64,000 nucleotides of DNA from a virus. The notes under the pieces are model-generated. The model had not been told where the DNA came from. It worked only from the letters and a program-made list of their open reading frames with translations, and did no database searches. Positions 1 through 64,000 of this stretch are shown piece after piece. Both the position numbers and the translations under genes were made by a program. The stretch is from IMG/VR virus record IMGVR_UViG_3300045738_000438, positions 1 to 64,000 of that record, one strand, 5' to 3'. Within the stretch, counting starts at the first letter, position 1. Each line of letters begins with the position of its first letter.

Positions 1-2847
1 GCAGCCGAAACAGGTAGTTCCAACATCTTCCGCATCGGTAATTCCTATTTTGGTAACCGAGATTTGACGGGCTACATGGACGAGTTCCGAATCTCCAAGG
101 GAGTCGCCCGTTGGACATCCGATTTCACGCCCCCAGCCAGACCTTACTCAACTGTCAACGATGAGTTTTTTAATGAGTATGATGATATAGAAAACAGAAC
201 CTCAAAACTTGCTTCGGGGTTGAATGGTACACTTATATTTACGGGTAACGGAGGAAACGATTCTGCTTATATTTCGGGTGCTTTCCCGAACACAATAAAT
301 TCTGGTTACAATAACACTTCTGATACACACGGAACATGGTTGAATTATCTGGGTTATAATAACGGAGCCACCAAATTTCGTAACCTCCTTATTGGAGACG
401 GAAAAACTAATACCTTGTTTTCGGTGACGGGCAGCACAGGCGACACCAAAGTCTACGGCAAGCTGGGAGTGGGGCGTATTGCCGCTGTAGAGCCATTGGA
501 GGTACAGGGAAATATAAAACTGATTGGTGGTACGAATCAACGTCTCAAAATTTGCAATGACGATAACGACAACTGGGCCGAGATTGGTAATGACGGAGCA
601 AGCGCACAGAATACTTTAGAGTTTTTCACGGGCAGTTCCGCTACGCCTTCCATGTCGATTCTTAATGATGGAAAGGTGCTGGTTGGTGGAGCTACTGCGC
701 TTGGCCCTTTTGGGGAGTGGGGTTGGACACCTTTGCTACAACAACTTGGAACTCAAGGAATTGTTTCCGTCCGAGCCTCCGGGGACGTTTACGGGGGAGC
801 AATACATTTAGCATCAGCTAGAGGTAGTAATGCTTCTCCCACTATTATCTTGGATAATGACCGAGTAGGGGGGGTATACTTCCACGCCCATGATGGGGGA
901 GATTTCAGTACTACGCCGGGGGCTATAGAATGTTTTATAGATGGCACACCGGGAGTAAACGATACGCCCGGTAGATTAGGTTTTTTTACTGCGTCCGATG
1001 GTTCACACTCTATTACAGAACGACTCCGTATTAGTTCAGACGGCACACAGAACCACTACGCCAACCGCATAGTCAACTCGCAGACCGTTAGCGATCTGCA
1101 CAGGACAGCCGAGCCTAGCTTGAGGTTTGATGGAACCAACATAGCTGTGGATGACAGCGTAATATCCACCACAGGTGGGGTTACTGGCGACCTTCCAAGA
1201 ACGATGATGGGCTGGATTAAGTATAAATCGGGCGGCAGTCAGCCTGACCCTATTCCGTTCAGTTTTGGATCGGGTGGTAGTGCGAATCAAACATTTGCGA
1301 TAGGTCTGAACACAAATGGAACACAGGCTTATTTGTACGGGATGACAGGCGGGAATGATGAATCTTTTAATATTTCTGAAAATGTTATGGATGGGAAATG
1401 GCATCATGTTGCCGTTACTTATACACCAGAAGCGGGTTCAGATTTACCAAACATAAAAGTTTATGCCAATGGAGTGCTAGCAGTAGACCATGACCGCTCT
1501 ACAGGTGAGGCATATGCCACTTCAGCGGGTTATGTTATTGGAGATTGGTCTGGAAATAATCGCCCTTGGAACGGGGAAATTAAATCTGTCTCATACCACA
1601 ACCGAGCCTTGGCAGATACCGAGGTAGCGGCGGCGTACAATGGTGAATCGACTCCGTTTAAGTATGCTTCCGTTGCGGGTGCTGGCGGCCAACCCGGCGT
1701 AAACAATCTAACCCATACTGATTGGGTTGGTGCAAGTGCTACTTATGCTGGAGATTATTGGGTAACTCATTCTGGTGCAGATTATTCGGTGGCTTCATCT
1801 GGCGGGCATAATGATATGCCAATTTTAACAATAATAGCCGCCAGTACCGGTGCTAATCCGTATACTTATACATATCCCAACCAAAACAGCAGCGGCACTA
1901 CCCCCGATGAGACATTAATTCCCGGAAAGAAGTATAGGGCATCAATATGGGTTAAATCTGGAACGGTAAACTCTTCTTGTTATCTGAATGTTTATACCGC
2001 TGCTTGGGGTGCACACGCAGAATCTCAACCAGCTAACGTAACAAGCACTTCATCTTGGCAAGAAATTGTTAAAGTGTTTACTGCAACTGGTGGGGGAAAA
2101 GACGGAATATTTTTAATAAAGTCGCTTCTAACTGTTACAGGCTCAACTCAATTATGGAGTGATCCCAAAATAGTCCCACTCGGAGAAGTAGCCGCCTACA
2201 CGCCGAGAGGAATATCAAATAACAAGTGGTACAATGAAACCAAACTCAACGGTACTGATGCCACAAGTAATCACGGCTCGGTTTCTGGTGCGACTGTAGT
2301 GGGTCAACAGAGGTTTGGTAATACATATTCCTTTGGCGATATATTTACAGTAAAAGGGACAATCCGACTTGGAGCCGATGCTGGGGGTGTTGCGATCTGG
2401 TCTGATGGAAACGATGGCTATATTAAGGGGTTGGATGCTTTAGGGAACAGCTACAACAATCTATATCTAGGGGGTCAGGCAAATGCGCTGAAAATATCGC
2501 ATCATGCTACCACACCCGCTGTTGAGGCAACCTCTGCAACATCTGGCAACCTCATTCAAGTTGCTAGGGTAGTGCCGGGTGTCCTTACCTTTGATGATAC
2601 AACTGCAAGTATAGCATTTCGGATTACTCACAACTTGGGAACAGCAAAGCCTATAGTTCAGGTGTGGGAAACTTCTGGCAACCGAGGGATGGTTGAAACT
2701 GAAGTTAGAATTGGTGATTGGACTAACTCTGCGGATGCTGCGGCACTTACAACGCTTCAGAGCAGCACACTTACCAACTATGTGACTGTAGTTTTCTCGT
2801 CGCACCAAGGCGACCTGACCACCTTTGATTATTGTGTAACAGGCTAA
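1..2847 (+). CDS. Tail fibre/receptor-binding protein with LamG domains (5' partial)
   Basis: The frame is open to the left edge, so the start lies outside the window; the first recognisable stretch (GYMDEFRISKGVARW) is the typical end of a laminin-G/concanavalin-like domain. A second LamG-type domain lies at about residues 370-560 of the visible part (SLRFDGTN, GKWHHVAVTY, NGEIKSVSYHNRAL), followed by a carbohydrate-binding-like beta region (IPGKKYRASIWVKSGT). The C-terminal ~85 residues form a separate module. The arrangement suits a host-surface glycan-binding fibre. It shares one base with the next gene (TAATG), indicating translational coupling. Domain assignment is by motif memory; the carbohydrate-binding module is less certain than LamG. 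Confidence 0.8.
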   Translation, partial: AAETGSSNIFRIGNSYFGNRDLTGYMDEFRISKGVARWTSDFTPPARPYSTVNDEFFNEYDDIENRTSKLASGLNGTLIFTGNGGNDSAYISGAFPNTINSGYNNTSDTHGTWLNYLGYNNGATKFRNLLIGDGKTNTLFSVTGSTGDTKVYGKLGVGRIAAVEPLEVQGNIKLIGGTNQRLKICNDDNDNWAEIGNDGASAQNTLEFFTGSSATPSMSILNDGKVLVGGATALGPFGEWGWTPLLQQLGTQGIVSVRASGDVYGGAIHLASARGSNASPTIILDNDRVGGVYFHAHDGGDFSTTPGAIECFIDGTPGVNDTPGRLGFFTASDGSHSITERLRISSDGTQNHYANRIVNSQTVSDLHRTAEPSLRFDGTNIAVDDSVISTTGGVTGDLPRTMMGWIKYKSGGSQPDPIPFSFGSGGSANQTFAIGLNTNGTQAYLYGMTGGNDESFNISENVMDGKWHHVAVTYTPEAGSDLPNIKVYANGVLAVDHDRSTGEAYATSAGYVIGDWSGNNRPWNGEIKSVSYHNRALADTEVAAAYNGESTPFKYASVAGAGGQPGVNNLTHTDWVGASATYAGDYWVTHSGADYSVASSGGHNDMPILTIIAASTGANPYTYTYPNQNSSGTTPDETLIPGKKYRASIWVKSGTVNSSCYLNVYTAAWGAHAESQPANVTSTSSWQEIVKVFTATGGGKDGIFLIKSLLTVTGSTQLWSDPKIVPLGEVAAYTPRGISNNKWYNETKLNGTDATSNHGSVSGATVVGQQRFGNTYSFGDIFTVKGTIRLGADAGGVAIWSDGNDGYIKGLDALGNSYNNLYLGGQANALKISHHATTPAVEATSATSGNLIQVARVVPGVLTFDDTTASIAFRITHNLGTAKPIVQVWETSGNRGMVETEVRIGDWTNSADAAALTTLQSSTLTNYVTVVFSSHQGDLTTFDYCVTG

Positions 2848-3119
2848 TGGCATCCAAGAAACAACACGCAGCGATAGACTTCCAAGGCGCAGCCAAGATC
2901 ACCATTGGTAGTGCGGCTGGCACATCGGGTCAGGTGCTTACCTCTGGTGGCAGCGGGGCGATGACTTGGGCGGACGGAGGAACCCCTGCTGCCGGGGTGG
3001 TGAACGAAATCAATTCGCTTACAACTGATGGAAGCTGTGGGTTAACAATTAACTATACGCGCAATGGGTCTACCACCAGCAAGTTTGTAACAATTACTGG
3101 TTGCGGTGGGGGAAGTTAA
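2847..3119 (+). CDS. Small tail-fibre-associated protein
   Basis: This 90-residue protein starts at the ATG overlapping the fibre stop codon (TAATG). It contains IGSAAGTSGQVLTSGGSGAMTWADG-like sequence (written here only in part), a recurrent segment of phage tail-fibre proteins, followed by a beta-rich C-terminus ending in Gly/Ser. It has no signal peptide or membrane segment. Position directly after the LamG fibre suggests a fibre tip or accessory fibre subunit. The role is inferred from this motif and the neighbour. Confidence 0.6.
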   Translation: MASKKQHAAIDFQGAAKITIGSAAGTSGQVLTSGGSGAMTWADGGTPAAGVVNEINSLTTDGSCGLTINYTRNGSTTSKFVTITGCGGGS

Positions 3120-3122
3120 CTG

Positions 3123-3494
3123 ATGGAAGACACGGAAATACGGAGAAAAAAGAAGGAGAGCCTCTTGAGTCGTATTTGGGAAAACAGCGACTATGCAGCC
3201 TTGGCGGCAGTTGGCGCACTTCCGACTTGGTTTGAATTTGATCCGCAGTTCACATTTGAGAATATTTCTGTGGCCAGCGACGGGAACCAAAAGGAGGTAA
3301 CGGTTGGGGTAGCGGGCTATCGGAACAAATACAAGGTGGGTCTTCAGAGACACACAGCCTCAACCCCTGTTCCTGACGAGGAAATGTCCGACGAGGAATT
3401 GTATGAATGGGCGTGGACAAGGGATGACTTTAAGGAGTACGCCCAACTTGACATGGAGGTTGGTTGGCTGATGGAAATAGAAAAAAAGCTGTGA
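3123..3494 (+). CDS. Hypothetical protein in the tail-fibre cluster
   Basis: This 123-residue soluble protein is not recognised. It has a basic N-terminus (RRKKKESLLSRIW), a mixed beta middle and an acidic C-terminal helix region (DEEMSDEELYEWAW). The ATG follows the previous stop by three bases and the stop overlaps the GTG start of the next gene, so it belongs to the fibre operon. The spacing suggests a fibre chaperone or assembly factor, but no motif supports that. Confidence 0.6.
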   Translation: MEDTEIRRKKKESLLSRIWENSDYAALAAVGALPTWFEFDPQFTFENISVASDGNQKEVTVGVAGYRNKYKVGLQRHTASTPVPDEEMSDEELYEWAWTRDDFKEYAQLDMEVGWLMEIEKKL

Positions 3495-3802
3495 GTGTTG
3501 AGTTCACATGGGTACAGCGGCGGCCAGCAATCAATGCTGATGATGATAATGTGTGCCAATGGTTGTTCCACTTGAGGGCGGCAGAGGGCGAGGCAGCCTC
3601 CTATGTGGCCGAGACTGTTAGTATAACGGACAACCAGAAGCCTGTGGATGATTGGCTTCCCGAAGAGATAGAGGCAATGAGTGAGGCTTATCGGCGTATC
3701 AACAAGTGGGATGCGCTGCTGCTTTCTGACATTGAGGAGCAGTTAAACGCACCCAGAAGCGTGGACGGGTGGAACGAGGAGACATTAAGCATTGATTCCT
3801 AA
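3491..3802 (+). CDS. Hypothetical protein in the tail-fibre cluster
   Basis: I place the start at GTG 3491 (MSVEFTWVQRRPAIN), which overlaps the upstream TGA as GTGA; an upstream TTG at 3464 would add nine residues and overlap more. The ~103-residue product is acidic in its C-terminal half, with helical sequence (LPEEIEAMSEAYRRINKWDALLLSDIEEQL) here quoted only as a landmark region. No known domain is seen. Its 3' end overlaps the glycosyltransferase start by 11 bases. Confidence 0.55.
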   Translation: MSVEFTWVQRRPAINADDDNVCQWLFHLRAAEGEAASYVAETVSITDNQKPVDDWLPEEIEAMSEAYRRINKWDALLLSDIEEQLNAPRSVDGWNEETLSIDS

Positions 3803-4445
3803 AATCATACATCAGGTTTGGGATGGGCCGATGCCTCCGGGGATACGGGAGTGTCTGGATTCGGTGAAGAGTGTCATGCCTGACTACGATGTGGTGGTTC
3901 ACCGGGGAGTGGACATGGACGAGCTTGTGCCAGAGCCGTTTAGTCAGGTGGAAAGAACCAACCTGTACCGCAACCGACTCCTGTATCGCCACGGCGGGTG
4001 GTGGATGGATGCTGACTGCTACGCCCTGCGGCCATTCAATTCAGACAAGCCTTACTCGTTTGGTACACAGGAAAAGTCAGTTCGTTACAATGGAAGGCAC
4101 GGGTTCCCCCCGCTAGTGGTAGATTGGGCGTTCGGTTCCGAGGCGGGGAACCCAGACCTAACAAGGGTTCTGCGGCGACTCGCCCCATCAAGGTTGCACC
4201 GAAGGTCTAGCATTGGGCGATCTACCGCTATGCTGCCGCTGGGCCAACACATGGCCAAGGAACTGGGCGGTAGAAAGCTGGAGCCGCCCCATGTTTACGG
4301 CAGTAGAAGGTTTTCGTACCACGCCCCCAGCAAGCTGATTCCGAAGAACGCCACCTTGATACATTTATTTCTTGGGTCATGGTATGATAACGGCTGGCGG
4401 AATGGGATTTTGGACAAGGTGAAGGAGGCTATGAGATGGGGGTAG
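3792..4445 (+). CDS. GT32-type glycosyltransferase
   Basis: The N-terminus IPKIIHQVWDGPMPP is the hallmark opening of the DXD-containing sugar-transferase family (GT32, Gly_transf_sug; OCH1/capsular synthesis type). The region around residues 60-75 (YRHGGWWMDADCYAL) carries the DXD metal/nucleotide-sugar site. At 217 residues it is a compact single-domain enzyme without a signal peptide, so it should act in the cytoplasm. The start is TTG 3792, because an in-frame stop lies two codons upstream. Family membership is well supported. The acceptor is unknown: virion fibre proteins and host surface sugars are both possible given the neighbours. Confidence 0.85.
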   Translation: MIPKIIHQVWDGPMPPGIRECLDSVKSVMPDYDVVVHRGVDMDELVPEPFSQVERTNLYRNRLLYRHGGWWMDADCYALRPFNSDKPYSFGTQEKSVRYNGRHGFPPLVVDWAFGSEAGNPDLTRVLRRLAPSRLHRRSSIGRSTAMLPLGQHMAKELGGRKLEPPHVYGSRRFSYHAPSKLIPKNATLIHLFLGSWYDNGWRNGILDKVKEAMRWG

Positions 4446-4543
4446 CGTGTTCTAAATGCAAAATGGCTTATGAGGAGACAGGGTTGATGTTGAGGTTGAC
4501 GGTAAAGATTTGGTATTATAGAAAAACATTATGGCTAACATAA
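4436..4543 (+). CDS. Small CxxC protein (35 aa)
   Basis: This short ORF begins at ATG 4436 inside the end of the glycosyltransferase gene. A perfect AAGGAGG lies seven bases upstream (4422-4428), one of the best ribosome-binding sites in the region. The product contains CSKCKMAYEE, a zinc-knuckle-like CxxC, then a hydrophobic/basic tail. It overlaps the next gene by 13 bases. Function is unknown; the ribosome-binding site is the main support. Confidence 0.45.
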   Translation: MGVACSKCKMAYEETGLMLRLTVKIWYYRKTLWLT

Positions 4544-5049
4544 AATACGAAGTAACAAGGTGGGACGTTAGCGTCTGCCACCACACGCACCCAACACAGG
4601 CTGGCTACGCTGAGTCTGTTATTCTGGGTATCACCGCTACAGATTCGGAGAGCGGCAAGTCGGCATACAAAGACGAGCGGATTTCCGTTTATCCCTGTGT
4701 GGAACTAGCTGAATTTGAGACTTCTAGTGAGCAATGGATTGAGAACCAGATCGGCAGCGGCGGTTGGTATCTGGAGTTGCAGACTCGCATTGCCGCCCAA
4801 CTGGTAGCACCAGAACCAGCCCCGCATAGGGAGATGCCTGACTTCTCCAAGATGGTGATTGGCGATGGCTACGCTGACTTCCCCGCAGAGGAGGAGGAGG
4901 AGGAGCCTGAAGTGGTTGAGGAAACGCCAGCCGATGACGCCCCCAAGGAGGATGAAGCCCCCAAGCCGAAGAAGAAGGCCAAGAAGAAGGCTGCTCCCAA
5001 GGTAGAGGAGGAGGAGGTCAAGGAGGATGAGGAGACGCCTGCGGGGTGA
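4531..5049 (+). CDS. Hypothetical protein with acidic/lysine-rich C-terminus
   Basis: The 172-residue product has a folded-looking N-terminal ~110 residues (beta-rich, with HHTHPTQAGYAESVILGI) and a low-complexity tail in which Glu/Pro runs give way to lysine-alanine runs (KPKKKAKKKAAPK) and Glu again. Such charged tails occur in phage assembly and nucleic-acid-associated proteins, but no family is recognised. Its stop overlaps a possible GTG start of the downstream frame. Confidence 0.6.
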   Translation: MANIKYEVTRWDVSVCHHTHPTQAGYAESVILGITATDSESGKSAYKDERISVYPCVELAEFETSSEQWIENQIGSGGWYLELQTRIAAQLVAPEPAPHREMPDFSKMVIGDGYADFPAEEEEEEPEVVEETPADDAPKEDEAPKPKKKAKKKAAPKVEEEEVKEDEETPAG

Positions 5050-5092
5050 GGGCTAAACGTGGCCAACGGCAAAAGAAGAAGAGGCGAAAAGG

Positions 5093-5122
5093 TTGTCGGC
5101 AGCCAAGGCGTCTTGCTACAAT
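5093..5122 (+). promoter_or_regulatory. Predicted sigma70-type promoter
   Basis: TTGTCG (5093-5098) and TACAAT (5117-5122) are separated by 18 bases. The -10 box ends ten bases before ATG 5133, so the transcript would have almost no leader. This supports the ATG at 5133 as the start of the following gene. Assignment is by consensus only. Confidence 0.45.
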
Positions 5123-5132
5123 AACCCCGCTT

Positions 5133-5342
5133 ATGGCTGATCAGAATAAGGAGCAGTTACAAACTGCCACACAAATCCTAGTAAACGCAGCATCCCAAGC
5201 ACGCTTGACTGCTGCCGAACATGAACAGGTAAGGCAAGCCACACAGATTGTGGCTACTGAGCTTGGGCTGACAGGGCCACCAGACTCGCCCCAGCCTGAC
5301 ATAGTTATGCCAGAACCTGTGGTGGAGGAAAAAGCGGAATAG
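5133..5342 (+). CDS. Small helical hypothetical protein
   Basis: A 69-residue acidic, mostly helical protein (MADQNKEQLQTATQILVNAA...) with a Pro-rich C-terminus. I prefer ATG 5133 over GTG 5046, because the extra 29 residues from the upstream start are an atypical run of Lys/Arg and because a promoter-like sequence lies just before 5133. No known family. It lies at the entrance of the lysis cluster. Confidence 0.5.
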   Translation: MADQNKEQLQTATQILVNAASQARLTAAEHEQVRQATQIVATELGLTGPPDSPQPDIVMPEPVVEEKAE

Positions 5343-5348
5343 TGTTAG

Positions 5349-5507
5349 ATGAGCTGGCTAGACGACATGAAAGTCCTGACTTCGTTCGGGGTCGGCATCG
5401 GCAACTGGATGCTACAGATAGATGTCATCCTGCACGTTGCCATATCGGTAGCCACGTTAGCCTACATTATTCTTCGCATTCATAAACTCATCAAAGAGAC
5501 TAGATGA
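5349..5507 (+). CDS. Small single-span membrane protein, holin-like
   Basis: This 52-residue ORF starts MSWLDDMKVLTSFGVGIGNW and has one strong hydrophobic segment at about residues 24-43 (VILHVAISVATLAYIILRI), ending in a short basic tail (HKLIKETR). Its TGA overlaps the next ATG (ATGA), so the two genes are probably co-translated. Size, topology and position next to a second small membrane protein suit a holin, antiholin or lysis regulator. The class is inferred. Confidence 0.6.
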   Translation: MSWLDDMKVLTSFGVGIGNWMLQIDVILHVAISVATLAYIILRIHKLIKETR

Positions 5508-5854
5508 AAAAAACCAAATACATACTACTGTTAGGGGCGTTGCTGTTTTGTACGGCCAACGCCAGAGCGGACGGGTTATTCGGCGCAGGCTGGAAGCCTA
5601 GTCCTAACATCACACTGTTCGGGCAGAAACTGACATGGCCAATCCCAAGCCTCTGCATTGGGGCCAAGGCTGGGGTCATCTCTGATGCCGGGGTTAGCCC
5701 GGATGGAGTGGAACTCAAGATACCGTATTTTGCGGTGAGCATCCCGTTCCCATCCCTGACCCTGAAGGTTGGTAAGGACAACCCGGAGGTGGTGGTTAAA
5801 CTCGGTTCGGTTAACAAGGCAGAACACAAACACAAACCAGAGGAGGGCGAGTAA
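5504..5854 (+). CDS. Exported hypothetical protein in the lysis cluster
   Basis: The 116-residue product begins with a classical signal peptide: basic MKKTK, a hydrophobic core ILLLGALLFCT, and a likely cleavage after ANARA. The mature part is beta-rich with Gly/Pro (LTWPIPSLCIGAKAG) and ends in a His/Lys/Glu-rich tail. It has no catalytic motif of known endolysins. It is coupled by ATGA to the holin-like gene upstream, so a periplasmic role in lysis or exclusion is plausible but unproven. Confidence 0.6.
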   Translation: MKKTKYILLLGALLFCTANARADGLFGAGWKPSPNITLFGQKLTWPIPSLCIGAKAGVISDAGVSPDGVELKIPYFAVSIPFPSLTLKVGKDNPEVVVKLGSVNKAEHKHKPEEGE

Positions 5855-5855
5855 A

Positions 5856-6023
5856 ATGTTAAAATCCAAAACCACTTGGACAGCCGTTTCGGGAATAATT
5901 GCTGGGATCGCTGGGTACTTTACGGGCGAATTGGAAATTGGCGCAGCAGTTAATATTGTGATTACCAGCCTGTTGGCTTTGTTCCTCAGACACGGGATAA
6001 AGAAGGTGGAGGACGGCAGCTAA
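5856..6023 (+). CDS. Holin-like membrane protein
   Basis: I start this at ATG 5856 (MLKSKTTWTAVSGIIAGIAG), giving 55 residues. There are two hydrophobic segments, at about residues 8-22 and 28-45, the latter ending LLALFLRHGIKK. This pattern (K-S-K-T-x-W, Gly-rich first span, short turn, second span ending FLRxGI) matches a common small phage holin type. The stop lies immediately before a copy of the genome-wide palindrome. Confidence 0.7.
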   Translation: MLKSKTTWTAVSGIIAGIAGYFTGELEIGAAVNIVITSLLALFLRHGIKKVEDGS

Positions 6024-6037
6024 AACTATCATAGTTT
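6023..6037. promoter_or_regulatory. Palindromic operator-like site, copy 1
   Basis: AAACTATCATAGTTT, a perfect 15-base palindrome around a central C. ATG 6039 follows one base later. If the central TATCAT acts as a -10 box, transcription would start at the ATG. It is one of twelve copies in the window. Confidence 0.75.
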
Positions 6038-6038
6038 A

Positions 6039-6395
6039 ATGGCTATCCTGCGCTTGATTTGTGCCATCCTGAAAGCCGTTCCTGTATTGGAGCGGCTTTT
6101 TCTTGCGGTGGCGAAGCAGTACAAGGAGAAAGTTGCAAGTGAAAGGTATCAAGACAAGCTGGATTTTATTGACGCTATTGTTGATAAGCACGGTGAGTTG
6201 CCAGACAACAGCGAAACTAAACAACGTGAAGGAACTGACGGAGCATCCCCAGTTCCCAGATGCTGCAAGAGCGGCACCGGCGTGGACAAAGGCCGCGCTA
6301 AAAAAGGTGGCAGAGCTAGAGTACAGAATAGAAAGAAAATGAAATCATACGCACCAGTAAAAAAGAAAAAGGGTGGGAAGAAAAAGTCCCTTTAA
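6039..6395 (+). CDS. Inner-membrane spanin-like protein with Lys-rich C-terminus
   Basis: The 118-residue frame begins with a hydrophobic/amphipathic segment (MAILRLICAILKAVPVLERLF), then a charged helical part (AVAKQYKEKVASERYQDKLDF), as in an i-spanin. The last ~60 residues are basic, low in complexity and overlap the out-of-frame lipoprotein gene. The final 18 residues (MKSYAPVKKKKGGKKKSL) begin at an ATG that overlaps the lipoprotein stop (ATGA), so they could be a separate micro-ORF. The i-spanin call rests on overlap architecture, not sequence family. Confidence 0.5.
   Translation: MAILRLICAILKAVPVLERLFLAVAKQYKEKVASERYQDKLDFIDAIVDKHGELPDNSETKQREGTDGASPVPRCCKSGTGVDKGRAKKGGRARVQNRKKMKSYAPVKKKKGGKKKSL
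6139..6342 (+). CDS. Embedded lipoprotein, outer-membrane spanin-like
   Basis: This 67-residue ORF lies in the +1 frame inside the preceding gene. From GTG 6139 (AAGGAG ten bases upstream) it encodes MKGIKTSWILLTLLLISTVSC, a lipoprotein signal with the lipobox-like ISTVSC and Cys at residue 21; the mature part is short, charged and helical. A lipoprotein nested out of frame in a membrane-anchored gene is the classical Rz/Rz1 spanin arrangement. The Thr at lipobox position -3 is unusual. Confidence 0.6.
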   Translation: MKGIKTSWILLTLLLISTVSCQTTAKLNNVKELTEHPQFPDAARAAPAWTKAALKKVAELEYRIERK

Positions 6396-6406
6396 GGCTC
6401 CACGCA

Positions 6407-7879
6407 TTAAAGCGGGACGGCGGTTAAGCTCATTCTTCCGGCAGTCGGATCGCTGAAAAACTCAAGGTCGGCGGACATTTCTCCGATTAGCGCATAGCTG
6501 AGGCTGTCGAAGCTATGTTTATTGTCATCGCTAATGACATATTGCCCCACTGACTTTCCCTTCCTTAGGTACCTGAACATTTCAACCGTCTTGATACAGT
6601 GTGCAGATATGTGAAGCCGGTTTTGCATGAGAAGGTCTTTCAGGAGTTTGACTCTTTGCCTGACTGAACCTGAAAACTTGGGCGCACCGATGAGGTTTAT
6701 CTTCCCGTTGCTGGCAGCAGCCACAACCCTATGATCATAGGTGTTAGCCGAAGCCCTGTACCTCACCATTGACGAAGTGTCAGACCAGTGAGTCCACCTT
6801 ATCTCCTTGCCCAAGTGTTCCTCAAGTCGTTCTATTCTGTCCATTGCTTCCCCGGTGAAATCCTCCAAGGATACGTCAGCATGGAGTACCACAAGCTCGT
6901 CCAACACTGTCCATCTGGTGCCTTGGACGGTGTTCACTTTTTCTAGGATGTGAAAAGCGTGGTTTCTGTCCCCCAAGTCCCAGCCACCTATAAGCTCAGT
7001 GCAAGCGTTTGTGGGCAATATGACTTCCCATTCGTCTTCAATGGGGCTGTCGATGTTCCCAACAACGTGGGTGTCAAACTTAAACACCTTTCCGAAGTGT
7101 GCGTTTGAAGATGAGGCTGTCCACTTCCCAAGCACATACCTATCATAAAGCTCCGGGTCAGGCCGAAACGTGGCAATCAAGTCCTTCTTGTCGTACTCGG
7201 ACAAGTAGGGGTTGTCATCAACCATTGCTTCGATCAGGTCAAACTGGGCTATGTACTCCGGGTCGGGGTGGTCATCCTTCCCCGGCTCCTCATACCACAT
7301 TTTATAAATCCAAGAGTTTGTTCCCTCTTCTGCTGGGTTTGTGTCCCCTATCCACTGGTGCTTTTGGTATGGCAGGCCGGGGAGCCGAAGCTGCCCCTTT
7401 GATATGGTGAAAACGCAGGAGTCTTTGAAGTTGGATAGCTCGGAAAAGAATATCAGGGAGAACCTAGTGCCCTTGATTTTCTCCTCAATGTCATGGTCTA
7501 CGTCAAGTGAGTGCAGTTGGATTTCAGTTTCGTTGCCGTGCATGTTGGCAACCCTCATGTAGTGCATCTTGGTAACACCATCAACCTTTGGGGGGACGGT
7601 AACCTTGAAGCCATCAAGGCCCGCCTCCCACTCAGGAAGGATTACATCAATGAGGTCAGACCAGACACCAGACTTGGCGTTCCTGATTGTCTTGCAAAAT
7701 ATTCCGACCCGTCCACTTCTGGTCTCCCAGCAATGGCGCATCAGCCGGTGGAGAACGCCGATGGTTTTGGAGGAATAGCGGGGGCCACTCACAAGAAGGT
7801 ATCTTCCGGTGGAGTTGAAAATCTCCAGTTGTTTTGGGGATATGCTGGGATACCAGTACCCACTAGCGTCAAGAGGCAT
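6407..7879 (-). CDS. terL: Terminase large subunit
   Basis: The 490-residue product is the DNA-packaging motor: an N-terminal ATPase with a variant Walker A (SGPRYSSKT, residues 31-39) and Walker B (LIFFSEL, about 142-148), then a C-terminal RNase-H-like nuclease beginning near residue 296 (GGWDLGDRNHAF). Length is normal. It is the only - strand gene among the structural genes, convergent with the lysis cluster and divergent from the portal operon by 29 bases. A promoter (TTGCCA-18-TATAAC) ends six bases before its ATG, implying a leaderless message. No small terminase subunit is recognised nearby. Confidence 0.9.
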   Translation of the reverse strand: MPLDASGYWYPSISPKQLEIFNSTGRYLLVSGPRYSSKTIGVLHRLMRHCWETRSGRVGIFCKTIRNAKSGVWSDLIDVILPEWEAGLDGFKVTVPPKVDGVTKMHYMRVANMHGNETEIQLHSLDVDHDIEEKIKGTRFSLIFFSELSNFKDSCVFTISKGQLRLPGLPYQKHQWIGDTNPAEEGTNSWIYKMWYEEPGKDDHPDPEYIAQFDLIEAMVDDNPYLSEYDKKDLIATFRPDPELYDRYVLGKWTASSSNAHFGKVFKFDTHVVGNIDSPIEDEWEVILPTNACTELIGGWDLGDRNHAFHILEKVNTVQGTRWTVLDELVVLHADVSLEDFTGEAMDRIERLEEHLGKEIRWTHWSDTSSMVRYRASANTYDHRVVAAASNGKINLIGAPKFSGSVRQRVKLLKDLLMQNRLHISAHCIKTVEMFRYLRKGKSVGQYVISDDNKHSFDSLSYALIGEMSADLEFFSDPTAGRMSLTAVPL

Positions 7880-7885
7880 GTTTTT

Positions 7886-7915
7886 GTTATATTGAACCCG
7901 GAGGCTTTATGGCAA
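7886..7915 (-). promoter_or_regulatory. Predicted promoter for terL
   Basis: On the - strand TTGCCA (7910-7915) and TATAAC (7886-7891) are 18 bases apart. TATAAC ends six bases before the terL ATG. The -35 box overlaps the start codon of the divergent gene at 7909, so the two directions may interfere. Confidence 0.5.
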
Positions 7916-8184
7916 ACGAACTAACAATAGACTTAAGAGACCCCGCAATGCAGGAGGCATTCAACGATTGTGATCCGGGTGAAACGCACACGGTCACTAT
8001 GGATATCACGGTTTCCGACAAAGGGGAAACATTGGTGGCCGACATTGACCCTGATTCTGTAGAGAAATATGTGGAAGAGGAAGAGGCTTACGACGAGGAA
8101 GTTGCCCCCCCAGAAGGCGAAGCCGCCCCCCCGGAGGCGGTGGCCATCGTAATGAAGGGCACCAATGCCGAGGAGGAAGTCTAA
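7909..8184 (+). CDS. Acidic hypothetical protein, first gene of the head operon
   Basis: A 91-residue protein with a good ribosome-binding site (GGAGG at 7900-7904). It is strongly acidic (VEKYVEEEEAYDEEVAPPEGEAAPPEA) with Pro-rich repeats in the C-terminal half; the N-terminal half is beta-like (THTVTMDITVSDKGET). It could be a DNA-mimic or assembly cofactor, but no family is recognised. It overlaps the next gene by 20 bases. Confidence 0.6.
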   Translation: MANELTIDLRDPAMQEAFNDCDPGETHTVTMDITVSDKGETLVADIDPDSVEKYVEEEEAYDEEVAPPEGEAAPPEAVAIVMKGTNAEEEV

Positions 8185-8425
8185 GAACCTAGAGGTAGAA
8201 TACTGCGAAGACGGTCATGTGAGCATAAAGCTTAACTTGGCCGAAATGCGCCCAAAGCGTGGGCGCGGATATCGCAGTATATTGTACCATGAGGGCAACA
8301 TTAAGGGCGGCGGTATGATAGCTTTCCTTAAGTTGTGGCGTCCTGTAACCAGAAGCCAGAGGGCAAAGATACTGAAGCAGTTCCACAAGAACATGGTGGC
8401 GGCAAAGTCGCCCAAGATTATTTAA
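8165..8425 (+). CDS. Basic hypothetical protein upstream of portal
   Basis: An 86-residue basic protein (MPRRKSKNLEVEYCEDG...KPKRGRGYRSILYHEG-like middle) encoded just before the portal gene and overlapping the acidic gene upstream. A small basic protein at this position could bind DNA and act as a small terminase or packaging factor. No helix-turn-helix or coiled-coil family motif is visible, so this is inference from position and charge only. Confidence 0.55.
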   Translation: MPRRKSKNLEVEYCEDGHVSIKLNLAEMRPKRGRGYRSILYHEGNIKGGGMIAFLKLWRPVTRSQRAKILKQFHKNMVAAKSPKII

Positions 8426-8426
8426 G

Positions 8427-10721
8427 ATGGTAGACCTAAACGTACTAACTTCCCGTGGGGTTACGGCTGATGCCGCCAGAAAGGCGTTTGACAAGGATGA
8501 TGACTCTCAGGTTCCAGAAAAAGCCTTGGCGTTGCTGGATCGGATGCGGCAGCGGATTGATGACGGGGTGAACTGGTGCATCCAGAACCACAAGATTTAC
8601 CATGCACTGGACTTGGCTTGGGACGCCCCGCTTAAACAGGTCAGCAACACGCTGGCCTATTCTCTTTTAGAGAAGGGGCTAAGTGATGAGTCAGTCCTTA
8701 ATGCCGCCAAGGACTGGGGGCTGACCGGGATGATAGAGACCGTCAAGGACGGCAAGGGGGAGCGGAGCCAGTTAAACCTCCCGGTTTTCTTTAACATTTT
8801 TGTGCCGCTTGTCCGATCCTACGTCACCATCAGGTGGGCTAGAATTTACAATGACCGTAGGCAGTACCCGTTGTTCAAGTATGAGATGGGGAAAAACACC
8901 ACCAAGAACAAGATCAGGTCTGAGATTATAACCGACAGGGTGCAGGTGATGTCTAACCAGCATGGGTACTCTGAGCTTTTGAAGCAGGGAATCTTTCATA
9001 TGCTTCACTACGGGTGGGCTGCCCAATTTCCGCAGGAAGAATGGCACACGGAGAAGCAGGTGCTGTTTGGTGCCAATAACGCCGAAGAGGAAAAGACGGT
9101 AAAGGAGGGGATTCGTTACAACCTTCCGCATCCGAGCCGAGTGTTTCTGGATCAAGCCCACAGGCCGACCACATATAACTCTGACAGCGGTTGTGAGTTT
9201 GCAGGGTACTGGAGGATCATGCGCTACCGGGACATTCGGTCTAACCCCATGTTCTGGAATACGGACAAGATTACGTATGGCAGGACAACGCAAATCTTAG
9301 GCAAGGCCAAGACATATCTGGAGTTGGTCTCTCCCTGTACAATGGAGTTCCCTCAGAGCCGATCCAACTTCGTAGAAACAGACCGGGAGACGGAGATGAA
9401 CAGGTTCTATCGTTCATCTGACGATGACAAGGCAGTGCTGATTACAGAGTATTATGAGAAAATTATTCCAAGTGAGTGTGGCCTTGGTGATTATGATCAC
9501 CCTGTATGGTTTCGTTTTTGTTTGGCTAATGATGATACTGTTCTCTACGCTGCTCCTTTACCTTATTGCCCCGTTGTATACTACGCTTATGACCCGCATG
9601 AAGGGAAAAGCATCAACACCTCGTTGAGCCTTGAGGTTGTTCCGTTCCAAGACCAGATAGGGAACCTTCTCAGCCAGTACCTGTTGAGCGTTAAGCAGAA
9701 CCTAGCCAACATGACCTTTGTTGACACTGATCAGGTGCCCAAGGACATGATAGACAAGCTCCAGAACTGGGGGGAGAAACTGTTTCGTAGCCTCAACTTC
9801 ATGCCGTTCTCGTCTAGGCAGAACAAGTTTGCCCAGAGCGACGTGAGGGAGGCGTTCAACTCTGTTCGGTTCACCGCGCTGGACACCAACGGGATTGTTG
9901 GTGCCATGAAGCAGATCATAGACATGCTGGAGCGGTTGCTTGTTATCTCCTCGCAGGAGATTGCACAGGTGGCAGCGCATGAGCAGACCGCCGAGGAAGT
10001 ACGCACCATCGCAAGCACCACCACCACCCGCCTGTCCTTCACGGCTTCAGCAGTGGATGACGCCATGCTGGCGTGGAAGGAGCAGCTATACCGAGGGTTA
10101 ATGGCTTATGGGGAAGACGAGATTTACGCAACTATTAGCTCAGATTACACGGCTGAACAAATTCAGAACCTTGGTTTCACGGTTGAAGAGGAAGACGAAG
10201 ACCGCGCTGGTCTTATTAGAGTACGAGGACAGAAGACTGCTCTTAATCTTGAGGTCATTGGCTCTTACCGGGACAGTCTGGACAGGGTTTCAGATAATGC
10301 TACGGCTGCTGCCCTGACCCAGTTGTATCAGATCGTTGTGAGTGACCCTGAGATCAAGCAGAGTGTTGGCGTGGATCAGATTCTGGATGTTGTGAACCAG
10401 ATCGGAACAATGCTGGGGCTTCCAAAAGACTTTAAGCTTAAGAAGATTGAGGGTGCCGAGCAGGAGCAGCAGGCCGAGAAGATGGCGGCTGTAGCCGAGG
10501 AGATCAGGAACTCAATAATCAACGAGGTGGGCGAAGCCATTAAGCCCATAGCCGAGAATTCCCAACAAAATACCAACCTTATTAAACAAATCATGGAGGC
10601 AATACAGGGTGGGCCGCAGCCGTCTAACCCAGCGCAATATGATACAGGTAACGCAGTCCCCTCTGGAACTCCAGCCGATGCTAGGTATCCAGAATTGGCT
10701 CAAGCAGGGCCAATACGCTAA
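8427..10721 (+). CDS. Portal protein
   Basis: At 764 residues this matches the size of large podovirus portals, and it occupies the canonical place before scaffold and capsid. The N-terminal third is helical with conserved-looking aromatic/basic stretches (NIFVPLVRSYVTIRWARIYNDRRQYPLFKYE). The middle has the wing/stem-like region (SLSLEVVPFQDQIGNLLSQYLLSVKQNL). The C-terminus is a long Gln/Glu-rich coiled coil (about 670-730). It forms the dodecameric DNA channel at the capsid vertex. Identification rests on position, size and secondary-structure pattern. Confidence 0.8.
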   Translation: MVDLNVLTSRGVTADAARKAFDKDDDSQVPEKALALLDRMRQRIDDGVNWCIQNHKIYHALDLAWDAPLKQVSNTLAYSLLEKGLSDESVLNAAKDWGLTGMIETVKDGKGERSQLNLPVFFNIFVPLVRSYVTIRWARIYNDRRQYPLFKYEMGKNTTKNKIRSEIITDRVQVMSNQHGYSELLKQGIFHMLHYGWAAQFPQEEWHTEKQVLFGANNAEEEKTVKEGIRYNLPHPSRVFLDQAHRPTTYNSDSGCEFAGYWRIMRYRDIRSNPMFWNTDKITYGRTTQILGKAKTYLELVSPCTMEFPQSRSNFVETDRETEMNRFYRSSDDDKAVLITEYYEKIIPSECGLGDYDHPVWFRFCLANDDTVLYAAPLPYCPVVYYAYDPHEGKSINTSLSLEVVPFQDQIGNLLSQYLLSVKQNLANMTFVDTDQVPKDMIDKLQNWGEKLFRSLNFMPFSSRQNKFAQSDVREAFNSVRFTALDTNGIVGAMKQIIDMLERLLVISSQEIAQVAAHEQTAEEVRTIASTTTTRLSFTASAVDDAMLAWKEQLYRGLMAYGEDEIYATISSDYTAEQIQNLGFTVEEEDEDRAGLIRVRGQKTALNLEVIGSYRDSLDRVSDNATAAALTQLYQIVVSDPEIKQSVGVDQILDVVNQIGTMLGLPKDFKLKKIEGAEQEQQAEKMAAVAEEIRNSIINEVGEAIKPIAENSQQNTNLIKQIMEAIQGGPQPSNPAQYDTGNAVPSGTPADARYPELAQAGPIR

Positions 10722-10932
10722 ACTAAAGATAGCATTTAACGGGTTGATAGCCTCTCACCAAGAGGCGGCGTCCAGATATTTAATGGAAGCCGAGGCTGAT
10801 CCGCGCCGAATGGCTGAAGCTCAAGCAGAGGCAGCGGAAGCAAATAAACTTTTATTGGTAATCCAAACCTTAGACACAATAAGAGATGGTAAGATGGAGC
10901 TACCGATAACTAAAATAACAATAGAACATTAG
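10678..10932 (+). CDS. Helical hypothetical protein between portal and scaffold
   Basis: I choose ATG 10678 (MLGIQNWLKQGQYAKLKIAF), giving 84 residues and a 44-base overlap with the portal gene; a start at 10609 would add 23 residues and more overlap. The product is almost entirely helical and Ala/Glu-rich (EAEADPRRMAEAQAEAAEANK), suggesting a coiled coil. It may be a head assembly cofactor. No family is recognised. Confidence 0.55.
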   Translation: MLGIQNWLKQGQYAKLKIAFNGLIASHQEAASRYLMEAEADPRRMAEAQAEAAEANKLLLVIQTLDTIRDGKMELPITKITIEH

Positions 10933-10935
10933 TTT

Positions 10936-12456
10936 ATGAGTAAAATAAAAGAAGCTGTAGATAGGCACATGGTTGAAACCCGCCCCCCAAGTATGACGGT
11001 AGTTTCTGCTTCCGTGGAAGAGGAGCAAGGCACTAAGGAGAAAAGCTCAGGCGTCCTGCCTGCGTTTCCAGAGGAGCCACAAGAAGAGCCTGTCGCTGCG
11101 GAGCCTGAAGAGGCTGCTTCTGAGGAACCTACCAACGAGGATGTGGATGATGCGGTTGGAGGGATAATGGATCGGCTTGGTTTCGGCTCAAAGATTGAAG
11201 CTGAAGCTGCGGAGCCAGAGCCGCCTTCCGAGGAGGAACCCTCCGAGGGGGAACCTTCCGGGGAGGAGGCACCAACCGATGAGGAAACCCCTGCTGAGGA
11301 GGAGGCGAAGGCGAAGGAGAAGAAGCCACGGACGCGCCGCAAAAAAAAGGATTGGCTTAACGCTGATGACATTAGGGGCATCATCAGGGAGACCGCACAA
11401 AGCGCGGCCAAGCCAGCGGAGGCTGAAGCTCTCGGTGAGGAAGCTAAACCTGAAGACCCCGTTGATGTGTTGAACAAGGCAGACCTAGAGGCGTTTGCCG
11501 AGATGGAGAAGAACCCCAAGTACGAAGGGTTGAAGGGAAAGTACAAGGCTTACCTCGTTAAACTATCACAGTATAAGAAAAACTGGGAGACTGAGAATCC
11601 GACATCAACCTTCAACATGGAGGATATGGAGCATGAGGACTTCACTTCTTCAAGCCAACCAGAGTATGACCCGTCCGACTTTCAGGATGCCAAGATCACG
11701 GTGAAGGCCCGTGAGATAGTCCATGAGCAAGACAAGGCTTACAGGACAGAGATTGACGAACTTAAGAGTTCAATTGACGAGTCAGGGATGAAGGACGAAC
11801 TTCACTCTGGTGCAAACGATAGCTATGCCGAGATAGTCAAGCTTGCTGATGAGTCCTACCTGAAGGTGGTTCAAGAAGGGGGCGGGGAAGCCTTGCAGGA
11901 GGCAGACCCTATCGCCCATCAGGTTCTGAACGAGGTCTTGGCAGCCAACGACAAGCACCTGTACGAGCTTGAGAAGCTGGCCCACCCGTCAAATAAGTTC
12001 AGGCTGAACATGAGCAACGAGACCCACAGGGAACTGATTGATTTTGCCGTCAAGAAGGAGCAGGACATATCCAGCCTCCCTGTTAGCCAGCAAATGCATG
12101 AAGGCAAAAGGTTTGCGACCACAAAGGAGTTCATGGACATGGGCGAGGAGCAGCGGAAAAACCACTGGAACCTTCAGCCGAAGCACATCAAGGCCATGTA
12201 CGTCACAGACCTTGGCCAGCAAGCAAAGACGCGCATAGAAAAGCAGCGTGAAATGTTTGACAAGTATACGAATTATAAGTCGGGGAAAAAAACTGCCCCA
12301 AAGGAAAAAGCAAAAGCAGAGAAACCCCAGCAAAAACGGGCACAAAGTAACCCTCCGTCAACTACGGGTGAAGCTCTTGCGTCAACAGGGGGTACCACGT
12401 CGGCTAATGTTAATTTAGGGGATGATTCATACCTAAAGGGTAAATTATGGGGATGA
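10936..12456 (+). CDS. Scaffold-type protein
   Basis: The 506-residue product has a very acidic, Pro/Glu-rich N-terminal ~125 residues, a basic patch (KEKKPRTRRKKKDW), then a long helical Lys/Glu body and a Lys/Gln-rich, Ser/Thr-rich tail. Highly charged, helical and located between portal and major capsid, it fits an internal scaffolding protein. No protease catalytic motif is seen. It is followed by a pair of hairpin repeats that precede the capsid gene. Confidence 0.75.
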   Translation: MSKIKEAVDRHMVETRPPSMTVVSASVEEEQGTKEKSSGVLPAFPEEPQEEPVAAEPEEAASEEPTNEDVDDAVGGIMDRLGFGSKIEAEAAEPEPPSEEEPSEGEPSGEEAPTDEETPAEEEAKAKEKKPRTRRKKKDWLNADDIRGIIRETAQSAAKPAEAEALGEEAKPEDPVDVLNKADLEAFAEMEKNPKYEGLKGKYKAYLVKLSQYKKNWETENPTSTFNMEDMEHEDFTSSSQPEYDPSDFQDAKITVKAREIVHEQDKAYRTEIDELKSSIDESGMKDELHSGANDSYAEIVKLADESYLKVVQEGGGEALQEADPIAHQVLNEVLAANDKHLYELEKLAHPSNKFRLNMSNETHRELIDFAVKKEQDISSLPVSQQMHEGKRFATTKEFMDMGEEQRKNHWNLQPKHIKAMYVTDLGQQAKTRIEKQREMFDKYTNYKSGKKTAPKEKAKAEKPQQKRAQSNPPSTTGEALASTGGTTSANVNLGDDSYLKGKLWG

Positions 12457-12467
12457 TAATATACCTG

Positions 12468-12543
12468 CCTGTCTGCGCGTAAGCCGCACACAGGGAGGAA
12501 TGCTATAATATTTCATCCTGTCTGCGCGTAAGCCGCAAACAGG
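12468..12543 (+). repeat. Twin 27-bp hairpin repeats before the capsid gene
   Basis: Two 27-base copies (12468-12494 and 12517-12543) differ at one base and lie 49 bases apart. Each starts CCTGTCTGCGCGTAAGC and can fold with CCTGT/ACAGG and TGCG/CGCA stems around a CGTAAGC loop. TATAAT (12504-12509) sits between them, and the second copy ends in AGGAAAG just before ATG 12558. They are probably a regulatory or RNA-processing element for capsid expression. Confidence 0.7.
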
Positions 12544-12557
12544 AAAGAATAAATATT

Positions 12558-14501
12558 ATGGCTGATTCAAATCTACCTCTAGCATCGACTACATTCCAAG
12601 ACAAGCAGTGTACAACTGCAATCTGGAACAACTATGACACGTGTGGAACTATCACACGGGCGGACATCGGTTTAGCTAACCCAACCGACTTAGAAACAAT
12701 TTTTAAAACCGGGACTGAGACCCAACTGGGTGGTTCAGGTAAACGATACCGGGACATGGAAAGCCTTTTGGTTACCAATCTTGAGCTTAAGGCTTGCGGT
12801 GGACGCCAGTACGGCCTCTATGACTGGCTGATGTCCAGTGGTAAATCAATGGGCGGCGGTGTGACCAAGCGTTCCATAGCTGGGGCGGGGGTTGAGATTG
12901 AGCCGTTCATCATGGCTGCCCAGAAGGACACCATTAAGGACGATTACTGGACAGTGGAGAAAGTCTTTAACCACCTGTACAAGTATGAGACCCACGCTAA
13001 CGGCACTGGCACAACTCCGTCTTCGGCTGACAGCACTTTAGCCGCCGCACCGTTCTCTGGCATAGTGAGCGGTAACCTTGTTGTCCGTGTTTTAGTAAAC
13101 TCTGATAGCAACCAATCTGCTGCGGCTGCTTATTTTACAAGGGGAGCATCCTTCTTTTGGTTCTCAAAAGACAGCACAGGGAAGAGCTACAAGGTTGAGT
13201 TCAAGGTCAAAGATGTCCCCACTGTAACCCTCTCCAAGGCTGGCCCTGCCGTTGCCGGTGCTGAGACCATTGACATCCTGTGTGTGCCAGTTAGCGCGTT
13301 TGCTGCTAATAACGCCATTGGTGGAACCGCTTCGGCGGATGTTACTGCTGCTGATATTGTGTTTGGGGCCAACAAGGTGTTATCCCTTTTGGGTTCCCAA
13401 GGCACAGGAGGACAGGGTGTTCTTGTTGCTGGCACAAATAACGTAAGTGACTTTGAAAGCTGGTGCTTCAATCGTCCTGCGCTGAACACCAACAAGCACG
13501 TTCCGTTCTGGTACCAGACCAGCCGTTACACGCTATGTGTTGACCAGTTCTACAAGGAATGGTTGGAGCGGATGATGCGTACAAACTCCTACTTCCAGAA
13601 GTTTGGTGACGTTTCATTGGCAGATCGCAACGCGCAGTTGGGAATGCGGTTCCAAAAAGAGTGGGTGAACTCCTTCTTCTTTGGGAACAAGATCGGCCCC
13701 TTACAGACTCTTGCTGGATACAAGGGTTTAGAGACGGTGACTGCACATGATCCCAGTGAATCTTCGCTGGCGACGGGTCTTGAGGGTAGCGCAATCGGTT
13801 ACCGCGCCAACGCAGTTGGTGTCTACCGTCAGCTTGCTGATTGTGGGCGTGTGGTTGACAAGCGGGCTGTTGCCTTCGACCTCCGCTCGTTTATCGAAAA
13901 CGACATCTTCGACATTGTTCGTTCCCGCAAGGATCAGAACAAGCCTTCGGATCAAATTGACGTGTTCACGGACTCCAAGACAGCCAAGAACATCTTCAAT
14001 GCGATGGTTAGGTACTACGCGCTTGAGGGGGGTGCCTCTCAGTCCAGCAACACTGTTTCTGGTGGCGCACTGAGGCTGAACATGGATATCACAGCCAAGA
14101 ACATCGACAGCTTGGGTTTCTATTCCAACTCATACAAGCTGCATTACCCCGCTGGTGTGACGCTTAACGTGATCACCAACGAGTTCTTCGATGATATGGT
14201 GTCAGCCTCCAAGGCGGCTGATGTTAGCACCACCGCTGCCACGGACGGCTCCAATGGTCGATACCTCATGGTGTTGGACTTGGGCGGCGGCATCTATCCG
14301 GGGATCATCGGCAGCAACCGTGTGGTTCATACCACCGGGGCACTGAACGAATTGGCTAAAGTCAACGCGGATTACGCCTGCGTCATGGCGAATCCGACCA
14401 AGGAAACCACGCTCAACTCCTTGACGTGGACTGCGGTTGTGGAGTGCCCTTCGGATAATCTCATCATTGAGAATTTCCAAGACGCCGCCATGTCAGTATA
14501 A
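12558..14501 (+). CDS. Major capsid protein
   Basis: The 647-residue product follows scaffold and is followed by a strong terminator, as expected for the most abundant virion protein. It has long mixed alpha/beta sequence with the features of a large HK97-fold capsid: an N-terminal arm (LPLASTTFQDKQCTTAIWNNY), an Ala/Thr/Gly-rich insert at about residues 150-260 that could be a surface domain, and a C-terminal P/A-domain-like part. The AGGAAAG of the upstream repeat serves as ribosome-binding site. The call is by position, size and insulation. Confidence 0.85.
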   Translation: MADSNLPLASTTFQDKQCTTAIWNNYDTCGTITRADIGLANPTDLETIFKTGTETQLGGSGKRYRDMESLLVTNLELKACGGRQYGLYDWLMSSGKSMGGGVTKRSIAGAGVEIEPFIMAAQKDTIKDDYWTVEKVFNHLYKYETHANGTGTTPSSADSTLAAAPFSGIVSGNLVVRVLVNSDSNQSAAAAYFTRGASFFWFSKDSTGKSYKVEFKVKDVPTVTLSKAGPAVAGAETIDILCVPVSAFAANNAIGGTASADVTAADIVFGANKVLSLLGSQGTGGQGVLVAGTNNVSDFESWCFNRPALNTNKHVPFWYQTSRYTLCVDQFYKEWLERMMRTNSYFQKFGDVSLADRNAQLGMRFQKEWVNSFFFGNKIGPLQTLAGYKGLETVTAHDPSESSLATGLEGSAIGYRANAVGVYRQLADCGRVVDKRAVAFDLRSFIENDIFDIVRSRKDQNKPSDQIDVFTDSKTAKNIFNAMVRYYALEGGASQSSNTVSGGALRLNMDITAKNIDSLGFYSNSYKLHYPAGVTLNVITNEFFDDMVSASKAADVSTTAATDGSNGRYLMVLDLGGGIYPGIIGSNRVVHTTGALNELAKVNADYACVMANPTKETTLNSLTWTAVVECPSDNLIIENFQDAAMSV

Positions 14502-14527
14502 GCTAAGGCTTGAAAGTCACATAATTC

Positions 14528-14560
14528 AGAGGGGCGGTTTTCAGAACCGCCCCTCTTTTT
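14528..14560 (+). terminator. Rho-independent terminator after capsid gene
   Basis: AGAGGGGCGGTT pairs with AACCGCCCCTCT around a five-base loop, a 12-bp stem followed by TTTTT. It lies 27 bases after the capsid stop and 16 bases before the next ATG, with TATACT (14562-14567) in between. Confidence 0.9.
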
Positions 14561-14575
14561 GTATACTAAACCGCT

Positions 14576-15010
14576 ATGGCAAATGCTAAGAAGCATTACT
14601 GGAAAATTGACGGTGCGGGAGTGTCATTTAACCTCCCAGACGGATCAAAAGTTTTTTTTGAAAAAGTCTACGGAAACATAGGTTTCGCTATTGTCGATGA
14701 TGACCAGAACGAGCAGCTTGTGGCCATGCTTGGGACGGGTGGCCTCGTCCAGACAACCAAAGGGGATTACGATGAGCTAAAAAAAAAGCCGCCTTTAGAT
14801 CAATCTCCTCGGCAATGGAGAGAAGAGTTCAGCCCAGAGATGCTGTCTTCGTCGCCCCAGTACGAGAAAGTCGCCGCTGCTGTGGCGGCTGATGCTGAAC
14901 AGGGTTCCGATAAAGATGTGACGCCATCTGCAAAACAAGCCAAGCAGGCTAAGCTGCCCGCTGATGACAAGCCGCTTGCGGGTAAGCGCAAGGCAAAAAC
15001 TAAAGACTGA
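14576..15010 (+). CDS. Hypothetical virion protein after capsid
   Basis: A 144-residue protein. The N-terminal ~75 residues look folded and beta-rich (WKIDGAGVSFNLPDGSKVFFEKVYGNIGFAIVDDD landmark region). The C-terminal half is an Ala/Lys/Asp-rich unstructured tail. TATACT lies eight bases upstream of the ATG, so translation may be leaderless. A head-completion or decoration role fits the position; no family is recognised. Its stop overlaps the next start (TGATG). Confidence 0.6.
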   Translation: MANAKKHYWKIDGAGVSFNLPDGSKVFFEKVYGNIGFAIVDDDQNEQLVAMLGTGGLVQTTKGDYDELKKKPPLDQSPRQWREEFSPEMLSSSPQYEKVAAAVAADAEQGSDKDVTPSAKQAKQAKLPADDKPLAGKRKAKTKD

Positions 15011-16821
15011 TGAAATTCTCTGAACTGGTAGATGAGTTACGGGCCGACATTTGGCCTGAAGGTGTTCCTGAAAGTCTTGCTGGCCCCATCGGCAAGAGTT
15101 TTGAAGCTGGAATAACTCACCTTCAAAGGTATGTCCCCTGCCTCCAGAACAGAAACATTGACCGATACGCGCAGTGCGCCACTTACTTTCAGGGAGGCAA
15201 GACCGTGTTCTCTGCGCCTAAAGGCCGCATCCAGCGCGTATACACAATCTTAGGGAAGTCAGGTGAAGAGGTGTATCCTGCCCTGTTTAAGCAGGTCACC
15301 AAGGATGAGCTTGAGTGTGACAGCCTCAAGCATCTTTCAATGATCTACCCGCCGCTGAACCTAGCCAACGAGGATTTGCCTATGGGGTTCAAGTATCCTG
15401 AAAAGGATTCGGACTACATGGTGGACGCAACCGGGGCAAAGAAAACGACGAAGCATTACCGTGCCGTCATAGGGCGGTGGGCGGTGGAGAAGGAGAAGTT
15501 GTACGTTTCACCGTGGATCAATTCAGACGAGATAGTTGTTGTTGAGTGGGACGGGATTAAGAACAGCTTCAGTGGTGATGACATCATCACGGACGATGTG
15601 GACTTCAGGCGCACTTTGCGGTTGTTTGTCCAGCGTGAAACTGCGCGTGACTTTGACGCAGACTACGAGCGGTACAGGTACATGACCGTTGATTTCAATG
15701 AGGCACTGGGCGACCTGATCCATGAGTGCAAGAAAGAGAACGAAGTTAGGAAGACGTTTTACTGCGAGGAGGCATACGAAGTCTTGGCAGCCCGGAGGAA
15801 CAAGGTCTACGCCGAGGAGAAGGATGCGGCTACGGCAGCGGCGGCAGTGGTGGACGCCATAACCTCCTACACGTTTGGCGTGATTGGAGACTACGGTGCA
15901 TCATTGGCAGCATCAGGTGCATGGAATGGCGACAACGCCGAGGCGGTTGCTACATTGGTCAAGGGGTGGAGTCCAGACTTCATCCTTACGGTTGGTGATA
16001 ATAGTTACAGCCCCACAGGCGGGGACACTGGTGGAGCGACTAGCGATATCAGGCACGGCAAGTATGACCAAAATATTGCCCAGTGGTACGGTGACTTTAT
16101 ATTCCCCTACGGTGGTGATAATGATGCCTATACCAGCACCGCAACCGAGAACAAGTTTTTCCCTGCTGTCGGCAACCACGACATTACAGAGAACTACGGG
16201 ACTACGGATGCCGGGTTGAAGACGTGGCGCGGTTTCTTTTCACTGCCCAACAACGAAACAAACTACGTTGTCAAGAAGGGCCACGTGGATTTCTTCTGCG
16301 TGTTCAGCAACAAGAGAACTTCGGTGGCAACTGCTTATGATTCCAATCTTGGTGTAGGCGAAACCAGTGCGATGCATGAATGGTTGGATGCTGCTCTTGC
16401 TAACAGCACCGCACACTGGAAGGTGGTTTACTTCCATCATGCACCCTATACGTCAGAGTCTACCCACCTGAATGGTGATGCCGACATGCAGTGGGACTTC
16501 CCCACAATGGGAAACAACGGGGCTGACGTTGTTCTGTCCGGTCACTCCCATTGTTACGAGCGGCTCAAGGATGCCAACGGGTTCCCTTACTTGATTTGCG
16601 GCGCAAGCGGAGCAGAACTTCGGGCACAGGGATCAACGAGCGGACTGGCCGCCGGGATAACAAGTGAGAAATATTACAGCACCGAACATGGTGCCATTAG
16701 GGGGACAGTGGATAACACGACCCTTACGTTTGAATTTATCAATAAGTCAGGAACCGTGATTGAGACATACACGCTGACCAAGGGGGCATCGGACACCACC
16801 ACAACTAGAACTGTAACATGA
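15010..16821 (+). CDS. Tail-tube adaptor fused to calcineurin-like phosphoesterase
   Basis: The 603-residue protein has two parts. Residues 1-275 sit where podoviruses encode the gp11/tail-tubular-A-like adaptor and end in a helical Ala-rich linker (EEKDAATAAAAVVDAI). Residues ~285-590 form a metallophosphoesterase of the purple-acid-phosphatase type with the metal motifs in order: GDYG (~293), GDNSY (~329), GNHD (~388), FHHAPY (~475) and GHSHCYER (~511). All five blocks are intact, so hydrolytic activity is expected. The enzyme should be displayed on the virion neck or tail. The substrate is unknown. The phosphoesterase call is strong; the adaptor call is by position. Confidence 0.85.
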   Translation: MKFSELVDELRADIWPEGVPESLAGPIGKSFEAGITHLQRYVPCLQNRNIDRYAQCATYFQGGKTVFSAPKGRIQRVYTILGKSGEEVYPALFKQVTKDELECDSLKHLSMIYPPLNLANEDLPMGFKYPEKDSDYMVDATGAKKTTKHYRAVIGRWAVEKEKLYVSPWINSDEIVVVEWDGIKNSFSGDDIITDDVDFRRTLRLFVQRETARDFDADYERYRYMTVDFNEALGDLIHECKKENEVRKTFYCEEAYEVLAARRNKVYAEEKDAATAAAAVVDAITSYTFGVIGDYGASLAASGAWNGDNAEAVATLVKGWSPDFILTVGDNSYSPTGGDTGGATSDIRHGKYDQNIAQWYGDFIFPYGGDNDAYTSTATENKFFPAVGNHDITENYGTTDAGLKTWRGFFSLPNNETNYVVKKGHVDFFCVFSNKRTSVATAYDSNLGVGETSAMHEWLDAALANSTAHWKVVYFHHAPYTSESTHLNGDADMQWDFPTMGNNGADVVLSGHSHCYERLKDANGFPYLICGASGAELRAQGSTSGLAAGITSEKYYSTEHGAIRGTVDNTTLTFEFINKSGTVIETYTLTKGASDTTTTRTVT

Positions 16822-19292
16822 CACCTGTACCAAAACCTGCGCGCCGAACCATTTTTGAGAACATAAAAGACGCCCCGTGCATAGGGGTTAAAAGTGTTGT
16901 CACCACTATTGATGACACCACTGTAGTCGGGGAAGCAGCGGGTTGTAGTGACCCGGAGTATGCTGCGTTGGCGGGTGAAGCCCTCTGCTCAAACGCGCCT
17001 TCAATAGAGAGACTTATCGTCGGCCCAACATCTGGGCACACTATAGCTGCGGTTACTGGAAGGGCTTCGTATTCAGCCAAGCTTGAGTTTAAGTACAAAG
17101 ACGGGACGATCAGGAAAAAGGATGTAACTAAGGAGGCTTCATGGGATTCGGTCAATCGTTCAGTTGCGAAGTGGGCCGGGGCTGAGAGGGGGGTATTCAT
17201 GGGACTCTTCAACCCAGACACACCAACATCAACAACAAGTATTATTGCGACTTACACACCTTCTGCTCCTGTTAATGGGGAAAACAGAACACGGGTGAAG
17301 GGGAATAAGCTGGAAGGCAGCGCACCCATCACGGTTCAGCACAGGTGCGTGGATAACGCAATAGACATTGTTCTGGTTGTGGACAGGAGTGGGTCAATGC
17401 GGAAGGTCGATGATGCGGATGGAGGAATATCAAGGATAGAAGGTGCCAAGGCGGCATGTAGGGCACTCATTGAAAACGCCAAAATGGCAGAGCCGAAAGG
17501 CAATCCTTCTAAAGATTCAAACCCAGCAGAAGAAACCGTTACAAGCCCAGCAAACCCGCGTGGAGAATTTGACAGGATAGGGATCATTAGCTATGCAGGT
17601 AAAAGTGGAGAGAAAGCTGTTCACCGTCACTCAGATAAATTCCTACTAACGAAAAGTGAAGCCCTTGCTGTGGTTGATGAGATAGAAATATCCAGTGATT
17701 GCGAAGGGCCAAGCAAGCGACTGAAGGGTTGCTACACTGGGATGGGTGGCGGGCTAGATGAAGCCTACAACTTGCTCAAGGAGGACTACAGGGGGGCAAC
17801 ACCGCGCACCAACTACCCAAGGAAAGTTATCGTCTTACTGACAGACGGCCATGAGAACGTCTGCGCCCCTGACCCTGAAGTGATTGCTGCCAAGATTGTG
17901 GCTGACAGGATTGGTTCTTCCACTGAGTCAAACGCCTGCAACACCATGATTGCAGTTGTAGGTTTCACACTAGACTCCACAGCCACGGTGAAAAGATGCA
18001 ACGGCGCAAGTGTGACCGTTGATGTCTTCTTAAAGGCACTCGGAAATTGTTACGGAAACTCAACAAGCAGTGCGCTTTCGTTGGTTTTCTACCCGCAAAA
18101 CATTGATGACCTTAAGGTAACATTCACTGATGCCATGCGGAAAATATGCGAGGACAACGAGCAAACCGGGACAGGCACCGACACCGATACGCCGTGTGAG
18201 TACCTTGCAATAACAAACATGTACAAGGGGCACGCAAAGGAACTCTTGGATAAGTTCAGCTTTGACGGTTTTAAGAAATGGTTTGTCTGTAAGAACACGG
18301 TAGACCTAATGGGCACACACGTATTCAAGACTGTCCAACCGGGGCTTGGAACCTATGTGGGCCTAATTGGTAACCGTGGGACAAAACAATTATCAGACCT
18401 TAAGCAGGCTAATTTGTTTTCGGATTTTGGTAAGGAAGCCAAAACATGCCAAAGGATGTTCGCCCCTTATGACCACAACTTTGGGGGCATAGAAACCAAG
18501 ACTAAGTATCACCTGTCAAGTCTCACGGAGTACAGGCTGGTTGTGAAGGCGGCAGGAAATATCACACAAGGAGCAGGGCAGTTTAAACACGGCGTAGAAC
18601 TTGGGAGTAGCATCAGGATTACCGTTGGAGGGAAGCAGGAGGGAACACTTGAGATAAGTAAAGCGTACCCAGACGGAAGGGTTGCCAGATACATTGACGA
18701 GGAAGGCACCATAGAGGATGGGCGAGTTGATAATATCCCAAGACTGGTGACAAGGGAGATTGTTGGGGCACTGTTTGAGGTGGTTGAACCCATAGGCCCA
18801 AGCAGCGCAGCATTTGACTATTCTTATACGTTCTGGGGCAACAACAAAGAGAACGCCATAAGGATAGAGCAGTTCCCTGCTGATTACTCGGACGAGGCGA
18901 ACTATGCCACAAGCACCACCGATCACATGTTTGCAAATGCCGCAGCAAGAGACGCCATCTTCGATGGTAAAGGGTGTGCCGTGATCAAGGGAGACCCTGA
19001 AGGGGATGAAGAAAGCCCACTGCTTGTATCCGACTTCAGCGGGTTTGTTGCCGAGGGCAACGCGGCAGGTGGAAGGGTTGCTGTAAGTGCTGACAACGCC
19101 CACCTCTACGAGTACCAAACAAGCGGAGCTGACGCCGAGTTAAGCAACGTGCCGTTTGGGGTAAACATTATAGAGGTCACGCTACAGTCAGGGAAGACGG
19201 TCGATGGGGTGTTTATACCTAATACAATCGCAGCCGCAGACCACATACTCTTTGATGACTTTGAAGACGCTGGAGGAGTTGTAGCACCGTAA
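16818..19292 (+). CDS. VWA-domain virion protein
   Basis: The 824-residue product contains a von Willebrand factor A domain at about residues 180-430 with the MIDAS signature DRSGSM (~188), the Thr loop TGMGGG (~307) and LLTDGHEN (~340). Further beta-rich regions follow (~470-824). No signal peptide or membrane span is seen. The ATG overlaps the preceding stop (ATGA), and a glycosyltransferase gene follows (TAATG). The position suggests a tail or neck protein that uses metal-dependent adhesion to bind host or another virion protein. The VWA call is firm; the structural role is inferred. Confidence 0.85.
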   Translation: MTPVPKPARRTIFENIKDAPCIGVKSVVTTIDDTTVVGEAAGCSDPEYAALAGEALCSNAPSIERLIVGPTSGHTIAAVTGRASYSAKLEFKYKDGTIRKKDVTKEASWDSVNRSVAKWAGAERGVFMGLFNPDTPTSTTSIIATYTPSAPVNGENRTRVKGNKLEGSAPITVQHRCVDNAIDIVLVVDRSGSMRKVDDADGGISRIEGAKAACRALIENAKMAEPKGNPSKDSNPAEETVTSPANPRGEFDRIGIISYAGKSGEKAVHRHSDKFLLTKSEALAVVDEIEISSDCEGPSKRLKGCYTGMGGGLDEAYNLLKEDYRGATPRTNYPRKVIVLLTDGHENVCAPDPEVIAAKIVADRIGSSTESNACNTMIAVVGFTLDSTATVKRCNGASVTVDVFLKALGNCYGNSTSSALSLVFYPQNIDDLKVTFTDAMRKICEDNEQTGTGTDTDTPCEYLAITNMYKGHAKELLDKFSFDGFKKWFVCKNTVDLMGTHVFKTVQPGLGTYVGLIGNRGTKQLSDLKQANLFSDFGKEAKTCQRMFAPYDHNFGGIETKTKYHLSSLTEYRLVVKAAGNITQGAGQFKHGVELGSSIRITVGGKQEGTLEISKAYPDGRVARYIDEEGTIEDGRVDNIPRLVTREIVGALFEVVEPIGPSSAAFDYSYTFWGNNKENAIRIEQFPADYSDEANYATSTTDHMFANAAARDAIFDGKGCAVIKGDPEGDEESPLLVSDFSGFVAEGNAAGGRVAVSADNAHLYEYQTSGADAELSNVPFGVNIIEVTLQSGKTVDGVFIPNTIAAADHILFDDFEDAGGVVAP

Positions 19293-20230
19293 TGGAACTG
19301 GCAGAACAGGAGCGGTTGCAAACCACGGATGTTCAGTCTGATGTGGGGCCACCAAACCTAGAGTCTTTCTCAACGGTTGCGGTTGGCAAGGAGGGATATG
19401 AGGCGGCAGTCCTCATGTACAGCATAAGGCAGTATTCAGATAAACCTATATTCCTTTTTGCGGACGAAGCCGCGCTAAACCTTTTGGTTAAAAGGCTGCC
19501 GTCCGGGGTTGAGGTTACCGAAGTCCCAAGTGAAGTCCTGAAGGAAAGGCGTAAGGAGTTTCCTGAGAACCTGTCTGAGGTGTGGAACAGGGGAAAGGAG
19601 TTAAGCAGCCTGTTCCCTCCTGAGATTTTATCCCTGAAGATGGACGCCATGCTTAAGGCCATTAAAAGGGCAGGCAACACCTTGTTCGTTGATGCGGACA
19701 TAGTGTTCACTGGCCCAGTCTCATGTAACTTTACAACACCTCTGGTGTTAAGCCCACACTTTGAAGACGTGACCTCTATAGGGGGTGAGTACAACGCGGG
19801 TTACGTTTACTCAAGCAGCGATGAATTTCCTTACCACTGGAAGCAAAAGTTTGAAGATGACTCGTCATTCTTTGAGCAGGAGTGCATGACACGCTTCCCG
19901 TTTAATTTTGACACAAGAACCTTCGGCAAGAGCCACAACGTAGGGCTTTGGAGGACGCGCCTGCTAGACCCAAGGAGGTCTCCGCAGATGCACATGAAGG
20001 AACTGGGGATAAAGAGCCTTTCGGATGTAACCATAGAGGGCGGGAAGCTGGTTAGCTTCCACCTGCACTTAAGGCCAAGGGTGCTACAAAGAGACCCGTC
20101 TTATAACATCGTTAATGTTTTTTACGAAGCAATGAAGCGTTCTGCAAACGAGAAACACAAGGAGCTACTCCGGTTTATTAACAACGAATATATACCTGAC
20201 GCATTCATGTATGGGTTAGGGGAAGATTAA
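19292..20230 (+). CDS. GT-A-fold glycosyltransferase (GT8-like)
   Basis: This 312-residue protein carries the hallmarks of a nucleotide-sugar transferase: FVDADIVF (~residues 132-139, the DxD site), EYNAGYVY (~170) as the usual xNAGxxx strand, FEQECM (~200) and a later GKSHNVGLWR. It is a second transferase, not obviously close to the GT32 enzyme at 3792. Its translational coupling to the VWA gene suggests the two act together, for example by decorating tail proteins. The donor and acceptor are unknown. Confidence 0.75.
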   Translation: MELAEQERLQTTDVQSDVGPPNLESFSTVAVGKEGYEAAVLMYSIRQYSDKPIFLFADEAALNLLVKRLPSGVEVTEVPSEVLKERRKEFPENLSEVWNRGKELSSLFPPEILSLKMDAMLKAIKRAGNTLFVDADIVFTGPVSCNFTTPLVLSPHFEDVTSIGGEYNAGYVYSSSDEFPYHWKQKFEDDSSFFEQECMTRFPFNFDTRTFGKSHNVGLWRTRLLDPRRSPQMHMKELGIKSLSDVTIEGGKLVSFHLHLRPRVLQRDPSYNIVNVFYEAMKRSANEKHKELLRFINNEYIPDAFMYGLGED

Positions 20231-20243
20231 ACTATCATAGTAT
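20229..20243. promoter_or_regulatory. Palindromic operator-like site, copy 2
   Basis: AAACTATCATAGTAT, one base off the consensus arms, immediately after the glycosyltransferase stop (the stop codon shares its first A's) and five bases before ATG 20249. Confidence 0.75.
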
Positions 20244-20248
20244 AAGAG

Positions 20249-21715
20249 ATGCCAAACATAAGACCATCAGACTTTAGCTACTACCTTCCCAAGGAGAAGG
20301 ACACGGTGGCTCAGGGTCTTCTTAAGTTCATACGTTTCTCAATTGTTTTTTGGCGTTGGTTCAGGTCTTCCGTTAACACGGACGGAAGCCTAAGCACCCA
20401 GTTTAAGGGTGGCCTTTGCAACTTAGACCGGGACAACTGTCGCCAAGGCAAGACGGTTGTTCCGGGGGAAGGCCCGGAGAATGGCGGCGGTGGAGGCAAC
20501 GGTGGGGGCGGCGGCGGCGGCGGCGGGGGTGGAACCGGCGGCGGCGGGGGTGGAGCGGGAGACTGCTCTCAGGTTGCCTTCAGTGACCCAGCTTGTTGTG
20601 ACACGGTTCGTCATTATGGCATGGACATGCCAGACGGGGTAGAGGAGTCGAACCGAAAGAACGTCAAGGCCCGTGGTTCCTTTCATTATTACAACCCGGT
20701 TAGACTGGATGGCATAACTGGCGGGGTAGATTTGTTTTGCGACAACGATGGCCGCAAACAGGTGGGTGTGTTGATGACGCACAAGCAGTCATTCACGTCA
20801 AACATGGCGTGGTCTAGGGATGTGGCTTCATATTCATCTCCGATATCTGGGACTGGGTCAACAAGCGGAGGGCAAACAGAGTTCATTGGGGAATACCCGG
20901 ACGAAGAGAACAGGGGCACAGCCCTGCACAAGACTGGCTCATGGCAATGGACGGAGGTTTTGATCTATGGGTACACGGACATGCTTATCCCGCCAAAGGA
21001 CGCCATCAAGGGGGCTAAGGTTCTTGGGAGCTTTACAACAAACCCACTAAGCCCCGTAGCAGCAGGTACGCCGATACGCTTTCTGGTTGAAAACAACGGG
21101 GAATGGTGTGTGCGCCTATGGATTAGGGACTGGCCGTTGGATGCTGTAGACAATGGGGGCTGGCCAACACGTGGGTTTCGCATTGATTTTAGCAGGGCAA
21201 TACCTTACGAGTACAATCCGCAGTACGTGGCGTGGGATGGCGACCCAGAAGAAATGGGGCAACTCCCTTCTTCACAGCTTTATTGGCCACAGGAATACAC
21301 GGCAGGCACAAATGGGGTCAGGAAACATCAACGATATCTGACTAAAGTAAACGGCGTAAGGATCACACTGGCAGGAAAACACGTGGGCATAACTGAGACA
21401 CTTAAGCGTCCTTTATTATGCGGAAACTCACCGTGGATGGGGCCGATTGGAACGTACCAAAATGCGCCTAACGCCGAAGGGTTTGTTGTGTACGACGAGC
21501 GGTGGCAAAATGAAAGACCTTGCTACACTGAACAGGCAGGTAACGATATCGTCCAGACCAAGCCGAGGGCGTTCACGTGGTCTGAGGACGGGAAGGGTTC
21601 CAGCCATTCGTCATACCCAATGAGTTGCGTGAACGAGTTAGAAGTGACTTACGATATCTCACAAGACAAAGCCAATATAGACGCATCACATTTAACACAA
21701 GAAAGAAGAGGATAA
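20249..21715 (+). CDS. Virion protein with shared N-terminal domain and poly-Gly linker
   Basis: The 488-residue product has an N-terminal ~65-residue domain (PSDFSYYL...WFRSSVNTDGSLSTQFKGGLCNLDRDN pattern) that resembles the N-terminus of the next protein. A 35-residue, almost pure glycine linker (residues ~78-110) follows, then a ~370-residue cysteine-containing beta-rich domain that I do not recognise. This suits an anchored, flexible tail appendage: anchor, linker, head. The shared anchor implies both proteins dock on the same virion component. Confidence 0.7.
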   Translation: MPNIRPSDFSYYLPKEKDTVAQGLLKFIRFSIVFWRWFRSSVNTDGSLSTQFKGGLCNLDRDNCRQGKTVVPGEGPENGGGGGNGGGGGGGGGGGTGGGGGGAGDCSQVAFSDPACCDTVRHYGMDMPDGVEESNRKNVKARGSFHYYNPVRLDGITGGVDLFCDNDGRKQVGVLMTHKQSFTSNMAWSRDVASYSSPISGTGSTSGGQTEFIGEYPDEENRGTALHKTGSWQWTEVLIYGYTDMLIPPKDAIKGAKVLGSFTTNPLSPVAAGTPIRFLVENNGEWCVRLWIRDWPLDAVDNGGWPTRGFRIDFSRAIPYEYNPQYVAWDGDPEEMGQLPSSQLYWPQEYTAGTNGVRKHQRYLTKVNGVRITLAGKHVGITETLKRPLLCGNSPWMGPIGTYQNAPNAEGFVVYDERWQNERPCYTEQAGNDIVQTKPRAFTWSEDGKGSSHSSYPMSCVNELEVTYDISQDKANIDASHLTQERRG

Positions 21716-21719
21716 TTCT

Positions 21720-23852
21720 ATGCCATCACCAGTAAAACCGAGCGACATAAAGGAAACACTAGCAACAACTGACAGCTATGTTTGCACCAGACTAAAGAAG
21801 GTTCTCGTTGATTTCCCTAAGGCTGTTTATGCGTGGTTCTCCTATATTTACAACGAGGATGGGACGTTCACAGATGACTTCAAGGACGAGATTTGTGCAA
21901 TAGATTGCGAGAACATAATAATCAAACCACCTCCGATCCCCTGTGACCCGGAGACTGATTCAAATTGTGAGCCACCCGTAGGAGGATTGGAGCCGCCGCG
22001 TGTAAGGGCAGGAGCCGCAATGAGGCACGCAGGTGGAATCCCCTTGGTGTGGCCGCATGTCACTGGTGCCAGAAGCTATGATCTTTACAGGGCAGATACC
22101 GCAAGCACTGTTCCCGCCAGCAGAACCCTCTTAAGAAAAGGGTTGATATGGAGTGACGGATACAATTCAGACAGGAACAAACTACGAAGGAGACCTGACG
22201 ATACGTTCTTGTTTGTTGATATCCCTAATGGGCTGGCTTGGGATTCAGGAAATGCTGAACATGCAGCAGGGAGCGCATTGGATGGCGGCGAATCCTACTA
22301 TTACTGGGTGAGGGCCGTTGATGTTAATGGCAACCCAAGCGGCTGGAGCAAAAGCGCGTTGGGCTTCAGTCGTAATGTTACAAACTTTGACTCCATTGGA
22401 ACCGCAGCCTTGCTTTGGTCTGGTCAGGAAGCCACACCGCTTGCCACAGGAGAAAGCGAGGGGGTAGGTGGACTTTTTGCCAAGACTAAGATGCGCGTCA
22501 CGTTGCGCTCAGGCGGTGGTGGAGGTGCAGGCGGTGGGGATTACAACACCCCGGTTTACAATAAGTTCCACATCACCGCCATAACCCATGACAACAATAC
22601 AGGAGACAACACGTTTACACTGGATTCAAATGCAGGCGACCACGGATTTAAGGGGGGCTATCAGGTTACACTGGATGGAAACAGCAATACGGCATGGAAT
22701 AAGAAGTTCGGCGTCCATGAGTCAATGAAAGAGTCAAACAAGTTCAAGCTTGTGGCGGCAGAGTGTGTCGGCCTTGGCTCCCCCACTGCGGCGACCAGCG
22801 GAACCCTGCCTGACAACTCAGCCGTGAGTCATTACGGAACTGTATATGCCACAGACTTTAAGAACCCCGTCAAGATCACAGGAGGTGGAGGTGGTGCGGG
22901 AGGAATTGTTCAGGCGGTTTTCACAATTGACGATCTAGTCAAGGTTAGGGTCAGGACATACGACATTAACGGACTCCTAGTGGACTACACAACAGGTTCA
23001 GTTGCAGAAGGCCCAACCAAGGCGAAGCTTGATAATCCAACAAACTCAACACACCTTACAGCGTCTACTATCCCTGATGACACCAGCTACTTCCCGTTCA
23101 ACCAAGGGGGCCGAGGAAGGAATGATGCATCTGCAACAGTTGGTTCCGGGGTAGGCCCGCCGACTCCCGGCGTTCCTGCTTCGGATGACAAGCATTCCGC
23201 TAACGCGGCCCCGTACATCACGGTGCTTGAGATATCAGATGATACGGGAAGCTCCCCAACTTGGTATCCCATATTATGGGTAAGTGACGGAGAAGGCGGG
23301 GGGTATAAGAACTCTGGAGACGGAGGGAACGTCAGCGTAGGAGGCCAATCCGCAAGGCCAGTGTGGTGGAGGAAATCCCTTTTGGATGAGGCTGCCTCTA
23401 CGTCCACCGCCTTGGGAAGTGTCGTGGCATTCAAGGCAACCGACCCAACTGACAGCAATTACGTAAAGGCCCAGTACGGTTACATAGACTACGAGCCATC
23501 GTCTGGAGGTGCAGCCACACTTAGGGCTGCCGCTCTTAACGGGAAAGGGATTGTGTTCTATGACGGCGGCGATGGCGCGGACGGAGTCGTGGCCAACCCG
23601 TTCACTGGCAAAGGAGGGCACGTGTGGGATGGCTTGGTTCACCAAGGGCCACCTTCTGCCCGCCACCTCCCGTTGCATTTAAGGTTTGACCGCCTTGGGC
23701 AGGCGTTCGACATCAAGCAGTCCCCCGGTAGTGGTGGTTGGGGTTGCCAAGGGACAGGTGAACAGCAATTTGGGAGACACGCATGGGGAGGCCACGCCTT
23801 AGCTGGGTGTGCATACCTGACCTACGCAACCGCAGACTATGACGGGGCATGA
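21720..23852 (+). CDS. Gly-rich tail appendage protein with shared N-terminal domain
   Basis: The 710-residue product opens with KPSDIKETLATTDSYVC..., the same anchor-like domain as the preceding protein. Residues ~95-220 look like a fibronectin-III-type domain (PPRVRAGAAMRHAGGIPLVW, SYDLYRAD). The remainder has repeated Gly-rich patches (RSGGGGGAGGG, ITGGGGGAGG) and a C-terminus rich in Gly/Ala (HAWGGHALAGCAYLTYA), as in phage glycine-rich receptor-binding proteins. It is probably a tail fibre or adhesin. Confidence 0.7.
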   Translation: MPSPVKPSDIKETLATTDSYVCTRLKKVLVDFPKAVYAWFSYIYNEDGTFTDDFKDEICAIDCENIIIKPPPIPCDPETDSNCEPPVGGLEPPRVRAGAAMRHAGGIPLVWPHVTGARSYDLYRADTASTVPASRTLLRKGLIWSDGYNSDRNKLRRRPDDTFLFVDIPNGLAWDSGNAEHAAGSALDGGESYYYWVRAVDVNGNPSGWSKSALGFSRNVTNFDSIGTAALLWSGQEATPLATGESEGVGGLFAKTKMRVTLRSGGGGGAGGGDYNTPVYNKFHITAITHDNNTGDNTFTLDSNAGDHGFKGGYQVTLDGNSNTAWNKKFGVHESMKESNKFKLVAAECVGLGSPTAATSGTLPDNSAVSHYGTVYATDFKNPVKITGGGGGAGGIVQAVFTIDDLVKVRVRTYDINGLLVDYTTGSVAEGPTKAKLDNPTNSTHLTASTIPDDTSYFPFNQGGRGRNDASATVGSGVGPPTPGVPASDDKHSANAAPYITVLEISDDTGSSPTWYPILWVSDGEGGGYKNSGDGGNVSVGGQSARPVWWRKSLLDEAASTSTALGSVVAFKATDPTDSNYVKAQYGYIDYEPSSGGAATLRAAALNGKGIVFYDGGDGADGVVANPFTGKGGHVWDGLVHQGPPSARHLPLHLRFDRLGQAFDIKQSPGSGGWGCQGTGEQQFGRHAWGGHALAGCAYLTYATADYDGA

Positions 23853-25864
23853 GAATACCACCTGATGCAAAACTATATGAACTGCGCCCGTTAACTGGGC
23901 CGCTTGACCCATCCTCGTCCCCTGATGCTGTATTGGCGGGCGGCCACAGGTGGGTACAGAACTTCAGGGTTAACGCATCTGGTGCGCTGGCTAGAGCAGA
24001 AGGGTTTAGGCGTCTGTTATACACCAGCACTGGCTACAACAACGCTGATCTGCACAACCAACTGGAAAAGACAGAGTCCGGTGCAACGGCAGAGGACATC
24101 ACACTTTTGTTTGAGGCGGGGTCTTCTTCAACAGGGCTTGGCAAGTTGTTAGCCGGGACTAAGAGCAGGCTTTACGCGCTCAACACCAAGACAAAGAACT
24201 GGAAGCTGGTTGGCGAATCCATGAGTGGCGACGGGGCGTGGAAGGCGGCTCAACTTGGGGAGTTTGTTATCTTTGTGAAAGGGTCAGGGGTTCCTGTTTA
24301 TTATAAGTACGACCAACCACGTGAGCAGGAGAGTGTTGGCGGCAACCTTGTGGACAAGACCAACTCCCTAAAGGAAATAGATTCCTTCAAGGAGATAGGG
24401 CTGAACAGGGTCAGGCATATAAAAGAGTGGCGCGGGTTGATGTTCTACGGGAACGTGAGTGAAGGGAACGAATGGGTGCCAGATCGGCTGGTGTGGTCAG
24501 ACTTTAAGAAGCCGTTTGAAATAACACCAAACGTAACAGACAGCTTGGCTGGGTACCAAGACTTGGGGGAAGGCGAAGAGATCGTCGGCATGGAGCCGAT
24601 TGCTAATGTTCTCCTGATTTATACCAAGCGGGGCATCTGGCAGTTTGAGGTGTCTGGTGGTACGGGGACTGATGTCCTGACCTTCAGGAAGCGTTACTCA
24701 GATGAGGCCAACGGGGCAATGATTCCGAACTATCCTAACACTATAGTAGCTGCTGGAGACCAGCACTTCTACTTGGGAAGGGACGGTGTATATTCCTATA
24801 ACGTGTACAAGGGAAACCCCGCCAAGGAAGACTGGCTGCAACTGGCGTCCAGCGTCATCTTTGATGACATAAACACAAGCCTTTGTGAGTTACCCATTGC
24901 AAGTTTCAATGCCAGAAACAACGAGGTCTGGATTAGTTGGCCGAGCAAGAACGCCACAAAGAACGACAAGACCTTGATCATCAACACAAAATACAAACAT
25001 GTATCTTATATGGACGCAGGCTTCACGGCGTTCACAAACTACACCAACCATGAATACACAAGCTTGGGGGAGTGGATGTCCTCAACTAATTACGTCTGTT
25101 CCCCCTCCAAGATAAACAGCTTCAGGGAGGGAACCGAAGGGGCAAGCATTGATGTTTTTAGTACCGATGTGGGCACCCCGGCCATCACGGAAATATTTAA
25201 CTTTGATTCCGACATAAGCTCAAACGGAACACCGAACGTGATCAGTGACACCGGCTTCAGCGGCGACGACCTGAAAACAGAAAACTGGGGGCTGACGGCA
25301 GAGTCAACAAGCCTGTACACCAAGCTTGGAAGCACCACCTATGCCGACCTATGTACGGTTAGCTGCCCTGATGAGGTTAGGTTTGTGATGGCGTATGCCA
25401 CTGACAACTGCCTGAAGGAAGACGGGAACACCTACACTAGGGAGAGGTACAATGGTTCCATATATGAGAAGGATGACTACAAGTCTATCCTGACTAGCCC
25501 AGCACTCAGGCTTAACGACCCAACCAAGGATAAACTATTAAGGGCTTTAACCTTAGAGTTTGACCACGCTCAAGCAGGAGGAAAGATTGTCCTAAGGGTG
25601 GGGAACTCAGCGCAGGCTACAGACCCCAACAAGGTGGGTTGCGGTTTAGTGTGGCACAAGCAGGCTGACGAGAAGTCAGTTAGCTGCGTTACTGAAAACT
25701 CCAGAACAGAACACGCCGTGCTTGGAACCAGAGCATCCGAGGAATTAACTTGGCCCCTGTATACTCAGGGAAGGAACCTGTACTACGAACTCTCTATCAG
25801 CGGGACAGGGGGTGCGTTTGAAGCCACAGCAGTGAGGTTATATGCCGCAACTCAAAAAACGTAG
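23849..25864 (+). CDS. Tail nozzle protein (tail tubular B-like)
   Basis: At 671 residues, with the N-terminal pattern PLTGPLDPSSSPDAVLAGGHRWVQNFRVN and repeated beta blade-like units (LLAGTKSRLYALN, LLIYTKRGIWQFEVSGG, AAGDQHFYLGRDGVYSYN), this resembles the beta-propeller nozzle proteins that cap short tails. It starts by ATGA overlap with the previous gene. It is expected to form the hexameric tail tip through which DNA and internal proteins exit. Confidence 0.7.
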   Translation: MRIPPDAKLYELRPLTGPLDPSSSPDAVLAGGHRWVQNFRVNASGALARAEGFRRLLYTSTGYNNADLHNQLEKTESGATAEDITLLFEAGSSSTGLGKLLAGTKSRLYALNTKTKNWKLVGESMSGDGAWKAAQLGEFVIFVKGSGVPVYYKYDQPREQESVGGNLVDKTNSLKEIDSFKEIGLNRVRHIKEWRGLMFYGNVSEGNEWVPDRLVWSDFKKPFEITPNVTDSLAGYQDLGEGEEIVGMEPIANVLLIYTKRGIWQFEVSGGTGTDVLTFRKRYSDEANGAMIPNYPNTIVAAGDQHFYLGRDGVYSYNVYKGNPAKEDWLQLASSVIFDDINTSLCELPIASFNARNNEVWISWPSKNATKNDKTLIINTKYKHVSYMDAGFTAFTNYTNHEYTSLGEWMSSTNYVCSPSKINSFREGTEGASIDVFSTDVGTPAITEIFNFDSDISSNGTPNVISDTGFSGDDLKTENWGLTAESTSLYTKLGSTTYADLCTVSCPDEVRFVMAYATDNCLKEDGNTYTRERYNGSIYEKDDYKSILTSPALRLNDPTKDKLLRALTLEFDHAQAGGKIVLRVGNSAQATDPNKVGCGLVWHKQADEKSVSCVTENSRTEHAVLGTRASEELTWPLYTQGRNLYYELSISGTGGAFEATAVRLYAATQKT

Positions 25865-26306
25865 TGACGAGGACGGTGCGCGGGTAGATGAACTTCTAGC
25901 AAGAGCGCAAACTCAAACCCTAAAGCCTGAAGAGGTCAAGGAACTGATGTGGGTTCTGATACCGTTCTTTGATCTCCCCGCTTTTTACATAGATGGCAGA
26001 CAGTTCTACTTTGATGGAACGCTTGGGATGCTATACGAAAAGGTGGGGGACGAAAGGCACTACGTCTTGGTGTCCGAAGACAAGCTTTCCTCCTTTGGTG
26101 TAGGTGGTGGAGGAGCGGTCAACCGGGGAGGAGGGCCGTTCGCCAGACTGGTGGTGGATAACAGCAAGCTGAAGGTTCCTCTTCCTGAGTTCCCGACAGT
26201 TCCAGAGAACGTGAAGTCCAAATTCCCTGAGTTAAAAGACGAATGGAACAAGTGGGAGTCAGCGGTTGGGGAGTGGGTAAGGAACGTCCAGAACGCTTTA
26301 AACTAA
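25842..26306 (+). CDS. Small tail protein, paralogue A
   Basis: A 154-residue protein overlapping the nozzle gene by 23 bases. The N-terminus is charged and helical, the middle contains a short Gly-rich loop (GVGGGGAVNRGGG) and the C-terminal ~40 residues (PEFPTVPENVKSKFPELKDE) resemble the end of the following protein. The shared C-terminus suggests both bind one partner, possibly the nozzle or an internal virion protein. Confidence 0.6.
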   Translation: MPQLKKRSDEDGARVDELLARAQTQTLKPEEVKELMWVLIPFFDLPAFYIDGRQFYFDGTLGMLYEKVGDERHYVLVSEDKLSSFGVGGGGAVNRGGGPFARLVVDNSKLKVPLPEFPTVPENVKSKFPELKDEWNKWESAVGEWVRNVQNALN

Positions 26307-27008
26307 ATGCCTCTTTATCGACCACTAGAACTTCAGGTGTTCAACTATATAGATCAGGTTGAACTGAAAGAACTGGACTTGGTGGAGCAAGATGACCTGC
26401 GGGAGTATTCTTTCTCGTTTGGTGCAAACGCAGGAGAGATCAGGGACAACTATGTAACTGAGATTGATCAGGCAGGTTTTGACCTGCGGACTTATCAGGT
26501 AATCTGGAAAGCGTTTTGCGAGTTACTGTTTGCCTTGGACAGGTCATGGGAAACCCCATACGGATACGGGAATGGTGGTATGTTTAAGCTGTTCTGGGAG
26601 GAACACCGTGATGGAGACCACTACTGGTACTGGGATGAAGACGGTGATCTGGAGTACGGGTGGGCATTGTATGCTGACATAGAATCGGTTGAAGGCGTGG
26701 CCAGCCTACAGGAGGGAGTGGTTGCACTGTTCAAGGGAAAGCCAATATCCCGTAAGGACATCACCATGATCTTCAGGGGGGAAGGGCCAGAAACAGGGGG
26801 TACTGAGGCCCAGACCTTGTTGCAGCCAGCGGGGGTTGAAGCCGGGGGTATAGATGTTAGCGGAACACCAATTGACATCCCATTGTTCCCTAAGTGGAGT
26901 GATAAGATTAAAGAAAAGTTCCACCGATCCACGGACAAAACCATGTCCGGGTGGGATAAATCCCTAGATGACTGGACTGCCGAGCTTCAAATATCCCTAA
27001 CAGCTTAA
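26307..27008 (+). CDS. Small tail protein, paralogue B
   Basis: A 233-residue protein whose ATG directly follows the stop of paralogue A. The first ~130 residues are aromatic-rich (DHYYWYWDEDGDLEYGWALYAD landmark) and acidic. The C-terminal ~45 residues (PLFPKWSDKIKEKFHRSTDK) parallel those of the preceding gene: Pro-aromatic-Pro, a Lys-rich helix, then a Trp-containing helix. No known family. A short gap with an AT-rich stretch precedes the next gene. Confidence 0.6.
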   Translation: MPLYRPLELQVFNYIDQVELKELDLVEQDDLREYSFSFGANAGEIRDNYVTEIDQAGFDLRTYQVIWKAFCELLFALDRSWETPYGYGNGGMFKLFWEEHRDGDHYWYWDEDGDLEYGWALYADIESVEGVASLQEGVVALFKGKPISRKDITMIFRGEGPETGGTEAQTLLQPAGVEAGGIDVSGTPIDIPLFPKWSDKIKEKFHRSTDKTMSGWDKSLDDWTAELQISLTA

Positions 27009-27042
27009 CGTCTCTGCCCCTGCTTGTGTTAAAATAACGCGC

Positions 27043-28020
27043 ATGGCGGTTAATTACTTTGACAGGCTGCAAGGGAAAAAAGACGAGGCGTTAAGAGGGA
27101 GCAGGAATTGGCCGCAATTCCAGCCCGCAGTTCGTCCGTTTGCAGGTATACAGACAGGCATACAGACTGGGGCAGGGCAACAAGACCCGTACCAGACAAT
27201 CTCAACCCCACGGAACGAGGAACTCTCCAACCGGATCAGGGAGATTCTAGGCGAACAGAAGAGCAACCAAAGCTCCACGGACACCGCGCTGAACCGATAT
27301 GAGAACACCCTTAACCGGGGTGAGGTCAGGGGTTACGCAAACCAAGAGGCAGACTACCTATCCAACATATACGGAGGTGGCCTTGAATCTAGGCTGGATG
27401 CGCTGCGTGACAAGAGTGCCGATGCAATGAGGGGGGCGGCTGACTTGGCCAGCCAGAACCTCAGGAGAGACCTGAAGATGGCTGGGTTCAGGAGCCGAGG
27501 TGGAGCCGGGAGCAGGCTGGATCGGATGGCGGCTGACCGCTCTTACCAGATTGAAACGGCCTTGGCCAACCAGATGGCCAACAGGGAACGATCCGACTTT
27601 GACTACATGAACCAGCTTCAGTCTTCCAACATAGGGAGGCGGCAGGGGATTATGGACTCACTAGCGTCAAGGGAGCTTTTCCCATCACGGGCCAGAAACC
27701 AGATGTTCAACCAGCAACTGAACCAGTTGGGCCAGATTGGGCAGATGGATAGGACGAACAGCATATACCACTTGGCTGAGACCCCTGAATACACACAGGC
27801 ACGGGAATACCAAGCAGCCTTGGAGGAGCAAGGGTTACAGCCTTACTCAATGCCCGGAACAGGCTACGCCAATTACGATATGAGTCAGACTGAACCTTGG
27901 GCTAGGTTTCCCAAGCAGCCGTTTTCTGGGTACGGAGTGAATCCGGTCAACGGATTGCAGGGCTACCAGTATTCAGCCCCACTTTACAATAATTACCCCA
28001 CAGTTCTTCAAAGGGTTTAG
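27043..28020 (+). CDS. Internal virion protein, small (gp14-like position)
   Basis: The 325-residue product is rich in Gln, Asn, Arg and Ala, and largely helical (ALRDKSADAMRGAADLASQN, DYMNQLQSSNIGRRQGIM). This composition is typical of ejected internal virion proteins. It is the first of three consecutive genes of increasing size, as in the T7 gp14-gp15-gp16 order. Assignment is by order and composition, not sequence similarity. Confidence 0.6.
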   Translation: MAVNYFDRLQGKKDEALRGSRNWPQFQPAVRPFAGIQTGIQTGAGQQDPYQTISTPRNEELSNRIREILGEQKSNQSSTDTALNRYENTLNRGEVRGYANQEADYLSNIYGGGLESRLDALRDKSADAMRGAADLASQNLRRDLKMAGFRSRGGAGSRLDRMAADRSYQIETALANQMANRERSDFDYMNQLQSSNIGRRQGIMDSLASRELFPSRARNQMFNQQLNQLGQIGQMDRTNSIYHLAETPEYTQAREYQAALEEQGLQPYSMPGTGYANYDMSQTEPWARFPKQPFSGYGVNPVNGLQGYQYSAPLYNNYPTVLQRV

Positions 28021-28025
28021 CCCTT

Positions 28026-28040
28026 AAACTATCATAGTAT
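28026..28040. promoter_or_regulatory. Palindromic operator-like site, copy 3
   Basis: AAACTATCATAGTAT; ATG 28042 lies one base after the site and overlaps the trailing TATAAT-like bases. The flanks TT and AA extend the symmetry to 19 bases with one mismatch. Confidence 0.75.
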
Positions 28041-28041
28041 A

Positions 28042-29883
28042 ATGCCAACTTTTTACGAAATAGCAGAGAACGCAAGGAGGAGGAACCAGAGAAACCTCAC
28101 CCCCGGAGCAGACATCAACTATCAGTACGGGCCGTTTGGGGCCAAGGGTCAAAACACCGCGCCGGTAGGCATGGGCCAGCACATGATTGAGCCTGATTAC
28201 TACACTCCTCCGGGGACTTCCAACAACCAGATGTGGTTCGCAAACGAAGACCCGTCACAGCAGTTTGATTCTTTCCAAGCTGCAATGGATTTCACTGGAG
28301 GCGACCCTGAGATGGAGCGCAAGGTGGCAATGTACAACGCCGATGCCGCCCAAAAGAAACAAGATGCAAACAGGAAGGTGGCAATGGAGTTGATGAACCA
28401 GCAGCGGCTCAGGGAAAACGCCATGAGAGGCATGGCCGAGACGAGGAGAAGAGACCAAATCAAGTTTAATCAGGAAACCTACCTAAGGAGAGATACCGAA
28501 AAAAGAAGACAGGATTCATCAGACAGGACTGCCTTAATTTCAGCGGCACAATATGAAAGAGACCCACGTAAGAGGCAGCAGTTGAGGAACATGTTAATGC
28601 AAAGCGGGGGGACAAGTGCGGACGCTGCTAGATTCAATGCACTCACATCCAACAGGGACTACTACGACAAGAACTACAACCGGAACGAAGAGGAACAACA
28701 GCAGAGGTCTGATTTTACATTTGCTGCGAACGCGCTGAAGGCTGGGGCTAGGCAGGGCTGGGACGAGCTTGGCTATGATTCCAGCACCTTCTCCTCACGG
28801 CAACGTGCAGCACTGGGAATGTACTCACGGACGTATGACACGCAGGCCAATTCGTTTGACAACCAAGCCAAGCAGATAACCAGAGGTGTCAGGGCTTTTA
28901 ACGACAACATAAACAACCTTCAAGACACGGAGTTTAACAGGGCGAACGACCCCAATTTCATTTTTGATCAGAGCAAGATTGATGATCTGGAAATTGCGAA
29001 GGCGAAGTACATACAAGCAGCCAAGGACGGGGGTTATATTACCGATGGTTCCACTGAAGGAAACATACAGTCAGCTTGGACGCCTGAGCTTAAGCCAAGG
29101 TGGGGTAATGTGTTCGACCAAAACAACCAAACCACCCAAAGCGGTGGTGGGAACTATGTTGTGCCGGGGAAAATCTATGAAGATAATTTAAAGAACGCCC
29201 AATACGAATACAGCCAAGCTCAGAATAACTTAAGGTTGGCTGGGTTGGCCGATGAGAAAAACAACAAAGCATCTGCACAAGATGCAAGGGGACTGAAGTA
29301 CAGACTGGAACAGCAGGCTCACCATGCAATGACGAATCCGGGAAATTCGGTTCACCGTCAACGCGCTGGGGGCGACCCGACACGTCTTCCCGTGAGTGTC
29401 GATTCTCCTGAGTTCTTTGAATATTACTCAAGAGAAGTGGGCGAAGAGAAGGCACGTCAAGAAATTGATCAATACAATGTAGACATGCTCGCCGATTTTT
29501 ATGCTGGAAAATACGACCGGAGCGAGACTACGCTAGTCGGTGAATCCGAGTTGAGAAGGGCAGAGAAAAACCTAAAAAAAGCACGGGAAGGTTACTTCAA
29601 AGGAAGAGCAGATGACGCGGCAGCCGCTGCTGCAAGTCCACCTACCCCGGCGTCCGCTACTGGGCCGAGTCCTGAAGCTTCTTCCCTCAACGTGGCTGAT
29701 ACAGGGTTTGCAAACCCCTACGTGGAGGGCCGAACCACCATCACCAAGTCACAGGCAATTCAGAGAATCATGTCCCGCATGATGGAAATAATGCAGGCGG
29801 GTGGGGATGACAGTAGCCGTGAAAGCGCAAAGAGGATGGCTACCGCCGAGGTGTACAGGAACTACAACGTAAGAGATTATTAA
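28042..29883 (+). CDS. Internal virion protein, medium (gp15-like position)
   Basis: The 613-residue protein is hydrophilic and helical, rich in Gln, Asn, Arg and Asp (RRRDQIKFNQETYLRRDTEK, NRNEEEQQQRSDFTFAANAL) with an Ala/Pro-rich segment near residue 540 (DDAAAAAASPPTPASATGPS). Its stop overlaps the start of the giant gene (TAATG), so stoichiometric co-expression is likely. The role as an ejected tube protein is inferred from order. Confidence 0.6.
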   Translation: MPTFYEIAENARRRNQRNLTPGADINYQYGPFGAKGQNTAPVGMGQHMIEPDYYTPPGTSNNQMWFANEDPSQQFDSFQAAMDFTGGDPEMERKVAMYNADAAQKKQDANRKVAMELMNQQRLRENAMRGMAETRRRDQIKFNQETYLRRDTEKRRQDSSDRTALISAAQYERDPRKRQQLRNMLMQSGGTSADAARFNALTSNRDYYDKNYNRNEEEQQQRSDFTFAANALKAGARQGWDELGYDSSTFSSRQRAALGMYSRTYDTQANSFDNQAKQITRGVRAFNDNINNLQDTEFNRANDPNFIFDQSKIDDLEIAKAKYIQAAKDGGYITDGSTEGNIQSAWTPELKPRWGNVFDQNNQTTQSGGGNYVVPGKIYEDNLKNAQYEYSQAQNNLRLAGLADEKNNKASAQDARGLKYRLEQQAHHAMTNPGNSVHRQRAGGDPTRLPVSVDSPEFFEYYSREVGEEKARQEIDQYNVDMLADFYAGKYDRSETTLVGESELRRAEKNLKKAREGYFKGRADDAAAAAASPPTPASATGPSPEASSLNVADTGFANPYVEGRTTITKSQAIQRIMSRMMEIMQAGGDDSSRESAKRMATAEVYRNYNVRDY

Positions 29884-32800
29884 TGCCAATTACGACAGGA
29901 GGAATAGATTACGACTTCGGCATTGAAGACTTAGACAGTTTATTCTCCGACTTCAATGCCAACCCTGATCTCGTATCCTTATGGGATGAGAGGCGTCGGC
30001 AGATAGAAGAACGGGAAGGCTTTGAAGACGCCCCAATATCCAGTTGGTTGGGGGGCATGCACACCGGGATCATGGCCACCCCGGAGTCCATCAACTTACA
30101 GTCGCAGCAGATAGACGAACTTTGGGATGCGTGGTTTGGGGACGATGAAGCGCAAAAACAGTCAAGGCTTGACCGCCAAGAGGCACAAGCTGAATACGAT
30201 GCAGTAACCAAGGCCGAATACGAGAGCATGGCCAACCCGGACGCTGCTGCTTCAGGTGGTTGGTGGGGAGGCGTGTTAGCTGAGGAATTGCCGTTCCTCA
30301 TTGGGTCAATGGGAGTAGGAACCCTTGCTAAGGCTGGGGCTAAAGGCTTGTTTAAGGTTGCTGGCAAAAGTCTGGCAAAGGAAACAGCAGGGAAGATAGG
30401 CAGCAGGACTGCCCTTGGGACAACGGCTGGTATCCACGGCTTGCGTAGCGGAGGCGGCATGTTTGCTGAGGCGGTGGAGATGACCGCCCAAAGAAAGCTG
30501 CCTGCCTTAAGGGAAGCCAACCCTGACCTGACAGACGAACAGGTTATAGACCTTGCCTATGCGGACTCTCAGGGCGAAGCACGTGGCCCAGCGACAGCCG
30601 CAGGAGCATTGACCGCAGGGTTGGTCACCTTGTTTGGGTTCACGGGGCCACAGTCTTGGTTCCTTAGGGGGAACAAGGCGGGTGGCGATGCGGTTGGTAA
30701 TACAATTGGCCAGTACCTTGGTTCAATGGTAAGGCATTCCGGGTTTGAGGCCACTGAGGAAGGGCTTGACGCGCTTGGCCAAGGCTTAATTGCCAAGGGA
30801 ACTTATGACCCAGAAAGAACGTGGGGACAAATAGGAACCCACATTCTTGATGGTGTGATGGCTGGTGCTGTGATGGGCGGTGCATACCGTGGTGCATTCA
30901 GCGCACCGACATTTGCACAAAACCTTTACGACAAAACAAAATATAACAAGGACAAGGTTATAGCTGATTTTATAGACATTGTTACCGAGGCCAACCCCAA
31001 GATATCAAAAGAAGAAGCCCGAAAAAAAGCAACAGACGCTTATGAATCTGTACTAAACGAAGCAGTAGAAGGTGGTGCCGTAGTAACCAAGTCTGAAGAC
31101 GTAGCCGAGGAGGGTAGAGGGTTACCGCTGCTCCCTGAGGAGGATGTTGCGTCCTTGGAGCAACAGGTTATAGACGCCACTGAATTACACAAAGCAGTTG
31201 TTGAGAAGTTTGGCCCTGAAAGCCCTGAGGCTAAGGCCGCGCTTGAAGACCTTAACCTCCTTGCAAAAAAGAAAACGGATGAGGGCGTCAAGCCTTCGGA
31301 TATCCCCGGATATCCTGAAACCGCTGACCCTGAGGGAGAGTTAGTCCATGAATCAAAGGCCAAAGCAGATGGGGCTGGAAAGTCGGCCAAGACTTGGAAA
31401 ACAGGGGATGGCGTATGGAGGAACATTGTAAGAAACGCAGACGGCTCCGTGTTCCGAGACGAAACAATAAGGGTAGTTTATCTCAGGGATGAAGATGGGG
31501 TTACATGGAAGCATGTATACAGGTTTAAAGACGGGAAGGTTGTTAGCCATGAGTTAGGCGTCCTACCGGGGGAAGAGGCAAAGCAACCAAGAGAGTGGAA
31601 AGCTCCAGCGGGTTCTCATTCCGCACCCGTTGCCGGGACAGAGTCAGGCTTTAACCGAAGCCGAGATGAAGACGGTAATTTAGTAGAGGCAACATCCCCC
31701 GAAGAGGATGCAATGAACTACTTCAACAATGAAGGTGAGATCATTACAGAAGAAGAAGCCCTTGCCGCTGCTACACCTGAAGCTGAAGCTGAAGGCTTGT
31801 GGCCGAGGTACGAGAAAGGGTCAAGAAACAATATTGAGCAGGCTGGTGATGATCTAGGCAAAAGAGCTTCGGTTGCACACGGGGTTAGAAAGAGTGAAAA
31901 GTTCACAGAGTCCACCCAAGAATTTCAGGACTACGTTAATGGTGTAATCCAAGAAGCGGAAGACGCTGGGTATACGATTGAAGATGCGACAGGTAAGAAG
32001 TATGTGGAGGGGATGACTGTCGAAGCAGACTTCACTCCCGCAACAGAAGAGGATGAGGCGATAAGGCTGGAAGATGGCGAACACAGAGTCATCAAGAGGG
32101 TTATCAGACCCGCTCTTTTTAAGGACGGCAAGCAGCAAGGCGGCAGTCTCTTGCCACAGTACAAAGTAGTTGTATTCGGCCCGAAGGGAGAAGTTAAAGC
32201 TGACCCTGAGGGAGTAACAGAAGCGGAGACAGAAGAGGAAGCTGAAGCTGAGAGGCTGGAGCAAGAGAATCTGCGAGCGAAGGGGAATGACTATATGGCA
32301 GATTTGCCCCCTAAAGAAAGAGCGAAACTTAGAGAAAAGATACGCAAAGAGTATGGCATCCCTACCGAGGAAGAGTTTCAGGAAACAGTTAATAAGAATT
32401 TTAAAGAAGAGCTAGAACGGCAAGCGGCTGACGGAGACCAGACCGCAATAGACTTACTGGAGGCACTCGCCCGTAAAGACGCATCTGAAGCTGCCCCGGC
32501 TGCTGCCCCTACCGAAACAACAGAGTATGTCCTTTCTGTATCCCGGCGTAAGGGAACCAAAGGGAAGGAGAAGGTTGCCGTTGACGAGGTTGAAGGTAGG
32601 CCAGCAACCACGGAAGTTGAGTTAGGCTTTACGCTCGGAGCCACAGTGAAGCACCCTGCGGTTCTAAAGTGGAATGCCAAGAGAAGAACGTGGGGGGTTG
32701 GTTACTACGCAGGAAAGGACGCAAAGGGTAAGCCCAAATTTAATGAGTCGTTCTCGTTGAAGGATGACTCACTTGTCAGGACTTCAAAGGACGGCGGCAA

Positions 32801-35800
32801 GGTTATAGGTGCAATTATACCAAGGGGTATAACCACGTCAGACTTTATATCCAAGTCACTCTCGGAGAAGGACGGCACTTGGGTTGCCACGGACTCACGC
32901 ACGTCTAAGAAGATCAATTTAATTACAATGGACGAGACACCTCAGGACGAGGTGGTTCAGGCCATTGTGGACAACATCAAAGTTGTAGGGCTTAGGAAGA
33001 TACTGGCTAAGGCGCAAGCCAGCGGTGTTGTCACGTTGGAATCTATCCGCTCATTAATAAATGAAGCCGAGAAAGGCAAATCAAAACAAGATAAAAACCT
33101 AGAGCGGGTTTATAGTGGCAGCATTGAGGACGCACCCAAGCTTGCAAAGGCACTGGTAAGTGCAATTAGTTTCTTCTCGGAACCCAAGTACTACAGGGAT
33201 TTAATACAGAGGGAATACCAAGGCAAGATAAGCAGGGACGAAGAGGCTGAAATCAGAAAACAGGCAGCCGCCCTGAAGAGCAGGGGGGATAAGGAGATAC
33301 GCGCATACGCAATCACGCGGCTGCTCACCAACGCATCCGAGATATCAGACCGGATGCGCCGTGACCGAAAGACTGCTGACGATACGCTTGGCTATACCCC
33401 GGTTGATGTGGACTCAGATACGGCAGACCTAAGGCCGAGGGAGAACTGGGCTGACGAGCTAACCAAGCTGGAGGAAGAACAAGAAGGGACAGTTGATTCA
33501 GGCGAGACCGTTAAGACAGACACGCGCCCAAGATCACAGTTAATAGATGACCTTGCTAACAGCATTGAGAAAAGCAAGCGCGGCTCACAAATGTTGGAGT
33601 CCATTGATTTTGACAACCCAACCGCCAAGGACATTGAGACAGCGCAGGAACTTGCCAGCGCAGTAGCACCTGACAATCCAGCATTGGTGTTGGGAATCCT
33701 TCCAGATGTCCAGCGGCGTTTGTTCTCAGCAGCAGGCAGGCTTGGGGTCACCAAACTGAAATCAGGCAAGGCGTTCCCTGACGCCAAGGGGCCGGTTCAG
33801 ATTTCCAAGATAGTCAACGACCCGTTTAACGGGATGACAGACAAGCAGCGCGGCAGGGCACAGGCGTTGTTACGCAGGATGGTGCCCGCAGTGCTTAACA
33901 ACCTCACGCTTAGGGTAAGGACAGGTGTGACCGACTCCACCATTGGGGGTGAGGGTATCTACTTTGAGGGTTCGTTCAATTCCCTGCTCAACCTTGCCGA
34001 GGTGGTGACGGGCGAGGACACGTCTCCTGACGTTGTGGCCGAGGAGATTGCTCACTTCACAGCCAAGGTTCTTCCTGCCAAGTACAGGAGGGACGCCATC
34101 AGGCTGCAACGAGCGGCTCTTGGCAGGCGCATCAAGGAGGTTGAGGCCGAGTTGGATAACGAGGAGAGCGCAGAACGCTTGAAGATTCTAAAGGCACTGC
34201 TTGGTACCCTTGACGAAATAAAGAGACGAGGGGGAGAGGTTAACTCACGGGAGTATGCCACCATTGCAAACTACTTTGCAGTGAGCGAAGGAGTTGAAGT
34301 AGATGAAACGGGGAGGACGCCACAGGAAAGGGTGCAAGACATGTTCGTTCAGGACAGAGCCTTATACTATGATAGTATAACGGCCAGTGTCGGCACCGAG
34401 GCAATGGATGCTGACTACAATAAAGCACTGCTTGGCGACAACGGGAACGACAACCTAAAAGAGTTGGTAAGCGGCATGTCTGAAACGCTTGAGCTAGGAA
34501 AACTGCATGAAGAATACAAGAAGGCTAAGATATCCCTAAGGGGGGTGAGCCGGGGCAGACCAGAGGCAGAGACGGATGAAATAATAACTGCTTCTTATGC
34601 TATATGGAGAGCCATAAAAAAGTGGGAAGAAAGGAACCCTTATTCCACTGCAAAGATTCGCAAGATGATTGAAGGTGCCGCCGAGCTTGGTGGCTACACC
34701 ACCAAAGGATGGCACGGCTCAACACATTTTCTAGAGGACAACAAATACAAGAGTGAATACCTTGGCGATGCCACTGGGGCAGCTTCAGCAAAAGAAGGGT
34801 TCTTCTTCTCTAAAGACAAGTTCACAGCAGAGTCTTACGGTAACGTCATAGCTTCCAAGGAATCGTTTGATGGCTTACGGGTTGATGACAAGTTTTTAAT
34901 GGAGCAAATCCTTAAGCTTAACGAGGCCATGAAGAAGGAGCGCGGCACATTCCTTTTCAAAGGGGAGACGGTTTACGATGCGGACAACCTGATGGCCGAG
35001 GGCACGGTTGACCTTGACCACCCTGACGCACGAACAGATTTGGAGATTGAGTTGGCTGACAGAGAGAAATTCCAAGGGGAGTCTGGCGTTAACCAAAACG
35101 AGAAGAGCTACAGTTATAACCACCCCGGACTGTTCCCCGGACAAAAGGCCAAGAACGATAAGAGGGCTGAGGAGGAGGGCGGGGTTGGGCCTTACGTTTA
35201 CAGGAGAGACATTTATAAACTAGAAGGCAGTCCAGACACGCTGGGATTTGCTCCGCGTGGGAACCCAAAACGGTGGCTGGGGAGTGGGCGAGGCATCAAG
35301 GATAAAATACTGGAAGCACAAGACTTCATCTTGGATTACATAGTGAGTGACATCCTTGAATACGGGCACGGTGTTTTCCACGGGAAAGACTTTGATGATT
35401 TATCGTTTTATATTAGCAGCGGTTCGTTAACAGAATTCTGGGATAAGGACACCCAGAACACCCTCAGCCCTGAAGCCGTAGAATCTATCCAGAACGCTGA
35501 AAGGAATATAGATAGATGGGTGGAAACGGACATAGACATTGGCCCAGCCGATGTGTGGGCTGCCGCTGGTTCCAAGCAGGAGGGTGTTCAGGCCAAGGGG
35601 CTTTCAAAGGAGTTCAAGCGTGTTGCTGTTCAGGTTCTCAAAAGCCTTAGGAGTAACAAGGCGGCAATGCTTCAGCGGGACAACCCAGACCTAGACCCTG
35701 AGTTCTCAAGCACCATAGACAGGTACACATCCCAACTGCATGAGGTTTACCTTCGTATGGTTGACCCCGGAACCCACGATGACAAGGAAATGGGGTACAG

Positions 35801-38800
35801 GGAGGAAACCTATTTAAACCGGATCGCCTTTGACAGGGCCGTTGGGAAAGACTCAACAATTATTAAGAACACCCAAGACGGGGGGACTAAGTGGACTGGT
35901 AAGTACATTCAGGGGGCCAGTGAGTTCACTGACGTGTATGTGGTGTATGAGCCAGAGCAGATTAAGTCATCAGAGATCATTACCTTCAGCCTTGATCCGG
36001 TAACAAAGGTGCCGGTCTTTGTCCCCCCGTCAAAGCGGTTCAACGTAATGAACGCCAACGTGGCGCACTCGTTCCGCTACCGCAAGGGCCGAGCGATTGG
36101 CAGCCCAAAGAGGCCCGTGATGAGCAAGGCCATGAACTTCTTCGGCCAACCAAGTGGGCCGTTTGAGGTGGATGTGAACTGGCTAACCAAATCTGAAGTG
36201 CAGAATCTGAAGAGGCTGCTAAAGAAAGCCGTAGCCAGCGGAGAAGGTGGCAGGTACTGGTACGAGCGCAGCAGTGACATGATCCTGAAGTTAACCGGGG
36301 GCAACGTCACCGAGGCTGAGAGGGTGGTGCAACTCATTGCCATCTTCTCTCCGCAAAACAGGGTGCAGCCCAACTTGGACGCCGCCCTTAAGGCTTACAT
36401 GCGGTGGCGCAGTGGCATGACAAGGGCCGCGTTTGTCCACCCTGATCACAACATGAAGATGGGGCGGGACATGGAGAACGCCGCTGACCTTCTTTATGAC
36501 GGCAAGGAATGGGCTGGCCGCAAGACAAACAATTTCTATAACAACCTGATGATCCTCATTGATCCCACGCGCACGCAGGGGGCAACCGTGGACATGTGGA
36601 TAGCGCGTATGTTTGGGTACAAGACAGACAGCCCGTCTGACGCGCAGTACACATTCATGGAGGAAATGATGGGGCAGATTTCCACCAACATCGGATGGAC
36701 TATACATCAGGTTCAGGCAGGCATGTGGGTCTATGCACAGGGCTTGTGGGTCTCCATGAAGGGAGAAATTAACAAGGCCGCTGAAGAAGCCGGGATAAAG
36801 AAGGACAAAGAGACAGGCAAGTACAACCTATCCGACCCTGAGTACGACAGGCTATACAGGAAGATGTTCCATGAGCGCGTGAAGAAGGACTTACGCATGA
36901 AGAAGGACTCAGCCGGGAAGTACACCGTCACCGAGGAAGACCTGCTTGATTTCTCACACGCCACTGCCCGCAGGGTGATCAGCTTCAGCAACGAGTTCAT
37001 CCCCGGAAACTCAACCGGGATACTTAGCGGGATGATCCATGCGCCAGACGCTATTAAGGTTGAGTATACAGCCAACATGCTCCAAGCATTCTATGATCGG
37101 AAGACCAAGAGAAGCATCATAGGGGAGGAGCTTGGGTGGTCAACCATCACTGGTATGGACGAAGTATATACGGGATCAAGTACATACATTAACAAGGATG
37201 GTGAGACCGAGTCCAATCCCTCAACCGTTGTCCAAGGCTACGGCGGTTCAGCCAAGGGCGGTGAAGGCTCAGGAAAGCTTGAGCGTGATGCTGACCTGTC
37301 TCCGCTTTCCGAGAGCATGTATACCGAGGAGTTAATACTCCAAAGCCTATACGCAAGGCAGGAGATGGGTGCTGGGTACAGGGCAATGGATGGCGGGACA
37401 GCGTCCCAAAATAAAGGGGCAACCATTGACGTAGGCAAGCCACTGAACGCGCAGGAGACAAGGAGTTTGGTCTGGGCTACTGCGGATTTGGTTAAAGATG
37501 TGGGGGGGCAAGCTTGGGCGGTGTCCTTCTACCCGAATCCTAATGGCATCACTATGGTTAACCTCTCTGCTGAGGCGTCAATGATTCCGAACGAGGAATT
37601 CAAAGCCTTTGTTAAGAAGGCCATAACCAAAGCAACACAGGTGCAACACGTAGGCAGGCCCGCTCTTAAAAAGAAAGACTTGCCTAAACCACCCAAGTTT
37701 AATATCAAAGTCTTTACAGCGGACACTGTATTTGTAGAAAACAACTGGAAAGAAGACACAAATGGCGAAGGATACATCAGACGATCAATTACCGCACGGA
37801 CATCCGATATACTCGCAAGGCTGGACGAGCGCATCGGCGTTCGGATCGACGCGGTTTACAGAAAGTGGGAACGAAGAGGGTATGGAAACGCCCCCACAAA
37901 TCCCACCAAGTTCTCAACAGGAATCACTGACATCTCAGCAAGAGATGACTGGGACAGAATCCTCCGTGCTGGAGCGGAGTCTAACCTCGGAGGACGTGAT
38001 GCTTCTCGTTCAGAAACAACCGTCAGAGTTAACCAGCGAGGAGGCTTTAACCTTGTTGACTCAGTCGGTGACAAGCCTGCCACATCCCGTGACGCAGTAC
38101 GAAGCGCGTCTGACGGAGACGGACGCAGCGCGGCTGGCTTCTTCTCTAATGTAACTAACGGGGCAGACGCTTCTCACATCCCAAAGCGGACAGAATACCG
38201 CCTCCTTATCCAACTGGAAGAGGGGGCGTTGTCTTTCAAGCAGGAGCGTGACAAGCACAGGGGCAACTTTGATAACCACATAGCGTCCAGCATCCCCGGC
38301 TTTGACGATCTTCAGTCTGCCGTGGGGTGGGCTATCACACAAACCTACGGTCAAGACACCGCCGACATGCTTGATGTGGGTGCGTCAGAAGGTGCGCTCA
38401 ACAAGGCAATCACAGCGATGAGCCGGGGCAGGATCAGGACGGTAGCCCTTGATCCCAACCCAAGCATGGCCTTAAACTATGATAGTATAAGCAAGGTGGA
38501 TGGGGCTGAGTATGCCTTGGCCGCTTGGTCAAGCAAAGAAGACGAAGGGTCTGAGTTGTGGGTGGACGAGGAGGCAGGCGCACCTATATTAGGCTACAAG
38601 CCAGACAGGCAGTTTGATGTTGTGCATGAAGCAATGACGTTCCAGTTCATTGACAACAAGCGGCCAGCCCACATTGCCCGGATGAAGGAACACTTAAAGG
38701 AGGGCGGCATAGTCATCCTTGAGGAGAAGGTTGGTGACAGGGCTGCACAGTATAGGCTTAACGAAGACCTTAAAGATGATTACAAGCGGTACTACTTCAG

Positions 38801-41800
38801 CGAGGATCAGATTCAAACCAAAGCCAAGGAGGTTTTAGCCGGGGATGAAGATGAAATTGAGGGGATGACGGAGAAGCAAGTCTCCAAGGATGAGCTTGAG
38901 TTGGCCCTGAATGAGAACTTCCAGAACGTGGTGATGATTTGGGACAGCGGAAACTTCAAAGGCTACGTTGCTTCTGACGATGCAGGCCAGTTGCAAAGGT
39001 TCCTCTCCAACCTACAGCCTACTGACACGCAGTTCAGTAACACGGTGACACCAAACGTGGTTGCGTCACCAGACACAGACCTGATTCAGTTTGCGTCCGC
39101 ACGTGCAGAGACAGCACCTGACTTTACACCTGAGGGCTGGCGATCATCCGACTCTGAGGCGGGGTTCCTGTCCCAAGAACATTCACCGGGGATGCAGGAA
39201 ATAATAGACAGGAGCTATGATGTGTCCAACCCGGACGAGTTCTACGCCAAGGGATTAGTGAGCAGGTCAAACGAAGGTCTGTTCAGGCGCGGCCTCAACA
39301 TAGCACTCAACATACTGGACGGGATCAGGGAGGCACACGGAAACGTGGAGGCGGGGGAGAGAAGGGAGAAGCGTAAATTTTTTGAAGCGGTAGAGGACAT
39401 GTTGAAGACCGGGGAAGGGTTGGACATGAACCGATCCGCAAGCTTTAGTGGGTTGCTAATACGAGAAGGGATAGAGGCAGGCAGCCTTAACATAATTAAA
39501 TCTCCAAAGCGGGTGGCTGCTGCACGTGATCTATTGCTGGAGCAAGGCAGGGCTGGCCGAGCCGAGAAGCTTGGGCAGCAGGCACGGGCAGGGACGAGTC
39601 TCATCAGGGATATAATTAAGCGTTACTTGCCGAAAGATGTGAGCAAGACGGCTTACAACATACTTGGGCTGCACCGTGCCGATGAGATGTGGGAGGTGGT
39701 TAAGAATATTCCGGGGCCAAAGGAATACACAAACCTAAGAGCCAAGTTCTTGGCCGACGACCACCCTGATCTGGCGGCATCTTTGGCTGACACCAGCTAC
39801 AAGTTCCTGAAGATGGTGGAAGGCAAGATGGAGAGCATCATCGCATCCTACAGGAAGCAAGCTGACAAGATGTCCGGGGAAAAGTTTCAGAAGCTTGCTG
39901 ATAAAATCCAGTTGAGCCTTGCCAAGAAGAACCTGACGCAAGCTGCGGCGGCTGACATAGCCAAGCAACTCAATGCAGCCATCAACGCCATCAGTAGCGT
40001 GGCCCCATCTGCTAGGACAACCAATGTCCTACTAGAAATAGCTGGGAGCGAAGAACAACTAAAAGCTTTGCAGTCCAAGAACGAGATTATCCTTGGCCGC
40101 GTTGGCCAGATTGCCAGCATCTTAAGCCAAAGCCCACAGGGCCAAAGGCTGCTCATACCAAACACCCATGCCACGGCGGCAGACGTTAAGCAATTGGCTA
40201 GGGAGATGTGGGGCGTCTTCAGGTACCAGAAGACGTTGATGAGCAGGCCGCCGAACATTGCTGGCCTGACGCCCCTGCCTTCCAAGCCCGTGTTTGATCC
40301 AGTCGGAGTTAACCTGAATATATGGGAGATGGCGGCGGGTATGTTGGCTGTCAACCACAGCCTGAAGGAGAATGCACTGGCGGTTGTGTTTGCTTCCGAC
40401 CCAGACATGGAGCTTGCAAGCGTTAAGGACTTTGCCACTAAGCTGGGCAAGGACATGCAGCATAAAGACCCGCTTCAAAGGGCAGCGGCCCTGCAACGTG
40501 CGCTGAAGAAGGTCACTCGGTTCACAGAAAAAGCCGAACGTCAGCGTCTTATATTTCAGAAATACTATGAGAGCATAACGAAAGAGTTCAAGAACCTGAG
40601 AGACTTGTATCAGGCCGCACAGGTGGCGAGGCAATACCTGTTAGACCCAGACCTGAAGGAATTAAAACTGAAACTAGTCAACGATTCTAAGGCCGTTGAG
40701 GCACCCGGATTTGCTGACGAGGCTTGGTACGACAAATTTGAAAATGGTGTTCTCCATGTCCCTGTCCCGTCCATACGTGAGGAGGGCAAGGGCAGCGTGG
40801 TAAAGGTAAGGGTTCTTTCCGACGAAGGGGGCACCAAGGAACTAAGCACCCTGATGTCAGTCATAGACACGCTTCAGAGTTGGCTCCAGAATAACTTTGA
40901 TTCCGAGAAGAACGAGCCGACCTCTCCCTACTTTGGCTTCTATTGGAACTGGTACCACCAGCTTACGACCACCTACGTGTCCGAGTTGGTGATGAACCCC
41001 AAGCAGAACGAGAGGCTGTTGTTTAACCGCACGTTCTTTGCAATTCCAGAGCGGTGGATTGACAACTTCCCAACCCGCTCCGCAGAGATCGCCAAGCGGA
41101 GGATGCAGAGGTTCTCTACCTACTTCAACCTGATGGGGGACTGGTCGGCAAAACACGCAGCCCCTTGGAAGGTGAGCATCACCAAGGCTGCAAAGAGCCA
41201 TGACATTGCACATGACACGGTGCAGGAGATGCTAAACGAGTGGAACCTAAGGGTCGGTAACGCCCTGAAATACTCCCACCAAGAAGGCGGGGTTGAGTTT
41301 GGTGTGGGGAACGAGCTTCCCAGTGGAGAAGTTGTTACCAAGGAGGACATGGCCCTGCTTGAGTACGAGTCACGCATCACGGCTGAAGCTTTCAACATCA
41401 ACGAGGAGATCAGCGGGATTGACGAGTCCTTTTTGCCGACAACAATTAAGGAGCAGATTGGCAAGAAGAAGTACCAGCGCATGGCGTTGGCTAAGGGCAA
41501 GAACTTCCTGCCGCGTGTTTTCAGCAGTGAGGGAAGGCAACTGGTCAGGGACTACAAGGAGTTAACTAGGGAGAGAGAAGAGGCAACCGTAGAATTGTTT
41601 GACGATCTGATTGGGGTGAGGCGTGATGTCTTGATAAGCTTCATCAACGACAGGAACCCAGAGTTCATAGCTCAGGCACCGTCCAGTCTTGAAACAGTTT
41701 ATAACGATGTGGCTGCCGAGGTGAGGGAAAACAAAACCCCACCGGAGGTTGAAGCCATCGTTGAAAGAATTGCCGAGCTAGGCAGCAAGTCCAAGAACGC

Positions 41801-44384
41801 GGTCAAGGTGCAGATACTGGAGGAGTTGGCACCGATGATGAACCGTCTAGCTGAGTTCGTAGTCAGTGAAGATGACACCGACCCCGCTCTGACAATCAGC
41901 AGCTACCGGAAGGATTCACCATTCAGTAAGGCGCGTAAGGATGCTTTAGCTCCGTACTACTTTTACCAGCATGGATTCAAGTCAACCTTAGACATGAGGC
42001 GTTTTGCCATGCTTGGCTTCAGCCAACCGTTTGAGCAGTTGGTCTCTGCCATTAAGTCCATGTCAACAGAACTGGATACCCTTAAGACTAGGCTGCTTGG
42101 ACAGGAGAGGGCGATCATGAGGGAAGCCAAGTTCCGTGGCATGGACTTGGATAGCATTGAAATCCAGCGTGAGCTAGGGAAGCGGATCAAGCTGGCCGTC
42201 AAGGATGGTCGTTCGTTCATCCCGGTGCGAGACCAGATAGACATCCTGAAACAGGAAGCCGACATATATGTGGACAGGTTCATTAATGCTTTTGACCCAG
42301 CCTCAGTTGGCCAACGTGAAGACATGTTGCCTGCTTGGTGGCAGCGTAGCTGGGGCATAGCTGTTGGCGGAACACTTCAAAGCTTTGGGGTTCTGCTGAA
42401 GAACAAGTTGGACTCCACAATCTATGGTGGATTGCAGCTTGGTTACCTGACAGGGCAGACTGGAGCCACAGCCTTCATGTCTGCATTGCTGTATCACATG
42501 CCGATAGTGGCCGGGAAAATGATGGGCAGCGCAGCCAAGTCTACCGGAGTTGCGCTTGGTAAGACTTTCACAAAAGGATTCCACAACGCGCTGCGAGGAA
42601 CGAAGAACGCACGGGGGTTGGATAAACTTCTTGCGCCTATCCGTGGCTTCCTGTCCCCCGCCGCTGAGGAGTATTCCATGAACATGCCGTTGCGGATTAA
42701 GGAGTACCAGATGTTGAGCAAGCGTGGGCTTGGCATGCCAGTGACACCTGAGGCGACGATGGAATCAATGGAAGGGGACTTGGTCACAGGTGGCCGTGGT
42801 GTTGGAGCGTACAAGAACGATAACGCAATAATCCAGTATGGAGTGAGGGGGATGATGGCTCTGGTCGGAGAAGGGGAAGCAGTGCTTGCCTTGACTGGAC
42901 GCCCGTTCTTCCCGCGCATAGGTGACATTGCAGGTAACACCATCATCAGCAGGTTGGCCTACCAGTTTGTTAACCGGCTGGACAGCAGGTTGCGCCACGT
43001 TTACATGCGGCGACAGGACAGGGGCACCGCCGACATCATAACGGACATCAGCCCGGAAGAGTTACTTGGCCGATACCTTGGTGTGTTCAAGGCCAACCGC
43101 GCCAGTTACAACGAACTGTTAAACACTCTTGGCCGAGCCGGGGTTACGAACTTCCAAGCAGAGGCTCAGAACTTCTTGGCCAAGCTTGCCGCCGGGGAAA
43201 CTGATGCACAGTTTCTTACCGACAAGCAGAGAGATCAGGTGGCGTCCATATTCGTTACCATGAGCAACGCTGCCACGCCGACCAACCGTTCGTTGGTTGC
43301 CAAGACCAGCGCGGCATGGAACGTGGCGTTGTCCCTCATGGGCTGGGGCTTGAACATGTTCCAAGTCTTTGGCGAGAAGACATTCCTGTTCAGCAGGAGC
43401 AGGCAGGGGGCAGCGCATGAGAAAGCAATGCAAAGCTTTGCATCGTTGGTGTTCTTGGTGGCGGCGATGGCAGCTACCGTACCTGAAGCTGAACTGGTTG
43501 GTTGGCTGGTTCGCCTATGGAAGAAGCACATCCTTGGCAAGGAGGACACACGCACACTGATGCAGGATGTTGTTGGCTTGGACAAGAAAATCAAGGTGGC
43601 CATAAGCCTGTCGCCTAGCACCATACCGCTGATGGGCGCAGGCATTGAAGCCTACCTGAACAACACACCGGGGCGTGGCCTCCATCATCCGGGCAGCTTG
43701 GCTATTGGCAAGGTGTCGGACTTGGCCGCTTACGGCATTGGCGTGGCAGCTACAGGAGACTGGACATACCGGGGCGCGGAGACATTGCATAGCATCACTC
43801 CGATGACACAAGCTTTCACGCGCTTCACCGACCAGCAGAAAGGGAAGAACATTTCGTTGGCTGCCAGCCGACTAATCAGGAAATACTATGGCGATCAGGA
43901 TCAGATTGATCCTCCTTATTTTAAGAACAAGCTGGAGAAAGCCTTGGGTTTAAGTGAACTGAATCCACTCAAGGACAGGTTCAGTTCAGAGGTGGCGCGG
44001 GGTGACGCACGTGAGGCCGCAGCCACATTTGCCGAGATGGTTCGCACCGCAAAGGAGATTGGAAAGGAAGACCCAATAGGCTCGGTCAAGGCAAGCTTGA
44101 GGGGAAGGAATCCTGTGAGCTACACACTGAGGTCGAAGCCAACAAAGACTGAGTTCTTCAGGCAGCTAAAGGATATGCCGACCACAGAAAGGCTCAGGCT
44201 GGTTGAGATACTGAACCGCTACCAGTCAGTCTGGTCAGCGTTGGGCCTTGGGCCTTTGTTTAAGGAGGACAAGAAGGGGCTAGACATAAGCTTGCCCCGG
44301 ATACCGAAGGGAAGGATGACCCCTTCAAGGTTTATCGGAGGAGGCAGGACGAGGCCGTTCAAGCCCAGCCCCCGGCTGCCGTGA
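29883..44384 (+). CDS. Giant polyvalent virion protein (4833 aa): ART-like and methyltransferase domains
   Basis: One uninterrupted 14.5-kb frame. Visible regions in order: a Gly/Ala-rich hydrophobic N-terminal block (~120-340); acidic linkers; an EEIAH-containing helical segment (~1385) that lacks the first His of HExxH; an ADP-ribosyltransferase-like region of the phage polyvalent type (~1605-2030; GWHGSTHF, GAASAKEGFFFSKDKFTAESYG, ending VYVVYEPEQIKS); an unknown helical domain with AERVVQLIAIFSPQN (~2150); a class I SAM methyltransferase (~2805-3010; MLDVGASEG, VALDPNPSM); then ~1800 residues of helical, partly hydrophobic sequence to a basic Pro-rich C-terminus. Being last after two internal virion genes, it is probably packaged and injected, delivering its enzymes into the host. 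The methyltransferase call is strong, the ART call good. Confidence 0.85.
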   Translation: MPITTGGIDYDFGIEDLDSLFSDFNANPDLVSLWDERRRQIEEREGFEDAPISSWLGGMHTGIMATPESINLQSQQIDELWDAWFGDDEAQKQSRLDRQEAQAEYDAVTKAEYESMANPDAAASGGWWGGVLAEELPFLIGSMGVGTLAKAGAKGLFKVAGKSLAKETAGKIGSRTALGTTAGIHGLRSGGGMFAEAVEMTAQRKLPALREANPDLTDEQVIDLAYADSQGEARGPATAAGALTAGLVTLFGFTGPQSWFLRGNKAGGDAVGNTIGQYLGSMVRHSGFEATEEGLDALGQGLIAKGTYDPERTWGQIGTHILDGVMAGAVMGGAYRGAFSAPTFAQNLYDKTKYNKDKVIADFIDIVTEANPKISKEEARKKATDAYESVLNEAVEGGAVVTKSEDVAEEGRGLPLLPEEDVASLEQQVIDATELHKAVVEKFGPESPEAKAALEDLNLLAKKKTDEGVKPSDIPGYPETADPEGELVHESKAKADGAGKSAKTWKTGDGVWRNIVRNADGSVFRDETIRVVYLRDEDGVTWKHVYRFKDGKVVSHELGVLPGEEAKQPREWKAPAGSHSAPVAGTESGFNRSRDEDGNLVEATSPEEDAMNYFNNEGEIITEEEALAAATPEAEAEGLWPRYEKGSRNNIEQAGDDLGKRASVAHGVRKSEKFTESTQEFQDYVNGVIQEAEDAGYTIEDATGKKYVEGMTVEADFTPATEEDEAIRLEDGEHRVIKRVIRPALFKDGKQQGGSLLPQYKVVVFGPKGEVKADPEGVTEAETEEEAEAERLEQENLRAKGNDYMADLPPKERAKLREKIRKEYGIPTEEEFQETVNKNFKEELERQAADGDQTAIDLLEALARKDASEAAPAAAPTETTEYVLSVSRRKGTKGKEKVAVDEVEGRPATTEVELGFTLGATVKHPAVLKWNAKRRTWGVGYYAGKDAKGKPKFNESFSLKDDSLVRTSKDGGKVIGAIIPRGITTSDFISKSLSEKDGTWVATDSRTSKKINLITMDETPQDEVVQAIVDNIKVVGLRKILAKAQASGVVTLESIRSLINEAEKGKSKQDKNLERVYSGSIEDAPKLAKALVSAISFFSEPKYYRDLIQREYQGKISRDEEAEIRKQAAALKSRGDKEIRAYAITRLLTNASEISDRMRRDRKTADDTLGYTPVDVDSDTADLRPRENWADELTKLEEEQEGTVDSGETVKTDTRPRSQLIDDLANSIEKSKRGSQMLESIDFDNPTAKDIETAQELASAVAPDNPALVLGILPDVQRRLFSAAGRLGVTKLKSGKAFPDAKGPVQISKIVNDPFNGMTDKQRGRAQALLRRMVPAVLNNLTLRVRTGVTDSTIGGEGIYFEGSFNSLLNLAEVVTGEDTSPDVVAEEIAHFTAKVLPAKYRRDAIRLQRAALGRRIKEVEAELDNEESAERLKILKALLGTLDEIKRRGGEVNSREYATIANYFAVSEGVEVDETGRTPQERVQDMFVQDRALYYDSITASVGTEAMDADYNKALLGDNGNDNLKELVSGMSETLELGKLHEEYKKAKISLRGVSRGRPEAETDEIITASYAIWRAIKKWEERNPYSTAKIRKMIEGAAELGGYTTKGWHGSTHFLEDNKYKSEYLGDATGAASAKEGFFFSKDKFTAESYGNVIASKESFDGLRVDDKFLMEQILKLNEAMKKERGTFLFKGETVYDADNLMAEGTVDLDHPDARTDLEIELADREKFQGESGVNQNEKSYSYNHPGLFPGQKAKNDKRAEEEGGVGPYVYRRDIYKLEGSPDTLGFAPRGNPKRWLGSGRGIKDKILEAQDFILDYIVSDILEYGHGVFHGKDFDDLSFYISSGSLTEFWDKDTQNTLSPEAVESIQNAERNIDRWVETDIDIGPADVWAAAGSKQEGVQAKGLSKEFKRVAVQVLKSLRSNKAAMLQRDNPDLDPEFSSTIDRYTSQLHEVYLRMVDPGTHDDKEMGYREETYLNRIAFDRAVGKDSTIIKNTQDGGTKWTGKYIQGASEFTDVYVVYEPEQIKSSEIITFSLDPVTKVPVFVPPSKRFNVMNANVAHSFRYRKGRAIGSPKRPVMSKAMNFFGQPSGPFEVDVNWLTKSEVQNLKRLLKKAVASGEGGRYWYERSSDMILKLTGGNVTEAERVVQLIAIFSPQNRVQPNLDAALKAYMRWRSGMTRAAFVHPDHNMKMGRDMENAADLLYDGKEWAGRKTNNFYNNLMILIDPTRTQGATVDMWIARMFGYKTDSPSDAQYTFMEEMMGQISTNIGWTIHQVQAGMWVYAQGLWVSMKGEINKAAEEAGIKKDKETGKYNLSDPEYDRLYRKMFHERVKKDLRMKKDSAGKYTVTEEDLLDFSHATARRVISFSNEFIPGNSTGILSGMIHAPDAIKVEYTANMLQAFYDRKTKRSIIGEELGWSTITGMDEVYTGSSTYINKDGETESNPSTVVQGYGGSAKGGEGSGKLERDADLSPLSESMYTEELILQSLYARQEMGAGYRAMDGGTASQNKGATIDVGKPLNAQETRSLVWATADLVKDVGGQAWAVSFYPNPNGITMVNLSAEASMIPNEEFKAFVKKAITKATQVQHVGRPALKKKDLPKPPKFNIKVFTADTVFVENNWKEDTNGEGYIRRSITARTSDILARLDERIGVRIDAVYRKWERRGYGNAPTNPTKFSTGITDISARDDWDRILRAGAESNLGGRDASRSETTVRVNQRGGFNLVDSVGDKPATSRDAVRSASDGDGRSAAGFFSNVTNGADASHIPKRTEYRLLIQLEEGALSFKQERDKHRGNFDNHIASSIPGFDDLQSAVGWAITQTYGQDTADMLDVGASEGALNKAITAMSRGRIRTVALDPNPSMALNYDSISKVDGAEYALAAWSSKEDEGSELWVDEEAGAPILGYKPDRQFDVVHEAMTFQFIDNKRPAHIARMKEHLKEGGIVILEEKVGDRAAQYRLNEDLKDDYKRYYFSEDQIQTKAKEVLAGDEDEIEGMTEKQVSKDELELALNENFQNVVMIWDSGNFKGYVASDDAGQLQRFLSNLQPTDTQFSNTVTPNVVASPDTDLIQFASARAETAPDFTPEGWRSSDSEAGFLSQEHSPGMQEIIDRSYDVSNPDEFYAKGLVSRSNEGLFRRGLNIALNILDGIREAHGNVEAGERREKRKFFEAVEDMLKTGEGLDMNRSASFSGLLIREGIEAGSLNIIKSPKRVAAARDLLLEQGRAGRAEKLGQQARAGTSLIRDIIKRYLPKDVSKTAYNILGLHRADEMWEVVKNIPGPKEYTNLRAKFLADDHPDLAASLADTSYKFLKMVEGKMESIIASYRKQADKMSGEKFQKLADKIQLSLAKKNLTQAAAADIAKQLNAAINAISSVAPSARTTNVLLEIAGSEEQLKALQSKNEIILGRVGQIASILSQSPQGQRLLIPNTHATAADVKQLAREMWGVFRYQKTLMSRPPNIAGLTPLPSKPVFDPVGVNLNIWEMAAGMLAVNHSLKENALAVVFASDPDMELASVKDFATKLGKDMQHKDPLQRAAALQRALKKVTRFTEKAERQRLIFQKYYESITKEFKNLRDLYQAAQVARQYLLDPDLKELKLKLVNDSKAVEAPGFADEAWYDKFENGVLHVPVPSIREEGKGSVVKVRVLSDEGGTKELSTLMSVIDTLQSWLQNNFDSEKNEPTSPYFGFYWNWYHQLTTTYVSELVMNPKQNERLLFNRTFFAIPERWIDNFPTRSAEIAKRRMQRFSTYFNLMGDWSAKHAAPWKVSITKAAKSHDIAHDTVQEMLNEWNLRVGNALKYSHQEGGVEFGVGNELPSGEVVTKEDMALLEYESRITAEAFNINEEISGIDESFLPTTIKEQIGKKKYQRMALAKGKNFLPRVFSSEGRQLVRDYKELTREREEATVELFDDLIGVRRDVLISFINDRNPEFIAQAPSSLETVYNDVAAEVRENKTPPEVEAIVERIAELGSKSKNAVKVQILEELAPMMNRLAEFVVSEDDTDPALTISSYRKDSPFSKARKDALAPYYFYQHGFKSTLDMRRFAMLGFSQPFEQLVSAIKSMSTELDTLKTRLLGQERAIMREAKFRGMDLDSIEIQRELGKRIKLAVKDGRSFIPVRDQIDILKQEADIYVDRFINAFDPASVGQREDMLPAWWQRSWGIAVGGTLQSFGVLLKNKLDSTIYGGLQLGYLTGQTGATAFMSALLYHMPIVAGKMMGSAAKSTGVALGKTFTKGFHNALRGTKNARGLDKLLAPIRGFLSPAAEEYSMNMPLRIKEYQMLSKRGLGMPVTPEATMESMEGDLVTGGRGVGAYKNDNAIIQYGVRGMMALVGEGEAVLALTGRPFFPRIGDIAGNTIISRLAYQFVNRLDSRLRHVYMRRQDRGTADIITDISPEELLGRYLGVFKANRASYNELLNTLGRAGVTNFQAEAQNFLAKLAAGETDAQFLTDKQRDQVASIFVTMSNAATPTNRSLVAKTSAAWNVALSLMGWGLNMFQVFGEKTFLFSRSRQGAAHEKAMQSFASLVFLVAAMAATVPEAELVGWLVRLWKKHILGKEDTRTLMQDVVGLDKKIKVAISLSPSTIPLMGAGIEAYLNNTPGRGLHHPGSLAIGKVSDLAAYGIGVAATGDWTYRGAETLHSITPMTQAFTRFTDQQKGKNISLAASRLIRKYYGDQDQIDPPYFKNKLEKALGLSELNPLKDRFSSEVARGDAREAAATFAEMVRTAKEIGKEDPIGSVKASLRGRNPVSYTLRSKPTKTEFFRQLKDMPTTERLRLVEILNRYQSVWSALGLGPLFKEDKKGLDISLPRIPKGRMTPSRFIGGGRTRPFKPSPRLP
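34364..34378. promoter_or_regulatory. Palindromic operator-like site, copy 4 (inside giant gene)
   Basis: ATACTATGATAGTAT, flanked by TT and AA so that 19 bases (34362-34380) form a perfect palindrome around G. It lies within codons of the giant gene (about residue 1495), just upstream of the ART-like region. Confidence 0.7.
37762..38154 (+). CDS. Out-of-frame ORF inside giant gene (130 aa)
   Basis: This +1-frame ORF begins with ATG 37762, with GGAAAGAAG ending a few bases upstream, and runs 130 codons. Its codons look natural over the second half (CTG GAG, GTG ATG CTT CTC, GAG GAG GCT), and the product has convincing amphipathic helices (LTSEDVMLLVQKQPSELTSE, EALTLLTQSV). The main-frame peptide over the same bases is Arg/Ser/Gly-rich and less protein-like. 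It may be an overprinted gene, or the scar of compensating frameshifts. No family is recognised. Confidence 0.4.
   Translation: MAKDTSDDQLPHGHPIYSQGWTSASAFGSTRFTESGNEEGMETPPQIPPSSQQESLTSQQEMTGTESSVLERSLTSEDVMLLVQKQPSELTSEEALTLLTQSVTSLPHPVTQYEARLTETDAARLASSLM
38474..38488. promoter_or_regulatory. Palindromic operator-like site, copy 5 (inside giant gene)
   Basis: AAACTATGATAGTAT within the methyltransferase region of the giant gene (about residue 2865), 320 bases after the end of the out-of-frame ORF. The coding sequence accommodates the site as codons for LNYDSIS. Confidence 0.7.
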
Positions 44385-44579
44385 CAGCTTGTGGAAGGCT
44401 TTGCGTATCCAGTATCCACGCATGAAGGCGACAGCCGCAAGCACCAGTGACATGCCAGCGTTCTCGTACATGCGTATGCCGTAGCCGAGCCAGTGGAGTA
44501 GTCCATAAACCAACAGAAGGTTGATCACGTAACCTACCACCACGTTGGTCAGGCTTTCTGCGGCGTGGAGTTTACTCAT
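44325..44579 (-). CDS. Small phage membrane protein (DUF7220-type)
   Basis: The 84-residue protein (ESLTNVVVGYVINLLLVYGL...MRGYWIRKAFHKL) has two hydrophobic segments and the pattern E-S-x-x-N-V-x-V-G-Y-x-I-N near the start and R-x-Y-x-x-R-K-x-F near the end. This matches a widespread phage membrane-protein family that I know as DUF7220. Its start overlaps the integrase stop (ATGA) and its 3' end overlaps the end of the giant gene by 60 bases, tail to tail. Function is unknown; superinfection exclusion is a possibility only. Confidence 0.75.
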   Translation of the reverse strand: MSKLHAAESLTNVVVGYVINLLLVYGLLHWLGYGIRMYENAGMSLVLAAVAFMRGYWIRKAFHKLSRQPGAGLERPRPASSDKP

Positions 44580-45445
44580 ACCTCAATACTTGAACCATCG
44601 AACGCCTTGGCAATGTCCACCTCGTCACGGTCAATATACCTTTGCAGCATGCGGGGTGAATCCCATCCAATGATTGCGGTGATGGTTGTCACCCTCACCC
44701 CTGACTCCAGCATGCGTGTAGCTGCACCGTGACGAAGGCAGTGGTAGGTGAACTTATCGTTAAGCCCCGCTGCCCGGACGATGTCCTTGAACTCAGTGGA
44801 CAAGGTGCCCCGGCTGGCATACCTGCGCTTGGCTGACGGGAAGAACGAGCCGCCCTCGTCAGGCACCTTCTTCAGTGCGGCCTCCACGTCAGGCACCAAC
44901 GGTAAGACGATCTCCTTCTTCTTGCGCTTACGAGGAATGAACCTGATCTGCTTGGCCTTCCAGTCAACAAACCCCCGCTCAAACTGAGCGGTGTCACCGA
45001 GTCGCATCCCGTAATGCCACCCAAGTAATATCATAGGCGTCCAGTAGTGGCTGTTCCTATGCGAGCGGCTTGCCGATAACAAATCCTTGGCGTCTTGTTG
45101 CTTGAAGCCAACGATATCAGCCGCCTCCTCAGGGAACCTTGGGATGAGGGCAGTTGGGTTCCTGTTCATAAGCTCCCTGTCCACCCAGAACTGGAAGAAG
45201 GACTTCAAGATGGCCAAGGTGTGGTTGAGGGTTATGCCTTTGACCCCTCTCTTTTTTGAGAGGAGCATAAAGGAGTGGACTGCATCTGGTTTTAACGGAT
45301 TCAGGTTCTCCTTGAAGCAGTGTGAGGCATAGCTATCAAGCTTCCATTGATAGCAGTTGATCGTTGATTCACTGGCGGCGAGCATCTTCCACGTAATATA
45401 CTCAACCACCATTTCCGGTAGGTTCATGGTTTTTTTTCTAGGCAT
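44576..45445 (-). CDS. int: Tyrosine recombinase (integrase)
   Basis: The 289-residue protein has a SAM-like N-terminal core-binding domain (~10-100) and a complete catalytic domain: Arg148 (YGMRLGD), the Lys-rich beta hairpin (RKRKKKEIVL, ~172-180), His235-x-x-Arg238 (HCLRHG), Trp261 in the His/Trp position and Tyr270 (LQRYI). All residues needed for strand exchange are present. The short, XerC/D-like form fits either prophage integration or resolution of concatemers. A palindrome copy lies four bases before its ATG. No attP core is recognisable nearby. Confidence 0.9.
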   Translation of the reverse strand: MPRKKTMNLPEMVVEYITWKMLAASESTINCYQWKLDSYASHCFKENLNPLKPDAVHSFMLLSKKRGVKGITLNHTLAILKSFFQFWVDRELMNRNPTALIPRFPEEAADIVGFKQQDAKDLLSASRSHRNSHYWTPMILLGWHYGMRLGDTAQFERGFVDWKAKQIRFIPRKRKKKEIVLPLVPDVEAALKKVPDEGGSFFPSAKRRYASRGTLSTEFKDIVRAAGLNDKFTYHCLRHGAATRMLESGVRVTTITAIIGWDSPRMLQRYIDRDEVDIAKAFDGSSIEV

Positions 45446-45449
45446 GGTT

Positions 45450-45464
45450 AAATTATGATAGTTT
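45450..45464. promoter_or_regulatory. Palindromic operator-like site, copy 6
   Basis: AAATTATGATAGTTT (one arm mismatch) between the HTH gene and the integrase. It covers the stop codon of the HTH gene and ends four bases before the integrase ATG, so a bound protein could block integrase transcription. Confidence 0.75.
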
Positions 45465-45767
45465 AAGGAGTTCCAGAAGGTACTCCTTGTTGGATGACCT
45501 CTTCACGTGTGCCATTGATGGCCCACGCATTAGGTACTTCCTTGTGTTAGACTGGTTGATGAGGTCAACCCCGCATGCGGCTGAGAAGCTGTCCACCTCT
45601 GCAACGGTGCATGTGACCCAACTACGCATGCGACTGATCTGCCCAACACGCTTGACAGTGAGGCCAGACTTGCGGCTGATATCTTTGTTAGATAGAGACC
45701 GGGAGCCTGCCCTAGCCAGCACCCTGACTAAGTTAGGGGGAAGCTGGTTGAGCTTTTTAATCAACAC
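45453..45767 (-). CDS. HTH DNA-binding protein
   Basis: A 104-residue basic protein. Residues ~20-45 (RSLSNKDISRKSGLTVKRVGQIS) look like a helix-turn-helix with the usual Ser/Gly turn. A second helical region (~50-70) contains CTVAEVDSFSAACGVDL, also typical of regulator cores. It overlaps the small HTH gene upstream by 11 bases. Together they are the best candidates for the protein that reads the genome-wide palindrome. That link is inferred. Confidence 0.65.
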   Translation of the reverse strand: MLIKKLNQLPPNLVRVLARAGSRSLSNKDISRKSGLTVKRVGQISRMRSWVTCTVAEVDSFSAACGVDLINQSNTRKYLMRGPSMAHVKRSSNKEYLLELLKLS

Positions 45768-45960
45768 GGTTCCGTCCGCTATAATCCCGGCAGCGGAACC
45801 CCGGAGTCACGTCAAGGTAATCAGTCAGCCATTGGAGCTTAAACCTATGGCTTCCGCTGCAACCAGCGGCCTTCTTCAGTGCCGTAATATAAGTCCGCTT
45901 AACACCTAGTGCATGTGCGGCTTGATCGTTGTTGACCAAGTATGGTTCTTTATCCTCCAT
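45757..45960 (-). CDS. Small HTH protein
   Basis: The 67-residue product contains YLVNNDQAAHALGVKRTYITALKKAAG, a helix-turn-helix of the Xre/MerR-small type (quoted in part), followed by a basic C-terminus. It lies between the helicase gene (two bases apart) and the second HTH gene (overlapping). Size and charge suit a Cro- or Xis-like regulator. Confidence 0.65.
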   Translation of the reverse strand: MEDKEPYLVNNDQAAHALGVKRTYITALKKAAGCSGSHRFKLQWLTDYLDVTPGFRCRDYSGRNRVD

Positions 45961-45962
45961 AG

Positions 45963-47270
45963 CTATATAGTGTATGTTCCGTTCTCAAACCTTGTGTATG
46001 TTTTAAAAAATACCAACGGTATTTTAACCCCTGATTCTCCCTCCCTGTTTTTGTCTACGCTTACGATGACGGGCATCCCCGGCCCCAATGAGTTTACGTT
46101 GGGGTCTTTCCAAATAAAGACCACCGAATCCGCGTCGGCCTCAATTGCACCAGAATCCCTGAGATCAGATAGCTTCGGAGGGCGACTATCCTTGTCCACT
46201 TGGCGGCTGAGTTGACTAAGGACTACGATGGGCACCCTCAGTTCCTTGGCGATGGCCTTCAGGCCGTTACTAATTTCTGCAACCTCATCGTTCCTTGAAC
46301 CCTTATCACGTGTGGATCGGATCAACTGTAGATAGTCAACGAACAGGCACTTGATGCCGTGTTGCTGCTTCATTCTTCTGGCGGCAGCCGCAATCTGCTG
46401 AACAGTTAGTGCTGACCTATCATCAATGTAAACCGGAGCTTTGCAAATATCATCGGCTGCTGCGGACAACTTCCCCATGTTAACGCTGAACTCCTGACGG
46501 GGAACCTTGGCCTGCATGTGGATGAGCCTTGCGATCAGGCTTTCCGCTGACATCTCTAATGAAAATATCCCAACCGGAATGCTGCGGCCTACCGCTATGT
46601 TCTGAGCCATACATAGGGCCAAGCTTGTCTTACCCATGCTGGGACGTGCCGCTAAGATTATAACTGATGACGGCTGCAACCCGTTCAGCACTGAGTCAAG
46701 GTCTGCGTAACCTGTTAACAATCCGCGCAATGAGTTGGGGTCTTTGATGGCGGCAGCCATCTTGGACATATACTCATTGGCCATGTCCACGTTGGATCGG
46801 TCACCGCCTGAGTTGTCTTGAGCAATGGCAAGCACGTCCCGTTGCACAGCGTCCAGTGCCTTGGTTGCGTTAGGAGAAGTCTGTCCTGCCCGGATGGCAG
46901 CGTTGCCCACACATATCAACTCCCTCTTGATCCAGTAATCTCGGATACCATCGGCGTAGTACGGCCAGTTGGCGGTTGAAGGGATGTTGTCCTGAAGGCT
47001 GACCAGCCGGGACAGCCCGCCCACGGATTCCAGATTGTTGTCCAGCTTAAGCGCAGTCTGTACGGTGAGGGTGTCTATGTTGGTACGTTTGTCTTGAAGC
47101 TTCAGGATGACACCGAAGATGTCCTTGTTCCTGATGTCGTAGAAGTAATCACGGCAGCGCGGGTGCTGGCTAATGAACCCGGACAAGGCATCCTTTGGGT
47201 CGCCTATCAGGCATCCAAGCAACCCGTCCTCCAAGGTCACGTCATGTGGGGGTACGTTTAAATCCGTCAC
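45963..47270 (-). CDS. dnaB: Replicative DNA helicase, DnaB-like
   Basis: The 435-residue protein has the DnaB N-terminal helical domain (EDGLLGCLIGDPK..., ~12-110) and the RecA-like ATPase with Walker A ARPSMGKTS (~208-216) and Walker B LFVDYLQLI (~305). The later VVLSQLSRQVDKDSRPPKLSDLRDSGAIEADAD region (landmark only) is the classical C-terminal DnaB motif. It unwinds the fork as a hexamer. No primase or DNA polymerase is seen in the window, so these must lie elsewhere or come from the host. It overlaps the nuclease gene upstream by four bases. Confidence 0.95.
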   Translation of the reverse strand: MTDLNVPPHDVTLEDGLLGCLIGDPKDALSGFISQHPRCRDYFYDIRNKDIFGVILKLQDKRTNIDTLTVQTALKLDNNLESVGGLSRLVSLQDNIPSTANWPYYADGIRDYWIKRELICVGNAAIRAGQTSPNATKALDAVQRDVLAIAQDNSGGDRSNVDMANEYMSKMAAAIKDPNSLRGLLTGYADLDSVLNGLQPSSVIILAARPSMGKTSLALCMAQNIAVGRSIPVGIFSLEMSAESLIARLIHMQAKVPRQEFSVNMGKLSAAADDICKAPVYIDDRSALTVQQIAAAARRMKQQHGIKCLFVDYLQLIRSTRDKGSRNDEVAEISNGLKAIAKELRVPIVVLSQLSRQVDKDSRPPKLSDLRDSGAIEADADSVVFIWKDPNVNSLGPGMPVIVSVDKNREGESGVKIPLVFFKTYTRFENGTYTI

Positions 47271-47620
47271 AGCTTTTGGAATTCCTTTGGCATTTCACGC
47301 ACCATCTTAAAGAAGTCTTTTAGTGAAACGCATACCAACCATTCTGTATAGTTCCTGCGAAATGCGAACATAGGAATCTGCTCCTCACTTGCATCCCGCT
47401 TGGCTTGGTTGTACCCGTCCCTTGTACACCCACGCTCCCGGTGCTTTACCTCAATATGGAATCGGTTAAGCGAATCACACTTAACATCCGGGGCTGCTCC
47501 ACCATCAGCACCAATGGCTGAGTGCTGGCACCCCCTGATTGCGTCCTCGTAACCTGCTTCTCGCAGTTCATCCCTGAACGCACGTTCGGCAGCCGCTCCT
47601 TTGCGGTGACTGTTAATCAC
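47267..47620 (-). CDS. PD-(D/E)XK nuclease, Holliday-junction-resolvase-like
   Basis: The 117-residue protein shows KGAAAERAFRDEL (the early Glu in a helix), APDVKC (catalytic Asp) and FHIEVKHRE (E-x-K), spaced as in archaeal-type Hjc and related phage resolvases. Its size is typical of the compact, single-domain members. Co-transcription with DnaB and the recombination genes fits a role in resolving branched replication intermediates. Confidence 0.8.
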   Translation of the reverse strand: MINSHRKGAAAERAFRDELREAGYEDAIRGCQHSAIGADGGAAPDVKCDSLNRFHIEVKHRERGCTRDGYNQAKRDASEEQIPMFAFRRNYTEWLVCVSLKDFFKMVREMPKEFQKL

Positions 47621-47979
47621 AGCACCACCTCCTCCGAGGCGTAGCCCGTCTTGTAGTAGTCTACCTCCAGCATGGATGACTTAGGGATGTACCACTGGTC
47701 TCCCTCTCCATGCTCCCCGTCAGCCCCGTCACTGATAGCGTTCTCTAAGCTTACCTCCAGTCGGACACCCCTCTTGGGGTCAGTGAAGGCGAACGACTTG
47801 ACCCCGTTCTCTTCAGCGTAACCAAGCAGCTTCTTGTCAAAGCTGAGGGATTCCTTCTGCCATAAGGTGGCGGTGTTGAACGGGAACTCACGGACGATGG
47901 TGTCGTCAACGTGCTTCCCAATGAACGTCTTCCTGTTGTTAACTGTAGTGTATATTGCTTTCAATTTATTACTCCCCAT
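47617..47979 (-). CDS. Hypothetical protein in replication module
   Basis: The 120-residue protein is not recognised. It is mixed alpha/beta with an acidic segment (ISDGADGEHGEGDQW) in the C-terminal third. It overlaps both neighbours by four and eleven bases, so it is part of the replication/recombination operon. Confidence 0.65.
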   Translation of the reverse strand: MGSNKLKAIYTTVNNRKTFIGKHVDDTIVREFPFNTATLWQKESLSFDKKLLGYAEENGVKSFAFTDPKRGVRLEVSLENAISDGADGEHGEGDQWYIPKSSMLEVDYYKTGYASEEVVL

Positions 47980-48445
47980 GATCTAACTTCTCAAACCAAA
48001 CGTCCTTTTTGTCTACAAAGTAGAAGATTTCTTCCACGTCTTCGTACCTATTGTCCTTTCGTTTCTCAGCCCACCACTTGTCCTTTGTCTTGGCTACATC
48101 AATGACCGCCACATGCTCACCGTCAACGGAAACAATAAAGTAGAAGGCAGGCGGCATCCCCTTGTGATGATCAAAGCTATACTTATTACAAATGATGAGG
48201 CTCTTGTACGGGTAGTCATCACAGCATGTGAATTGGACTGACTTGGCCTTGACCTCCATTCGTTTCAGAATGAACAGGTCACCGTCATCCACCATGTCTA
48301 TGCGCTGGTGCTGGTGCTTGGCAACGTGGGTTGGCGGCACTTGTACAGTGTGCCCTTTGCTCAACAAATGCGCCGCCACCTTACGCACCATGCTGCTGCT
48401 TGAAGCCACGTGGTTGCGGTACTTCTGCCAGTCGTTTGGGTTCAT
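47969..48445 (-). CDS. Possible PD-(D/E)XK endonuclease-like protein
   Basis: The 158-residue product has a helical N-terminus (RKVAAHLLSKGHTVQVPP) and then RIDMVDDGDLFILKRMEVKAKS (in part), an Asp followed by a strand with E-x-K, as in PD-(D/E)XK nuclease and restriction folds. Later beta strands (FYFIVSVDGEHVAVIDV) are consistent. The assignment is tentative because the motif is short. It overlaps the exonuclease gene upstream by four bases. Confidence 0.55.
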   Translation of the reverse strand: MNPNDWQKYRNHVASSSSMVRKVAAHLLSKGHTVQVPPTHVAKHQHQRIDMVDDGDLFILKRMEVKAKSVQFTCCDDYPYKSLIICNKYSFDHHKGMPPAFYFIVSVDGEHVAVIDVAKTKDKWWAEKRKDNRYEDVEEIFYFVDKKDVWFEKLDHGE

Positions 48446-49542
48446 GCCTTTGTCTTGCGTTGCTTCAACGAGGACGCTGCACTGGATGTCCTGATAACCT
48501 TTGCAAACTTGTCGGATATGAAACTCTTGGGATCAGCCAACCCGTTGACATGCTTGGCTACCAGACGCTCAATCTCAGTGTGTGTAATCTTGGCAGCCGC
48601 AAGCAGTTCGTCCTTGGGTATGCCGAGTCCAGCCGCAATCCTAAAAGCTTCTCCTGTTGAGATGATACGTGTCAGGCTCCTGCCTCTGGTGTAGTACCAG
48701 TCACTGATGGCTTCCTTGTCTTCATCCATGAGTGCCTTGGCTTGGGCCAAGACCGAAGCGTATATTTTCTTGGATGCCTCAGCGGCATCACGCGCAGCAG
48801 CCAAGGCGTGGCCCCGCTCGGCGGGGCACATGTCAGCGAACACTGCCCCCGGAGCTTCAGCGTGAGACAGCGCACGGGCCTTCAGCGCAGGACAAATGCT
48901 TACAGCACGGCACCACTTGCAGGCTTCCTCCGTTGGGTTGAGGGGCTTGTCCTTCTTGTCGGACAAAGCAAGCAACACGGCGTCCTCAATCTGACGCTCG
49001 GCCCTGACGAGTTCATGGTTGGTGAACGTGTGGCAGAGGATGGGTTCATAAGGCGACTCCGGTTGAGAGAAGCAGTACCTTACTTCCTCCATCCCGTTGT
49101 CCCGGTTTTGTTGCCAGAAGAGAACCGACTCAGCCTTGGCTTGCCAGTTATACCGGACGTTGTCTTGCCCTCGTCCGGTCTTGTAGTTCACAACGATCCC
49201 CTGACCTGTCACCCTGCACCGACCAGCCACGTCCAACTTGCCAGACCAAAGCTTGCGGTCACCGATCTTGTGCCAGTACCGCTGCTCACGGACGATGTCA
49301 ACCACGTCAACGAACAGAACTTTGTCGTAGTCACGTAGCTCTTGGGCAACACCCAACTCCTCCCGGCTGAGTTCAGATTCAGGAACACTCCCGTCCATCA
49401 CGCCGTGAATCTTAGTGCCCCGTACTGAGAACTTGTTGTCAGGAGACGGGGGGCATTTGTCTTCCAGTTCCTTTGACCTTGGGCAATCTATTACCCTTCC
49501 CAGCCCGGAGGCAGAAGGCAGTCCTTCACGTTCATCAGGCAT
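48442..49542 (-). CDS. RecB/Cas4-type exonuclease (DUF2800-like)
   Basis: Starting at ATG 49542 (MPDEREGLPSASGLGRVIDC) the product is 366 residues. It has RGTKIHGVMDG (the early His), GKLDVAG (catalytic Asp), VVNYKTGRG (E/N-x-K region), QAKAE with the motif IV Gln and a C-terminal CKWCRAVSICPAL cluster that could bind Fe-S or zinc. This is the layout of the RecB-like nucleases of phage recombination systems. With the annealing-type protein at 49764 it would form an exonuclease-annealase pair. Asn replaces Glu in the VVNYKT strand, which is worth checking for activity. Confidence 0.75.
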   Translation of the reverse strand: MPDEREGLPSASGLGRVIDCPRSKELEDKCPPSPDNKFSVRGTKIHGVMDGSVPESELSREELGVAQELRDYDKVLFVDVVDIVREQRYWHKIGDRKLWSGKLDVAGRCRVTGQGIVVNYKTGRGQDNVRYNWQAKAESVLFWQQNRDNGMEEVRYCFSQPESPYEPILCHTFTNHELVRAERQIEDAVLLALSDKKDKPLNPTEEACKWCRAVSICPALKARALSHAEAPGAVFADMCPAERGHALAAARDAAEASKKIYASVLAQAKALMDEDKEAISDWYYTRGRSLTRIISTGEAFRIAAGLGIPKDELLAAAKITHTEIERLVAKHVNGLADPKSFISDKFAKVIRTSSAASSLKQRKTKA

Positions 49543-49546
49543 ACTG

Positions 49547-49759
49547 TTAATCCTTAGTGTTGTGTGTGACGCGGGGCCGAAAAATACCAGCCTTCTCCAT
49601 TTGTTCCATCTGTTCAACGGCCCAATCTGGTATGAGTTTCTTGCCGCCTATCTGGGTATAAGGAACCTTACCGAGGCGGCAGTAACGCCTGATTGACTCT
49701 TCACCGACCCGCCATCTCTGGGCCAGTTCCGCGCATGTGTGAAATGTGGTTGCGTCCAT
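49547..49759 (-). CDS. Excisionase-like small HTH protein
   Basis: From ATG 49759 the product is 70 residues: FHTCAELAQRWRVGEESIRR then YCRLGKVPYTQIGGKKLIP, the winged helix-turn-helix of the MerR/excisionase (HTH_17) type. An earlier ATG at 49927 would overlap the upstream gene completely and add a non-protein-like extension. It could be the recombination directionality factor for the integrase, although the two genes are 4 kb apart in the operon. Confidence 0.8.
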   Translation of the reverse strand: MDATTFHTCAELAQRWRVGEESIRRYCRLGKVPYTQIGGKKLIPDWAVEQMEQMEKAGIFRPRVTHNTKD

Positions 49760-49763
49760 CTTG

Positions 49764-50327
49764 TTAATCCCTAGCAGAGTGTGCCACAACATGGGCGAGG
49801 AACTTGTCCGGGTGTTCCATGATAATCCCGGCATAACTCCTTGGTATGTCTGCCCAAGTCTGACCAGCCTTGATCCTCTTGCGCTCAAGAAGGAACGCTG
49901 TAACCATGTCCTCCTTTCCGGTAACAATCTCTTTCATCTGATCCTGCCAAGTCTTGGCGGGTTGTGGCGCAGGCTCGGCACCAGAAGAAGCCTCCCTTTC
50001 AGTTGCAATCTCCATCTCGTCCAACGATGGACGCTTGGAGTTGGGGTCTTGGTATTTACTGTTGGCAATGGCGCGGCCAACTGCACTGGTCTCGGATGTT
50101 TCCACCCAGTTTGTTGTAGTAGCCCCCTTATCTTTCGCCTTCCAGTCGTAGGCAAATCCGGTTGCAATAACAACGCCGTCCTCTAGCAGGCTGGCCTTGA
50201 AGCAAACTGATTTGAAATCGGCGTCATGCCACACAATCTCAGTGTGAACTGAGACCCTCGGACTCGTCTGGTGTAGCCGCCTCAACCGCTGTTCCACCGT
50301 CTCGTACTTACTTGGATCGTATCTCAT
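49764..50327 (-). CDS. ssDNA annealing/binding-type protein (ERF-like pattern)
   Basis: The 187-residue product has the pattern of small phage annealing-type proteins: an N-terminal helix, paired strands (VSVHTEIVWHDADFKSVCFKASLLEDG as landmark), then the signature WVETSETSAVGRAIANSKY, which matches the E-T-x-A-x-G-R-A helix typical of ERF/Rad52-like families. The C-terminal half is charged and probably flexible. It is the first gene behind the promoter at 50386-50414 and a palindrome copy, in line with early expression. Confidence 0.7.
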   Translation of the reverse strand: MRYDPSKYETVEQRLRRLHQTSPRVSVHTEIVWHDADFKSVCFKASLLEDGVVIATGFAYDWKAKDKGATTTNWVETSETSAVGRAIANSKYQDPNSKRPSLDEMEIATEREASSGAEPAPQPAKTWQDQMKEIVTGKEDMVTAFLLERKRIKAGQTWADIPRSYAGIIMEHPDKFLAHVVAHSARD

Positions 50328-50336
50328 TGTGTTGTT

Positions 50337-50351
50337 AAACTATGATGGTTT
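50337..50351. promoter_or_regulatory. Palindromic operator-like site, copy 7
   Basis: AAACTATGATGGTTT lies between the early promoter and the first ATG (50327), in the position of an operator or roadblock just downstream of the transcription start. Confidence 0.75.
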
Positions 50352-50385
50352 ATTTATGTGTTTTGTTGTGCCCCCTGACGTGATA

Positions 50386-50414
50386 AATATATGACAACTT
50401 TTCTTATAAGTCAA
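50386..50414 (-). promoter_or_regulatory. Predicted early leftward promoter
   Basis: On the - strand TTGACT (50409-50414) and TATATT (50386-50391) are 17 bases apart, a near-consensus sigma70 promoter. It should drive the recombination/replication operon from 50327 down to 44325. The palindrome at 50337-50351 lies about 35 bases downstream of the -10. Confidence 0.75.
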
Positions 50415-50460
50415 CAATAATTACCAACTGTCAGCAACTTGAGGCATTCCAGCAAGGCAC

Positions 50461-50498
50461 AAAAAAACTAGGGGCAGGAATTAACCTGCCCCTTTTTT
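50461..50498. terminator. Bidirectional rho-independent terminator
   Basis: GGGGCAGG (50471-50478) pairs with CCTGCCCC (50485-50492) around AATTAA. It is flanked by seven A on the left and six T on the right, so it can terminate both strands. It ends transcription from the RlpA-like gene and separates it from the early promoter. Confidence 0.9.
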
Positions 50499-50544
50499 AT
50501 TTACGTTTTCGTTTCTTGCCCCTCTTGTTTTCTGGCAGCTTCAT
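50497..50544 (-). CDS. Lys/Arg-rich micro-ORF (15 aa)
   Basis: ATG overlaps the stop codon of the RlpA-like gene (ATGA) and encodes MKLPENKRGKKRKRK before a TAA that lies in the T-tract of the terminator. It may be translated by re-initiation. It resembles MKSYAPVKKKKGGKKKSL at the end of the other lysis cluster. Existence as a gene is uncertain. Confidence 0.3.
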   Translation of the reverse strand: MKLPENKRGKKRKRK

Positions 50545-50918
50545 GGTAACGAGTGAAGCTCAACCTTCACATTTATTATCCCGGCTTCAACCTCGGCCAG
50601 CCTAGCAAAGGCTGCCTTGCTGAGGTCAATGCCCCGGTCAGGATGCCGCTTGCGGTTAGGCCCACGGTCATTAACTCGGACGATTACCCAACGATTACCA
50701 AGGGTTACCTTCAGGCGTGTGCCGAGAGGAACCCACCAACACGCTGCCGTTAGATCATCCGGGTTCATTCTCTCCCCACTGGCCGTGAGCTTTCCAGCCA
50801 GTCCGTCTCCCCCTCCTCCATACCAAGACGCCTTGGTGTGGATGGGTCTGAATGTTGGCTGTGTCACAACGTAATAAAATATGGCACACCCTGCGATCAC
50901 TAGTAATAATATTTTCAT
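50541..50918 (-). CDS. RlpA-like double-psi beta-barrel protein
   Basis: The 125-residue product has an N-terminal hydrophobic anchor (ILLLVIAGCAIFYYVVT) and a complete RlpA-type domain: TKASWYGGGGDGLAGKLTAS (part), GERMNPDDLTAA, LGTRLKVT, VIVRVNDRGP and GIDLSKAAFARL. The Asp in the NDRGP block and the surrounding residues match the active-site pattern of lytic-transglycosylase-type barrels, so it may attack peptidoglycan. It sits alone between two terminators facing the same direction, which suggests special control such as antitermination. Confidence 0.85.
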   Translation of the reverse strand: MKILLLVIAGCAIFYYVVTQPTFRPIHTKASWYGGGGDGLAGKLTASGERMNPDDLTAACWWVPLGTRLKVTLGNRWVIVRVNDRGPNRKRHPDRGIDLSKAAFARLAEVEAGIINVKVELHSLP

Positions 50919-50937
50919 TTTGATTTTAGGTTAAGAC

Positions 50938-50984
50938 AAAAAGAAAAAGGCCAGCCGGGGGATTACTCAAACCCGACTGACCTT
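50938..50984 (-). terminator. Terminator upstream of the RlpA-like gene
   Basis: On the - strand a 13-bp stem (50972-50984 with 50947-50959, two G-T pairs) is followed by TTTTTCTTTTTGTC. It should stop transcripts coming from 51048 and beyond before they reach the RlpA-like gene. Confidence 0.8.
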
Positions 50985-51047
50985 CCAACTACTACCCGCA
51001 ATACACGGACGCAGTTAAGTTAATACACATGGCCAAATTAGTCAACG

Positions 51048-51245
51048 CTAAAGGTTAACTGTTTTGCCAACGAGTGGCAGGTTTTCCCGGCTGACCAGTC
51101 TCCTGATCAAAGCGAGCGTCCCGCGCTCAATCTTATCAACTGAAGACTCGGTAACACGCGTCCAAGTCTTGGTTGTGCGAACGTCTATCTTCTGGGCTTC
51201 CTCCAGAATGGTTTGCTTGATGACCTTGCGGTTGTTCAATCCCAT
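51048..51245 (-). CDS. Small hypothetical protein
   Basis: A 65-residue basic, helical protein (NNRKVIKQTILEEAQKIDVR, then ESSVDKIERGTLALIRRLVS). It overlaps the sigma-region-4-like gene by ten bases and is followed by a terminator. No family is recognised; the composition suits a nucleic-acid-binding or regulator-associated role. Confidence 0.6.
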   Translation of the reverse strand: MGLNNRKVIKQTILEEAQKIDVRTTKTWTRVTESSVDKIERGTLALIRRLVSRENLPLVGKTVNL

Positions 51246-51667
51246 AGCTCACCTCCTGACGGGTTGTGTTGCCCTTGGTTTTGAGATTCAATCTGCTCCA
51301 GCACATCGGACAAGACAAACGTCCAGTACGGTGCCGACTCCGACTCAGCCCTAACAATCCATTTCTGGAGTGAAGGGTTCTTTAGCGCGTCCACTTGGCG
51401 CGGTGTTAGCTTTAGTACAAACTCCATAGCGACTGCCTTTGGGCGACCCTGCTTGGGCCTCTCACCGGACTCCATAATCCGGTGAGCTTTATTGTACACC
51501 TGTTGAGCGTACTGCTTGGTGAACTTGTACTGCTCTGCGATCTGAGAATAAGTCATCCCGTCACAGTCACGCTTCAGAAGGATGTTCCTTTCTTGTAGCG
51601 TCAGTAAGCCTGAGTCATGGTGAGAGATCACCCGCTCAACGCTCTTGCATTCAACAGTGTCGCTCAA
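51236..51667 (-). CDS. Sigma-region-4-like HTH protein
   Basis: The 143-residue protein has LLTLQERNILLKRDCDGMTY then SQIAEQYKFTKQYAQQVYNK, the sigma-70 region 4 / LuxR-type helix-turn-helix pattern (L-T-x-x-E-R-x-I, then I-A-x-x-x-x-x-T-x-x-x-V). A C-terminal ~70-residue part is unknown. It could direct or modify host RNA polymerase for the right-arm genes, or act as an antiterminator. Confidence 0.65.
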   Translation of the reverse strand: MSDTVECKSVERVISHHDSGLLTLQERNILLKRDCDGMTYSQIAEQYKFTKQYAQQVYNKAHRIMESGERPKQGRPKAVAMEFVLKLTPRQVDALKNPSLQKWIVRAESESAPYWTFVLSDVLEQIESQNQGQHNPSGGELWD

Positions 51668-52170
51668 GTGGCACTCCTCCTGTTCTCAAGGTGCCTTCCC
51701 CGCAAGCGGGCTGGCCCCACTGATGTACTAGGGATTCCCTTCAGCCGAGCGGCTGCCTCCTCCAAGTTGCGGGCGAACCGCTTTGAGGACGCAATGGCCA
51801 TCTTCACTCGGTGTTCAGATGTGCCATGCTTCGTCTTCATCTTGGCGATGTTCCCCGCGCTTAAGTTGAGAGCCAGAAGACTCTCAGCTATGTCCATACG
51901 GGCGTTGCCGTGGATGTCCACCTGATAGACGAGGCGCGGATCACGCTCCACCTCATCGGTGTTCACCGTATTCCCGTAACGCCGTGCTGGCATGGGCGGC
52001 TTGCCGTTGCCAATGCGTACAGGTGTGACCTTCACTACGGGTCTCTCTAACTGGCCGACTAGTTCAGTGGAAAGAACCAGTGTGTCTTGTAACAGCGTGG
52101 CTAGGCCGACCAATTTGCCTAGCTGCTCCGTGCTTGTATGCAATATAACTTTATGCATGGTATTGTTCAT
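51664..52170 (-). CDS. Hypothetical protein with C-terminal HTH-like region
   Basis: From ATG 52170 (MNNTMHKVILHTSTEQLGKL) the product is 168 residues. A helical N-terminal part is followed by a basic patch and then DIAESLLALNLSAGNIAKMK with HRVKMAIASSKRFARNLEEA, which could be a DNA-binding unit. The ATGA overlap with the sigma-like gene downstream suggests that the two proteins work together. No family is recognised. Confidence 0.55.
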   Translation of the reverse strand: MNNTMHKVILHTSTEQLGKLVGLATLLQDTLVLSTELVGQLERPVVKVTPVRIGNGKPPMPARRYGNTVNTDEVERDPRLVYQVDIHGNARMDIAESLLALNLSAGNIAKMKTKHGTSEHRVKMAIASSKRFARNLEEAAARLKGIPSTSVGPARLRGRHLENRRSAT

Positions 52171-52175
52171 AGGAT

Positions 52176-52535
52176 TCAATTGTTTGAGTGTGGGGGAAGA
52201 GGCTCGTTGTGTATTCCTTTCCACGGGTGCTTGCGTCTCTGATCTGCTATCCACTTCTTGTTGCCTTGAAGGAACATGCTGCCTGCCAGAACCCTTGCTG
52301 CACCATCAACTGATAATCCAACCGACTCTTTAAGCTGCGCGGCCACCTTCTTTCTCCTCAGAAACCTCCTCAGGTACGCTATAAAGAAAGGCAACTCCTC
52401 ACCGGGGTCTGCACCCTTGGCCTCTGCTGACTTAGACTCATTGCTTGAAGGAAACTTCATTACCCATTGGGTAAAAGCATCAATATGTTTACCTAAGATT
52501 TCCTCAACTGTTATTGTTGGTTTCTGATTACTCAT
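52176..52535 (-). CDS. Hypothetical helical protein
   Basis: A 119-residue mainly helical, basic protein (FFIAYLRRFLRRKKVAAQLK). No family is recognised. The ATG is directly preceded on its strand by ATAACTAACT, one of the TAACTAAC leader motifs that replace a Shine-Dalgarno sequence on this arm. Confidence 0.55.
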   Translation of the reverse strand: MSNQKPTITVEEILGKHIDAFTQWVMKFPSSNESKSAEAKGADPGEELPFFIAYLRRFLRRKKVAAQLKESVGLSVDGAARVLAGSMFLQGNKKWIADQRRKHPWKGIHNEPLPPHSNN

Positions 52536-52568
52536 AGTTAGTTATGATTACGACTGCTTGTGTGTTGT

Positions 52569-53600
52569 TCACGGAAGATCCAGCGCAAGAGCGACTGTTC
52601 TTTTCGTCAGCTTGTGTAACTCCTCACAGTTAACCTGCTTGTTGATAGCGTACAGCGTCCAGCCATACCCTAAGCGGTAGCCTGTGATTAGGTTGTGCCC
52701 TAAGGCATCCCAGTTCGTATCAAGCAGCTTCTCCCTGAGGGTGAAGATCGGATCACCAATGGATAACCTACCGCCTGACATCAACTCATTGTAGAACGCC
52801 TTAGCGTCCTTGTCTTGAGGTTCACCGGAACTGTCTACCTCAACCCACCATTGCGCTATAGCAACGAGGACTGGAAGCTTTCTTAGCAACACCTTGTTGC
52901 TCAGGTTTGACACTATGTATTCTATCGGCTCCCGTAGCCGCACCACTTCCGCCTCTATATGCTCATCCGTCATTGACGCCTTCTTCATTGACGTGAAGGG
53001 GGTCAGCACTGGGCCATGCCTACTAGGCGTCTTGACCCCGTCCGGGCGTCCAGCGGCACAACTAAACCTAGCGATGCGTTCATACCATCTAGCTTGAGCG
53101 TTACTGCAATCTCCGAACATCCCCGCAAGCCGAAACCTATCCGCGTTCGTCCGCTTACGGCCTATGTCTATCTTAACCATCCCCTCTCTTGGGACGCCCA
53201 TAATTACGTGCATGGGGCAGGTAGTCTTGGAATTAAGGATCGCCTGAAGCCGGGTCTGACCATCCATTAGTACCCCTTCATCATCAAAGATGATAGTAGA
53301 CACGCAGCCATGAAAGTTCCCTGACTTAATATCGGCGGCGATCTGACCGGCTTTCATCTTGCTTGGCCCCCTGTTTGTGGCCTCAGTCCCCTTGCCCCCG
53401 TTATAACTGTCAAGCATCTTGGATGCTAACTTGGGGGTTACGTCAGAGTATATTGATTTCATTACTAACGAATGAAACTCATGCTTAACCTCTCCCCTGC
53501 TGTACAGTTCTGACTGTATGTTGCGTACTCTGTTGAAAGCGTAATCTTGCTCACGCAACAACTCCTCGGCTGATACTTTTTTTATCTTTGCTTTGTTCAT
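52569..53600 (-). CDS. ParB/sulfiredoxin-fold protein
   Basis: I start at ATG 53600 (MNKAKIKKVSAEELLREQDY), giving 343 residues. The middle contains VSTIIFDDEGVLMDGQTRLQ, then AILNSKTTCPMHVIMGVPRE and KIDIGRKRT, a pattern of phage ParB-like nuclease-fold proteins (D-G-Q-x-R-L-x-A-I). These bind or modify nucleic acids or act in partition-like roles. The C-terminal ~150 residues are helical. It is not a canonical ParB, as no ParA gene is seen. Confidence 0.7.
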   Translation of the reverse strand: MNKAKIKKVSAEELLREQDYAFNRVRNIQSELYSRGEVKHEFHSLVMKSIYSDVTPKLASKMLDSYNGGKGTEATNRGPSKMKAGQIAADIKSGNFHGCVSTIIFDDEGVLMDGQTRLQAILNSKTTCPMHVIMGVPREGMVKIDIGRKRTNADRFRLAGMFGDCSNAQARWYERIARFSCAAGRPDGVKTPSRHGPVLTPFTSMKKASMTDEHIEAEVVRLREPIEYIVSNLSNKVLLRKLPVLVAIAQWWVEVDSSGEPQDKDAKAFYNELMSGGRLSIGDPIFTLREKLLDTNWDALGHNLITGYRLGYGWTLYAINKQVNCEELHKLTKRTVALALDLP

Positions 53601-53619
53601 TATTCTCTTTCTCTTTGTA

Positions 53620-53679
53620 CTATACCAAGCAATCACAACACTCATTGTGATTAGATTTTATTGTTATTTTATTACTCAT
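53620..53679 (-). CDS. Truncated duplicate micro-ORF (19 aa)
   Basis: ATG 53679 overlaps the end of the next gene (TATGAGTAA) and encodes MSNKITIKSNHNECCDCLV. The first nine residues are identical to the N-terminus of the 53672-53956 protein, and the DNA around both starts repeats (TTGTTATTTTATTACTCAT on the + strand at 53660-53679 and 53938-53956). It is most likely the remnant of a tandem duplication. Confidence 0.45.
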   Translation of the reverse strand: MSNKITIKSNHNECCDCLV

Positions 53680-53956
53680 AGCATTCTTCCTTCACTGCAA
53701 GTGCTACTGTTACGCCGCCGCCAGACTCCTCTTGGACTTGGGCGTCAGCGGTACTCAACACCCCTCCACATATACAGTCCTGATACCCGCACAACTTCTT
53801 GCTGACGCGGCGGCGTTGATGCTTGGTGAGAGGGAAGCAAAGGACGGTATCACCCGAACAGTTCCCGGCGATCACAACACTCTCCCACGAATCATTCGGA
53901 ATGACCGTGGCGCAAGTGTCATGGTGACTGGACTTGATTGTTATTTTATTACTCAT
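53672..53956 (-). CDS. Small Cys/His-containing hypothetical protein
   Basis: The 94-residue protein begins MSNKITIKSSHHDTCATVIP and has LCGYQDCICGG in its second half, a possible zinc-binding cluster. The C-terminus is Val/Ala/Glu-rich. The ATG follows GCTAACTAACC without a Shine-Dalgarno. It lies three bases after the previous gene. No family is recognised. Confidence 0.6.
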   Translation of the reverse strand: MSNKITIKSSHHDTCATVIPNDSWESVVIAGNCSGDTVLCFPLTKHQRRRVSKKLCGYQDCICGGVLSTADAQVQEESGGGVTVALAVKEECYE

Positions 53957-53958
53957 GG

Positions 53959-54171
53959 TTAGTTAGCGTTGTAGAACCACGCTCCCGTGCTGTAGCACCG
54001 TGCTGCTACCTGATCCCAGAAGCCGTCCTCCTTTAGTCTCTTGTTGTGGAGGGGGGCACTCCACGGCGTTGAGCCGTCCCCCCATATACCGAATGCAAAC
54101 TCGCAGAAGGCGTAGCCTATCCAGTCGGTTACCCAACCGAGTATCTCTTGTGTTAATTTTAATGGATTCAT
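53959..54171 (-). CDS. Small Trp-rich hypothetical protein
   Basis: The 70-residue product is rich in Trp and Phe (ILGWVTDWIGYAFCEFAFGIWG) and may associate with membranes through its N-terminal half. Its ATG lies eight bases after a palindrome copy, so it could be the first gene of a unit controlled by that site. Confidence 0.55.
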   Translation of the reverse strand: MNPLKLTQEILGWVTDWIGYAFCEFAFGIWGDGSTPWSAPLHNKRLKEDGFWDQVAARCYSTGAWFYNAN

Positions 54172-54179
54172 TTTGTGTT

Positions 54180-54194
54180 AAACTATTATGGTTT
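54180..54194. promoter_or_regulatory. Palindromic operator-like site, copy 8
   Basis: AAACTATTATGGTTT (AAACCATAATAGTTT on the - strand, eight bases before the ATG at 54171). A GGTCA/TGACC inverted repeat (about 54218-54230) lies between it and the metallopeptidase gene. Confidence 0.7.
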
Positions 54195-54286
54195 TAGGAA
54201 TGAAAGGGAACCAGCAGCGGTCAATGACCGGGAACACCCCGTGGACATGTCTTAGTAACGTCTCTGCACTGCTGACTCCCATGATT

Positions 54287-55843
54287 TTATGCAGCAACCT
54301 TCACTGAGAGTGCGTGATGCTGCGGGTGAGGAGGCTTCACTGCCTCATTGTTGACGGCCAAGTAAACGGTGGGGATGAATGTGTTTGGAACCTCTTCCGG
54401 GTTCCAGTTCACTTCCCACTCCATGTCACTGACCATTATGCACCAGTCAAACTTCTGGCGGTGTTCCGCTACCCAGTTCAATGCTGGGGCCATGTTCGTA
54501 CCGCCCCGGCCAAACCACTCATGCTCTGAGCGCAAGGGGAAGTCGTACTTGGAGAACGTCTTGATGCTCTCCTCAACGATGCGGCGGTCACACTGTACGA
54601 GCGTGATCGTAGCGTTGCGGTATTCAGATATGATCTTCTGAATTTGGCGCAGTGCTTCGTTCATCTCCTCGGTGCCCATTGAGCCTGAGGTATCACAAAG
54701 GATGACGCCGTTGCAGGCATTCTTGCTCCGATTGTTTGGGAGCAGAACATCTTCAACTCTCCAGCCATGTCGGCGGGAAGGACGGTTCCAGTTGTAACCT
54801 CCGATTGAACAGCGGCTTACCCATTGGCGCAGCAGCGTCCAGCTTATGTTGGTACGCTTGGCCACGTACTTCTCAATGATATCCACGCCGTGGCCCATGC
54901 CTCCACCTTGAGACTTCTGGAGGACAACGGCAGCCGATACCTGCTCTTCCCACTTGTCAGCGGCCTCGTCCTCATCTTCAGTGAGTGATGGATCGTCAAG
55001 GATTTCACCAAGCCCAACGTCATTGTAGTCCTTGCCTAAGAACGTGCGTAGTTTCTGCTCAGTGAGCGACTCACCACTGGTGCTAGTGCCGTTGGTGCTG
55101 CCGTTGGTGCTGGTGGAACCACTGGTGCCTTGGCCCCCTTCACCTTTGCCTTCACCTTTGCCTTCACCGGGTTCACCGGACGTGCCGCCAGTTGGGTTAC
55201 CCTCGGTGGAGTTACCCTCGGTGGAGTTGCCAGTGGTCTCACCGGGATCACCATCACCGGGGCTATCGGACTGATCGCCGCCGTCCTCACCGTCCTCACC
55301 GTCCTCACAAGGGAATCCACCGGGAGGAGTTGGGGGACGCTGACTGATCTCATCAATTAGCCACTGATAGTACCACTCAGAACTCATCCCTTCAGGTGCG
55401 TGGATGTACTTACCGTAGCGCGGGAAGATTCCCCCCGCCACGCCATCACTCTTGAGGTGATGAAGAACCCCAAGCGACTGGTAGTAGGGAGAGAGATGAC
55501 CATTGATGGCCAAGTCACACGCTATGTTCCATACCTTGGGGTTACGATCACCACGCCTGAGGTGATGCCCAAATAATATGTGGGCGACCTCATGCATGAC
55601 GATCCCTTTGACTGCATCAGTCGGTAACTGGCCGATCCACTCCGGGTTGTACCAGATGCGTTGACCGTCAGTTGCGGCTGAGTTGATTCCTTTACACTCA
55701 GTGATCCTCCATGAAGTGATGAAGGGAATCCCTGCTGGATGGTTGTCGAACAGATAGTCATGGGCAATGTCAATCTTCTCACGCGCAGTTACGCCACGTG
55801 AGAAGTTGAAATCCCTGATGACATCGTATTGTGGATGTGCCAT
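54287..55843 (-). CDS. VWA-like metallopeptidase (DUF2201-type)
   Basis: The 518-residue product has an N-terminal zinc-metallopeptidase-like domain with HEVAHILFGHH (His84, Glu85, His88), a long acidic/Gly/Ser/Thr low-complexity linker (~178-260) made of short tandem repeats, and a C-terminal VWA domain with the MIDAS DTSGSM (Asp384, Ser386, Ser388). This is the DUF2201 architecture. Such VWA proteins are usual partners of MoxR ATPases, and a MoxR gene lies two genes upstream in the same operon. The zinc site is intact. Substrate unknown. Confidence 0.85.
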   Translation of the reverse strand: MAHPQYDVIRDFNFSRGVTAREKIDIAHDYLFDNHPAGIPFITSWRITECKGINSAATDGQRIWYNPEWIGQLPTDAVKGIVMHEVAHILFGHHLRRGDRNPKVWNIACDLAINGHLSPYYQSLGVLHHLKSDGVAGGIFPRYGKYIHAPEGMSSEWYYQWLIDEISQRPPTPPGGFPCEDGEDGEDGGDQSDSPGDGDPGETTGNSTEGNSTEGNPTGGTSGEPGEGKGEGKGEGGQGTSGSTSTNGSTNGTSTSGESLTEQKLRTFLGKDYNDVGLGEILDDPSLTEDEDEAADKWEEQVSAAVVLQKSQGGGMGHGVDIIEKYVAKRTNISWTLLRQWVSRCSIGGYNWNRPSRRHGWRVEDVLLPNNRSKNACNGVILCDTSGSMGTEEMNEALRQIQKIISEYRNATITLVQCDRRIVEESIKTFSKYDFPLRSEHEWFGRGGTNMAPALNWVAEHRQKFDWCIMVSDMEWEVNWNPEEVPNTFIPTVYLAVNNEAVKPPHPQHHALSVKVAA

Positions 55844-55844
55844 G

Positions 55845-56768
55845 TCAGTTTATGGGGTTGAGGGCGATGCCCTGAATCTTGTCGAACAAGGTTGACCCCT
55901 TCTTGATGGCTGCCGTCCGGGCAACGGGATCAGTCTTGATTTGCTCCGGGTTCAGATCACCCAACTCACGTTGGACAAGCTTACCCAGCCTCTTGATCTC
56001 ATCATCGTTGGTGATGTTGAGCTTAGGGATGGCCGCGCAGAGTGCGTTGATCCCGCTGATTGCGGAATCGTAGAACGCGCTACGCTTGCCTTTGTCCACC
56101 TTGTCATGGTAGTTGCTGACAGATTCAGTGAATGACTTCACCTGCTTCAGCAACCGATTGACAACGTCCTGCTGCGCCTCCTCCAGCTTCTTCTTGTTGC
56201 GCTGGAGAATCTCTTGCTCAACCTGCTGGACAAGCTCAACACTGCCCTTGATCCTGATGTCACGCGCATCCTTGATGGCGTCTGTCTCAATTTCAAAGGC
56301 GAACGCCTCCCCCACATCATGAGCGGAAGGGAAGTCATCAATGTTGAAGAGGAAATCCAGACGCCGCTTGGCATCTGAAATCTTCTCGTTGTACGTGGCG
56401 ACGAACGCATCCCTCTCATCGTAGAAGTTGGCCCTCTGATTTTTCAGGTTGGGGTACAACTCCTGATACACCTGAGTGGGGATGATCCTCCACCCATCAT
56501 TGTTCCAAGGGACAGTCTTGTCCTTCAGGACTTGAGTAGCCAAGCGCACGCAATCACGTGCTGGCTTGATGGCTTCGTTGGTGAACAACACAACAGACGC
56601 TGAGACACTGTTGACCTCGGCGTTGTTTGCACTGGCAGCATCTTGAGCGGCTACCTTGGACTGGCGTCTGCCTCCGGGGAGACTGGACGTGATGCGAATG
56701 AGGAGGTGATCCTCATTGAATCGGCTGAGTGCCGTTTCGGTATTATATTTTAATGTACTAGGTTCCAT
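55845..56768 (-). CDS. Coiled-coil protein of the MoxR-VWA module (DUF3150-like)
   Basis: The 307-residue protein is highly helical, with strong coiled-coil stretches at ~170-235 (VELVQQVEQEILQRNKKKLE and following). It lies one base before the VWA metallopeptidase gene and 39 bases after the MoxR gene. Proteins of this type (I recall DUF3150) often separate MoxR and VWA genes in phages. It probably bridges ATPase and VWA partner. Family name is from memory and should be checked. Confidence 0.65.
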   Translation of the reverse strand: MEPSTLKYNTETALSRFNEDHLLIRITSSLPGGRRQSKVAAQDAASANNAEVNSVSASVVLFTNEAIKPARDCVRLATQVLKDKTVPWNNDGWRIIPTQVYQELYPNLKNQRANFYDERDAFVATYNEKISDAKRRLDFLFNIDDFPSAHDVGEAFAFEIETDAIKDARDIRIKGSVELVQQVEQEILQRNKKKLEEAQQDVVNRLLKQVKSFTESVSNYHDKVDKGKRSAFYDSAISGINALCAAIPKLNITNDDEIKRLGKLVQRELGDLNPEQIKTDPVARTAAIKKGSTLFDKIQGIALNPIN

Positions 56769-56783
56769 AATGATTAAGTTAAT

Positions 56784-56801
56784 GGGGGGCTTGCGCCCCC
56801 C
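56784..56801. other. GC-rich hairpin without T-tract
   Basis: GGGGGGC and GCCCCCC pair around TTGC, just after the MoxR stop codon. It lacks a T-run, so it is more likely an RNA-stabilising or processing element between MoxR and the coiled-coil gene than a terminator. Confidence 0.65.
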
Positions 56802-56807
56802 GGTTGG

Positions 56808-57920
56808 TTAGGCTGCCTTCTTGCAGGATTCCTCCCACTCTTGATATTCAGGCAAACCGGCGACAGTTAACCCGCGCTTGATGGCGCGGCGAAAGAACGC
56901 TGCCTTGTGTTCATCCCTCCACCGGGATGCGTAGGTACAGAAGGCGCGGGTTTTGTCCCTGTCTTCTGAGCCATCGTTGTAGGCTGCGGTGATGAGGTGC
57001 TGAGTCACGGCGTACAACACGCCATCGTCTTCAGGGATGTCAGCACCCTGAGGATCAGCCTCAATGTCAGCAGGTTTAGGACAAGTGCCTGACTGCTTGT
57101 AGTACTCCAGCAGTTCAATGCCTGCCACTTGGCCAATGGCACCGTACACCAGTGCCTTTAGAACCTTGGGCTTGACGGCGAAACCGCCGATGCTTTCACA
57201 CAAGGTAATGAGTTCGTTTGCCCATGTGTATGAACGAGAGGTGCAGATTGCAGCCTCTGCGAATTCAATCTTCTCACCACAGAAGATTTCCTGACGATGC
57301 TCGGCAAACCCGATGGCGTATGGAGGCAGACCGTAGTCGGTTGCCCAATCCTGCCAGTTTTCCAACGCCCTCTTGCTAGTGGTCTCCACGTACAGGTGGA
57401 TGAGCCGATTGGCGGCGGCTGAACTGAGCGGAGTGGTGCCGATATCAGACTCGGCGTTGCCACAACAAACCACAACGACAGAGTCGTAGAGTTCATGCCC
57501 ATTCACCCTACGATCCAGCAGAAGCTGGATTGCCACGTTCTGCACCTCAATGGAGCAGCGATCCACCTCGTCAATGAGGAGGACAGCACCTTCATGCCCA
57601 TCCTTTTCCCAAGGCGCAGGCAGTAGCTTGCCGTTGGCATCATACTGCTTGAACGGTATGAGGTCGTTGGCAATGAGGTACACAAGGGTACCCCGCTTGA
57701 GGTTGGGAACCGGACATCCCCCCAAGTCAGTGGGGTCTTTGTCCGACAAGCGAACGTCATACAGAAAGAAGTTAATTTCCTCTGCGATCTGAGCGACAAG
57801 CGATGACTTGCCACACCCAACACCTGCCCATATAGCGGCAGGTCGGTAAGCCTGAAAACAAATTAACAGGCAGAGTTTAACCACATCTAGTGGTACTTTA
57901 TATGCACTTTTTGCGTCCAT
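56808..57920 (-). CDS. MoxR-type AAA+ ATPase
   Basis: The 370-residue product has Walker A AGVGCGKSS (residues ~32-40), Walker B VLLIDEVDRC (~113-122), a sensor-1-like VVVVCCGNAESD region (~150) and an Arg-finger/lid part (SSAAANRLIHLYV). It is the first gene of the module, behind a TTGACA-17-TAGTCT promoter with a 75-base leader containing the GTAACTAACTACTAC motif. MoxR ATPases act as chaperones that insert metals or remodel VWA-bound complexes; the target here is unknown. Confidence 0.85.
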   Translation of the reverse strand: MDAKSAYKVPLDVVKLCLLICFQAYRPAAIWAGVGCGKSSLVAQIAEEINFFLYDVRLSDKDPTDLGGCPVPNLKRGTLVYLIANDLIPFKQYDANGKLLPAPWEKDGHEGAVLLIDEVDRCSIEVQNVAIQLLLDRRVNGHELYDSVVVVCCGNAESDIGTTPLSSAAANRLIHLYVETTSKRALENWQDWATDYGLPPYAIGFAEHRQEIFCGEKIEFAEAAICTSRSYTWANELITLCESIGGFAVKPKVLKALVYGAIGQVAGIELLEYYKQSGTCPKPADIEADPQGADIPEDDGVLYAVTQHLITAAYNDGSEDRDKTRAFCTYASRWRDEHKAAFFRRAIKRGLTVAGLPEYQEWEESCKKAA

Positions 57921-57995
57921 GATATTTAATATGTGTAGTAGTTAGTTACGAAACGACCACTCAGCCGCTCCCTGCCGTTGACAAGGCAGATGCGT

Positions 57996-58024
57996 AGACT
58001 ATCAGTCTCGGCATGCTTTGTCAA
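57996..58024 (-). promoter_or_regulatory. Predicted promoter of the MoxR-VWA operon
   Basis: On the - strand TTGACA (58019-58024) and TAGTCT (57996-58001) are 17 bases apart. The -35 is perfect, the -10 weak. Nearby copies of TGACAAGGCA (57980 and 58033) and a third TTGACA make the 57950-58060 region repetitive, possibly with extra control sites. Confidence 0.55.
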
Positions 58025-58063
58025 TAGGATTCTGACAAGGCACTTATGTCAACGGTAGGGAAC

Positions 58064-58089
58064 GGCGGGGGTCTGGTCTAACCCCCGCC
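58064..58089. other. GC-rich hairpin after HD gene
   Basis: GGCGGGGGT pairs with ACCCCCGCC around an eight-base loop. It lies between the HD-hydrolase stop/palindrome and the MoxR promoter. There is no T-tract on either side. Confidence 0.65.
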
Positions 58090-58091
58090 TA

Positions 58092-58106
58092 ATACTATCA
58101 TAGTTT
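58092..58106. promoter_or_regulatory. Palindromic operator-like site, copy 9
   Basis: ATACTATCATAGTTT overlaps the last codons of the HD-hydrolase gene, directly before the GC-rich hairpin and about 70 bases upstream of the MoxR promoter. Confidence 0.7.
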
Positions 58107-58610
58107 AAGCCCCAATATCTCAAGTGCCTTGTTATACCTTGTAAGGATAGAGATGGCTTTGGGGTTTGGGATGTACTCACTCCCGCTCCACCCCGGCACG
58201 TCCGAGGCGTTGTCCCAAATGTCTGCAATCTTAACGAGTACAGCAGTGTTGTTTTTCCAGTGATCCCCATCCTGTTTTTCGGCATACTTCTTGATGCCCC
58301 TGATGTAGTCAAAGTAGGTCTCATCGTACTTGCGGGACAGTACGTCCACAACGTCTGCCCATCCACCCATGCCCTTAGCTTTCAAGGACTCCACCGTATG
58401 GGGGGTGTCCTCAATTACATCATGCAAGAGTGCGACCACTTGAACGTCAGTATAATATGGGCCTCCACTAGGTGCCTCTTTCAAGGCACGGTAGGAGACC
58501 CTTACTGGATGATTAATGAAGGGTTCAAACCCGTCACGCCGGGTCTGTCCCCGGTGCGCCTCTTCAGCAATGAAGTAGGCCCGGATTACTTTTTCAGTTA
58601 ATTCACTCAT
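58098..58610 (-). CDS. HD-domain hydrolase (SpoT/Mesh1-like)
   Basis: The 170-residue protein matches the HD hydrolase half of RelA/SpoT and the small Mesh1-type enzymes: AEEAHRGQTRRDGFEPFINHPVRV (landmark), LLHDVIEDTP (His63-Asp64, Glu67-Asp68) and LVKIADIWDN (~125-134). All metal and base-catalysis residues I can place are present. It could hydrolyse (p)ppGpp or a related nucleotide, which would blunt the host stringent response. Other nucleotide substrates are possible. ATGA overlap with the upstream gene. Confidence 0.8.
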   Translation of the reverse strand: MSELTEKVIRAYFIAEEAHRGQTRRDGFEPFINHPVRVSYRALKEAPSGGPYYTDVQVVALLHDVIEDTPHTVESLKAKGMGGWADVVDVLSRKYDETYFDYIRGIKKYAEKQDGDHWKNNTAVLVKIADIWDNASDVPGWSGSEYIPNPKAISILTRYNKALEILGLKL

Positions 58611-59026
58611 AGTTCTACAAAGAAGTGGTTGTTACTTATCTTTAAAAACGCCCTATCCAGTTCCCATCCCTGAAGGATGGACGTGGACTCTTTCAGGGCG
58701 TCCAGCAAGGAGGACGTGATATGTGTGTCGGTATCCGTTTCTGAGCAACCAGTCTCCGGGTCAGTCCAACCCCATCCAATGGTGTACTCAACAGCCCAAG
58801 CGTCCAACCTACGGGTGCGCTTGCCTCCGAGCGTGGCACACTCCATCTCACCGTTATGCTTGGTGATGTAGATATTGCCGCCTGCCAGTTCAATGTAGGT
58901 GCTGCCCACTTTGGACGCGCCTTTGCGCTTGAAGTAGGTGTTGTCCACGTGACTAATTAATTCACGATCCCCTGCATCTAGTTCAAGTAGAAGGCAATCG
59001 TCCGATATTAGTTTCGTTTCTGCCAT
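58607..59026 (-). CDS. Hypothetical protein
   Basis: The 139-residue product is beta-rich with an acidic N-terminus (LISDDCLLLELDAGDRELIS) and a Trp/Thr-rich middle (YTIGWGWTDPETGCSETDTD). No family is recognised. It is translationally coupled at both ends: 19 bases shared with the upstream small gene and an ATGA overlap with the HD gene. Confidence 0.6.
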   Translation of the reverse strand: MAETKLISDDCLLLELDAGDRELISHVDNTYFKRKGASKVGSTYIELAGGNIYITKHNGEMECATLGGKRTRRLDAWAVEYTIGWGWTDPETGCSETDTDTHITSSLLDALKESTSILQGWELDRAFLKISNNHFFVEL

Positions 59027-59166
59027 GATTCTAAGTCTCCTTTCAGTGTTTGTAGCACTGCTAAAGCGTGTTCAGCTAGTGCGTATGCTTCTTTATCTTC
59101 ATCCTCTTCGTACAGTGCCGAGTGCAATGCACGAATAGCCTTATTGAGAAGTTCTAGAGGTGTCAT
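59008..59166 (-). CDS. Small helical protein (52 aa)
   Basis: This gene is too short for a standard ORF listing. ATG 59166 encodes MTPLELLNKAIRALHSALYE followed by a charged helix and ends inside the start of the next gene. The composition (amphipathic, Ala/Leu/Glu) and close spacing (six bases after one stop, overlapping the next start) support a real gene. No family. Confidence 0.6.
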   Translation of the reverse strand: MTPLELLNKAIRALHSALYEEDEDKEAYALAEHALAVLQTLKGDLESWQKRN

Positions 59167-59172
59167 ATCTTT

Positions 59173-59514
59173 CTATTGTTGCTGAACGAACTCAGATGCT
59201 GCCTTGTGAACCTTGGGGTTCACGATCCACTGACTGTCTTCAGGAGACCAGCGGGCACCGAAGCGTCCCTTCAGTTCGTCCTTGATCTCATATGTGTTGC
59301 CCAACAAGGGCAGCCAATTTGCCAGTGGGTTGGCAGCTAACTTCTGAACTTCGTTCACGTGATCACCCTTAGGGTCGAAGAACCAACCCCGGATGCCGTT
59401 GCGATCCCCGAAGCGACAACCCAACCCTTTGAGTTGATCCTTGATGGGATACGTGTTGCCGGGAACGAGTTCCCAAGCGTCTTCAATTGCTTTATTAATA
59501 CGGTTTTTGTACAT
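59173..59514 (-). CDS. Protein with two tandem ~45-aa repeats
   Basis: The 113-residue protein consists of two copies of one unit: NTYPIKDQLKGLGCRFGDRN...GWFFDP and NTYEIKDELKGRFGARWSPE...QWIVNP. The pattern T-Y-x-I-K-D-x-L-K-x-x-x-x-R-x-x-x-x-x-x-W-x-x-x-P recurs in small phage and bacterial accessory proteins (similar to DUF5710-like modules), probably binding nucleic acid or protein. It starts after TTAACTAACTAC rather than a Shine-Dalgarno. Confidence 0.7.
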   Translation of the reverse strand: MYKNRINKAIEDAWELVPGNTYPIKDQLKGLGCRFGDRNGIRGWFFDPKGDHVNEVQKLAANPLANWLPLLGNTYEIKDELKGRFGARWSPEDSQWIVNPKVHKAASEFVQQQ

Positions 59515-59558
59515 GATGGTAGTTAGTTAATGGAGACATGCTCCCGGCAGCCTTCCTT

Positions 59559-59573
59559 AAACCATAATAGTTT
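59559..59573. promoter_or_regulatory. Palindromic operator-like site, copy 10
   Basis: AAACCATAATAGTTT, identical to the reverse complement of copies 8 and 11. It sits at the tip of a longer inverted repeat (CTCCCGG ... CCGGGAG), 45 bases upstream of the two-repeat protein. Confidence 0.7.
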
Positions 59574-59591
59574 AATGCAGGAAGAATTCCG

Positions 59592-59617
59592 GGAGAACCC
59601 CCCTCCGGGGGAACTCC
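59592..59617. other. GC-rich hairpin
   Basis: GGAG...CCCC pairs with GGGG...CTCC immediately downstream of the 59630-59953 gene. No T-tract. Confidence 0.55.
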
Positions 59618-59629
59618 GGTTACTACTCA

Positions 59630-59953
59630 TTAGCCTTTGAGGCTAAAGTCGTTGGGCAACAACTCACCAATGGAGTTGAAGCCACGCCTGAAGTCACGTT
59701 GCTGCTTGGCAACCTGACGGCTCCGCTGACGCTCGGCTTTTAAAGCCTGAGCCTCAGCCCGATCCTTGCGCCACTGGTGCAGGTTCTCCTGCACGATGGC
59801 ATCCCTTGATCCGGGTTCCATGTTCATCGTCATAAGCGAGTGCAATACTTCATTGATTGCGTACAGTGCGCCTTCATTGATTGCGTCTTGCGTTTCCTTG
59901 TTGAACTCAGAAAGAAAGTTCAGAGGCTTGGTGTATCGGTGTTGTATTTTCAT
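59630..59953 (-). CDS. Hypothetical helical protein
   Basis: The 107-residue product is helical and Arg/Gln-rich (QWRKDRAEAQALKAERQRSR then QVAKQQRDFRRGFN). An N-terminal acidic/aromatic half is followed by a basic coiled-coil-like half. It starts by ATGA overlap with the preceding gene. No family is recognised. Confidence 0.6.
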   Translation of the reverse strand: MKIQHRYTKPLNFLSEFNKETQDAINEGALYAINEVLHSLMTMNMEPGSRDAIVQENLHQWRKDRAEAQALKAERQRSRQVAKQQRDFRRGFNSIGELLPNDFSLKG

Positions 59954-60150
59954 GCGTCTTTTCCTTTGGTGAAAGTGAACTCAGTCCTGCCCTCCTCAAT
60001 AGCCCGGAGGATGCGGTCACAAAACTGCTCCTGACCTCCCCAATTTTGGGATAGTTTCCTTGCCGTCTGGCAAGAGTTCAGGATGCCGACGATCTCACCC
60101 GTAAGGTGGATCGTAAGTGAGACGGTCTCGTCTTTTTTAATCTTACTCAT
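59950..60150 (-). CDS. Small hypothetical protein, possible DNA-binding
   Basis: A 66-residue protein (MSKIKKDETVSLTIHLTGEI...) with a strand-helix-helix look (beta strand 8-17, then two helices), a layout that resembles small ribbon-helix-helix proteins. Confidence in that fold is low. Two 23-bp tandem repeats lie just before its start. Confidence 0.55.
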   Translation of the reverse strand: MSKIKKDETVSLTIHLTGEIVGILNSCQTARKLSQNWGGQEQFCDRILRAIEEGRTEFTFTKGKDA

Positions 60151-60158
60151 GGTTTATG

Positions 60159-60204
60159 TATGTAAATGTTTCAATCAATGCTATGTAAATTCTCCAATCA
60201 ATGC
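60159..60204. repeat. Tandem 23-bp repeats upstream of 60150 gene
   Basis: Two adjacent copies, 60159-60181 and 60182-60204, of TATGTAAATNNTNCAATCAATGC with three differences. A degenerate third copy (TTCAATCAGCG) lies near 60240. They may be binding sites for a regulator, perhaps the ribbon-helix-helix-like product of the gene next to them (autoregulation). Confidence 0.6.
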
Positions 60205-60241
60205 CCTGCTTTACAAGGCACTGAATGGAATATTTAGTTGT

Positions 60242-60340
60242 TCAATCAGCGTTCATGGTTGAATGGGGGTTATTGTCTTGCGGCTCAGGCGAGGCGTTAC
60301 TCCTGCGATAGGAACCCTTGCCCTTGCCGCTGCGATGCAC
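60242..60340 (-). CDS. Possible small basic protein (32 aa)
   Basis: GTG 60340 with a GGGAGCAGG upstream encodes MHRSGKGKGSYRRSNASPEP and a short tail, in the gap between two small genes. The ribosome-binding site and codon look are the only support. Confidence 0.25.
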   Translation of the reverse strand: MHRSGKGKGSYRRSNASPEPQDNNPHSTMNAD

Positions 60341-60353
60341 CCTGCTCCCGGTG

Positions 60354-60518
60354 TTAAAGGGAACCAGTGCCCTTGGCTTGGTTGGCTTTTTGCTTGGCTT
60401 CATGCCTGTTCATCCAGCGCAGGAGATCGTCCGGGCCGCGCATGCGCTTGAACGATTCCCAGTCTGGTTTCGGCTCAGGTATTTGACGCCAAAGTGCCAG
60501 TTGTTTTTTTCTATCCAT
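60354..60518 (-). CDS. Small basic protein (54 aa)
   Basis: ATG 60518 is preceded by GGAGGA at an ideal distance and encodes MDRKKQLALWRQIPEPKPDW, then a helical, Arg/Lys-rich remainder ending KGTGSL. This is one of the few clear Shine-Dalgarno starts on this arm. No family is recognised; it may bind nucleic acid or a host protein. A palindrome copy lies about 35 bases upstream. Confidence 0.65.
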   Translation of the reverse strand: MDRKKQLALWRQIPEPKPDWESFKRMRGPDDLLRWMNRHEAKQKANQAKGTGSL

Positions 60519-60551
60519 GATTTAATTCCTCCATTCAATTCATGCTGCATT

Positions 60552-60566
60552 AAACTATTATGGTTT
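60552..60566. promoter_or_regulatory. Palindromic operator-like site, copy 11
   Basis: AAACTATTATGGTTT, embedded in a larger inverted repeat (TTCATGC ... GCATGAA). It lies between the histone-like gene and the small basic gene at 60518. Confidence 0.7.
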
Positions 60567-60590
60567 AAGGGCATGAACTGAAGGGAAGAA

Positions 60591-60608
60591 CCGGGGGTTT
60601 CCCCCCGG
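60591..60608. other. GC-rich hairpin after histone-like gene
   Basis: CCGGGGG pairs with CCCCCGG around TTTC, 12 bases downstream of the stop at 60620. No T-tract. Confidence 0.6.
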
Positions 60609-60619
60609 CTCATTGTACA

Positions 60620-61372
60620 CTAGGCATTGACTGCCGCCGCCTCACCCTCTTCAGGAAGGATCGTCGGCACCTCACCCGTCTTAGGGTCAGGCGTGGAGGC
60701 ACCGTCAACCACTTGCTTGAAGTGGTTGTATGCCGCCAGTGCCAGAGACTTGGCGACTTCCAAGTCCTGCCCAGAGATGTTCAGGATGTAGGCAAACACC
60801 TTATCCTTTTTCTGAGCCTTGGCCCCAGAAGTCACTTCCTTGGGGGCATCCTTGCCTGCCTTCTTAGCCTCGGCAGCCTTGGCAGTCTTGCCCTTGCGAG
60901 CGAAGATACCCAGCGACTGGTAAAGCTTGGTGATGGCATTGATTGCCGTTGACTCAGCGTAGCCTGCATCAATGCAAGCCTGCTTGATCACCGAGCGGGG
61001 CACGCCTGCTTTGTTGGCATCCTTGACCAACTCCTTGACCCCGGCCTGCTTCTCGTCACGCTTGGTCTCGGCCCCGCGCAACTCAGAGAACTGAGCAGTG
61101 AGAGAAACCTTGAATTTCTCATTCACCTTGTCCTGCTTGGCGGCCTCGGCAGCCTTGACCTTGAGAGCCTTGACCTTGAGAGCCTTGGCCCACTCGGCAG
61201 CGTCCGCTTGTGCCGTCAACTCGGCAGCAGATTTCTCCACCTTCGGAGCCTTCTTGGCAGCCTTCTTGGTAACCTTCTTAGCCGTTACCTTTGCCTTCGT
61301 TGTGCCCTTACCAGCAGCGGCGTCAATAGCCTTGCTGATACCTCTACCGGGGGTAGCTTTTTTAGCTGCCAT
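60620..61372 (-). CDS. Lys/Ala-rich histone-like protein
   Basis: From ATG 61372 the product is 250 residues. The first ~95 are Lys/Ala/Val-rich (AKVTAKKVTKKAAKKAPKVE, KALKVKALKVKAAEAAK), like histone H1 tails or AlgP, and include a perfect 15-base tandem repeat (GCCTTGACCTTGAGA, about 61153-61183). The middle (~105-165) looks folded (SVIKQACIDAGYAESTAINA, helical, possible HTH). It probably coats or compacts DNA. A long, hairpin-rich leader precedes it. Start follows CCTACTACTT, not a Shine-Dalgarno. Confidence 0.7.
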   Translation of the reverse strand: MAAKKATPGRGISKAIDAAAGKGTTKAKVTAKKVTKKAAKKAPKVEKSAAELTAQADAAEWAKALKVKALKVKAAEAAKQDKVNEKFKVSLTAQFSELRGAETKRDEKQAGVKELVKDANKAGVPRSVIKQACIDAGYAESTAINAITKLYQSLGIFARKGKTAKAAEAKKAGKDAPKEVTSGAKAQKKDKVFAYILNISGQDLEVAKSLALAAYNHFKQVVDGASTPDPKTGEVPTILPEEGEAAAVNA

Positions 61373-61379
61373 AATATTT

Positions 61380-61630
61380 ACAAGTAGTAGGAGTCCTCTG
61401 CATTTAATCACGGGGTTGGAACCGTCACGGGACACTCAGAAATGAGTGCCTCGGCCTGCATTGCTCCGCGCAGTGTTGAAGCATTTCCTTGAACGGCGTA
61501 GCCACTGCGAGGGGTAGTAGTTAGGGGATATCCAAGGCGATTAACCCTTGGGAGGTAGGATGGAGGAAGTTCCTCCCATCAACACTCCCGCCGGGAGTGC
61601 TGAAGGGAACGGGGGCAGTGCCCCCTGATG
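61380..61630 (-). promoter_or_regulatory. Hairpin-rich leader with a 26-aa ORF
   Basis: This 250-base gap folds into several hairpins: a 15-base GGGGGCAGTGCCCCC (61611-61625), ACTCCCG/CGGGAGT (about 61584-61599), GGAGGAA/TTCCTCC (about 61562-61576) and GGCACTCA/TGAGTGTC (about 61432-61452). A GTG-start 26-codon ORF (61505-61425, MATPFKEMLQHCAEQCRPRH...) follows CTAACTACTAC at ten bases and could be a leader peptide for the histone-like gene. Confidence 0.45.
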
Positions 61631-62179
61631 TTAAGCAATCACTGAGATTGCCGACTTGCTCAGGTCACGTCCTGCCTTCTTGTTGCAGGTCTCCTGCCAG
61701 TCAGGGAGCGGCGTGGCGATGCCGTTCTTGCGAACCGAGACCTTGCCGGTTGGGGCATCGTACTTGACCTTCAACCCCGCTGCCTCAGCGCACTCACGGG
61801 TAACTACACAATCAGGATTGCGCCTGACCTTCTCGGCCCATACCTGCTTGCGGAAGTCCCGCAATTGCTCCAGTTCCTTCTGATCGGCAGCGTGCTGATC
61901 CCAGTCGAAGTCCCTCTCACAAAAGGTCAACCTCAGACCAGCAGAGAACAAAGCAATGTCGGCCTGCCACTGAACACTGTCAGTGTCGGTCTGACTCCTG
62001 CCGTTCTCATCCACGTAATGGGGGCATCCGCAAAACCGGAAGAACTCCCGCGTGACCTCGTCCTGATCTTCAGCACCGCAACCCTTTGCGACTTTGTCCA
62101 GAACCTTGACCGGAAGATCGTTCAACCGGAGCGTCCCCAAGAAACCTTGGGCTATCTTTTTACCTGTAATCTTTTTCAT
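61631..62179 (-). CDS. Hypothetical protein with Cys-rich centre
   Basis: From ATG 62179 the product is 182 residues: an N-terminal basic part (MKKITGKKIAQGFLGTLRLN), a centre with CGAEDQ and FFRFCGCPHYVDENG (possible metal binding), acidic helices and a C-terminal strand-rich part. No family is recognised. It starts after CAACTACTACTC, without a Shine-Dalgarno. Confidence 0.6.
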   Translation of the reverse strand: MKKITGKKIAQGFLGTLRLNDLPVKVLDKVAKGCGAEDQDEVTREFFRFCGCPHYVDENGRSQTDTDSVQWQADIALFSAGLRLTFCERDFDWDQHAADQKELEQLRDFRKQVWAEKVRRNPDCVVTRECAEAAGLKVKYDAPTGKVSVRKNGIATPLPDWQETCNKKAGRDLSKSAISVIA

Positions 62180-62182
62180 TTG

Positions 62183-62273
62183 AGTAGTAGTTGTGGGAGA
62201 CCGAAGTGTCTCACCTGAGAACCCCCAGAAACACTGGAGGCTCTCAGGCGAGCGGGACGTGCAGTCCCGCCAC
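62183..62273 (-). promoter_or_regulatory. Three-hairpin leader
   Basis: Three consecutive stems precede the ATG at 62179: GAGAC/GTCTC (62197-62212), CCTGAGA/TCTCAGG (62214-62248) and GCGGGAC/GTCCCGC (62252-62270). They could control translation or RNA turnover. The layout resembles the leader of the histone-like gene. Confidence 0.5.
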
Positions 62274-62285
62274 AACCTGTACCAG

Positions 62286-62468
62286 TCACGCGGGGATCAG
62301 TCTGATGAGAGAAGATTGTATGATTCGTAAGAACCCGCGCACTGGAATTGGCCGATCCTGAGCTTGTCCGCTGAGGTCTGGGAGCGTGAAGATATCCTGC
62401 ACTTCACTAGGTTGTCGAACATCAGTGTACGTTCCGACCATTTCCCTTCGCCTGAGCTTCAGCTTCAT
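62286..62468 (-). CDS. Possible small basic protein (60 aa)
   Basis: ATG 62468 encodes MKLKLRRREMVGTYTDVRQP and a mixed remainder. There is no Shine-Dalgarno, and a second - frame in the same bases (MFDNLVKCRISSRSQTSADK from about 62424) looks equally protein-like, so which frame is real is undecided. Confidence 0.35.
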   Translation of the reverse strand: MKLKLRRREMVGTYTDVRQPSEVQDIFTLPDLSGQAQDRPIPVRGFLRIIQSSLIRLIPA

Positions 62469-62826
62469 TGTATCTACCGGGGGTTACATCCGGTTGAAGC
62501 TTCGCCAGTAAGGCAACTCAATTCCCACACAACTTAAACCCTTGTGAGGCGACTGGCGATTATGTCCAGTACTGTCGTGGCAGCCAGTTTGAGTGGCGGC
62601 GGGCAGGTGGATTGTCGGTGATGATTGGTCAGACCCGATCCAACTGGTTTCTCAGAACCCGTCCCTGAATCTTCGGCTCAGGTGCGAGTGGATGTATTCA
62701 GTCCGCGTCCACTAGTGCGGTGCATTCCTGCATTCAGCTTTTCTGGCACGCTGGAAAGTGCCTCCCGTAACTAAGACCGGGACTACGTCCACCTCAGCAA
62801 ACATGCGGAATGAGTAAGTATTGCTA
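62469..62826. other. No confident gene
   Basis: I see no ribosome-binding site with a convincing ORF here. A 30-codon - strand ORF (62804-62712, MFAEVDVVPVLVTGGTFQRA...) is possible. Otherwise the stretch is GC-mixed with short inverted repeats and may hold regulatory RNA or promoter sequence upstream of the 61631-62468 genes. Confidence 0.3.
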
Positions 62827-62841
62827 ATACTATGATAGTTT
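62827..62841. promoter_or_regulatory. Palindromic operator-like site, copy 12
   Basis: ATACTATGATAGTTT, the rightmost copy, upstream of the gene-poor stretch that precedes the 61631-62468 genes on the - strand. Confidence 0.7.
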
Positions 62842-63152
62842 AGAGGGGAGCTTGCTCGGCCTACCCATCGTTATCTATCCCACTCTGGGCAAAAAAGTGC
62901 CCAACGCTCAAACAGACGGGGAAAAAAACTGCCCCAAGTGCAATGTCTATTATGCATGTTACCCTTTGTTAGCAGTACCCAGCGGACGTGACCCCGTACC
63001 AAGCCCTCCAATCCGGGCTGAGGGCACCAATCCCGGTGATTCCGCACAGGCACCCCACCACCGGGGTACCCAGCCCCAACGCTGTACCTATATATATGTG
63101 GGTATTCTAGTTTTCTTGGCTAAATCAGGAAACCTAATGTCCTTTGGTTCGT
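62842..63152. other. No confident gene; A-loop hairpins
   Basis: Two similar stems with A-rich loops lie close together: TGGGCA/TGCCCA (62886-62903) and GGGG/CCCC (62918-62935, loop AAAAAAACTG). A + strand frame from TTG 62852 contains CPKCNVYYACY but has an odd composition further on and lacks a ribosome-binding site. I leave it unassigned. Confidence 0.35.
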
Positions 63153-63181
63153 TTGTCGGCCTGCGCTGGGCAGTGTATACT
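63153..63181 (+). promoter_or_regulatory. Predicted sigma70 promoter
   Basis: TTGTCG (63153-63158) and TATACT (63176-63181) are exactly 17 bases apart. ATG 63193 follows 11 bases after the -10, so the leader would be only a few bases long. Confidence 0.65.
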
Positions 63182-63192
63182 GCTTGGTTCTT

Positions 63193-63345
63193 ATGGAACA
63201 GATGATAGAGAACCTAATGTTGGCCCTTAAAGAGGTGGAAGCGGAGCATCCCGGTAGCAAGTCACAAAGAATTTTAAAAAGAGCGGTTGACCAAGCCGTT
63301 AGTCTGCGGAGCAAGTGGAAGACTAACTGGAATTTGCAGAACTGA
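63193..63345 (+). CDS. Small helical protein (50 aa), + strand
   Basis: The only + strand gene on the right arm. It encodes MEQMIENLMLALKEVEAEHP followed by a basic helical half (SQRILKRAVDQAVSLRSKWK), with good codon use. It has a near-consensus promoter of its own, and its stop lies next to a terminator on the opposite strand. No family is recognised; size, charge and isolation suit a regulator or an anti-host peptide. Confidence 0.65.
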   Translation: MEQMIENLMLALKEVEAEHPGSKSQRILKRAVDQAVSLRSKWKTNWNLQN

Positions 63346-63382
63346 CAAAAAACCCCGGACACCACACACGTGGGCCGGGGTT
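63346..63382 (-). terminator. Rho-independent terminator for - strand genes
   Basis: AACCCCGG (63351-63358) pairs with CCGGGGTT (63375-63382), with an inner CCAC/GTGG. On the - strand the stem is followed by six T, so it stops transcripts from the 63545-64000 genes. The + strand side has no T-run. Confidence 0.8.
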
Positions 63383-63544
63383 AAGCAGCGGGTGTTGCCC
63401 AGCTAAATCACTCTAAACACCCATAGACTTTAAGGCAGCCTTTCTTACTGCCGAGTTAGTTTATTTGTAGTTCCTTTACTGACCGCTGCTATGATTTTCA
63501 CTAAGCCACTGAGCCTCTATAAACTCACTTCTTGTCATTTGTGT

Positions 63545-63913
63545 TCACTCCTCTTCCCAGCCATATCCGTTCCACCTCATCTCACTATGCCCACACCAGT
63601 TGCGGTGCATTGGCTTGGGGTAAAGTTTGTGGCAGTAGGTGTATTTCCTTATGTCTACTTTTGGTTCCGCTCCACAAAGGGAAAGCTTCTCTTCCCGGCT
63701 CATGGGGAGCCACATCCCTTGCCAAACGGTTCCTTTTGACCCGTCCTTTGGTGGGAGAAGGTCACGCCTTTTTCTCAACTCGGCTTCCTTGACTTTACGT
63801 GCTGCTTCAGCCCGTTTCTTGTGGGCCTTGACCGTGGCTGAGTCTTCCCTCCTTGGAGGCCACATATCAAACGTAAAAGACGTTATTGTTTGTACTGCCT
63901 TAACTGTCCTCAT
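63545..63913 (-). CDS. Small Cys/His/Trp-rich hypothetical protein
   Basis: I start at ATG 63913 (MRTVKAVQTITSFTFDMWPP), giving 122 residues. The middle is a basic helix (KAHKKRAEAARKVKEAELRK). The C-terminus has Cys and His spaced as a possible zinc site (LCGAEPK, YTYCHKLYPK, HRNWCGHSE) and is Trp/Tyr-rich. It overlaps the preceding gene by 14 bases. No family is recognised. Confidence 0.6.
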   Translation of the reverse strand: MRTVKAVQTITSFTFDMWPPRREDSATVKAHKKRAEAARKVKEAELRKRRDLLPPKDGSKGTVWQGMWLPMSREEKLSLCGAEPKVDIRKYTYCHKLYPKPMHRNWCGHSEMRWNGYGWEEE

Positions 63914-64000
63914 TTTTACCAACTTTATGCATGGGGCAGGTATCTGCCAGATAGTAGATAGGTTTACCGTCTTCTCCGGGCCAGCCCCTTCCGTTGCGGT
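63900..64000 (-). CDS. C-terminus of a protein running off the right edge
   Basis: The reading frame ending at TAA 63900-63902 gives a protein-like C-terminus (GRGWPGEDGKPIYYLADTCP then MHKVGKNEDS) and is open to the edge. It overlaps the start of the next gene, as is usual on this arm. Start and function lie outside the window. Confidence 0.5.
   Translation of the reverse strand, partial: RNGRGWPGEDGKPIYYLADTCPMHKVGKNEDS

Follow-up and report, generated by a model that had tools for sequence, protein, structure and literature searches.

Virion enzymes are usually found in tail spikes, in fibres or among injected proteins. Why, then, should a phosphoesterase be joined to a protein encoded where a short-tailed phage keeps its head-tail adaptor? 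The question is raised by a 64,000-nt stretch of viral DNA (hereafter the window) lying within a virus record of 67,431 bases, in which one open reading frame almost certainly encodes a single protein: a phosphoesterase of the purple acid phosphatase (PAP) type, preceded by an N-terminal part that sits where the head-tail adaptor is expected (Table 1). On balance, we favour the reading that the protein serves a short-tailed phage as head-to-tail adaptor and that its PAP-type domain acts on, or grips, phosphorylated host-surface polymers from the neck. Such a fusion at the neck would provide a different route of contact with the host surface.

Table 1. Coordinates of the adaptor-phosphoesterase fusion, its parts and motifs, and the neighbouring structural genes (positions in the window).
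Feature	Position	Strand	Basis and remarks
Portal protein, by position and size; expected docking partner	8427..10721	+	70-81% conserved in fused group
Scaffold, by position and size	start 10936		
Major capsid protein, by position	12558..14501	+	Gene order and conservation
Adaptor-PAP fusion protein	15010..16821	+	Single ORF, 603 aa, ATG to stop; full-length conservation in other contigs
Head-tail adaptor domain, residues 1-252	15010..15765	+	AF2 model (helices, beta dock, two long helices); Foldseek matches to phage neck/adaptor proteins; unfused 263-265-aa homologues in same gene position
Predicted C-terminal adaptor helix, residues 253-275	15766..15834	+	AF2 secondary structure, low confidence; compare T7 gp11 embracing helix
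Ala/Val-rich linker, residues 276-286	15835..15867	+	Alignment; length and sequence vary among homologues
PAP-type metallophosphoesterase domain, residues 287-603	15868..16818	+	Pfam, PDB sequence matches, Foldseek
Motif I, GDYG, residues 293-296	15886..15897	+	Presumed ligand D294
Motif II, GDNSY, residues 329-333	15994..16008	+	Presumed ligands D330 and Y333 (PAP signature GDxxY)
Motif III, GNHD, residues 388-391	16171..16182	+	Presumed ligand N389; catalytic H390
Motif IV, FHH, residues 475-477	16432..16440	+	Presumed ligand H476
Motif V, GHSH, residues 511-514	16540..16551	+	Presumed ligands H512 and H514
gp10/nozzle-like tail protein; expected distal adaptor partner	23849..25864	+	phrog_3287, E 1.3e-30

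An earlier note on this DNA described a metallophosphoesterase with all five metal-binding blocks, and the description was borne out. The Pfam family Metallophos (PF00149) matches residues 288-516 with an E-value of 6.1e-13 (50.1 bits; cut-off 21.5) and is likewise matched by all 15 aligned homologues. The five motifs together provide the full seven-ligand PAP set, DDYNHHH, tyrosine included; the residues that we take to be the ligands (D294, D330, Y333, N389, H476, H512 and H514) were assigned from general knowledge of the PAP family. The closest solved structures are purple acid phosphatases both by sequence (profile E-value of about 1e-7) and by fold, the best Foldseek match of the domain being 5uq6 (E = 4.8e-11). 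The domain shares its five motifs, seven ligands and fold with TRAP/ACP5, plant PAPs and bacterial PAP-like enzymes (e.g. Hymenobacter WP_245126117.1). Judging from its ligands, the domain is probably catalytically competent in the window phage.

The nearest cellular proteins that we found are bacterial PAP-like phosphoesterases with an intact DDYNHHH set, identical in its ligands to that of the window protein. Two relatives from Hymenobacter start with a signal-peptide-like segment and end with a type IX secretion sorting domain, one of these domains scoring over and the other under the Pfam cut-off; the nearest cellular relatives thus look exported, as far as their sequences can tell. Unlike exported bacterial PAP-like enzymes, the phage domain comes without a signal peptide and as part of a predicted virion protein, and some of its members are ligand-depleted: the fusion protein begins with MKFSELVDELRADIWP, which by eye is devoid of signal-peptide character, and the PAP-type domain follows the adaptor domain. 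A first phosphoesterase tree was blurred by the very long branch of MT837099; in the second, from which that sequence was excluded, all phage domains grouped together in a single clade, apart from four cellular domains (support 98/93). This topology is compatible with a single capture, and the tree and the domain searches together support descent of the domain from a bacterial, probably exported, phosphoesterase. When a TerL tree was built with haloviruses and Gordonia phages as outgroups, its branches were too long for safe rooting of gain versus loss.

Related contigs in IMG/VR were compared. Both domains are present in 17 contigs besides the window, one of them ending near the end of the fusion, and in two further contigs (L002 and L059) the contig ends fall inside it. 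Full-length relatives are 51-66% identical, with L029 as an additional one. The fusion was also encountered in a very divergent phage, L058, the capsid and nozzle-like proteins of which are only 30% and 32% identical to those of the window; its fusion protein is 34% identical across nearly the full length. Since the fusion recurs in 17 closely related contigs and in one remote contig, it is neither a product of chance nor a sequencing or assembly artefact. Directly after it, and overlapping its stop codon, the window carries a gene for a VWA-domain protein (16818-19292, + strand; Pfam VWA_2, E = 8e-7; MIDAS motif DRSGS at residue 189), and the fused relatives that were examined have this gene after the fusion as well. 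L058 contains neither the VWA gene nor the genes after it in the window and is nevertheless fused, so the fusion is independent of them.

A second set of contigs was sampled through the portal protein, independently of the fusion. In the group whose portals are 70-81% identical to that of the window, the adaptor was fused in all contigs where it could be read (15/15). In the group with 45-48% identical portals all eight adaptors were unfused and 263-265 aa long, similar in size to podovirus head-tail adaptors. These sister-group proteins occupy the identical slot in a conserved gene order, which in the relatives runs portal, scaffold, capsid, small gene, fusion and, further on, the nozzle-like gene; in the window and relatives alike the adaptor gene lies downstream of the portal gene, after the capsid gene and before the nozzle-like one. 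The existence of a sister group with the adaptor alone in the same gene order indicates that adaptor and phosphoesterase are separable modules. The gene for the large terminase subunit (6407-7879, - strand) adjoins the portal gene and is read in the direction opposite to portal and capsid, an arrangement that is kept in the relatives.

The carriers are short-tailed phages of a group that is uncultured. When 50,697 phage records were searched with the fusion protein, the capsid protein, the unfused adaptor and the sister-group portal, no isolate relative of any of them came up, in keeping with the earlier note, according to which such a fusion is not known in a standard podovirus adaptor; the open-licence literature yielded no report of an adaptor-phosphoesterase fusion. 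MT837099, a human-gut record matched by the L058 protein, was rejected as a relative of the fusion: its phosphoesterase is a stand-alone protein, distant in sequence and devoid of an adaptor part. A Planctomycetaceae host was also considered. The sole match in the genome collection was a 3-kb contig of low coverage that had been placed in the bin of a Planctomycetaceae MAG, and the portal profile returned one trivial 20-bit match from 392 genomes of that phylum; no host is claimed.

Does the fused domain cut, or does it merely hold? In moderately diverged pairs, dN/dS is 0.04-0.06 in the adaptor and phosphoesterase domains alike (more distant pairs are saturated), and the two domains are therefore under similar purifying selection. 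The six core metal ligands are invariant in 14 of the 15 aligned close homologues, and three members (L008, L009 and L011) are devoid of only the PAP tyrosine. However, L004 has lost four ligands (D294 to N, Y333 to M, N389 to D and H512 to Q) and L058 two (N389 to K and H512 to G), in both cases together with H390, yet neither has a truncated or frame-shifted domain. In the phosphoesterase tree L004 is nested among intact members, whereas L058 branches outside them, and the losses are thus best read as separate. What is new here, then, is that the fusion is clade-wide and that two lineages dropped metal ligands yet kept the fused domain. The hydrolase at the neck proposed in the earlier note is consistent with the complete ligands of the window protein but, given the losses in L004 and L058, is not a rule for the group as a whole.

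Because the ligands were lost repeatedly while the domain was kept, catalysis seems dispensable in some members, and binding is the main and a serious rival to cutting. According to this alternative, the PAP fold mainly binds or decorates, gripping phosphorylated or glycan surface polymers or stabilising the neck, with any catalysis residual or dispensable; the unfused relatives, which manage without the domain, are in line with it. A pure binder, however, need not keep the six core ligands that nearly all close homologues retain, and we regard binding as the principal function as unlikely. A bolder view, which we hold to be doubtful, combines both: an exported bacterial phosphatase was acquired a single time by the neck ring, and separate lineages are now becoming a catalytically dead adhesion collar, which would leave a graded natural series between enzyme and pseudoenzyme on the phage particle. 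The matched sets of fused intact, fused degenerate and unfused proteins permit a comparison of cutting with gripping.

Under the preferred reading, that of an adaptor-borne domain acting at the neck, the PAP-type domain would be joined to the adaptor C-terminus through the short linker, and about twelve copies of the protein would form a ring beneath the portal, by analogy with T7 gp11 and P22 gp4. The extra domains might then project outward at the neck as a collar, where they would most likely remove or cut phosphate esters of host-surface or matrix polymers during adsorption and would probably also grip such polymers. The fusion protein is probably present in the virion at the neck; for its role at the host surface our suggestion is a tentative one. 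Wall-degrading enzymes usually act at the tail tip, from which the neck is distant, and this counts against our explanation. If correct, the fusion represents a natural case of an enzyme ring displayed on a phage.

There are precedents for hydrolytic adaptors (PMC5440376; PMC5741709). In Klebsiella phage KP32, the adaptor TTPA (tail tubular protein A) is reported to hydrolyse surface polysaccharide (PMC5440376), although this is put down to the adaptor fold as such, the protein having no phosphoesterase domain. ORF22 of Thermobifida phage P1312, encoded directly after the tail genes, combines a metallophosphatase domain with a carbohydrate-binding domain (PMC4569894), but is a separate protein of 1096 aa with a predicted signal peptide and no adaptor fusion. 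Mycobacteriophage A10ZJ24 likewise encodes a metallophosphoesterase, Gp48, which is reported to be an intracellular counter-defence factor (PMC12287305). Gp48 lends some credit to the possibility that the domain described here is an intracellular enzyme whose targets are nucleotides, defence signals or phosphoproteins, with the adaptor as a mere carrier. However, Gp48 is a free early protein with no virion fusion, adaptors, as far as T7- and P22-type phages show, remain in the particle, and the nearest cellular relatives have the look of exported proteins; we consider intracellular action quite improbable.

The assignment of residues 1-275 to the adaptor, also made in the earlier note from gene position, is supported by synteny, by the unfused homologues in the same slot and by fold searches. 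AF2 alignments were shallow, and the poor full-length model (pLDDT 50.5) was used for domain-level fold search only; the model of residues 1-275 (pLDDT 66.4) starts with two helices, continues through a beta region into two long helices and closes with one more helix. When this model was compared with the PDB using Foldseek, ranks 1-37 were all phage neck, adaptor or connector proteins, including those of SU10, GP4, cyanophage A4, Pa223, phicrAss001 and N4, as well as T7 gp11. The best match had an E-value of 8.9e-6 and a probability of 1.00, with low TM-scores (about 0.2-0.4) for a model of modest confidence. A library of viral proteins gave 110 matches at E<=0.001, and among the matches listed two were named head to tail adaptor. 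The comparison with gp11-like adaptors that the earlier note suggested thus finds support in the fold, but not in sequence: PDB sequences searched with a profile of the adaptor part yielded no adaptor. The adaptor part matched none of the PHROG adaptor families, and PHROGs and NCBIfam contained no family for the fusion protein. Adaptors are reported to have a common organisation without sequence homology, T7 gp11 being built as a helix bundle followed by the fibre dock and, at the C-terminus, the embracing helix (PMC6702177). Should a gp11-like order hold here, the phosphoesterase domain would be placed near the portal and the capsid floor, not at the tail tip.

The low TM-scores, the modest model and the failure of profiles to reach solved adaptors could also mean that residues 1-275 are a different neck or head-completion protein. 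We judge this very improbable, since the top fold matches are almost all adaptor or neck proteins and the helix-dock-helix order is that of T7 gp11. In gene position and in the predicted helix bundle and beta dock, the protein resembles T7 gp11, P22 gp4 and the neck proteins of SU10, GP4, N4 and phicrAss001. It is unlike podovirus adaptors in size: the matched solved chains are 181-259 aa long, with no room for a phosphoesterase, whereas here about 317 aa are added C-terminally. Finally, phosphate acquisition is a common job of PAP-type phosphatases, but a role in freeing phosphate from organic phosphorus, whether to supply the infected cell or at the surface of the particle, is most improbable for this domain, a dozen copies per virion being a poor vehicle and the searches run having found no other phosphate gene in the window.

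As for the neighbouring genes, the portal ORF had no significant Pfam or PHROG match and the capsid ORF no database match, while the nozzle-like product gave weak tblastn matches to Cronobacter and Salmonella phage structural proteins. Upstream of the latter gene, the products of two neighbouring ORFs (20249-21715 and 21720-23852, + strand) have an N-terminal module of ~65 aa in common (31% identity, E = 2e-6), followed by unrelated C-terminal parts, a pattern expected for alternative appendages with one attachment module. A tail-fibre-like protein of 927 aa with concanavalin-like and carbohydrate-binding domains is encoded at 64-2847 (+ strand). The giant ORF at 29883-44384 (+ strand; 4833 aa) has weak matches to ART-PolyVal (below the cut-off), DUF7178 and methyltransferases, a set resembling that of polyvalent proteins, which are thought to enter the cell alongside phage DNA. 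An integrase gene (44576-45445, - strand; phrog_1, E = 9e-37) suggests a temperate or recombining lifestyle. Further along the window, genes for a DUF2201 metallopeptidase/VWA-like protein (54287-55843, - strand) and an AAA ATPase (56808-57920, - strand) lie close together and resemble MoxR-VWA pairs.
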